Program-made: the position numbers and the translations under genes
Part shown: positions 1 to 64,000 of the stretch, in pieces
Position numbering within the stretch: position 1 is the first letter of the stretch
Layout: each line of letters begins with the position of its first letter
The notes under the pieces: model-generated
Database searches by the model: none
Told to the model about the DNA's origin: nothing
What the model saw: the letters and a program-made list of their open reading frames with translations, nothing else
Source of the DNA: Vitis vinifera
Lineage: Eukaryota; Streptophyta; Magnoliopsida; Vitales; Vitaceae
DNA: 64,000 bases
Assembly (NCBI RefSeq): GCF_030704535.1
Contig: NC_081817.1
Coordinates: 26,785,001-26,849,000, forward strand
Direction of reading: 5' to 3'

Positions 1-1135
1 CTTTTTGGCTTTTTATGTAAATACCCTAATCTAATTTTAAAAATTCGGAACTCAAAAAGGATTGGGACTCTAATAATAAGGGGGTCGTGGAAAGATCCAA
101 AACCTATTATTCCTTCCTATAAAATATCCCATCTTTGCTTGAATTGGTTAAACACATCCAAAATTTAGTCTCATTATTTTAAAACAAACCAAGAGAAGCT
201 TCCTGAAAACAAATATTTTACAAGCCAACTAACCCTTGGAATCTAACCCACCTTTGTATTTTAATCCATTTCCCTAACTATTTCCTTTTGAAAGGCATCA
301 ATCTCTCAAAATAAGTCCAGATTTCTAAGAAAAATGTCTCAATCCAAAAGACTTAGTCCAATCATTCTCAACCTCCCTTTCAAATACCCATAAAGATTTT
401 TATTTTTATTTTTTATTTTTATATTTGGTTAATATTGGTATAAAATATTCATTAATTTTTTAGAAAATAAAATGCTAATTATGGCATATCTAGTGACCAT
501 AACTAGGTTGTACTTTACTAGTACTAATATAACAAAAATAGTAATTAATATTTAAAGGGAGAATTTTTTTGGTCTCTACTTTCTCTTCAAATGGTTGAAT
601 TCTTAGTATGTAAAAGGAAAATGGGTCAAAAAATAGACAGGTGGAATTAATTTTTTTTTTTTAAATTTTTGAAGATCTTTAAAATTTTTATTTCTTTTTA
701 TTTTCATTTTTACATATTTAAAATTTATTTATTTTTATTCCCTTTTAATTTGAATTTCAAAAAAGGTAAAATAGGTGGAAAAACAAGCCCAAAATAGCTC
801 AAGATGAACCTAATTATGGAGATGGTTTTGGATTGAAATAACAATTATTTTATACCAAAAAATAGATAATTACTGAAAAAGGATTTTCTGTTTTTTATTC
901 GAATCCAATCACGAGGTGACATGTGCACCATGTGCATTACAGTTCACGCACGTTCCCTATTGGCCTGAATGGTACTGAGAGAGAGAGAAAACCAATCACC
1001 ACATTACACGTGTCCGAATACTAACTGATGTAGCGGATTATGATTGGTTAGCGAGAAAAACTGCAACAAACAATGTTGGATTCGGGTTCTTGTGATCACC
1101 TCGCCTGGTTATGTTTTGTTGTACCAAATTGTAAC
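1..1135. other. AT-rich upstream region of SCPL gene 1
   Basis: No gene is visible here. The stretch is AT-rich with several poly-T runs. The last 250 bases are less AT-rich and hold promoter-like elements (a CACGTG core at 1007-1012, a short GA repeat around 979-990, and a TATA box just downstream). Confidence 0.6.
1007..1012 (+). promoter_or_regulatory. G-box (CACGTG) upstream of SCPL gene 1
   Basis: CACGTG lies in the context TTACACGTGTCC, about 130 bases upstream of the TATA box and 216 bases upstream of the ATG. G-boxes bind bZIP and bHLH factors in plants. That this one is functional is an inference from position only. Confidence 0.4.
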
Positions 1136-1143
1136 TATATAAA
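1136..1143 (+). promoter_or_regulatory. TATA box of SCPL gene 1
   Basis: TATATAAA lies 85-92 bases upstream of the chosen start codon. This would place transcription start near 1165-1175 and leave a 5' UTR of roughly 55 bases. Confidence 0.6.
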
Positions 1144-1227
1144 TCCCCCCTCTTGGATCCAAAATCTCAAACCAGTTTTCCTCCCTTCATTGTCTTCCAC
1201 TTTCCGTTTGGAGAGCAAGAAAAAAGA

Positions 1228-5180
<3,953 letters not shown>

Positions 5181-6600
5181 TGGGCTGCTTCAATATTTTT
5201 CGTGCCTTTTAGTCATAATGGTTAATTCACTGCTGATCTGTTGCTCATTCATCCTTCTATTTGATTCTTATGAATTGTTCAAAATTATACATATTTAGTA
5301 TATAAATTTATTGCCTTGGTCGAATTCCAATTACTATAATGGTCTTTTTATTTATTTATTTATTTTTATTTTTGTTTAATTCGCGGGCCTAGGACAAAGC
5401 CTAGGCTGGGAATGAAATTCCCAATCCAGCTCGAGCCCAGCTCAAGGCCTGCCTGGGTCAGGGAAAGGAGGCCCCAGCCCTGGATCGTCTTGCCCAAGCT
5501 CAGTTGCATGATTCATTTTGTGGTAGTGTGACGAAGAGCGGTTTTCACTCCATTTTCAAATGAGACAAAAAAGATTTGAGAATAAGAATAAACTAATTAT
5601 TTTTATTTAATATTTAAAGTTATTTTTAATTTTAAATTGTAATATTAAATAATTTTATTAAACATATTTAATTTATTTAATAACTTAAACTAAGTTATTA
5701 AGACACTTTAAATCATTAAGTTAATCGGATAGTGTTAAAAAAAACTTAATTATTGAATAATTTTATAAGTTCTGATATGGTAATCATAATTTTTTTAATC
5801 TTAAATAATAAATTAACTTTAAATTAAACTCTTTTATATAGAATAACAAATTATATACGAAATAAAAACAATATTTTTATTAAACAAGTATTTAGTGTAA
5901 TAAAAATTAAATATATCTATAATAACTAATAACTTCTTAAAATTATTATTTAATTAGACAAAATAATAACCATAAATGGTTCTAATAAGATGCATAATTT
6001 CATTACTTAACTCCCATTATTATGCAAAATTCAAATATGAAAGGAAACTTGTGAACTAGAATTACTGAAATAGAAAGTGCCTAGTGCTCGGAGTTGTGAT
6101 TTATTTCATTTCTTTAAAAAACTTGTTTTTGGAGAAAAATAGAGTGAAAAAAGTGCAAGAAAAGAAAAATTAAATGAAAATAAAAAATAGATTTAAAATT
6201 AATAAGTTATTTTTAGATATTATTTTAAATTCATTGTACTTATTTTAACTTTTTCATATAAAGATTAAATAATTTTAAAATATATACATTCTAATTAATG
6301 TTAATTATATTTGATTTTTTTTTATATTTTTCATAATTCAATTAAACATGAAAAAAATTATTTTTTTAGTACCTTTTTAGTTTTTATAGATAAGGGGAAA
6401 ATGATTGTAACCAATGTATACATCTAAATTAGGAATAAGATAAAAATAATTTTTCTTTAAAATTTTATTTTCTTTTTTCTTTTTTATTTCAAAGCTTTTA
6501 TTTGTTTTTTTTTTCTCCTATTTGGGTATCATTAAATTTCAAAAAGATGAAATATATAAAAAAAACTAAAAATAGCATATAGACAAACCAATAACCAGAG
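5181..6600. other. Intergenic spacer between SCPL genes 1 and 2
   Basis: No gene is seen. A GC-rich island of about 130 bases (about 5383-5515), containing several AGGCCT or CCCAGC-like words, stands out in otherwise AT-rich DNA. From about 5560 the sequence resembles 19,065-19,900 upstream of the third SCPL gene, so the promoter-proximal spacer was duplicated with the gene. Confidence 0.6.
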
Positions 6601-6602
6601 TC

Positions 6603-6608
6603 CACGTG
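6603..6608 (+). promoter_or_regulatory. G-box (CACGTG) upstream of SCPL gene 2
   Basis: CACGTG in the context GTCCACGTGTCCC lies about 100 bases upstream of the TATA box. The aligned position upstream of SCPL gene 3 (about 20,049-20,060) reads GTTCAACCATCC, so the motif is absent there. Confidence 0.45.
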
Positions 6609-6708
6609 TCCCAAAGAACACAGATTACTAAATAAGCCCGTTCATCTTTTGTTTGTTTTTATTACAATTGGGACATTCAAAGGAAGCATTTTGTTAATAC
6701 CAATTTTG

Positions 6709-6716
6709 TATATATA
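6709..6716 (+). promoter_or_regulatory. TATA box of SCPL gene 2
   Basis: TATATATA lies 78-85 bases upstream of the ATG at 6794, the same arrangement as in the other two intact paralogues. Confidence 0.55.
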
Positions 6717-6793
6717 TCCGAACTTCAGTCCACTTTTCCTCTTGTCTCTCACTTTCTGATTGGAGAGCAAGAAGAAAGCAAGAGAAAACAATC

Positions 6794-13621
<6,828 letters not shown>

Positions 13622-13845
13622 CGGGCGTCTTCAATATTTCTGGTGGTTTTTAGTAGGGCTTTTAGTCATGATGGTTATTTATTGCTCATTCATCCTTCTT
13701 TTTAATGACATGTTAAAATTTGTGACTTGTTTAAAACATTGAAATTAAGGTGGGAAGGCTCTCCCGATGACAGTGTCTAATGAAAGTGTTTTTGTATTTT
13801 TGATTAGACGATAAAATACTTTGCAAAGTTGCAGAAAATGATATT

Positions 13846-15795
13846 ATAACCAAATTATGGTTGAAGTTAGAAAATTTGTATATGACCAAATTCCTTATGA
13901 ATTATTTATATTTTAAAAATTGATTATCGACTCTTCAAATGAAGGAATTTGTTTTACCAACAAAAGCTTTAATGTAAACATATTAGTTGAAGAACTCAAA
14001 GATAAAATAATTCACATGCAACGTGAGGTTTTAACGTGATTCAACTAACAATTCCTATATCCATGGATGAGGGAGAGTCATTCTATTATACAAGAGAAAA
14101 TATAATAGAGCATAAAAACTAAATACAACAATTGAGTTTGTGAAACATCTCATATTTCCCAATTCTTTGCATTTAGATTTTGAAACAAAAGCTCATTTAC
14201 TTCATTGAATATTGTCTATTTTTTCCTCATGTCTCTATCCCCGTATAATCTTTACCAATCCATCTTCATTTCATAACCTTTTCCCCAACTTAGAATATTT
14301 TATAAAAATAATTTTAAAAACTTTATTTATTATTTATTGGAAATTTAATATTGCAATGATATATGAATATAGAAAATAATTCATATGATATTCTTTACAA
14401 AAAGAATCTATACCAATTAGGGATTTGAAATGCTTTCCAATAGAACCTACATCCCTTAACTAACACCTTGACTTCTTATATGTTTTCTTATCAAATTCTT
14501 ATGAGCACTTTATGCATATGATATATCTAATAATTTCTCAATGAAGGATGCCAAGGTAACTTTGGATTCAAAAGAGTTGAAGAAAATGGCGTTTGAGAGT
14601 AGAAAAGAGGGTTCATTTGATTTAGTCCCAAGAAGAAGAGTAAGAAAGAAAAACCACTATAGGAATAGTTGGTTAAGATCAAAATTGATGTTCAAGAGAA
14701 ACAATAAATATTTCAATTGGAATGAGGAAAAAAATAAATACTAGAGGAATTATTCGTATAAGATTGTAGGACATTGATCTTTTTTGGATTTTTTATTTAT
14801 TTATGATCCTATTTTAAAAATATATTTTTATATTATAGTTTTGATATGAATTTTTTATTTTTGGTGGACAGCATTCGTATAAGAGTTGTTGAGCATCGAC
14901 AATTAATCTAAAAAATCTTCCCACATGAAAGTAAAAAAAATATGTTTAATAATTTAGTAGAGAAAAAAAAACTAAGTATATAATAGTACTTTTAGGGTTA
15001 AATAAAAAAATTTAGGGTTAAAATGAATAAAATAGTAGTACTTCTAAAAATCTTTAAGATATAGATATATAAAACAAAAATTCACAACATAACAAATAAC
15101 ATTTCATAATGTAACTTCTATTTTTCTTAGTTCTCTAATTCTCAGAATCATCATATACTTAAAACCTCTTTATTTTTTACGGTATTAAGTTTTGATATCA
15201 AAATCTTTTCATCTTTTTTAATTAATGATCATATCTTACTTTTTAGAGCCTCTTAGGATTCAATATATTAATTTTATACCACATCCATTGTTTGTGGATA
15301 GTAAAAACAAAATATGCTTTATAAATTAATAAATTATTTATTTAACAATAAATCAATAATTTAGCTAAGATAATAATTTCTTGTGATCCCAAAAGTATTA
15401 TTTTATAGGAGTTTTACCAAACTATTTTCTTGACTTTATTTGCATATACACATAACATGTCCCTTTAATTAATATATCGACTCCTCAGGTCCTGATTGTT
15501 CTTCTTTGGGTTATGGAGCAATGAAAGAGCTTAGCTCATTTAGGGTCCATAGCGATGGCAAAACTCTTTACAGAAAGAGATATGCATGGAACAAGGGTAA
15601 AAGATTTTTCTTTCACCATCAATCTCTTTTGCAACCAAATTTATATTCCTCGGATATTTTTGGTCCATTTTTTATTTTTATTTTTATTTTGTTTCCATTG
15701 AAAATGCTTATTCTTGGAGTCACTCGCGGGAGTAGGGTTCTCATACTCAAACACAACATTCGACTACCAGAGCGGTGGAGAGTGGAAAAACATAA
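13846..15795 (+). pseudogene. Truncated SCPL copy: intron 1, exon 2 and part of exon 3
   Basis: A partial duplicate of the SCPL gene. 13,846-14,871 matches intron 1 of gene 2. 15,489-15,596 is a full-length 108-nt exon 2, still open, with GG-PGCSS changed to GG-PDCSS. 15,700-15,795 matches the first third of exon 3. There is no exon 1. The exon-3 acceptor has lost its AG (TTTCCATTG where the paralogues read TTTCAGTTG). Homology stops after the residues matching GGDRK. Exons 4-7, including the nucleophile Ser, Asp and His, are missing. It cannot encode an enzyme. Part of its intron (about 14,990-15,480) looks closer to intron 1 of gene 1 than of gene 2. Confidence 0.85.
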
Positions 15796-16418
15796 AGGGT
15801 TAAATTTACAAATTTGAAATGATTTCATCTTTTTTAATTAAATAATTCTAAAAATTAAAGAATATCATAATATATAAGCCAAAAGATGTAACCTCGTTAA
15901 TCTTTGGTTGATTTCTTCTAAAATTCTTAAACTTTTCACTATTTTGAGCTTTAATAATCGGATAAATGATTTAGTCTTTACAAAACTATAAACATCGTAC
16001 GAATATACGATGCGAGGGAATCAAATTAAAAAAAAAAAAAGTAAAAATATCCTTCTTGGCTTTGGTTCATGAAATAATAGTACTCAAAACTAAAAATAAG
16101 AATTGAGGAGAAACTTCCAACATACCAAATGAGACAGGTGCATGAGAAAGCCTCACTTTATGGGCAGTTTGGATATATACAAGGCCATGGCATCAAAGAG
16201 AATAGGGCATGGTGACCTTCTCAATAAGTATACTTTACCTTTGATCTCATCAAGAATCAAGATGCTTGTTGACACGGCCACCTTGCCTATTCCCATCAGC
16301 CACAATTCCACATCCCTGCTATTTCTTCTCCTCCATGGAAAACCACTTCTTTCTCTTGTAGAGAGAGAACAAGGAACCAGAAGGAATTGGTTAGCTTGTT
16401 TGTGACCAATGCTTAATG
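15796..16418. other. Intergenic stretch before the solo LTR
   Basis: 15,800-16,130 is AT-rich with nothing recognisable. 16,142-16,405 has more balanced composition and an open plus frame containing LDIYKAMASKRIGHGDLLNK, but no recognisable domain and no clear splice or promoter context. It may be a gene fragment of unknown origin. Confidence 0.35.
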
Positions 16419-16423
16419 GATAT

Positions 16424-17241
16424 TGTAGGGACTCCTCCCTCTGGGAAACACGTGGCACGCACCTCACAGTGACACGTGGCACGCATCATCATCCGAATCA
16501 CCACCATCCGGATTCCCCTAAAGATATGCATAAGGCAGTTCTCCTATCCGGATCACCTCAAGGAAAGGCAAAAGACGTTTCAACTTCTCCTATCCAAGGA
16601 AGAGCAAACGTCGCTGGCAAAGCACAGACATCCGGACAACCTTCATAATGCATCCACTCCACAATACATCCGGGCAATAAGCATGTGCCACCCGGATATA
16701 ATCATCCGGATCATCAATCAAAGTAAAGCAAGTCTTACACGCTATCACGACAGCCAGCTATGGCCCACATCCCATCACCTGCAGAATGAGAAGACAAGAG
16801 GAAGTGACAGCAAGTCACTTCCCACGATCATTCTACATAATCACTTCCCACGATCTCTGACAGCCGCATCACCTACCATGATCTCTGACAGCCGTTCGTA
16901 GGGTGATAATGCTCCTACTGGCACCTATTATCATCATCACAACATAAAATATCTCCTCACCATTAATGAAAGGAACAGTACCCCTGAAGCTGTATATATA
17001 TGCCTTCGCACGAAGAAGAAGGGGATCCCCTGGTAACCTCTTGATACCTAGTAAAAGGCCAACTGATTTATATCTCTCTCTCTTACCATGACTAACAATA
17101 TCATCGGAGGGTGCGTCCGGACACCCTGTCCGGATGCCTTCTTGCAGGAATGACGACTGGATCAAGAACCTTTACGAGTTGAGATCACGCGTCTATTCAT
17201 CTGTCAACTATCTGGATCACTTAAGACGTGAGACATCAACA
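16424..17241 (+). mobile_element. Solo LTR (818 bp) with GATAT target-site duplication
   Basis: The element starts TGTAGGGACTCC and ends ACATCAACA, giving the canonical TG...CA ends. GATAT precedes it (16,419-16,423) and follows it (17,242-17,246), a perfect 5-bp target-site duplication. It has no internal gag or pol, so it is a solo LTR left by recombination between two LTRs. TGTATATATATGCC near 16,991 is a plausible LTR TATA box, which sets the plus orientation. The LTR is rich in the word ATCCGG. Open frames across it are not genes. Confidence 0.88.
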
Positions 17242-17246
17242 GATAT

Positions 17247-18750
17247 CTCAAATATATATATATAAACAATGTGGTGGTACAAGAAGGCTAGCTATTTTTA
17301 ATGAGTAACATTGCCATTGAATTGATTACAATTTTTTTTTCCCAATTATATGGAAGTTCTTAGCAAGTTGGTTACTTAAAAAAATATCACCTACAAGTTG
17401 TTTGTTTGAATTGTAGGAGCAACATTTTGCGCCAAATTCAATTGGATTGAACTTCCATTTTTATTTTTATATTAACGTTAACTCTAGCTACCATATGAAA
17501 CGTCGTAGCATCTTCTTCTTAAATTGAGATTTCTTCTAGAGGCATGTTTGAAACACCAAAAACAAAAATAAAATAAGAAACACATTGTCTTTCTCATTCA
17601 TTACTTATTAAGATTTGGAAAGTCCTTTCCAAGAGATATTATGAATAGTCTTCCTTCTTATTTCCACTTTTATGGATATCAAACAAATCATAAATTTATT
17701 TTTATATATTGACCATTATTTTTGTGTAGATAAAAGTTGAAATATTCAACACAAACATGTGAAAATTATTTTATTATAAAGTCATATATGGTTTCACATT
17801 AGACTTCATTTTCAATTGTGGTGTGGTATACTTAAAATGTATTATCAAGATATTTCATCTAACCCCCAACTTATACTTAACATCTAATTTTAAGTATATT
17901 GCATATAATTATATATATTTAGTGATATTAAGTTGATATTTAGTCTCCCTAGTGGATCATATGTTTAGTTTGATTTTGTGTTTACATCATTGGAATTCAA
18001 CAAAGTTCCTAGAACTTTCCTTAATCACTTAACTATTTGAGTTCATGATTCCTTCTTTTCTAAGAAATTAGCTTGGAATTTATTTTGGCTTTGTGTTTAC
18101 ATCATTGGGATTGTCAAAGTTTTCTGAGCTTCCCTTAATTACTTAACTATTAGAGTCCATGATTCCTTGTTTTATAAAAAATTAGCTCGAAATTTATTTA
18201 ATTACCAATGGCCAATTCGTTTTAAGAAATTAGTTTAATATTGATTTTAAAATTTTGTAAGATGAGAAATAGATGAAATAAAAACGTCCAAATCTTAATA
18301 CTTTGAAATCTACATAGAAATTTAATCATGCATATACTACAAAACCATAAACCCTATTCAACTACTATAAAAATAAACATAAAAAACGGTAGATGCTCCA
18401 CTTTTCAATAAGTACTTAGTGACACTTAAATCTCATTAACTACTACTACCTTGATATATGCCTTTGAAAAAAAAATGAAAAATAAGTCATGCATTTTTTT
18501 TCCTAACATGAATAAATTAAGGTTAGGTGTGACAATGAAATGAGTAACTTGAATTGACATTTGATACATTAATAAACTAAATGCAACATAAGATAGTAGA
18601 AAAGTTTCTTCAATATATGAAGTGTAGAAATTTAAGCCCTAATCTTCATGTTTCAATTTCCAATTTTTATTGATTATGAAATTGAGAGTAGCCATTATAT
18701 CTTGAAGGAGTCTGATTTTAGTTGAAAATCTTACCTTAATTTCAAGTTAA
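17247..18750. other. AT-rich intergenic DNA
   Basis: No gene, RNA or clear repeat is recognised. A roughly 110-bp phrase is weakly repeated (about 17,960-18,075 and 18,080-18,190, sharing TTTGTGTTTACATCATTGG), suggesting an old small tandem duplication. Confidence 0.4.
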
Positions 18751-19246
18751 GTGGGTGTTGGATAAATTTTAATACTTATTACTTAATGACTTAAGTTTAC
18801 GTTAAATTATTCTTAAGTCGTTAACTTAAAATTATTTGATAAAATCAACTTAAAATTTATCTTAAATTAGCATATTTATCATCATTAGTTGTAATCAATA
18901 TTATCATCATTAATTTTAATTAATATTTATTTTTATTAATCTTAAGTAATAAATTTGTTTATTAAACATATATAAGGTAACCTTAAAATATAATTACTAT
19001 AAAAAATTAGTCATACATATAGAGTAATGATGATTAAATATATTTTCATTAGATGTGGTTAAATAAGATAAAAAAGATTTGAGAATAAGAATAAATTAAC
19101 TATTTTTACTTAATATTTAAATTCATTTTTAATTTTAAGTTATAATATTAAGTTATTTTACGAAATATACTTAATTTATTTAATAATTTAAATTAAGTTA
19201 TTAAGTCACTTTAAGTCATTAAATTAATCTACCAAACACCTTTGTG
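18751..19246. mobile_element. Palindromic MITE-like element upstream of SCPL gene 3
   Basis: The left end GGGTGTTGGATAAATTTTAA is matched in inverse by the right end TTAATCTACCAAACACC. The arms continue as inverted copies (ATTACTTAATGACTTAA versus TTAAGTCACTTTAAGTCATTAA). A diverged form of the right arm occurs at about 5,690-5,740 before gene 2, so it predates or accompanied the duplication. Confidence 0.55.
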
Positions 19247-20226
19247 TTCAAAATAACTTAATTATTGAAAAAAAATGAAGAAGACCATTAAGTTTATTAT
19301 TCTAATATGGTAACCAAAATTTTTTTAATCTTAAATAATAAATTTAATTCAAATTAAACTCTTTTATATAGAATAATAAAAACAATATTTTATTAAACAA
19401 GTATTTCAATACACTTACCAAGAGTACTATGATAACAAAAATTAAATATTTCTATAATAACTAATAATTTCTTAAAATTATTATTTGATTAATTAAGCAT
19501 AATAATAACCATAAATGGTTCTAATAACTTTTTATAAGAAGCATAATTTCATTACTTAACTCCCATTATTGTGCAAAATGCAAATATGAAAGGAAACTTG
19601 TGAAGTAGGATAAGCTTGGTATCATTCCTTATTACAGTTTGATTTATTTTCCTTTTTAAAAAAAAATGTATTTGGAGTAAAAATAGAAAATATGAATTAT
19701 TTTAACTTTTTAGTTACACATCTAAATTAGGATAGAAACTTGTGAACTGGAATAAGCTTGGTATCATTCCTTATCAGAGTTTGATTTATTTCCCTTTTTT
19801 TTTTAAAAAAAAAATGTTTTTAGAGTAAAAATAGAAAATATGAATTATTTAAACTTTTTAGTTACACATCTAAATTAGGATATATCAATTAAATAAGATA
19901 AAATTAATTTTTTTCTCTAAAATTTTATTCTATTTTTTCTTTTTTGTTTCTGAACTTTTGTTTGTTTTTATTTCCTGGTATCTTTGAATTTTAAAAATAT
20001 ATATTAAAAAAAAAACTAAAAATTGCATGTGGACAAACCAATAATCCAAGTTCAACCATCCAAAAGAACACATATATTACCAAATAAGTCCGTTCATACG
20101 ATTGGGACATTCAAAGGAAGCATTTTGTTAATACCAATGTTGTATATATATATATATCCAAAACCTCAATTCACTTTTCCTCCTCTCTCACTTTCTGATT
20201 GGAGAGAAAGAAAGTAAGAGAAAACA
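19065..20226 (+). repeat. Duplicated promoter and upstream block of SCPL gene 3
   Basis: The block is similar to about 5,560-6,793 upstream of SCPL gene 2: AAAAAGATTTGAGAATAAGA near the start and GGGACATTCAAAGGAAGCAT near the end occur in both. Within it, about 19,600-19,730 and 19,735-19,880 form a further local duplication sharing ATAAGCTTGGTATCATTCCT. The promoter travelled with the gene during tandem duplication. Confidence 0.75.
20143..20157 (+). promoter_or_regulatory. TATA box of SCPL gene 3
   Basis: An extended TATATATATATATA run lies about 70-85 bases before the ATG at 20,227. It is longer than in gene 2, through TA-repeat expansion. Confidence 0.5.
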
Positions 20227-30161
<9,935 letters not shown>

Positions 30162-30516
30162 CTGGCTTCCTCAAGTCTTTCTCTATGGAGAAGTGAATAA
30201 TGAGTGAAAGGATGCTAGTCATCTTCTTTCTCCTCAAAGCACCATTGTTTTATAAGTAGAAAATCCTGGATTTCTAGTCTTGGTAGAGTGACACATAGCC
30301 CTTCCTTTGACAAGTCTCAGTAGAGGTGAGTTTCTGGAGACCCACTATAAGAATTCAAGATCCCCTGTCTTCAAATCCTAAATAAGTGGAGCTTTCTGTT
30401 TTCAGACCTTAAAATGATGAAATTTCAGAAAACTATATTTTCACGTATAAATAAAAATGATTTAGTTGAAAAGAAGAAACTGACACTGCCATCTTATTAG
30501 CAATTCAAATGGATGA
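30162..30516. other. 3' flank of SCPL gene 3
   Basis: It contains the likely 3' UTR. No further coding sequence is seen. Composition is less AT-rich up to about 30,450. Confidence 0.4.
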
Positions 30517-31206
30517 CTAAGATAGTTTTTGTTTTTTTGGCTTAATTCTAAATAAAATTTATTTTTAACTTAATACTAAATAATTTTTAATAATATTAAG
30601 TATTAAGTTGTTTATTTTTTTAATATTTTATTTCTATTAAGTATTAAGCTGTTTGTTTTTTATATACTAAAAATCAATATCTTAATATTTTAATATATTA
30701 AAAAAATATAATTTAACGTATTTCTAAAAAGTTCAAAATAATAAAATTATTATAATAAATAATTTATCATTATCATTCTTACAAAAAATATTTAATATAT
30801 TTATTTTTTATATAATTAAAATAAAATATTTAAACTTAATAATATGAACACAAATTTAAATAATTAAAAACAAATTAAACAAATTTAAATAATAAATAAT
30901 GGGTTTTACGCGGGTGAGTTTTAATGTGGTGAGATGTTGCCTTCTTCTGTGGCTGCGACGAACACTCTATCACCGCCGCACTGCCACCCAATCTCGAGAC
31001 TGCCTTCCTCACACCAAACGCTGCCGTTGTAGAACAATGGTCGGGTTGAAAATTGTATTTGGGGAGGCTTCAAAAACTGGTTTTTTCTATTCGGCCAAAA
31101 ATTTTAAAAATTCAGTAATAAGTTATTAAAAATTAAAAAAAAAAACAACTTAAATTCTAAAAGCAAATTGCTTTCAGCAAAAAGTCAAAAAAACAAACGC
31201 CACCTA
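30517..31206. mobile_element. Larger MITE-family member with a GC-rich core
   Basis: The right end AAAAAAACAAACGCCACCTAA matches the family terminus. The left end TAAGATAGTTTTTGTTTTTTTGG is a weaker inverse. The interior has ATATTAAGTATTAAG-type words. A GC-rich core (about 30,899-31,090) is foreign in composition and may be captured sequence. It is open on the plus strand for 76 codons but has no recognisable domain. Confidence 0.45.
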
Positions 31207-31974
31207 ATTGTTAATGACTACCAGTCAGCAAATACAGTGTGTGCACGTCAATGGTTTTGAGAAAGTCATGAAATTCTTTCCTGCTGTGGTAGCTACATTT
31301 TCAATCTTCCCAAACCAATCTGAATTCTCCTCAAATTACACGACTTTGGTAAGACCCCAGCCTTGAAGGAGGCTTCCATAGCATCAAAAATTGATTCCTT
31401 CAATCATCATCAAAGAAAGAAAAGAAATAAAGTCTCGTGAGTTAGTAACTAAGAGAATAAATTCTATCTGAAACATGACATACAAATGACATAGCTTTTA
31501 AACACATCTCACCTTAATTCAAAACATGGAACTGCATTTGGTTCTACTGACATGAGTTTGATCACTGTGATGTTCATGATACGATTCCGCAATCTCAAAC
31601 ATATAAAAGGACATAAATTAAGAAGGGAAAGAGCTTGTATGTGATTTCAATTTATGTTGCTATTTTAAATTGAATTTGGAAATAAGCAACCACTGATGCT
31701 TACATAGAATTGTGAGAGACAGCAACAAGAGGAACAAAGTTGGAAGAGAAAATTCCTGCAAAATTGCTGTCAAAAGGTACCTCTTGGTCAATTAAGAGTG
31801 AAGATCTAGCAGGAATTGTGAAGTAATTTGAATTATTGATAAAAAAAAAAAAAAGTATTTGTTTTGAGAAGGGATGGTGTGAAAAGTGAACATGTATACA
31901 GACAGACCTTGACAAGGGAATGGAAGGTTTTGACAGAGCACATAAGCAAATCTCAACTTGTAGGCATTGGCCCA
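31207..31974. other. Spacer between SCPL cluster and NLR region
   Basis: No gene is supported. It lies 3' of the NLR relics, and parts may be their degraded 3' UTR sequence. Confidence 0.35.
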
Positions 31975-32280
31975 TCAAGCCATCTGAACTTTAACAAAGA
32001 AAATCAAGGTCAGAGTTGTAGGATGCCAAAGCAGGGACTCATCACCTGAAAAGGAAACCACATTGGGATATTGATTGCAAGTGCGGAATGCTGCAGGAGA
32101 GATCAAGATGTGGAGGCTCCACTCTGATCGAGGCACCCTGAGGTTCTTGCAATATTCAATCTGTAATGATTTTAGGAAAGCCCTGGTAAACAGTGAAGTG
32201 GTGCAACTTTGGGATGGATGTGGTGATTCACAGCTGAGAGAAGGGCTTGAGAGCGGAGGGAAATTTCCATCCAAAAGGAA
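31975..32280 (-). pseudogene. LRR-domain relic of an NLR gene
   Basis: The minus frame reads LKSLQIEYCKNLRVPRSEWS and later YPNVVSFSGDESLL. These are recognisably the same LRR modules found near the 3' ends of the two NLR genes in this window (LRIEYCQNLQTHLSDWGLHR and CPDVVSFRENDCLPLP in the pseudogene). Homology is limited to about 300 bases and the frame is broken on both sides. It is the remnant of an additional CNL copy just downstream of the split pseudogene. Confidence 0.65.
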
Positions 32281-32784
32281 CTGAGAATGAGCTTTCCTCT
32301 ATCAACCTGTGTGCCAATGTTTAAAGGGCACTCAGGTTTCTGTTATGATTCTTTCTCTTTCCTTTTCCAACACATAATGCAAAAAAATTCAAATAGAATA
32401 AAGTGGAAGTGGCCTTCTGCATATAACCATAAAATTGAAGATGTCTAATAAGAAAATATTTCAAGAGAAAAATTCAAGGTGCCTAAGAAGTGTTTTAAAA
32501 TATGAATAGGCGCACCATAGTAATGATGCGAGAGAAGGAAGTAAATCTCTGCAGACTAAGGAGAATCTATTCTGAGCTTGGAACTCATTCTAATTCAGCA
32601 GTACACTTCCATTCGAGGGATATATGAGCAACTATGAATGGGCTGATCCACATTTGGGGACTCAGGATTTCAGTTGCAGCTTCTTTCCTGTCATTCCTTC
32701 ACATTAGAGTGGAATTTCCATTTACACTAAAAGTGAAAATGACACAGAGCAGATGAAGAAGAGCTGTGAGTTGTAAATGGGAAG

Positions 32785-32791
32785 GTGTACC
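32785..32791 (-). other. Probable splice donor in the 3' UTR of the NLR pseudogene
   Basis: On the minus strand CTTCAG is followed by GTACAC, about 50 bases after the stop codon. Equivalent CAG|GTATGC sites follow the stop of the intact NLR (50,435-50,441) and of a third relic (49,755-49,762), so a 3' UTR intron seems ancestral to this clade. Confidence 0.45.
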
Positions 32792-32843
32792 TGAAGCAGG
32801 GAAAGCAGCATTCCACATGAATTGATATAGTGGAATGCATGAA

Positions 32844-35800
32844 TCAATAAAATATCTCAATGCGGGGGATGTGGGCAATCCTGGCCCAATCTTCTCCTTT
32901 CTCCTTCAAGCATCTTTTTCTTAGAATAGGACATTTCTTGATCTCGAGCCTTGAAAGTGTTGCAGGCAGTCCCTCATCTGGCAGAAAGGAACGGAGCTCG
33001 GGACAATCTGAGATCAATAGCTCTTTAAGAGAGTTGAGGTTTTGGAGACCCAGGAATGCCAGATATTCCAGGTTCTGGAGTTCATTAACGGAAAGCCAGG
33101 TTAGACTCCTCGGAAGAGGTAGGCAGTCATTTTCTCGAAAGGAAACCACATCTGGACATGCACCAGAAATTCGGAATGCTTTAAGAGAGGTAAGCCTATG
33201 CAAACCCCAGTCAGATAGGTGGGTCTGGAGATTCTGGCAATATTCAATCCGAAGTGATGTTAGATTGGGGGCCAAACCTCCTTCTGGCAGGGACACGAGG
33301 CTTGGACAGTAACGAACGTACAGAGTTTGAAGAGATGTGAGATTTTGCATTTGAGGAGGCAGGGACTTAAGATTCTCGCAGTTTTCAATCCAGAGCTCTT
33401 TGAGGTTGGCGTTGGGCAAGCCATTTAGTGGAAAAAACTCGAGTCCAGGGCAATCAAGTATCTCCAGTTTAATGAGATGCGTGAGGCTGTCGAGGCACCC
33501 ATCTAGTGTTGTAAGATTTGGATAATTCCACATCTTCAAACATTCAAGTTCTGCATTATTGCACAACATCTGCCCTGAAATTGGCTCTAAAAGTTCGCAG
33601 TTCCAAATCTCAAGTTGCTTAAGAGAGGGGGGAAAGTTGCCCGGTGGGATGGTTTTGAGAGATGGACATCTATTTTTCTTCAGGACTTCGAGATGCGAAA
33701 TGCTTCTGGTGCCGCTGCCGCTGCCACTGCCGCTGCCACTGCTACTAGCTTGCATTATTGTATCCCGTAGAGCCTTTAAATTTGTACAAACTCCTATCTC
33801 CAGTTGAAGTGTGCTGGGTAACTCATCTGGAAAACAAACCAGAGATGGACAATTCCACACGTGCAACCTTTCCAGGAAATGCAAATTGCCGTTGTATCTT
33901 CCATGTGGTAGCAGCTTCAGACCCTCACAATCATTTAGCACAAGAACTCTTAACGTGGGCGGCAAACCCGTTTCTGGAAATGACACGAGATTTGGGCAGT
34001 GGCCAATTCTCAGCTCTTTAAGAGATTTGAGGCGCTTAAATCCCTTTGGCAGCTCTTCCAGGCTGGCACAATTGTATGTTTCCCAATATTCAAGTTCCAA
34101 AGGGAGCCATTCACCTATCCTTGCAAGCTCTGGAATTGCCTCAATTTGTAACTTGGTGAGTGCGTTGAGTGAGTGGAGGTCAACGTGAAGCCCTCTCCTC
34201 AACCCCATAATATCAGTTACATTTAATTCACGAAGGAAAGGAAACTCGAAACGTAGGAGTGTGTGTGGGCATTCACGAACATCAAGCTTTACAATGGAAG
34301 GAAGGCAAGGATGAATTAATTCACAGTGTAACAAGGGGCATTGCGATATCTTCAGTTCAACAAGGCTAGGAAATAGTGTTTGAACTTCTGCATCACTATT
34401 GCTAAGAGGAAACCAAAATTCCCAATTTGGCATATTCCCAAATGTTAGAGATTCCAAGGATGGAAAAGGCTTCCCCATAAAACGCATCATCCACTCTTCC
34501 TACTTTATACATGCTTGAGATGTGTAAGACTTTAAGTGAGGTTAGTCGCCCACGAGGTGGTAATGTTCTGCGATTTCAGCAATCACTGAGACTTAGTTGC
34601 ACCATTGATGAAAATGAGGGATCTCCTATCCAAGAAGGGAATTTGAATCCCCAGTACCATTGAACGGTGAGCTTTTTCAGATTTTGATGAGGTTCCAGCA
34701 TCTCAGTTAATGTTTCATTTTGTGCATCCACATAACCCAATTCCACTGTTAAGTCCTCAATCTTGTGTCTATTCTTTAAATTTGCATCCATCACCTCTTT
34801 CATATTCACCATATTCTGCAACCCCAAAATGGACAGCTTCCCTAGAAGTTGAGACAAATTCCCCAAATCCCGTATTCTCAACCCACTGCCTTTACTAACA
34901 ATAAACTTTGACAATGTAAGGATCCTAGTTTACATATTTGGGAAGGCATCTCCTGTAACTCATCAGTATAACTTGAAAAGACTCTTGCATCCACGTAATA
35001 TTAATGTTTGTAAATTATAAAGATAGCAAACTGATTCAGGTAGCCATTTAATTAATGTGTATGAAAAATTAAGATACCTTAAATGCTTCAAATCACCAAG
35101 CGAATTTGGTAGCTCAGATATCCGATGACCACTCAAAGATAGCACCCATAAGCATCTCATTTTCATTAAAAGATCATGCAACACCTTAGTGGATATTTAG
35201 CAACCCGAATTCATATCCGATGCATGAATTGGTAATGCAAGAAATGTTCCCAAATACCTAGCTTTACGAACGGGTTCAAAATTTTCAAAGATTTCATACA
35301 TACGGGTGAATGATGAATGACGAACCTTTTCAGAAATGGCATGCCTCAAATTTTTCTCAGGCTGATCCTCTGAGTGGAAGCATATTTCAGCAGCAACAGA
35401 TTGAGCCAAGTCATTGAGGAGATCATGCATGGTGAACTTTGATACATTGCTACTTGATGGCTGGAAAAGTGATCTTGATAACAACTCACAAAAGTATTCA
35501 CAACCTAAATCTTCCATTTGCTTATTTCCAGTAGGTTGTTCTGCCATCCATATAAGGAGCAACTCATCCTTATCAAATTCATAACCCTTGGGAAATAATG
35601 ACCAATAACTGAAACACTGCTTCAAGTGGGGAGGAAGATGGTGATAGCCAAGCTTTAGAGCTGGAAGAATGTCACACTCCTTGTTTGGCAAATCCCAGAT
35701 GTTGCTGCCTAATATCTCTGCCCATTCCTCGCAATTTGATTTAGTGCGCAACAGACCCCCTAGGGCCTTTGCTGCCAAAGGCAAACCTTTACACTTTCTT

Positions 35801-36402
35801 ACAATTTTCTCACCAATTACTCGCAGGTGTGGATGGTTATCGAAGTTTCTTGTTCCCAATGCATGGTGGGTAAGTATAGGTAGGCAATCATCATCGGGCA
35901 ACTCTTGCAAAGCCTCCAATTATTGATGTAACCCATTGACTACGAGTTGTTACAATAAGTTTACTGCCTCTTGCACCTGCTCTTAAAGGAGAGCGAAAGA
36001 GATCCCATGTAGCATAGTCCTCTTCCCAAACATCATCTAACACCAGCAGAAATTTCTTCCCGGCCAAGTTCTCTTTGAGTGATACTTGAAGTAAATTTAG
36101 ATCATCCACATCCCGAAAACTAGAAGCGATAGACTGCAGAATTGTTTTGGTTACTCTCACAACATCAAAATCATTGGTCACAAAAATCCAAACTCTCGGA
36201 TCAAAATGCTTTTCACCTCACCATCATTGAATGCCAACTGAGCGAGAGCAGTCTTGCCAACACCTGGCATACCGAGTATAGGAATAACACAGATTTCATT
36301 TTCACTTGCTTCATCATTACGCAACTGGTTAAGAATTGCCCTTTTATCGTCGCCCCTGCCTAAACACGAGGGGCATCTACCAGAGAAGTGGTTGGCAGTA
36401 CT
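32844..36402 (-). pseudogene. CC-NBS-LRR pseudogene, 3' part (NB-ARC and LRR)
   Basis: Minus-strand NLR of the CNL (RPP13/R1-like) class. In order: GMPGVGKT P-loop (about 36,260), KKFLLVLDDVW kinase-2 (about 36,050), GSKLIVTTRSQ, CKGLPLAAKALGG (about 35,780), CFSYWSLFPKGYEF, an FTMHDLLNDLAQ MHD motif (about 35,420), then LRRs to the stop at 32,844. Breaks are numerous. There are frameshifts before and after the P-loop (about 36,350 and 36,205) and near 35,920, a deletion or stop around 35,190-34,915, an in-frame TGA near 34,575, and a frameshift near 34,485. The longest open piece (32,844-34,490) is pure LRR and includes a Ser-Gly run from a short repeat (about 33,700-33,750). The coiled-coil part lies at 45,728-46,207, beyond an inserted retrotransposon. 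It cannot give a full NLR. Fragments might still be transcribed. Confidence 0.9.
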
Positions 36403-36407
36403 GTTTC
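36403..36407. repeat. Target-site duplication GTTTC, left
   Basis: GTTTC immediately precedes the TG terminus of the retrotransposon complex and recurs at 45,728-45,732 directly after its CA terminus. Removing the complex and one copy restores an in-frame NLR reading across the junction. Confidence 0.9.
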
Positions 36408-37122
36408 TGTAATCATCGGGTATTTTATGTCATGTTAACATTTCTATTTTGAAAAATCTTATTTTGAGTGATGGTTGAAAAGTAAAAAAGAAAAGTAATT
36501 GGAGAACACGTGTTAATTTTGTGCCATGTCAGCCTTAGGGTAGTTAAGTTCTTAGGATTTTAGAAATTGAAAATTTCTGGAAAAGAAAAACGAAAACGAA
36601 AATGAAAAGTAAATTAATTAAAATTAATTAAGAAAAAATTAAATTAAATTATTTTTTTGTTGGTGTTTAATAAATTAATTTGTGTTGTTAAAAAAAGAAA
36701 AAAATGAAATTGGAAATGGAAAATAACCAAATAAAAATAAAGAAAAGAAAAAAAAAAAGATTAATTGGAGCCTTTGGATTTGGGCCATGGGCAATGGCTG
36801 TGAGTGGATGAAAGTAAGCTTTTAAAAACCAAAAAAAAAAAATTGATTTGGGCCTTTGGATGAAATGGGGTTTTAAAAGAAAAGGGAATGGATTTGGGCT
36901 TTGGATATTGGGCCATGGACAGTGGGCTAGTGGTTAAATGAATTAAAAAATATATATATATATCAACTCGTCTAATTGACCAACACAATAAATCAGATTT
37001 CACCAATCCAAAATTAACAAGTGTTCTCCAATTACTTTTCTTTTTGACTTTTCAACCATCACTCAAAATAAGACTTTTCAAAATAGAAATTCTAACGTGG
37101 CATAAAATACCCGGTCATTACA
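36408..37122. repeat. Inverted LTR-end pair at the left of the complex
   Basis: 36,408 onward reads plus-strand LTR start (TGTAATCATCGGGTATTTTA). From 37,122 leftward the minus strand reads TGTAATGACCGGGTATTTTA. The two match closely for about 110 bases (both include GAGTGATGGTTGAAAAGT and TAATTGGAGAACAC), forming a long inverted repeat. The middle is AT-rich LTR-like DNA with a (TA)n at about 36,950-36,963. Confidence 0.8.
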
Positions 37123-37135
37123 TCCTACCCCTTAA
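37123..37135 (-). other. Polypurine tract of the minus-strand gypsy element
   Basis: On the minus strand TTAAGGGGTAGGA sits directly before the LTR start TGTAATGACC, the standard position for plus-strand DNA priming in LTR retrotransposons. Confidence 0.65.
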
Positions 37136-37154
37136 AGAAATTTCGTCCCGAAAT

Positions 37155-40100
37155 TTAAACGAGCTTACCTTGCGGATAGTGTTGTCTCATTTCTTCTTCA
37201 GGTTCCCAAGTGACTTCTTCTATCCCATGGTGTTGCCACCACACTTTGACTGCAGGAATCACCTTGTTTCTGAACTTATGTTCTCCAACCTCCAGAATCC
37301 GTAAAGGTTCTTCCACATAAGAAGTGTCTTAACTAATTTGAACATCTTGCAAGTCCACTACCTAAGTTGGATTTGGAGTACCTTAGCATCGACACATGGA
37401 AAACATCATGCACAAGGGACAATTGTTGAGGCAAAATTAACTTGTATGCCACTGGCCCAACTCTCTTATCAATCTGAAATGGTCCCACGAATCTAGGGGC
37501 TAACTTCCCATTTTTCCCAAATCGAAATATGCCTCTTCGAGGGGACACTTTTACAATCCCCTTCCTCAAACTCCAAGGGCCTTCTCATTTGGTCTGTATA
37601 GCTTTTCTGTCTATCTTGGGCAGTCTTAAGATTTTCCTTGATGAGTTGTATCTTTTCTGTAGTCTCTTAAACAATCTCAGGTCCCAACAAACGTCTCTCA
37701 CCTACCTTTATCCAACACAAGAGCAATCTACAAGGTCTCTCATAAAGTGCTTCATAAGGTGTCATGCCAATACTAGATTGGTAACTGTTGTTATAAGCAA
37801 ACTCTGCTAAAGGTAAGTAATCTGCCTAATTTCCTCCAAAATCCAAAACACAAGCCCTTAACATGTCTTCTAAGATCTGGATCACTCTTTCTGATTAACC
37901 ATCTGTTTGAGGGTGAAAGGCGGTGCTAAACTTCAATTGGGTGCCCAAAGCCCTTTGTAAACTATACCAAAACTGAGAAGTAAACTTAAGGTCCCTGTCA
38001 AACACTATAGATAGAGGAATCCCATGCAATCTCACAACCTCTTGTATATACAACTTAGCCAAAGAGTTCATGGGATCAGTAGTTTTCATGGATAGAAAAT
38101 GAGCTGACTTACTAAGACGGTCCACAATCACCCAAACTCCATTTTTCTTGCTTCTAGTTCTTGGCAACCCTATCACAAAGTCCATAGTGATATGATCCCA
38201 CTTCCACTCAGGTATAGCTAAAGGTTGCAACAACCCTGCAGGCCTCAGGTGTTTAGCCTTCACTTGCTGACAAATCTGACAGTTGGCTACAAACTGAGCA
38301 ATATCTCTCTTCATCCCACGCCACCAAAACTGTCTCTTTAAGTCTTGATACATCTTGGTATTCCTAGGGTGGATGGTATACTTCGCCCTATGAGCATCTG
38401 CTAAAATTTCATTTCTCAGCTCCACATCTTTTGGCACACACAATCTCCCTTTAAACCTCACACTCCTATCTTCATACATAGACCAATTTTCACCTACTTC
38501 ATCTGCTACCAACTAGGCTTTAACCTTTTCTAAAAACTCATCACGAACTTGGGCCTCCACTATTCTTTGGATAACCATTGGTCTAGTCGATATACTGTAC
38601 AAGCATGGACCATGTCCTTCCCAACTAAGACATAACTCAAAATCCTCAATAACTGCATGCATCTCAAACTCTCTCAACCCCAAGCTAGACAACTGACCAT
38701 AACTCTTCCTACTTAAGGCATCTGCTACAACATTTGCCTTCCCAGGATGGTAATGAAGAACAAAATCATAATCTTCCAATGTCTCCATCCATCTCCTCTG
38801 CTTAGAGTTCAAATCCTTTTGAGTGAAAATGTATTTCAAACTCTTGTGATCAGAGTACACCTCAAACTTCTCTCCATACAAATAGTGTCTCCAAGTCTTT
38901 AAGGCAAACACAATTGCTGCAAGCTCCAAATCATGTGTTGGATAATTCCGCTCATGTTGCTTTAATTGTCTTGAGGCATAAGCTACCACCTTGCCTTACT
39001 GCATTAGCACACACCCTAGCCCCACTGTAGAAGCATCACAATAAACCGTAAACAACTCTCCACTAATAGGAGTAGTTAACACTGGAGTAGTGGTCAATTT
39101 CCTCTTCAATTCCTGGAAAGCATTCTCACACTCCTCATTCCATTCAAACTTTAACCCTTTTCTAGTCAACCGAGTCATTGGTGCTGCAATCTTAGAGAAG
39201 TTTCCCACAAACCTCCTATAATATCCAACCAACCCCAAGAAACTTCTAACCTCAAATACATTAGTAGGCCTTTGCCACTCATGAACAGCTTCCACCTTGG
39301 AATGGTCTACTGCTATTCCTGCCTCAGAAACCACATGGCCTAAGAAATTCACTTCAGTAAGCCAAAACTCACTTTTGTCCAACTTCCCATACAACTGATG
39401 TCTTCTTAAAGTTTTAAGAATGGTCACCAAATGTTGCTTATGCTCCTCCAAACTTTTGGAGTAAATCAAAATATCATCCAAAAAAACAATCACAAACTGA
39501 TCCAAGTAAGCACGAAATACTATGTTCATTAAATCCATGAAAGCAGCGAGGACATTAGTTAACCCAAAAGGCATGACTAGAAATTCATAATGCCCATATC
39601 TCGTTCTAAAAGCGATTTTAGGAACATCTTCTTCCCTAACTCTCAATTGATGATACCCCTCAAGTCAATCTTACTAAAATACTTTGCACCCTTCAACTAA
39701 TCAAACAAGTCATCGATTCTTGGAAGATGATACTTGTTCTTCACAGTAACTCTATTCAACTTCCTATAGTCAATACACAACCTTAGTGTGCCATCCTTCT
39801 TATTCACAAACAACATCGGGGCTCCCCATGGCGACGTACTCAGACAAATAAAACCCTTACTCAACAATTCATCTAACTGAGTTTTCAATTCCTTCAACTC
39901 AAGAGGGGCCATCCTATAAGGGGATACTAAAATAGGATTAGTTCCTGGGTATACTTCAGTAAAGAAATCAAATTCTCTATGTGGTGGTAAACCTGGTAAC
40001 TCATCTGGGAATACATCCTGAAACTTCCTCACCACTAGAATTTATGTAATGCCCTTTTGGGCTTTCTCCTTACCACGAAGGCAAGCTAGGAATTGATCCA

Positions 40101-40561
40101 TTCCTCAACACATACTGATAACACGGATCGGATTGTGAAAAAGGCAAACTAAGACACTTCCCTCCAACAAAGCAAACCTTAAAACCATCTAGTAGACAAA
40201 ATATTATTCTGCGGCGATGACAATCAATAAGCACTCTATACACTGTCAACCAATCCATTCCCAAGATAACATCATACCCAGTCATATCCAAAATCCTCAA
40301 ATCCACATTAAGTGCTCTATCCGCCAAGGTAATAACGCACCTCTTGCATATTCTATTAACTCTAGAATTCGTACCCATAGGGGATTCGATAAGTAATAAA
40401 TTCTCTACCGTTTTCGATTTCAACCCCAATGCATTAGCACAAGATGTAGAAATGAAAGAATAAGTTGCACCAGTATCAAACAAAAAATGCACCCAAGTAC
40501 TATATACCAAAATCATACCTCCCACCAAAAGGACGTCCTCCTCTGGCTCTGTTGGGGTCAA
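37155..40561 (-). pseudogene. Ty3/gypsy pol remnant: protease, RT, RNase H, integrase, chromodomain-like end
   Basis: Read on the minus strand from the right. Aspartic protease with FLFDTGATYSFIS (40,070-40,561). Reverse transcriptase with [20 protein letters not shown] (39,697-40,035) and [10 protein letters not shown] (38,996-39,646). RNase H with YCDAS and [14 protein letters not shown] (38,513-39,060). Integrase with a CQICQQ zinc-binding part, MDFVIGLP and DRDLKF core residues (37,895-38,512). A GPF...GPVAYKL module (37,333-37,569). Last is a chromodomain-like tail with WWQHHGIEEVTWEPEEEM ending at a stop near 37,155. This order and tail fit a chromovirus of the Tekay/Del or a related clade. 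At least five stops or frameshifts separate the pieces, so no polyprotein can be made. Confidence 0.88.
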
Positions 40562-40631
40562 GGCAAAAACTCTTCCAGCTACCTGTCTTCCCCTACCTCT
40601 AGCATTCGACCCCTAAGAAGAACGGGTCTAA

Positions 40632-41764
40632 CTAATCATGGTAGTTGTCCTGGTTCCCTACGCTGCTGGGGGTAATTGTGGCATCTGGTAGTAAGGCAAT
40701 TGAAACTGAGGGGGTTGGAAAGGCACTACTGACCGTTGCTGAGAATTCCCTGAGACTGAGGTCGAGCCTGTTGTACACCCCGCAATGGGCAAGCCCTCCA
40801 TAAGTGGTCTCCCGCTCCACAACCATAACATTCTCTATTAACAACCGCCCTCTGAGCACTCTGCCCACCTCCTGCATAGAACAGGATATCCTCTTAGATT
40901 GTTGAGTCTTCTACCTCTGTTGTGGCCCCTGGGAACTTTCCCTCATTCTTTGTTTCCCTTTTCTGTCTCCTTTTTGCTCTCGAATTTGGTTGGTTTCCTC
41001 AATGTCCTGCTCCACCAACAAAGCCCTCTTAACCAACTCAGAATAGTCCCTTATTGCCAATGGGATTAATCTATTCCTAATAGCAGGCCTCAACCCCTGC
41101 TGGAACCTTCTAGCATTTTCTCATTCCTCATTGATCATCCCCAAAGCGAATCTAGACAACTCCGAAAAGCGTGACTCATACTCCAGCACTGACATGGTTC
41201 CCTGGATAAGGTGCTCAAACTCCATTCTCTTGGCGTGCTTAGCCACCTCTCCCAAATACTTGCCTAGGAAGATTCTCTCAAATTCCTCCGAGGTCATAAC
41301 CTCAGTGTCATACACTCTTTCCATCGATTCCCACGAGAAATCAGCTTTATCAACAAGCATCTATGCTGCCAGACTTACCCTCCTTTCCTCAGGTATGTCC
41401 AACCCCACTAGAATTCTTCTCATCCTCCATAACCAATGCTCAACTACTTCTACACTGGGCTCTCCATTAAAATATGGAGGCTGCATCACCATGAATCTCT
41501 TCATCACTTCCATTTGGCTCATTACTGGCCTCTTACTGCGGCTCCTCCTATGTGAGTGGTCTGAATCCTCATGCCCTAGGTACCTCCTGATCTCCTAGAG
41601 CCCTGACCTCTCATCAACTGGACAATCTCTCTCAACTCCTTTCTTACTTCTCGGAGTTTTTCTCTTAGTTCTTTTCTTACCGACTCCAACTCCTCATTTC
41701 TCTTAGATCTTCCTCTTCTGGTCCATTCCGCCATTTCAAATTTAACAATCCCTAATTCAACCAC
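40632..41764 (-). pseudogene. Ty3/gypsy gag remnant
   Basis: Minus-strand pieces upstream of the protease read like plant gypsy gag: YESRFSELSRFALGM (41,121-41,360), GLRPAIRNRLIPLAIRDYSE with LVEQDIEE (40,911-41,110), and a degraded zinc-knuckle area (40,632-40,877). A charged Arg/Glu-rich stretch at 41,576-41,764 is the probable N-terminal part. Frames are broken repeatedly. Confidence 0.7.
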
Positions 41765-42061
41765 ATTACCAAGGTGAGCAAAATAAATTCACATGTACCC
41801 ATTTAACAACTTCAACAACTATCAAAACTTTCACTTTCCTACAATCACAATACATAATTCAACATAATTAACATCATCATGTTTCTTATTATCATCAACA
41901 AGCACCATCACAAGGCTTTTCAAACATCAAGAATCAACAATTAAATAATTTATTTAATAATCAACTCATTAACTACCACATACAAAAAATCATAACATTA
42001 CATAACATTACAATACACACAACACCCACAAACATTGACCCCAAGGTATTATTGCAACCTT

Positions 42062-42074
42062 GGCTTTGATACCA
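42062..42074 (-). other. Primer binding site, initiator tRNA-Met type
   Basis: The minus strand reads TGGTATCAAAGCC four bases after the LTR end GGGTCGTGACA (42,078). It differs by one base from the usual TGGTATCAGAGC complementary to initiator tRNA-Met, the common primer of plant gypsy elements. It fixes the transcription direction of the interior as minus. Confidence 0.8.
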
Positions 42075-42077
42075 CGC

Positions 42078-42150
42078 TGTCACGACCCAAATTCTCGGCG
42101 ACCCAAAATTTGGCCCGTGACCCCAAGTCAAAGGTTTGACCCTAAGGGTT
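42078..42150 (-). repeat. Truncated 5' LTR end of the minus-strand element
   Basis: The plus strand starts TGTCACGACCCAAATT. Its complement matches the last 70 or so bases of the plus-oriented LTR ending at 45,727 (shared GGTCACGGGCCAAATTTTGG). Similarity stops near 42,150, so most of this LTR is missing. Confidence 0.75.
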
Positions 42151-43357
42151 ACTACTTTAATAATGTTTATGTGGTTAATAGTTATTGAATTAAAAAACGA
42201 CATGTATTTTGTATTAATTATGAAGTACGTTTGTATAGGATGTGAAGAGTTGCCTAGGTTGAAGAAAGATGTGATTAGATTCGAGATAGAGTTGGAGATT
42301 GAGTTTCTTTCAGACCCTGAGTGGTCAACTGGCAGGCCAACCAGTTTACCAACTAGAGACTGTGAGGCCTTATTTTTGTTTTATCTCATTTATCACATCT
42401 CTCTTGCCTTTTCATTGTGAAATTTAGTGTGATTGTTTGTATCATATGCATCTTACTGGGAGATATGATGTGTTCTTGAATGACAAAAATAAATAAATAA
42501 ATTTTTTTTAAAAAATGTTGGAGGTGATGTAGGGAAATTAATTGATTAAGAGTACTGAAGAAATATAAGACATTCAAACTAAGGGGTTCTAATAGGAAAT
42601 AAATAAAATTCAAGTGACGTTACAATTATTGAGACTTTTGGGACTGCATAAATGAAATATTTAAAAATATTAGTGCATTTGAGTTATAAGATATAAGACA
42701 CTAGTAAATTGTTAGTCTATCAAATCATGAAAAACAAAAAGAAAAAAAGTAAACTCTATAATTATTAGTGATAAATCTTATCTAGAGACCTCTCTTGTTG
42801 GTAGATTTAGTAGGAAACATGTATCTTGCTAAAGGGAAAAAAAAAATGATGACAATGAGTAGAGGAAACTATAAACTTGTTTATGGGAGTTAAGATAATA
42901 ATTTACTAGACATAGTTAATAGTAGATTCAATCAAATTGATTTCAATGTATGTCGAATAATAATAGTAATCATAAAAGGCTTTGAGAAAGAGAAGACTCT
43001 TAATTACTGTGTGAGATAAGATTAGAAAGTTCAAACTGAGGTAAACAAAAACAATAATGAAAGAAATCAAAGACTAATAAATGCAAAGTATAATTTCTTA
43101 ATTGTGGAAGTGAGGAATTGTGATCATGGTATGAACTTAATGACAAAACATGCACACGTTCAAAAATTCACTTAGAAATAGATTAGCTTGAAGAGATAAA
43201 ATAAGATAAAGAGTGTTATACATAAAAATATTTGAGGTGTACGAAGGAAAATGCAATATTATAGGATTACAAAGAAGAAGGAAAATGCAATATTATAGGA
43301 TTACAAAGAATAATCGCAATGAATAAAATCCTAACAAGAAAATTTAGGAGGAGAGAA
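42151..43357. other. Unassigned DNA inside the retrotransposon complex
   Basis: It matches neither LTR copy and no retroelement domain. The composition is AT-rich. A 33-34 bp unit is tandemly duplicated at about 43,242-43,309 (GAAGGAAAATGCAATATTAT occurs twice). It could be a further nested insertion or a diverged internal region. Confidence 0.4.
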
Positions 43358-45727
43358 TGTAATACCCGGGTTTTTTTTAAGGACGCGTCAGATTTTAGGA
43401 GCATAAAGTCTTTCATAAAATTGTGGGTCAAATGGTCAAAAAGAGAGGTGAAGATCCACGTGTTAGTATCTAATTGGAAGAGATTTTGGAAAAGTTGGTG
43501 AAAAGTCAATAGTTTGAAATATTTGCCAAGTCAGACGTAAAGAGTAGAAATTTTAGAAATTAAATTTAGACTTAGAGAAAAATTTAGCCATCAAATAATT
43601 GAGATTAGGTTTTGAAAATTTGAATATTAAGTACGTTACGGGAATTAATTTAATTATTATTAGGTAATTATAAAAAAAAAATGTTTGGAGAACACATGTT
43701 AATTCTGGATTGGTAAAATTCAATTTATTGTGTTGGTCAATTAGGCGAGTTGAAATTTTGTGCCACGTCAGTCTTATGGTAGAAAATTTCTTAGGATTTT
43801 AGAAATTGAAAATTTCCAGAAACGAAAAATAAAAACGAAAATGAAAAGTGAATTAATTAAAATTAATTAAGTAAAAATTAAATTAAATTGATTATCAATA
43901 AAATTGAGAAAAATTAAAATTTTGGGTTAGTGTTTTATAAATTAATTGGTATGTTATAAAAAAAAAAAGAATTTGGAAATGAAAAATAATCAAATGAAAA
44001 TAAATAAAAGAAAAAATAATAATAATAAATCAAAAGTTGGATAGTGGGTCTGGGTTGTTAAAACAAAGGAAATTAGTTCATTGGGCTTTTGAACTTTGGG
44101 TTGTGGGCTTGAGTGGCTGGTGTTTACAAAAAAAAAGGGAAAATGGGAGGATTTGAAAAGTGGCAAAAAGGGGGAAAGGGATAGTTGTGGTGTTGTGGAG
44201 ATTTTTTCTTTCATCGGAACTTTGGCTAGCTATTTGGACGGCCAAACGACCTCCGTTTCGGCTCAAATTTTGAGGAGGTGCTCTACTTGACGAGAGGAAC
44301 AATCCTACGATGGCTGATCATATTTTTAACGATTGAATTCTTAGATCTGTGGTAGGAGAACCTAACCCTAAACCTTAAATTTAATGCATCTTTCCTTTCA
44401 AGAAAATTGTAAATCTTGTCATTATGAGTTAAGTAGGTAATATTGGTGTTGTATGATTTTTTCCGGATTATTTGGAATTTGTTTGGAATTTTTGTACTTT
44501 TGGGAATTTGCTTTTAGTTGATAAATAATTGTTTTGAGTTGTTAAAAATTATTGGAAGTGTTGGAAAATTTCGAAATTAGGATTTAATTTTAAATCTAGT
44601 GATATGTGAATTTTTGGGCATTGTTGGAATATTTTTCGGAATTTTTATGGTGGAAAATTAGTTATTTTCGAATATTGGAAATTATTAGAATTGTTGAAAA
44701 ATTTTGAAAGTGTGGTATAATTTCAAGTTTATTGATATGCAAATTTTTGAAAATTTGTTGGGATATTTTCGAAAGTTTTAATGTGGAAAATTTATTTTAT
44801 TGGATTATTGGGGAATGTTGAAACTGTTGAAATTATTGAAATTATTGAGAAACTTTGGAATTGTGGCATTCATTTGCATCATGGTTGTGTGAAGAAATTA
44901 TGAAAATTGTGAAAAGTGTATGAAATGGAAAAAAAAAAATAGTGATGAAAAGTAAAAGCCCATGTGAGGCGAATTAAGAAAGGAGAGAGATCCCTAGGGT
45001 GAAAGACCCAAAAGTTTACCTCGGGAAGACTCCGAATGGGGAGTGTATTTAGGTGCGGACGCGTATCCTTTGGTGAAAGCCCGAGAACAATAGTGCATTG
45101 TATGACTGTGTGTTACTCGTTCATGTGTATTCATTTAATTGTTGAATGTTGTGGAATTGTGTATAATATTAGATATTAAACTATGTGGTTTGATTAATAC
45201 TGTTGAAATGTTCTTTTTGTGTTCTTTGGAACTTAGTAATCCCTTTAACCCATTGGGTGTTAGGCACCCTACTAAGCAATGTGGAAATGCTCACCCCTTC
45301 ATTTTTACATCTTTTTAAATGTAGATATCACTCCTGAAGATCCACAGGTGAGGCAGGGAGGACTTTAGGATGCTCCTGGAGTGGCCCGTGATATTTTTTT
45401 TTATTGTGTTTGTGGTTTTGGGATTTGTTTTAGTAACTATGAATTATGGATTTGTAATGAGACCTTATTTTGATTAAGTTGCTTAATTGTGAACTTTTAT
45501 TTTTGGACTATAATGAATATTTATTAAACCTTGTTGTTTTGAATAGTGTTTAGGATATTGTAGTTTATGAGATCTCTAGTGGGACGTATGTGTAAAAAAA
45601 AAATAAAAAAAAAATTCAAAGTGTTTTGGTTGACTGCTAGTGTGGAATAGGAGGAACCCTTATGGTCAAATCTTTTACCTGAGGTCACGGGCCAAATTTT
45701 GGGTCACCCGGAATTTGGGTCGTGACA
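43358..45727 (+). mobile_element. Plus-oriented LTR (about 2.4 kb) at the right of the complex
   Basis: It begins TGTAATACCCGGG and ends GGGTCGTGACA. The last 70 bases match the inverse at 42,078-42,150, and an internal phrase (TTGTGTTGGTCAATTAG and GGATTTTAGAAATTGAAAAT) recurs at the left side of the complex. Its first 330 bases differ from the other LTR start, so it may belong to a sister subfamily or be recombinant. There is no 5-bp duplication around 43,358 itself; the duplication pairs its right end with 36,403-36,407. Confidence 0.7.
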
Positions 45728-46207
45728 GTTTCTCTTGCATTGGAGCTTCCTCCAGCATTCCTTAGCAATCTTAGACCTCCTATTTGCTTTGCAATCTCTT
45801 GCACTCTGTTGGTGATCTTCTCTATCTTAGATCCCATCCTAACACTAAACATCAAAGCGGTTGGATTCAAAGAAATAGGAAAACAAGCAGGGATGGGAAC
45901 TCATATAGCCGTACTACTTGTGGTAGCTTCAAATCCATCGGCTATCAGCTTCCGTCACAAGGCTTCGGTGGCGATCGCATCCAGTAAGTCATCCATGTCA
46001 TAAGCCAAATCTCTAAGATCCTCCAGCCACAATTTCATAGCTGACTCCGTTACTTGTTTCTCCTCTGCATCATTGAGCACTGCCTGAACTATTAGCAACG
46101 TTTTCTTCAGGTTCCTCTCAGCCAACAAAGTCGAAGAATTCAGTTGAAGCCAACTTGTTAAACATTACGTTTATGAATGCAGTGAGAAAGATCTCTCCCA
46201 CAGCCAT
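45728..46207 (-). pseudogene. CC-NBS-LRR pseudogene, 5' part (coiled-coil domain)
   Basis: The minus strand from ATG at 46,207 begins MAVGEIFLTAFINVMFNKLA, the typical start of the Rx-N-like coiled coil of CNL proteins. After a frameshift near 46,125 the frame continues with AVLNDAEEKQVTESAMKLWL and LRDLAYDMDDLLD, equivalent to the EDVID region. TGA codons near 45,960 and 45,910 stand where family members have Arg, consistent with CGA to TGA decay. It ends NARET at the insertion. The in-frame continuation (VLPTTSLVDAPRV) is at 36,402 on the far side of the retrotransposon. Together with 32,844-36,402 it made one NLR. Confidence 0.88.
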
Positions 46208-47320
46208 TGTTCTCTTTGTAGAAAGGGATGAATCAAGAATAGGTGCAAAGACAACCAAAGTTATATCAAACAGGTCAGTTTCTTTCTCCCGAGATCTCAA
46301 TACTACTTACATCGAAGAAGTCTAAGCTGACAATATACTAAAATGAAATATTTTTAGGTTATGTTGGATTATGGAAAAATGTAAAGAAAATAATTTTTTT
46401 CCTTGTTTTATAAAAAAAAAAAAATATTAAAGAAAATGAAATATAATTAAAATTGGTTAAAATTTTATATATTTTCAAATTAGTTAATCTTTATACGAAT
46501 GAGTTAAAATAAATGAAGTTAATTTGAAGTAACATAACTTCAATTTTTATTTTTCTTCATTTTTTTCTCTTTTTATTTTTCAATTGTGTTTGATTCCGAG
46601 AAAATACCAAAGCAAGAAAAAATACTAAAACAAAATTATTTTTATTTTATTTGATAATTCTATGAAAAATATATAAGAAAATAAAATATAATTAAAATTA
46701 ATTATATTGTGGGTGTCTGCCTTTGCCATCTTCCTCCATGTTCTTTCCATTCAGCCACATGCTAGTTTCATGGTAAGCATTTGACTAAATGTAATTAATC
46801 ATGTTACATTTATTTCTTTTACTTTATTTAATGGAATACAAAAAAAGAAAAAAAATCTAATTTTTGCCAAGAATAACAGTGCATTTAAAAAAAAATAAAA
46901 ATAAATCTAAGTTCATGTTTGGTAATTATTTTTTAAAACAGTTTTGAATAATAAATGTAAAAAATAGTTTATGAAAATAGTTTTTCAATATGTTTTATAG
47001 AACAAATGTTTGTTTAAATTTTTTTTTTGTTTTTAAATATGTTTGAAAAATGACTTTTATATATACCATTTGTAAAAAATAAAGCGAAAAGAAAAGAAAT
47101 TGAAAAAGGAGAAAAAAGAGTGTCAAAAAATAAAATTAAATAGATATTTTATTAGAGGTCTCCTCTTAGGAGACAAAAAGATATATATTATTATAGATGA
47201 TCATCTAAAAGTTCTCACAATACAATAAATTCTTATTTTTTATAACACTTTCCCCTTAAATAATTATAAGAATATTTTTATCATTGTGATTGTCTTGTTA
47301 AAAACTTAGTGAAACAAAAC
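46208..47320. other. Upstream region of the NLR pseudogene
   Basis: No gene is seen. The DNA is AT-rich with poly-A/T runs. Two similar phrases (AGAAAATGAAATATAATTAAAATT at about 46,430 and AGAAAATAAAATATAATTAAAATT at about 46,678) and a TTTGGTAATTATTTTTTAAAACAG stretch (about 46,920) look like MITE debris. Confidence 0.45.
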
Positions 47321-47322
47321 AT

Positions 47323-48095
47323 GGACAGATAGCCCCTAGTCTATCATTTCCCTTATCTACAAGCTCATGGAAAATGGGCGTGGTGCATGGGTATATAGGT
47401 AAATTCATCGTTGGGGAATATGTTTTACATTGTTGGCCCATGCTCATTTGGATACATTTCCTATTTTCTGTTTTTGTAATCAGAAAATATGAAAAATTTT
47501 ACATGAGATAAAAAAACTCTAAAAAGTTTGTAATGAAAAAGTAATGATTTTAAAAGTTATTGAAGATATTAAAAAATTTTACCATCTTAAATTTTAAAAA
47601 TTCAAAAATTAATTTCTCTATAAGATGTTTTATTTTAATATAAAAATTTCTCATTTTGAAGATTAAAAAAAAAATGTATTAAAATGGATGCTTAACTAAT
47701 TGTTTAAATTTTTTGTTCCTTCATAGTGATCCATGTTGCCGAGTACCACTCAAAAGATTTTGTGATCTTTATGACATCAACATTGGCTTCTCTTGCTAAG
47801 ATGAGAGGCTCACTGTAAAGACTCCATGGCACCCTTGGGTCCTTCATGGGGAGGTATTCTTTCCACCCTTTTTGTCTTCATCCACCAATGTTTTTATTAC
47901 AATATTTCTCTCTTTCTTGTGCTTTTCTTTTGAACTATTGTAGACTCCAAAATCATCATACCATCCACCAAAAACCAGAAAAGAAGAAACAAAGCTCACC
48001 AGCAGAAGGGTAGCTTTTGATATAGCATTGGCTTAGAAAAGAGCCAATGCTCGTTCCTTCTAGTCCAACCAATGTTTTGAGACTTGTCTAATATG
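47323..48095 (+). pseudogene. Fragment of SCPL gene 3 (end of exon 5, intron 5, part of exon 6, start of intron 6)
   Basis: 47,323-47,398 matches the end of exon 5 (TGGACAGATAGC..., GTATATAG|GTAAATTCATC). 47,399-47,774 matches intron 5. 47,775-47,852 matches most of exon 6 but lacks the start that encodes SGDVDGRVP. The homology runs on through intron 6 to about 48,080 (GGCTTAGAAAAGAGCCAA). There is a 2-bp insertion in exon 6 and a stop in exon 5. It aligns with 29,070-29,720 and is not functional. Confidence 0.85.
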
Positions 48096-48102
48096 AAAGA
48101 AC

Positions 48103-48382
48103 TAGGTGGTGTTTGTTTTTTTGGTTTTTTGCTGAAAACCATTTAGTTTTAGAATTTAGGTTGTTTGTTTTTTTACTTTTTCATGACTTATTATAAACTT
48201 TTTACTAAATAGAAAAAGCCAAAATATGTGGCTTTTTCTAAATAGAAAAAATAATACAATGGTTTTTTTACTTTTTAATACTTAATAGAAATAAAATATT
48301 ACAAAAACAAACAACCTAATATTTAATACTATTAAGTATTAAGGTTCTATTTAGAATTAAGTAAAAAAACAAACACCACCTA
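48103..48382. mobile_element. MITE (280 bp) with good terminal inverted repeats
   Basis: TAGGTGGTGTTTGTTTTTTT at the left is mirrored by AAAAAACAAACACCACCTA at the right. The interior contains AAATAGAAAAAGCC and TACTATTAAGTATTAAG, shared with the other family members in this window. The gene 3 parent sequence at the aligned point lacks it, so it inserted after the SCPL fragment moved here. No convincing target duplication was found. Confidence 0.75.
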
Positions 48383-49750
48383 AGACTTCTTCAAGCAAGA
48401 GTCACTGAAGTGTCTATGAGTCAAATACGCTTAAAAGAAGACAATTGGGCAAATAAAAAAAAATCATTATAAATAAACCAGTAATTTAGTACAAATTGAC
48501 TGACCTTGCTTCTTTCTAATGCCATTGCTTTGCAAGTAATTTCTAAGATCATCGAAGCATAGGTTCAAGTCTCCAAGCAGCATCCCAAAGAACCCAAGTT
48601 TAGGTTATGGCCTTTACTTCTTTCCACATGCCACCTGTAGAGGATGATGAGAAAACCGTATTCTAGCATGATCACCAAGAAAAACAGAGTACAGATTGTA
48701 ATGGCTATCAGCTTCTACAAAGCTACATTAATAAAAGTCGGGAATGCTCCCGAATAATTGCTAAATAAATAATGAAAAAACCTTAACCTTAACCAGATGA
48801 AACTAAAAGAGAAATCATCTAAACCAGTTAGTGCTTGGCCTCCAAGTCGGCCCAAAATGGTTCTTGACCTTCATCACCCTATCATATTTCCAGCATTCAT
48901 CTGAAAAGAAAAGAAACTTCATGAAATGTCTTGCTGGTCCAAGAACCCACAAAAGAAAATGTTAAAGGAGAAGCTTTGTAAATTAGTAAGAAATCTAGCC
49001 AATTAAAGATTCGGGCAAGGAAGTTGGGACATGAAGTTGCATCTCTGCAACATAATTTCAGTTTAATGAGCCATAATTCTTAAGAAATGAGAGGTGGGCT
49101 ACCAAATTTTAGTTGATTACATGCACATTAGGAAACAAGAGATCAGGAGTTGGGAAGACTACAAATATGTTTCAGTATCAAAAATAAAATTCAATTTTTA
49201 TACCAGAATAGAACTGATGTATCTTCATTGAGTGAAGAAACCACCAACAGATGGTCTGTGGAAGAAGCATAACATTGTCCAGTAGAGATATATATGCCTA
49301 AGAAAAATCATATGGTAAAAACATTGAGGTGCAACGACTGTCAGAAGCCTTCTTAATGAAGGATAAGAAAGGTAATGCACCTTCGTTAACGAAGCCCCCA
49401 TATAAATTTATGTAATAATAGAGGCCCGTCGTTCTGCAAAAGAGCATTTTAATGTCATACAAATTTAGAGAATGGACATCTCTATCATGCATCTCCCAAC
49501 ACATAAATCTCCTCACTTTGCCAAAAAAAAGAAAAGAAAAAGGTTACCTTAGTGCCATGGAATTTTTCTGGAAATGGACTCAAGATGAATTCCCAAAACA
49601 AAAAACTTTCTATAGGGTAGGAATGTGCCACCATAAGAAATCTTCATTTCATGTGCTTCATTCTTATGTTCCTGCATGTGGAGAAGAAATTTCTCTTGTT
49701 ATATAAAAGGGAAATGATATAGGACTGGTGAAATGAGGCCATATGTTGTG
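48383..49750. other. Non-coding region 3' of the intact NLR
   Basis: No coding sequence is supported. It is moderately AT-rich, with composition like untranslated or intronic DNA. Part may belong to the spliced 3' UTR of the NLR gene. Confidence 0.35.
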
Positions 49751-49900
49751 AATTGGCATACCTGATTATAAACACTAAGGGAAGAGTGTTCTCGTTCTCG
49801 TTCTCGTTCTCGTTCACTTAATAAAAGTCGGTCATACATCTAAATGCAGGGGATGTGAGCAATCTTGGGCAAAACTTCTCCTTTCACCTTTAGGAGCCAT
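49751..49900 (-). pseudogene. Relic of an NLR 3' end
   Basis: TCATACATCTAAATGCAGGGG followed by ATGTGAGCAATCTTGGGC resembles the last codons of the intact NLR at 50,497-50,540 (TCATACATTCGAATGCAGGG, ATGTGGCCAATATCACGC), and GCATACCTGATTA just before it matches the splice-donor area at 50,435-50,447. A hexamer repeat (GTTCTC)n at about 49,788-49,815 interrupts the match. It is a degraded second copy of the NLR terminus. Confidence 0.65.
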
Positions 49901-50434
49901 TAATTGGAAAAGCACAGTGCTGAATTTCCAAAGCATGACACCATTTACAACAGATACTGCAATCATCTTCTTCAAATCCCTCTGGAACTAAACTAAGCCA
50001 CAAACTTCAAATCATCATCTTCAAAACTGAATGCGTAAGGCTTCACAAGAGTTCATAAGCCACAGACTGAACTATATAAATATGAAGTTATGGGCCATGA
50101 TGCTGGAAAAAGACCAATATAATGTCAGTTAAGAAAAGAATCGATTCCAAGTTTTTCTAAGAGTTCACCGATATGCTTCTCTGAATGCATAAATATCCTG
50201 AATTTTCAAAACCTTACCTGGCATGCCATTGAATGTATGGGAAAGGGCCTCGAGAAGCATCTTCTTCAGGGTAAGAACATGCCACAACGACAGTAGGCTG
50301 AACCCGTTGCTGAGGGAATTTTTCATTTCAAGTACAGTTTCTCTACTGCAGGTAGAGTAGAAAATTTATGTTATCATATGAAAGAAAAACTGATGTAAGG
50401 CTGATCAAATTAGGATGTGTCAAGTGAATGGGAA

Positions 50435-50441
50435 GCATACC
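50435..50441 (-). other. Probable 3' UTR splice donor of the intact NLR
   Basis: On the minus strand CAG|GTATGC lies about 55 bases after the stop codon. The same site is preserved in two relic copies. The acceptor was not located. Confidence 0.45.
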
Positions 50442-50493
50442 TGATTACAAAAAATGAAGGAAGACTGGAAATCTGCTCGTATTTGCTGAACAG

Positions 50494-53400
50494 TTAATCA
50501 TACATTCGAATGCAGGGAATGTGGCCAATATCACGCCAGTCTTCTCCATTTTTTGAGTACCTTCGGCTTAGAAGTGGACAGTTCCTGATGAAAAGCATTG
50601 AAACTGTAGAGGGCAGCCCTTCGCTTGGCAGAAATGAGTGGAGCTTAAGGCACTCTGTGAATCTTAGCTCTTTAAGAGAGGTGAGGTTCTGAAGACCAAG
50701 GGAGACAAGGGATTCCAGATTCTGGATTCTGTCTATGGAAAGATGTGTGAGAGTTGTAGGAAGAAGTGGGAAGCCCTGTTTGGCGGAGAATAAGACCACA
50801 TCCGGGAATAGGCCACCAATTCTGAGTCCGGTAAGAGAGGTGAGTCGGTGGAGGTTCCACTCAGACAGGGGTGACTTGAGATTCTGGCAATCTTCAATCT
50901 GAAGTGATGTGAGGCTGGGACTCAAATCGCCCTCCTGAAAGGACTTCAGACCTGGACACCTCCGTATACATAAACTTTGAATGGATGAGAGGCTCTGCAT
51001 GAGATGAGATTGGAACTCAAAATTCACGCAGTTTCCAATGTGAAGGTTTTTCAGGTAGGGAGTGAGACACCGAGGCAGAGTTTTCAGGTTTGGATAATTC
51101 CAAAAGTCCAAACATTCAAGGGAAGTATTGTTCTGCAGCATCTTCTCTGAAATTCCATCTAACTGCGTGCAATCCCATATCTCAAGCCGCTTAAGAGTAG
51201 ACGGCAACTTGCCTGCTGGAAAGGACCTGAGAGATGAACATCTGTAGAGCTTCAAGACTTGAAGACGGCAAGTGTTGCTGGGGTTGATTGAAGCATCCCG
51301 CATCATTCCCTTTGCCAGAGACTCCAGATTAACACAATGTTCAATCTCCAGTTGCTGAAGTGAGTTGCGAACATCTCCTGTAGGAAAGCAGGCGAGTGAT
51401 GGACAGTTCCGTATCTCCAAGTGTTCAAGGAGACAAGAGTTGCTGCTGTTCCCATATGTCAATATTCCATCAGGTAGCCACTTCAAACTCTCACAACAGT
51501 TGATGCTAAGGCTTCGTAGCTCCGGTGGGAAAATCCCTGGAAGTGACACAAGTTTTGGGCACTGCTCAATTCTCATATCTGTGAGAGATACGAGTCTCTG
51601 CAATTCATCTGGCAGCTTCTCCAAGCAAGCACAGTCATATATCTCCAAATGTTGGAGGATCTCCAAGAACTGCTTCATGTCCTCTCGACAAGTGAGACTT
51701 GGAATTTCCTGAATGTTGAATGTGTTGATGAGGGAGCTGAGATCAACCCCATCTCGTGTAGACAAGTGAGCCCGGCAACATCCTGTTAAACTTAATTTGT
51801 CAACAGATGCTAGTCTTCGAAGTGGAATCGCCAATTCTGCACATTCACATACAGCAAGCTCTACAAGGGAAGGTGGATGACAAGGTAGCTTGATCAATTT
51901 TGGGCAGTTGATTAATGTCAGCTGACGAAGGCAAGGAAATGCCCCAACTTCCTCAACCATGTAAGGAAATGACCAGTTTTTCCATTCTGGCATGTCCTCA
52001 AATATTAGAGTCTCCAAGGATGAAAAGGGCCTGACAGAAGGAGAAATCTCCCCATAAAATTCAGCACCAACCCTCTTCAAACCACCCATTCCGGCGATGC
52101 ACAAGCTCTTGAGTGATGATAATCGCCCGAGAGATGATAACGATGTGCAGTTTTTGCAATGGTTTAGATTCAGATCCACCATGTTTGAGAATGAAGAACT
52201 TCCTATCCAACTTGGGAATTTTGATCCACCATAAAATGAGACCATGAGCTTTTTCAGATTCGTGTGAGGTTCTAGTAAGTCTAGGACATGCACTTCATCC
52301 CTTTCATTTCTTGAATCACTGAAATCACTCACCCACTCCATCAGTAACTCTTCAAGTCCTTCCGTATCCCTCAGAATGGCATCACATGAAGGCCATATAT
52401 GCCCCGCATAATGCAACCCTAGAATGGAAAGCTTCCCTCGAAGTTGCGACAAATTCCTCAGCGCTGTTATCCTTAAACTGCTGTCCTTGCTCACAATAAA
52501 CTTCGGTAAACTTCGCAAATCTATTAAGTTGCCTATTTGTGGAGGCATTTTCTGTAATTGATCTGTGTCCGTGATGTCGAGATGCCGAAGATTAGTTAAG
52601 TTCCCAATACTCCGAGGTAACTCAGTAAGCCTCTTGCAGCCATGTAATAGCAATGTTTGTAAATGAAAAAGAGTACCCACTGAGTCAGGTAACCCTTTGA
52701 TTGCAGTCAGGGACAAATTAAGATACCGCAGATACATGGAATTACCAATTGAATGTGGTAGCTCACTTATCTGACAACCCCTCAAAGAGAGAATCCTTAA
52801 GCGTTTGAATTTTGCCAACAATTTGTCAAGCTCCCTAGTAGTTGAGTTGCAAACCGCTTCATCATCTTCTGGTGCAGCAGTTGGTAATACTGCTAAGAAG
52901 GTTCGTAAAAAATTTACTTCTTTGAAGGTTTCAAATTGTTTTAACATAACTTCAACCCGACACGCGAATGAAAAATGATGAGTTCCTTCAGAAATGACTT
53001 GGTGGTGATTCCACCCATCCTCCAAGATGCAGTACATATCTCCACCAGAGGCTCGAGCTAAATCACAAATAAGGTCACGCATCACAAATTTTGACTCGTT
53101 ACTAGATTGTTGGAAAAAGGACCTTGAGCGCAATTCATGAAAATAATCAACACCTAAGTCTTCCATTTGCCGATTTCCTTCTGGTTGCTGAATTAAACCT
53201 TCAGCCATCCATAAGAAGACTAACTCATTTACCTCAAATTCGTAGTCCATGGGAAATAGTGCACAATAAGCAAAACATCTCTTCAAATGGAAAGGAAGAT
53301 AAGAATAAGTTAACCTTAAATGTGGAAGAATGTAATCATCTGCCAAAGTCCACATTTCGCTATTCAATACCGTTTCCCATTGATCGAATGGTTCAGACTG

Positions 53401-54282
53401 TAGAAGTTGACCAAGCACCTTTGCAGCCAAGGGCAAGCCTTTACATTTATATGCGATTTCCTTGGCAACTTCCAAATTTGGATGTTGATCCATCTTTCGA
53501 TTTTTAAATGCATGTTTAGCAAACAGTGACCAACAATCGTCTTCAGATAAAACTCCTAGGCGAAAGAGGTGAACAGTTCTTCCCATTATCATTGCAACAG
53601 CCTCACTGCGTGTTGTTATAATGATTTTACTTCCCTTTGCTCCTGCCTCGAAAGGAGACCGTAATATATCCCATTTGCTGTACTCCTCATTCCACACATC
53701 GTCCAAAACTAGCAAAAACTTTTTTCCAGCTAATGCATCTCGCAATTTAACTTGAACTTGTCCAAAGTCTTGCAAATCATTGTTGGTCCAAGAGACTGAG
53801 TAAAGAATGGACATTGTTATCCTGGCCACATCAAACTCATCAGAAACACAGACCCATACCCTTAGGTCAAAATGCTCTTGCACTCTCTTATCATTGTAAA
53901 CCAATTGTGCAAGTGTGGTCTTCCCAGCCCCACCCATACCGACTATGGAAATCACATCGACTTTGCTTTCACTCCCTTGGTAACTGAGCAGGAATTCAAC
54001 AATTTCTTCTTTTTCCTTATCCTTGCTATAAACTATGGTTTCACCTACCAAAGGTGTAGATGGAGTGACTGTTGATCCTTCCAAAGAAGAAACTTTTCCT
54101 TCTACACCCTTTTCCAATCCAAGTACATCTATTTGAGCTGAAATATCTTTCAAATGGATGATGATTTTCCTTAGGGAAAACTGTGTTTTGGCCCGCCCAT
54201 TTGGGCCTAATAGCTTTTTCATAACCCAACTTTCCATAACCCAAAATATGTGTACTGTTGCCCACAAAAATATCCCTTTCAT
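50494..54282 (-). CDS. NBS-LRR disease-resistance-like protein lacking the coiled coil (1,262 aa)
   Basis: A single uninterrupted minus-strand frame. NB-ARC: GMGGAGKT P-loop at residues 115-122, LLVLDDVW kinase-2 at 190-197, GSKIIITTR at 217-225, KGLPLA at 281-286, CFAYCALFP at 336-344. The position of the MHD motif reads MRD (401-403). From about residue 490 to the end it is leucine-rich repeats. NLRs of this class sense pathogen effectors inside the cell and trigger defence. CNL homology begins only around residue 36. The first 35 residues (GIFLWATVHIFWVMESWVMK) look like read-through of unrelated DNA, and no coiled-coil exon is seen upstream, so the true start could be a later Met or lie in an unseen exon. 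It may be a truncated receptor, a helper-dependent form, or a young pseudogene. A frame this long argues for recent selection. Confidence 0.85.
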   Translation of the reverse strand: MKGIFLWATVHIFWVMESWVMKKLLGPNGRAKTQFSLRKIIIHLKDISAQIDVLGLEKGVEGKVSSLEGSTVTPSTPLVGETIVYSKDKEKEEIVEFLLSYQGSESKVDVISIVGMGGAGKTTLAQLVYNDKRVQEHFDLRVWVCVSDEFDVARITMSILYSVSWTNNDLQDFGQVQVKLRDALAGKKFLLVLDDVWNEEYSKWDILRSPFEAGAKGSKIIITTRSEAVAMIMGRTVHLFRLGVLSEDDCWSLFAKHAFKNRKMDQHPNLEVAKEIAYKCKGLPLAAKVLGQLLQSEPFDQWETVLNSEMWTLADDYILPHLRLTYSYLPFHLKRCFAYCALFPMDYEFEVNELVFLWMAEGLIQQPEGNRQMEDLGVDYFHELRSRSFFQQSSNESKFVMRDLICDLARASGGDMYCILEDGWNHHQVISEGTHHFSFACRVEVMLKQFETFKEVNFLRTFLAVLPTAAPEDDEAVCNSTTRELDKLLAKFKRLRILSLRGCQISELPHSIGNSMYLRYLNLSLTAIKGLPDSVGTLFHLQTLLLHGCKRLTELPRSIGNLTNLRHLDITDTDQLQKMPPQIGNLIDLRSLPKFIVSKDSSLRITALRNLSQLRGKLSILGLHYAGHIWPSCDAILRDTEGLEELLMEWVSDFSDSRNERDEVHVLDLLEPHTNLKKLMVSFYGGSKFPSWIGSSSFSNMVDLNLNHCKNCTSLSSLGRLSSLKSLCIAGMGGLKRVGAEFYGEISPSVRPFSSLETLIFEDMPEWKNWSFPYMVEEVGAFPCLRQLTLINCPKLIKLPCHPPSLVELAVCECAELAIPLRRLASVDKLSLTGCCRAHLSTRDGVDLSSLINTFNIQEIPSLTCREDMKQFLEILQHLEIYDCACLEKLPDELQRLVSLTDMRIEQCPKLVSLPGIFPPELRSLSINCCESLKWLPDGILTYGNSSNSCLLEHLEIRNCPSLACFPTGDVRNSLQQLEIEHCVNLESLAKGMMRDASINPSNTCRLQVLKLYRCSSLRSFPAGKLPSTLKRLEIWDCTQLDGISEKMLQNNTSLECLDFWNYPNLKTLPRCLTPYLKNLHIGNCVNFEFQSHLMQSLSSIQSLCIRRCPGLKSFQEGDLSPSLTSLQIEDCQNLKSPLSEWNLHRLTSLTGLRIGGLFPDVVLFSAKQGFPLLPTTLTHLSIDRIQNLESLVSLGLQNLTSLKELRFTECLKLHSFLPSEGLPSTVSMLFIRNCPLLSRRYSKNGEDWRDIGHIPCIRMYD

Positions 54283-55095
54283 GCACTATCCACTGTTTTA
54301 TAATTTCATTTCCAAAAATACCCCTCCAGCCTTCCATGTCAGCAGCCATCTCCCTCTCCATGTCACCATGGGAAGTTGTGCTTTTAAGCACCCATGGTTA
54401 TCATACCCATACAAGCCTATATCATCTTGAACAACCTGAAGATTTCTTGGTGGAGAGGACTACATGCTGCAGGTGGCCTCATATGCTTGGATTTGGGTGT
54501 CTTGGTGAGAAGGAAATAACCCTAATTGATTCCTGATTGAAATGGGTCAGATCTAGGGGCAACGATCTTCAATGGCGGGTTCACCCCTTAACATGCCTGC
54601 ACAAAGCATTTGAAGGTATGTTGGTTTTGTTGGTGAAATCTAACTTTTCTCCCCCCTTCTTGAGTTGTACTTCAATTATAAATTTGGAAAAACTAACAAA
54701 GAGAGATTCTAAGAATGAATTAAAAAAAATGAAAAAGAATGACAAAAAGTTGCATACAAACTCAGTGAATGGAAGCTAAATGGTACTTGGGTGATAGGAG
54801 TTATAGTGTGGCTGTGAAAAAATGTCGAAGAGGTTAAATTTGAGGAAAATGTAGGGGTTGTCGTGAAAGCTCAAAACTAGAGCATCTGTAGTGATAAAGG
54901 TTCTTGGGACATAAGGACTTCAATTTCCTTTATTTATTTTTTTAATTTCTCCTTGGATCTAGCATAAATTTAGTGCTAGAAGTTATCCTTAATATCTGTA
55001 ATACAAAAACTGATGTTTTTAAAAAATAAAAAACAGCCACTTTTCCAGTTGTAACATTCCTCCTTTGATGCTAAAAGCAAGAGAACAAATGATAC
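54283..55095. other. Region upstream of the truncated NLR
   Basis: Where the coiled-coil domain would be expected there is unrelated DNA with no recognisable domain on either strand. The junction with NLR homology is near 54,177. Any promoter of the NLR must lie here. Confidence 0.5.
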
Positions 55096-55228
55096 CACAC
55101 TGGGTCCAAATGCTGCCAACCCCTGAATTGCCCCATAATGTTGAGGCAATGCTTTTATTGGGTCCAAGAAAGCATGGAGCAGAGTCCTTGTCACATGTGG
55201 CTGGATGTTATGATAAACATGCTCGTAT
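55096..55228 (-). pseudogene. TAF6: Isolated exon of TAF6 (TFIID subunit 6)
   Basis: The minus strand has a 133-nt open exon with splice signals on both sides (acceptor TTTTCCAG before it, donor GTATCA after). It encodes YEHVYHNIQPHV, then TRTLLHAFLDPIKALPQHYG and AIQGLAAFGPSV. This matches the conserved HEAT-like region of plant TAF6, a histone-fold subunit of TFIID that supports RNA polymerase II initiation. The exons that should flank it are not seen within 500 bases either side, so it is most likely a captured or duplicated gene fragment. A real TAF6 gene with very long introns is less likely. Family assignment rests on memory of the conserved motif. Confidence 0.7.
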
Positions 55229-56818
55229 CTGGAAAAGTTTAGTTGATAAGATATTTGTGTAGTGTCAGTAAGATGAGAAGAAAAAAATTGGAGATTCAGT
55301 ATCTCTTTAATCTGTACATGTGACCTGATTGTGCAGGGCATCTGAATTTAGTCAAGGGCAAAACAAGTAACCCTTATGATCCAATTATGTGCATGCATAA
55401 CGTAAGGACAAATAAATTTAGCACATAATCCATGCTATTCTTTATGGCCATCAAAGTGTCCATTTAGTGTATAGCAAGTGGATGTGGGTGTACACATGCA
55501 ACCCATGTTTTTAGGGAAAAAAAAAAGTAAATCAAATGAGAAAGGGGATTATCTAAGTAAAAAAAAAAAAAAAGGCAAATAACTCAGAAAGTAAAGCTTT
55601 TTAATCAGAAGCTTTAAAGCACACCATATTGAAAATTTTTAATACTAGTTTAACAACATATTTATCTAATTTTCCACATATTATTGTTTGGAAAGATTTT
55701 TATTTTTAGTTGTAATAAAATTTCACGAGATGCAAACAATTTTTCTCTGAGGTCATTATCTGCCAATAATTTGGAGGCAACACAACATTAAAATGCTAGT
55801 ATCCATCTAGATGCTTTACTTTTTCTTAATAGGCCGTCTAGATACCCTTTTAGTTGTCAAATGTGTTAGTGCATCAGGTTGCTTAGTTTAAGTTGACAAT
55901 TTTGTTCTATTTACCTTGCCTTAAAACTTTTCTAGGATACTATGTCTTACTCTCCATTGAAGACTCAAGGTTGTTGCATGATCAACCCCAATGCAGCAAG
56001 TATAGAAATATTCGCGAAAGGCTAATTTGACTAAAATAGGCATAAAGTGGACTTTAGATTTTTAATTGAGCTAAAATGGTTTTTTAATTAATTAATTAAA
56101 AAACCGGTCAAGTGCTCAAGCACTCAAACCTAGCGCTCAAGCATTCAAAGTAAATTTTTCCTAATTCAGAATTGTGATATGTTTTAATTCTTTTCATCTT
56201 CTAAAAATTGGTCTCTGAAAACTTTAGGATCTTGTCCACTAGGGCTTCATCTCTATCAATGCTATGCCTAAAATTCTTTTTGAATGTTGATGCAAAATTC
56301 AAAAGAATATTATTAACCTTTCCAACATCCTAATATTCTCAAATTTGTGTGATTTTCATTCTTAGGTTCATGAGAGGATTTGCGCCCTCTTAGGTGTTGA
56401 GGTAGTCCACTAGGACCATGTGTGGTGTTGTGTCATGGATGTGAAGACAAGTGTAGGTGCTGGGGAGTAAATCTTATGGATATCATCCGCCAGGTAAATC
56501 TATGTACTTTTCTTTTAATAGTGGATTTGTGTTCTACTGTTTTTAACCCCATGGTTTTTACATCTAAAAAGTCTCTGGGAGGCTTTATGGGTAATTTTCC
56601 ATGCCAACTTTTATCTCCTTGTGCCATTAAATTTCTCCACTTCAACTCTAATTTTTTTTAAGGTAAATTTTAAAAATAAAAATTTGGGCAAAAAAGTAAG
56701 CATAATCTGTTCACCCTCCCTCTAGGTATTCCATAAGCAAAATCTAAACTTTCAAGATGGATATCATAAATACCAAAGAGCAAAACATTGTCTAGACAAA
56801 ACAATGATTAGACTTGAT
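55229..56818. other. Spacer between TAF6 exon and tandem array
   Basis: No gene is supported. It contains AT-rich DNA, A-runs near 55,510-55,575, and a short internal repeat CAAGTGCTCAAGCACTCAAA with GCGCTCAAGCATTCAAA (about 56,107-56,150). Small open frames around 56,422-56,661 have no recognisable domain. Confidence 0.4.
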
Positions 56819-59800
56819 TACCTTAAGGGCCCCTAGGTACTACCTTAAGGTAAACTTGAACTCAACCTCTCCCAAACCTCGGGTCTTCCTTTGTGACCCT
56901 TAGACCATCCAATTATGTGGTTCTCTTTAGTTTTGAAGTGATCAACCAATGGTTTCTTGGGACTGTAGCTTAGGTGCTACCTTAAGGGCCCTTAGGTACT
57001 ACCTTAGTGGCCTTGAGGTACTACCTTAAGGGACCCTAGGTACTACCTTAAGGTAAACTTGAACTCAACCTCTCCAAAGCCTCGGGTCTTCCTTGGTGAC
57101 CCTTAGACCATCCAATTATGTGGTTCTCTTCATTCCTCAAGTGATCCACCTAAGGTTTGTTGGGACTGTAGCTTAGGTACTACCTTAAGGGCCCTTAGGT
57201 ACTACCTTAGTGGCCTTGAGGTACTACCTTAAGGGACCCTAGGTACTACCTTAAGGTAAATTTCAACTCAACCTCTCCAAAGCCTCAGGTCTTCTTTGGT
57301 GACCCTTAGACCATCCAATTATGTCATTCTCTTCAGTTTTGAAGAGATCAACCAATGCTTTCTTGGGACTGTAGCTTAGGTACTACCTTAAGGGCCCTTA
57401 GGTACTACCTTAGTGGCCTTGAGGTACTACCTTAAGGGACCCTAGGTACTACCTTAAGGTGAATTTCAACTCAACCTCTCCAAAGCCTCGGGTCATCCTT
57501 GGTGACCCTTAGACCATCCAATTATGTGGTTCTCTTCAGTTTTGAAGTGATCCACCAATGCTTTCTTGGGACTGTAGCTTAGGTACTACCTTAAGGGCCC
57601 TTAGGTACTACCTTAGTGGCCTTGAGGTACTACCTTAAGGGACCCTAGGTACTACCTTAAGGTCAAGCTCAACTCAACCTCTCCAAAGCCTCGGGTCTTC
57701 CTTGGTGACCCTTAGACCATCCAATTATGTGGTTCTCTTCAGTTTTGAAGTGATCCACCAATGCTTTCTTGGGACTGTAGCTTAGGTACTACCTTAAGGG
57801 CCCTTAGGTACTACCTTAGTGGCCTTGAGGTACTACCTTAAGGGACCCTAGGTACTACCTTAAGGTGAATTTCAACTCAACCTCTCCAAAGCCTCGGGTC
57901 TTCCTTGGTGACCCTTAGACCATCCAATTATGTGGTTCTCTTCAGTTTTGAAGTGATCCACCAATGCTTTCTTGGGACTGTAGCTTAGGTACTACCTTAA
58001 GGGCCCTTAGGTACTACCTTAGTGGCCTTGAGGTACTACCTTAAGGGACCCTAGGTACTACCTTAAGGTGAATTTCAACTCAACCTCTCCAAAGCCTCGG
58101 GTCTTCCTTGGTGACCCTTAGACCATCCAATTATGTGGTTCTCTTCAGTTTTGAAGTGATCCACCAATGCTTTCTTGGGACTGTAGCTTAGGTACTACCT
58201 TAAGGGCCCTTAGGTACTACCTTAGTGGCCTTGAGGTACTACCTTAAGGGACCCTAGGTACTACCTTAAGGTGAATTTCAACTCAACCTCTCCAAAGCCT
58301 CGGGTCTTCCTTGGTGACCCTTAGACCATCCAATTATGTGGTTCTCTTCAGTTTTGAAGTGATCCACCAATGCTTTCTTGGGACTGTAGCTTAGGTACTA
58401 CCTTAAGGGCCCTTAGGTACTACCTTAGTGGCCTTGAGGTACTACCTTAAGGGACCCTAGGTACTACCTTAAGGTCAAGCTCAACTCAACCTCTCCAAAG
58501 CCTCGGGTCTTCCTTGGTGACCCTTAGACCATCCAATTATGTGGTTCTCTTCAGTTTTGAAGTGATCCACCAATGCTTTCTTTGGACTGTAGCTTAGGTA
58601 CTACCTTAAGGGCCCTTAGGTACTACCTTAGTGGCCTTGAGGTACTACCTTAAGGGACCCTAGGTACTACCTTAAGGTGAATTTCAACTCAACCTCTCCA
58701 AAGCCTCGGGTCTTCCTTGGTGACCCTTAGACCATCCAATTATGTGGTTCTCTTCAGTTTTGAAGTGATCCACCAATGCTTTCTTGGGACTGTAGCTTAG
58801 GTACTACCTTAAGGGCCCTTAGGTACTACCTTAGTGGCCTTGAGGTACTACCTTAAGGGACCCTAGGTACTACCTTAAGGTGAATTTCAACTCAACCTCT
58901 CCAAAGCCTCGGGTCTTCCTTGGTGACCCTTAGACCATCCAATTATGTGGTTCTCTTCAGTTTTGAAGTGATCCACCAATGCTTTCTTGGGACTGTAGCT
59001 TAGGTACTACCTTAAGGGCCCTTAGGTACTACCTTAGTGGCCTTGAGGTACTACCTTAAGGGACCCTAGGTACTACCTTAAGGTGAATTTCAACTCAACC
59101 TCTCCAAAGCCTCGGGTCTTCCTTGGTGACCCTTAGACCATCCAATTATGTGGTTCTCTTCAGTTTTGAAGTGATCCACCAATGCTTTCTTGGGACTGTA
59201 GCTTAGGTACTACCTTAAGGGCCCTTAGGTACTACCTTAGTGGCCTTGAGGTACTACCTTAAGGGACCCTAGGTACTACCTTAAGGTAAATTTCAACTCA
59301 ACCTCTCCAAAGCCTCGGGTCTTCCTTGGTGACCCTTAGATCATCCAATTATGTGGTTCTCTTCAGTTTTGAAGTGATCCACCAATGCTTTCTTTGGACT
59401 GTAGCTTAGGTACTACCTTAAGGGCCCTTAGGTACTACCTTAGTGGCCTTGAGGTACTACCTTAAGGGACCCTAGGTACTACCTTAAGGTGAATTTCAAC
59501 TCAACCTCTCCAAAGCCTCGGGTCTTCCTTGGTGACCCTTAGACCATCCAATTATGTGGTTCTCTTCAGTTTTGAAGTGATCCACCAATGCTTTCTTGGG
59601 ACTGTAGCTTAGGTACTACCTTAAGGGCCCTTAGGTACTACCTTAGTGGCCTTGAGGTACTACCTTAAGGGACCCTAGGTACTACCTTAAGGTAAAGTTC
59701 AACTCAACCTCTCCAAAGCCTCGGGTCTTCCTTGGTGACCCTTAGACCATCCAATTATGTGGTTCTCTTCAGTTTTGAAGTGATCCACCAATGCTTTCTT

Positions 59801-62800
59801 GGGACTGTAGCTTAGGTACTACCTTAAGGGCCCTTAGGTACTACCTTAGTGGCCTTGAGGTACTACCTTAAGGGACCCTAGGTACTACCTTAAGGTAAAT
59901 TTCAACTCAACCTCTCCAAAGCCTCGGGTCTTCCTTGGTGACCCTTAGACCATCCAATTATGTGGTTCTCTTCAGTTTTGAAGTGATCCACCAATGCTTT
60001 CTTGGGACTGTAGCTTAGGTACTACCTTAAGGGCCCTTAGGTACTACCTTAGTGGCCTTGAGGTACTACCTTAAGGGACCCTAGGTACTACCTTAAGGTA
60101 AATTTCAACTCAACCTCTCCAAAGCCTCGGGTCTTCCTTGGTGACCCTTAGACCATCCAATTATGTGGTTCTCTTCAGTTTTGAAGTGATCCACCAATGC
60201 TTTCTTTGGACTGTAGCTTAGGTACTACCTTAAGGGCCCTTAGGTACTACCTTAGTGGCCTTGAGGTACTACCTTAAGGGACCCTAGGTACTACCTTAAG
60301 GTGAATTTCAACTCAACCTCTCCAAAGCCTCGGGTCTTCCTTGGTGACCCTTAGACCATCCAATTATGTGGTTCTCTTCAGTTTTGAAGTGATCCACCAA
60401 TGCTTTCTTGGGACTGTAGCTTAGGTACTACCTTAAGGGCCCTTAGGTACTACCTTAGTGGCCTTGAGGTACTACCTTAAGGGACCCTAGGTACTACCTT
60501 AAGGTAAAGTTCAACTCAACCTCTCCAAAGCCTCGGGTCTTCCTTGGTGACCCTTAGACCATCCAATTATGTGGTTCTCTTCAGTTTTGAAGTGATCCAC
60601 CAATGCTTTCTTGGGACTGTAGCTTAGGTACTACCTTAAGGGCCCTTAGGTACTACCTTAGTGGCCTTGAGGTACTACCTTAAGGGACCCTAGGTACTAC
60701 CTTAAGGTAAATTTCAACTCAACCTCTCCAAAGCCTCGGGTCTTCCTTGGTGACCCTTAGACCATCCAATTATGTGGTTCTCTTATGTTTTGAAGTGATC
60801 CACCAATGCTTTCTTGGGACTGTAGCTTAGGTACTACCTTAAGGGCCCTTAGGTACTACCTTAGTGGCCTTGAGGTACTACCTTAAGGGACCCTAGGTAC
60901 TACCTTAAGGTGAATTTCAACTCAACCTCTCCAAAGCCTCGGGTCTTCCTTGGTGACCCTTAGACCATCCAATTATGTGGTTCTCTTCAGTTTTGAAGTG
61001 ATCCACCAATGCTTTCTTGGGACTGTAGCTTAGGTACTACCTTAAGGGCCTTTAGGTACTACCTTATTGGCCTTGAGGTACTACCTTAAGGGACCCTAGG
61101 TACTATCTTAAGGTGAATTTCAACTCAACCTCTCCAAAGCCTCGGGTCTTCCTTGGTGACCCTTAGACCATCCAATTATGTGGTTCTCTTCAGTTTTGAA
61201 GTGATCCACCAATGCTTTCTTTGGACTGTAGCTTAGGTACTACCTTAAGGGCCCTTAGGTACTACCTTAGTGGCCTTGAGGTACTACCTTAAGGGACCCT
61301 AGGTACTACCTTAAGGTGAATTTCAACTCAACCTCTCCAAAGCCTCGGGTCTTCCTTGGTGACCCTTAGACCATCCAATTATGTGGTTCTCTTCAGTTTT
61401 GAAGTGATCCACCAATGCTTTCTTTGGACTGTAGCTTAGGTACTACCTTAAGGGCCCTTAGGTACTACCTTAGTGGCCTTGAGGTACTACCTTAAGGGAC
61501 CCTAGGTACTACCTTAAGGTGAATTTCAACTCAACCTCTCCAAAGCCTTGGGTCTTCCTTGGTGACCCTTAGACCATCCAATTATGTGGTTCTCTTCAGT
61601 TTTGAAGTGATCCACCAATGCTTTCTTGGGACTGTAGCTTAGGTACTACCTTAAGGGCCCTTAGGTACTACCTTAGTGGCCTTGAGGTACTACCTTAAGG
61701 GACCCTAGGTACTACCTTAAGGTCAAGTTCAACTCAACCTCTCCAAAGCCTCGGGTCTTCCTTGGTGACCCTTAGACCATCCAATTATGTGGTTCTCTTC
61801 AGTTTTGAAGTGATCCACCAATGCTTTCTTGGGACTGTAGCTTAGGTACTACCTTAAGGGCCCTTAGGTACTACCTTAGTGGCCTTGAGGTACTACCTTA
61901 AGGGACCCTAGGTACTACCTTAAGGTGAATTTCAACTCAACCTCTCCAAAGCCTCGGGTCTTCCTTGGTGACCCTTAGACCATCCAATTATGTGATTCTC
62001 TTCAGTTTTGAAGTGATCCACCAATGCTTTCTTTGGACTGTAGCTTAGGTACTACCTTAAGGGCCCTTAGGTACTACCTTAGTGGCCTTCAGGTACTACC
62101 TTAAGGGACCCTAGGTACTACCTTAAGGTGAATTTCAACTCAACCTCTCCAAAGCCTCGGGTCTTCCTTGGTGACCCTTAGACCATCCAATTATGTGGTT
62201 CTCTTCAGTTTTGAAGTGATCCACCAATGCTTTCTTGGGACTGTAGCTTAGGTACTACCTTAAGGGCCCTTAGGTACTACCTTAGTGGCCTTGAGGTACT
62301 ACCTTAAGGGACCCTAGGTACTACCTTAAGGTGAATTTCAACTCAACCTCTCCAAAGCCTCGGGTCTTCCTTGGTGACCCTTAGACCATCCAATTATGTG
62401 GTTCTCTTCAGTTTTGAAGTGATCTACCAATGCTTTCTTGGGACTGTAGCTTAGGTACTACCTTAAGGGCCCTTAGGTACTACCTTAGTGGCCTTGAGGT
62501 ACTACCTTAAGGGACCCTAGGTACTACCTTAAGGTCAAGTTCAACTCAACCTCTCCAAAGCCTCGGGTCTTCCTTGGTGACCCTTAGACCATCCAATTAT
62601 GTGGTTCTCTTCAGTTTTGAAGTGATCCACCAATGCTTTCTTGGGACTGTAGCTTAGGTACTACCTTAAGGGCCCTTAGGTACTACCTTAGTGGCCTTGA
62701 GGTACTACCTTAAGGGACCCTAGGTACTACCTTAAGGTGAATTTCAACTCAACCTCTCCAAAGCCTCGGGTCTTCCTTGGTGACCCTTAGACCATCCAAT

Positions 62801-63194
62801 TATGTGGTTCTCTTCAGTTTTGAAGTGATCCACCAATGCTTTCTTTGGACTGTAGCTTAGGTACTACCTTAAGGGCCCTTAGGTACTACCTTAGTGGCCT
62901 TGAGGTACTACCTTAAGGGACCCTAGGTACTACCTTAAGGTGTATTTCAACTCAACCTCTCCAAAGCCTCGGGTCTTCCTTGGTGACCCTTAGACCATCC
63001 AATTATGTGGTTCTCTTCAGTTTTGAAGTGATCCACCAATGCTTTCTTGGGACTGTAGCTTAGGTACTACCTTAAGGGCCCTTAGGTACTACCTTAGTGG
63101 CCTTGAGGTACTACCTTAAGGGACCCTAGGTACTACCTTAAGGTAAAGTTCAACTCAACCTCTCCAAAGCCTCGGGTCTTCCTTGGTGACCCTT
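56819..63194. repeat. Satellite-like tandem array, 203-bp unit, about 31 copies
   Basis: GACTGTAGCTTAGGT recurs exactly every 203 bases from 56,961 to 63,051 (30 intervals, no net length change). The first one or two units are the most diverged (for example TTCTTTGTGACCC, CATTCCTCAAGTGATCCACC). Later units differ at only a few positions. About 88 bases of each unit consist of four 22-bp sub-repeats based on GGTACTACCTTAAGGG. The rest contains CAACCTCTCCAAAGCCTCGG and CCATCCAATTATGTGGTTCT. 203 is not divisible by three and stops occur in all frames, so it is not protein-coding. It ends abruptly at CCTTATAGGG near 63,194. GC content is clearly above the surroundings. Confidence 0.95.
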
Positions 63195-63728
63195 ATAGGG
63201 CAGCCATGATCTCAATCCCAATATTTTGCATCCATTAAAGATTAAACTTGTTATCTCTATGAATGAACTTAAACTCCATATGAGGGGGAACGGGTTTGAA
63301 GGTGTTGAGCTAAGAAACATCCATGATGCACTAATTTTCACTAATTATTTAATTTTCACAATTGTTAAACATGGTTTTTGGTCTCTATGAACACGTTGAT
63401 TCATGGTGCTCAATTTCCTTGAAAGGAAAAATAAAAAATTCATGGTTCTGTTTGTCTAAGATTGCATCTGAGGATTTCATTTTTCTTGTGTGCTTTTCGG
63501 TAATTATTTTCTTAAGAAATTTGAAGATCTAGATATGTGTACTGTAGAAGAATTCTAGGATTCGATTTGTGCTGATCATGATCATGTGCAAATTTTGGTT
63601 TACTGATTTTAGTTTTGTTTAAAAATTTTCTTGTTAGGAAATCTCAAATTTCTCTTTTTCATGTGCAAGTATTTCATAAGCATTGAGCAAAAGTCATCAG
63701 AAACCCAACTTGTGAATTGTGATGGCAG
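63195..63728. other. Probable intron of the GDPD-like gene
   Basis: AT-rich sequence between the end of the array and the terminal GDPD exon, ending in GTGATGGCAG, a plausible acceptor. No upstream GDPD exon is found here. Confidence 0.45.
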
Positions 63729-63962
63729 GTACACCCATACACTTATCGGAATGAGAACCAGTTCTTACACTTCAACTTCCATCAAGACCCATATGCACAA
63801 TATGATTACTGGATAAACAAGATAGGAGTTGATGGACTCTTCACATATTTCAATGGCACCCTCCATGACTTTCAGGAATGGACCTCTCCTCTCTCCTCTC
63901 TCAAGATGATGGTGATGATGATGGCAATGCTGCTAAATTGTTGCATAAGATTGCAACTTTAG
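63729..63962 (+). pseudogene. Last exon of a glycerophosphodiester phosphodiesterase (GDPD5/6-like), end frameshifted
   Basis: After an AG acceptor the frame begins VHPYTYRNENQFLHFNFHQD, continues with YDYWINKIGVDGLFTYFNGT and LHDFQEWTSPL. This is the C-terminal part of plant secreted GDPDs, TIM-barrel enzymes that split glycerophosphodiesters into glycerol-3-phosphate and an alcohol and help in phosphate recycling. The usual FTDFTG reads FTYFNG here. After EWTSPLSS the frame turns into a Met-rich tail and stops at 63,960-63,962. The next frame carries a more family-like tail (KLLHKIATLVSPYKKG, stop 63,983-63,985), so a slip in the CTCTCCTCTCTC run near 63,893 probably changed the end. No other GDPD exons are visible, so it is either a fragment or a gene whose upstream exons lie beyond the array. 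Confidence 0.7.
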
Positions 63963-64000
63963 TCTCTCCCTACAAGAAGGGATGATAGTGTAAAATGCAA

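Follow-up and report, generated by a model that had tools for sequence, protein, structure and literature searches.

How did a CC-NB-ARC-LRR (CNL) gene of grapevine come to be divided between its CC and NB-ARC domains? Within a 64,000-nucleotide stretch of Vitis vinifera DNA (contig NC_081817.1; hereafter the window), such a gene occupies 46207-32844 on the minus strand and is interrupted by a 9,320-bp insert at 36408-45727. The original prediction attributed this split to a retrotransposon with an intact target-site duplication, and held that the ancestral gene structure is visible to the base.

An LTR-retrotransposon insertion in the CC-to-NB-ARC linker

The insert starts with TG, finishes with CA and, as predicted, has GTTTC on both sides, at the expected coordinates (Table 1). 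It therefore has both TG...CA ends and a target-site duplication in the 4-6 nt range of LTR retrotransposons. Among end pairs from ~15 nt around each boundary, three share at least 5 nt, all of them adjacent registers of one match, and one of the three yields TG...CA with a 5-nt repeat. Removing the insert and one GTTTC joins the minus-strand coding sequence in frame as NARET-VLPTTSLVDAPRV, again as predicted, and the reading across the removed insert is ...GGSSNARETVLPTTSLVDAPRV.

Comparison of the joined sequence with intact CNL paralogues, proposed as a check of the original prediction, bore it out. Alignments run through the joint in 136 of the 288 fetched proteins, and 66 of these 136 have no net length difference within 8 aa. 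At all seven paralogous loci cut out from the 40 other matches listed, the CC runs on into the NB-ARC without interruption; six of the seven align across the joint at the DNA level, one of them (L003) with no net gap and 45/60 nt identical.

It is highly improbable that two unrelated insertions have outer ends sharing GTTTC by chance, with the joined frame a coincidence. The left and right LTR starts are of different types, as two insertions would allow, but two random 5-mers from the window agree by chance with a probability of 0.002 (200,000 draws), and with the insert removed the linker regains its frame, its length and its sequence.

To look for other arrangements within the window, P0018, an intact relative, was used as a tblastn query. 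Its matches are colinear on both sides of the insert, and it detects one CC, at 46201-45709. The only other NB-ARC found, at 50494-54285, has no CC match on its 5' side. An intact NB-ARC directly beside a CC elsewhere in the locus, named beforehand as the result that would overturn the prediction, was sought with this query and did not turn up. The neighbouring NLR without a CC indicates that domain loss happens in this cluster, and to that extent it favors derivation of the CC and NB-ARC-LRR pieces from two genes brought together by rearrangement. We regard that origin as barely credible, since both pieces lie on the same strand in the correct order, colinear with one intact relative, and join exactly, and since the neighbour turns its 3' end, not its 5' end, toward the CC piece. 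Taken together, the TG...CA ends, the 5-nt repeat and an in-frame join that matches relatives establish the integration step, and with it the predicted split of the CNL by an LTR retrotransposon.

Table 1. Features of the CNL copy and its insert (positions in the window).
Feature	Coordinates	Strand	Basis
CC (Rx_N) part of CNL pseudogene	45728..46207	-	Pfam Rx_N, ORF ends, tblastn with P0018
NB-ARC + winged-helix part of CNL pseudogene, several frames	35197..36402	-	Pfam; colinear with P0018 from residue 179
LRR part of CNL pseudogene	32844..35196	-	Domain search and tblastn with P0018
Target-site duplication GTTTC, CC side	45728..45732	.	Sequence comparison of insert ends
Target-site duplication GTTTC, NB-ARC side	36403..36407	.	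Sequence comparison of insert ends
L1: first 552 nt of plus-strand LTR, type-A start, truncated	36408..36959	+	Inverted match to L2; genomic copies match as LTR start
L2: first 163 nt of 3' LTR of minus-strand element	36960..37122	-	Similarity to LTR starts of copies
Internal region of minus-strand Ty3-type element	37123..42077	-	Domain and sequence searches
L3: last ~79 nt of 5' LTR of minus-strand element	42078..42156	-	LTR comparison
Internal remnant of plus-strand type-B element	42157..43359	+	Similarity to C15 copies; tract
L4: complete plus-strand LTR, type-B start	43360..45727	+	Comparison with genomic copies

A pseudogene with further lesions

NB-ARC, winged helix and LRR follow in CNL order, colinear with P0018. 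The CC piece carries Rx_N (PF18052) at 45955-46164 (63.3 bits against a Pfam cut-off of 27.7), and the next part scores 72.5 and 40.1 bits for NB-ARC and 77.1 bits for WH_DRP. The LRR part comprises a 551-aa open piece (32844-34499) and broken pieces (34500-35196). P0126, encoded by another haplotype, is 97-98% identical to it in two LRR pieces and is open at sites where the window copy is broken. Two gene models with no NB-ARC listed, V. piasezkii AAG906_021849 and V. rotundifolia PVL29_017568, resemble this LRR at 65% and 72%. A frameshift disrupts the CC part near 46112, two stops lie in frame within it (45955-45957 and 45901-45903), and the frame shifts once more directly after APRV; because of these lesions, the frame is unbroken only over a 71-codon piece around the linker. 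No single ORF could encode the full CNL protein. Apart from the insertion, five or more frameshifts and four or more stops interrupt the copy, which is a pseudogene. With a gene broken in many other places and an insert composite in two orientations, the ancestral structure is resolved to the base at the insertion point and the linker only.

A composite insert and its possible origins

Plus-strand LTR sequence forms both ends of the insert; inside it, LTR stubs flank a Ty3-type coding body of minus-strand orientation. The body contains pieces of gag, PR, RT, RNase H, INT, an SH3-like domain and a weak chromodomain, spread over several open frames, with the domain order gag-PR-RT-RNaseH-INT. 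The PR-RT-RNaseH-INT order and Ty3-like RT place it in Ty3/Gypsy, and the solved structures nearest to it in sequence are 4ol8 (RT/RNase H) and 7q5b (Ty3-G Gag-Pol). An integrase zinc-binding match exceeds its cut-off; the integrase core (rve, 22.8 bits against 32.6) and the chromodomain at the integrase C-terminus (PF00385, 18.5 against 25.1) fall below theirs. Comparison of the RT piece with viral contigs gave two pattern matches and no relative. A purine tract adjoins 37122, a PBS-like TGGTATCA adjoins 42077, and both LTRs of this element are truncated.

The insert resembles Ty3-type (chromovirus-like) LTR retrotransposons in its TG...CA ends, 5-nt duplication, PBS/PPT-like tracts and coding order; it differs from them in having no matching LTR pair, a body whose orientation opposes that of the outer LTRs and a chromodomain match under the cut-off. 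Two like LTRs around one body of the same orientation are not found. The predicted retrotransposon insertion stands, but not as one plain element, a reading we rejected because the body runs counter to the LTRs at either end and these LTRs begin differently. We also rejected dating from LTR divergence because no pair is clearly the 5' and 3' LTRs of one insertion; four comparisons of LTR pieces give K2P values of 0.08-0.16, which may mix elements.

L1 and L2 meet head to head at an (AT)n run and show a 92% inverted match over 114 nt. Of 291 candidate places, 40 were scored, and among these the head-to-head arrangement of 36408-37122 occurs in the window only. Ten other copies were cut out, and in eight of them the LTR start is 89-93% identical to L2. 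L3 and the next piece have ~9 nt (42148-42156) in common at their junction. That next piece, the type-B remnant, is over parts of its length 91% identical to C15:3172117-3173219 and 96% to C15:6194029-6194628, and ends in a purine-rich PPT-like tract. Both the remnant and the start of L4 resemble one C15 region, unlike type-A copies. After about 44.0-44.2 kb, L4 leans to type A. In a mosaic test of 199 informative sites (positions 313-2150; past 2150 the C15 copy has a stretch that is not LTR and is unlike L4), the best cut separates A/B counts of 11/30 on its left from 92/66 on its right, with type B defined by a single reference copy (C15) that is perhaps itself mosaic. An equally strong cut arose in 3 of 300 permutations, a procedure that treats sites as independent. 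Nine insert pieces were compared with the 200 kb of the contig that follow the window on its right, and none matched there.

We favor as probable a history in which one plus-strand insertion made the GTTTC duplication and nesting and deletion then left the mosaic. A plus-strand Ty3-type LTR retrotransposon integrated into the CC-to-NB-ARC linker of the minus-strand CNL, duplicating GTTTC. Related elements, one of them in opposite orientation, may next have inserted into the first, and illegitimate recombination, perhaps with a contribution from exchange between like-oriented LTRs, could have removed most of the original element to leave 9.3 kb. Against this history, the terminal LTRs are no normal pair (the left is type A and truncated, the right has a type-B start), no empty-site allele was observed, and the target-site duplication is just 5 nt.

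It is unlikely, though conceivable, that there was one outer plus-strand element whose middle was later inverted between its LTRs, with the type-B piece added at one breakpoint. The order of the pieces fits an inversion in part, and divergence is indistinguishable between L1/L2 (9/114 mismatches) and L3/L4 (10/79; Fisher p 0.33). L1 matches L2 at 105/114 positions, about as close as any copy to either, but L2 is closer to a C5 copy (108/114) and to the L041 copy (106), and L1 is equally close to a C3 copy (105). L3 matches the end of L4 at just 87% over 79 nt, whereas L3 with adjoining internal bases is matched at 92-95% over 91-97 nt at 26 places among the matches listed; these comparisons of L2 and L3 with copies carry little weight, the copies having been chosen for similarity and the 97 nt including 18 conserved internal bases. 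LTR-only matches in the L3 list stand at 95, 89, 85 and 85%. An inversion also leaves the type-B piece and an ~80-nt L2/L4 overlap without explanation. These comparisons hint that the minus-strand body may be a separate element and not the outer element inverted.

There is also a slim chance that the mosaic was pre-formed, a chimeric cDNA of type-A and type-B elements with unlike terminal LTRs having integrated once with a single GTTTC duplication. If so, the insert would record a complex one-step retrotransposition and not nesting and decay in place.

Precedents and significance

The event is of an ordinary kind, already described. Published work describes grapevine chromosome 13 CC-NBS-LRR genes in and around REN1 that are disrupted by transposable elements, and reports NBS-LRR genes interrupted by Gypsy elements, one of which sits in the N terminus (PMC2814809). 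Those copies are, like the window gene, grapevine CC-NBS-LRR sequences broken by small frameshift indels or transposable-element insertion; the window gene differs in its linker insertion, readable target-site duplication and mosaic insert, and the likeness does not imply that the genes are the same. The banana RGA08 locus is a retroelement-rich CC-NB-LRR cluster that likewise has pseudogenes and mostly disrupted LTR-retrotransposon remnants, but the LTR-element insertion described there interrupts an intron of the gene next to it and does not split a linker (PMC3017797).

Understanding of NLRs and of retrotransposons is left unchanged. Known to the base, the insertion point can serve as a presence/absence marker within a resistance-gene cluster, the annotation of the split pseudogene could be corrected, and the mosaic insert documents, on a small scale, the nesting and decay of plant LTR elements.

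The interrupted CNL gene and its insertion point

A Pfam profile search of the minus strand found Rx_N ahead of the insert and, after it, NB-ARC, winged helix and LRR pieces. The gene (46207-32844) is colinear with the intact CC-NB-ARC-LRR (CNL) relative P0018: the CC part aligns to its residues 4-33 and 39-167, and the part beyond the insert to 179-1329. It is a pseudogene. A related protein of 425 aa (P0126) has 97-98% identity to two of its LRR pieces and keeps an open frame at the places disrupted in the window copy, which shows that the LRR lesions are absent from some copies. An extra LRR-like fragment lies downstream of the pseudogene end at 31984-32175 (minus strand), with 38-50% identity to LRR parts of five relatives. 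Two inverted-repeat pairs (30581-31212 and 48097-48341; 108 nt, 83%, and 67 nt, 90%) flank the pseudogene and are possibly two copies of one small repeat.

As originally noted, GTTTC stands on both sides of the insert (36403-36407 and 45728-45732), and the enclosed 9,320 bp starts with TG and stops with CA; these outer ends and the GTTTC copies belong to one insertion. Removal of the insert and one GTTTC gave the in-frame join, NARET-VLPTTSLVDAPRV, within a single open piece of 71 codons. This piece was matched by 145 of 288 fetched proteins, a set chosen by similarity to the neighbouring NLR, the LRR piece and P0018 and including fragments. The joint was spanned in 136 of the 288 (129 of the 164 proteins of at least 1,100 aa), and the net length difference within 8 aa of it was zero in 66 of those 136. 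The best seven of 40 other matches in the same genome were cut out; they are paralogues rather than alleles, and an allele with an empty site was not seen. CC and NB-ARC are contiguous at all seven, and one locus (L003) has two overlapping pieces further downstream. DNA-level alignment ran through the joint in six, with net gaps of -3, 0, -1, +3, +3 and -3 nt, and was confined to the NB-ARC side in the remaining one (L008).

Features of the insert and lesions of the interrupted gene
Feature	Position	Strand	Remark
L1, start of plus-strand LTR, left end	36408-36959	+	
L2, start of minus-strand LTR	37122-36960	-	92% to L1 across 114 nt
Ty3-type body	37123-42077	-	domain profiles
L3, end of minus-strand element's other LTR	42078-42156	-	
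Internal remnant, 1.2 kb, plus second purine tract	42157-43359	+	
L4, complete LTR	43360-45727	+	
Frame change	near 46112	-	
In-frame stop	45955-45957	-	
In-frame stop	45901-45903	-	
Frame change	about 36360	-	just past APRV
Frame change	near 36214	-	
Frame change	near 35915-35910	-	
In-frame stop	35197-35199	-	
Additional damaged patch	around 34930-34966	-	
In-frame stop	34576-34578	-	
Frame change	near 34472	-	

Composition and origin of the insert

The Ty3-type body scored 36.5 bits for gag, 131.3 for protease, 75.1 for RT, 104 for RNase H, 67.4 for integrase zinc-binding and 79.9 for SH3-like domains; integrase core (22.8) and chromodomain (18.5) fell below their cut-offs. It is bordered by TGGTATCA and a purine tract, which we take to be its PBS and PPT.

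Among the 40 of 291 candidates scored with 36408-37122 as the query, the window alone matched positions 1-715; elsewhere, the L1 and L2 parts both matched one and the same LTR start. Ten other places were cut out for comparison of LTR starts, giving 11 loci (one place gave two). Eight places had the L2-type start (type A), one, on contig C15, the L4-type start (type B), and one lacked the first ~80 nt. The body could be an inverted part of the outer element or a second element. L1 and L2 share 105 identical positions in their first 114 nt, and the eight type-A copies have 103-108 identical to L2 and 100-105 to L1. L3 with 18 adjoining internal bases matched 26 listed places at 92-95%; matches within its LTR part alone were at 95, 89, 85 and 85%, and L3 is 87% identical to the end of L4. 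The L2 and L3 comparisons with other copies speak only slightly against an inverted outer element, and a second element is more likely. Within the one outer insertion are thus this reversed body and part of a third element.

Outside the window, C15:6198661-6199353 was the sole match to L4 from position 1 among the 40 of 627 candidates scored, and many others started at 307-313. Positions 313-2150 of L4 were compared with a type-A copy on C5 and the C15 copy, the single reference for type B, at 199 informative sites. Before the best cut, 11 sites were A and 30 B; after it, 92 were A and 66 B (Fisher 4e-4 at that cut; equally strong in 3 of 300 permutations). A C3 copy standing for type A gave 2 of 300 (195 sites), and omission of a badly aligned stretch gave 4 and 3 of 300. 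A version with sites past 2150 (5e-7; 0 of 300) was set aside, as LTR sequence does not extend that far in the C15 copy. This type change fits recombination between like-oriented LTRs, which may have produced it.

The 1.2-kb remnant is 96% identical to part of the C15 type-B region and 91% to C15:3172117-3173219. Its junction with L3 has ~9 nt common to both: LTR-side matches stop at query positions 91-97, and several from the other side start at 88-90. Both this junction and the one at an (AT)n run between L1 and L2 are consistent with illegitimate recombination and may have formed in that way. Separately, the remnant matches five successive stretches ~680 bp apart at C18:28374444-28377889, as if it had been turned into a tandem repeat there.

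Genomic setting and known cases

The window was placed in an assembly of 495.6 Mb in 21 contigs, at 26785001-26849000 of C13, which from its contig number we infer to be chromosome 13. Of the 41 CC-piece matches listed (40 of 42 candidates scored), 31 are on C13, in agreement with the available text of PMC2814809, in which chromosome 13 is the grapevine chromosome richest in NBS genes. No second close CC-piece copy was found among the matches listed in this genome, the best-scoring other having 70% identity over ~270 nt.

The neighbouring NLR (50494-54285, minus strand) is an open frame of 1263 codons with NB-ARC, winged helix and LRR, and has 99% identity over 95% to P0001, a protein named V. 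vinifera, which makes this genome that of grapevine or of something very near it. No Rx_N/CC match was found in it, and P0001 likewise has no listed Rx_N; the CC regions of P0018 and a further relative, P0010, had no match in 54193-64000. A tandem array at 56819-63195 has 31.4 copies of a 203-bp unit (98% matches), with a 22-bp sub-repeat within units. On the plus strand, 3829-23749 is apparently a tandem serine carboxypeptidase gene cluster, with Peptidase_S10 matched by all five open pieces tested.

Grapevine NBS-LRR genes disrupted by Gypsy insertions, in one case at the N terminus, are described in PMC2814809; the gene NBS360 of that paper may or may not be this pseudogene. In the rose Rdr1 cluster, truncated TNL fragments occur throughout, some joined to retroelements, according to the available text of PMC3503547. 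This kind of event is already known and the locus is one further case, at which the insertion point is unusually readable.
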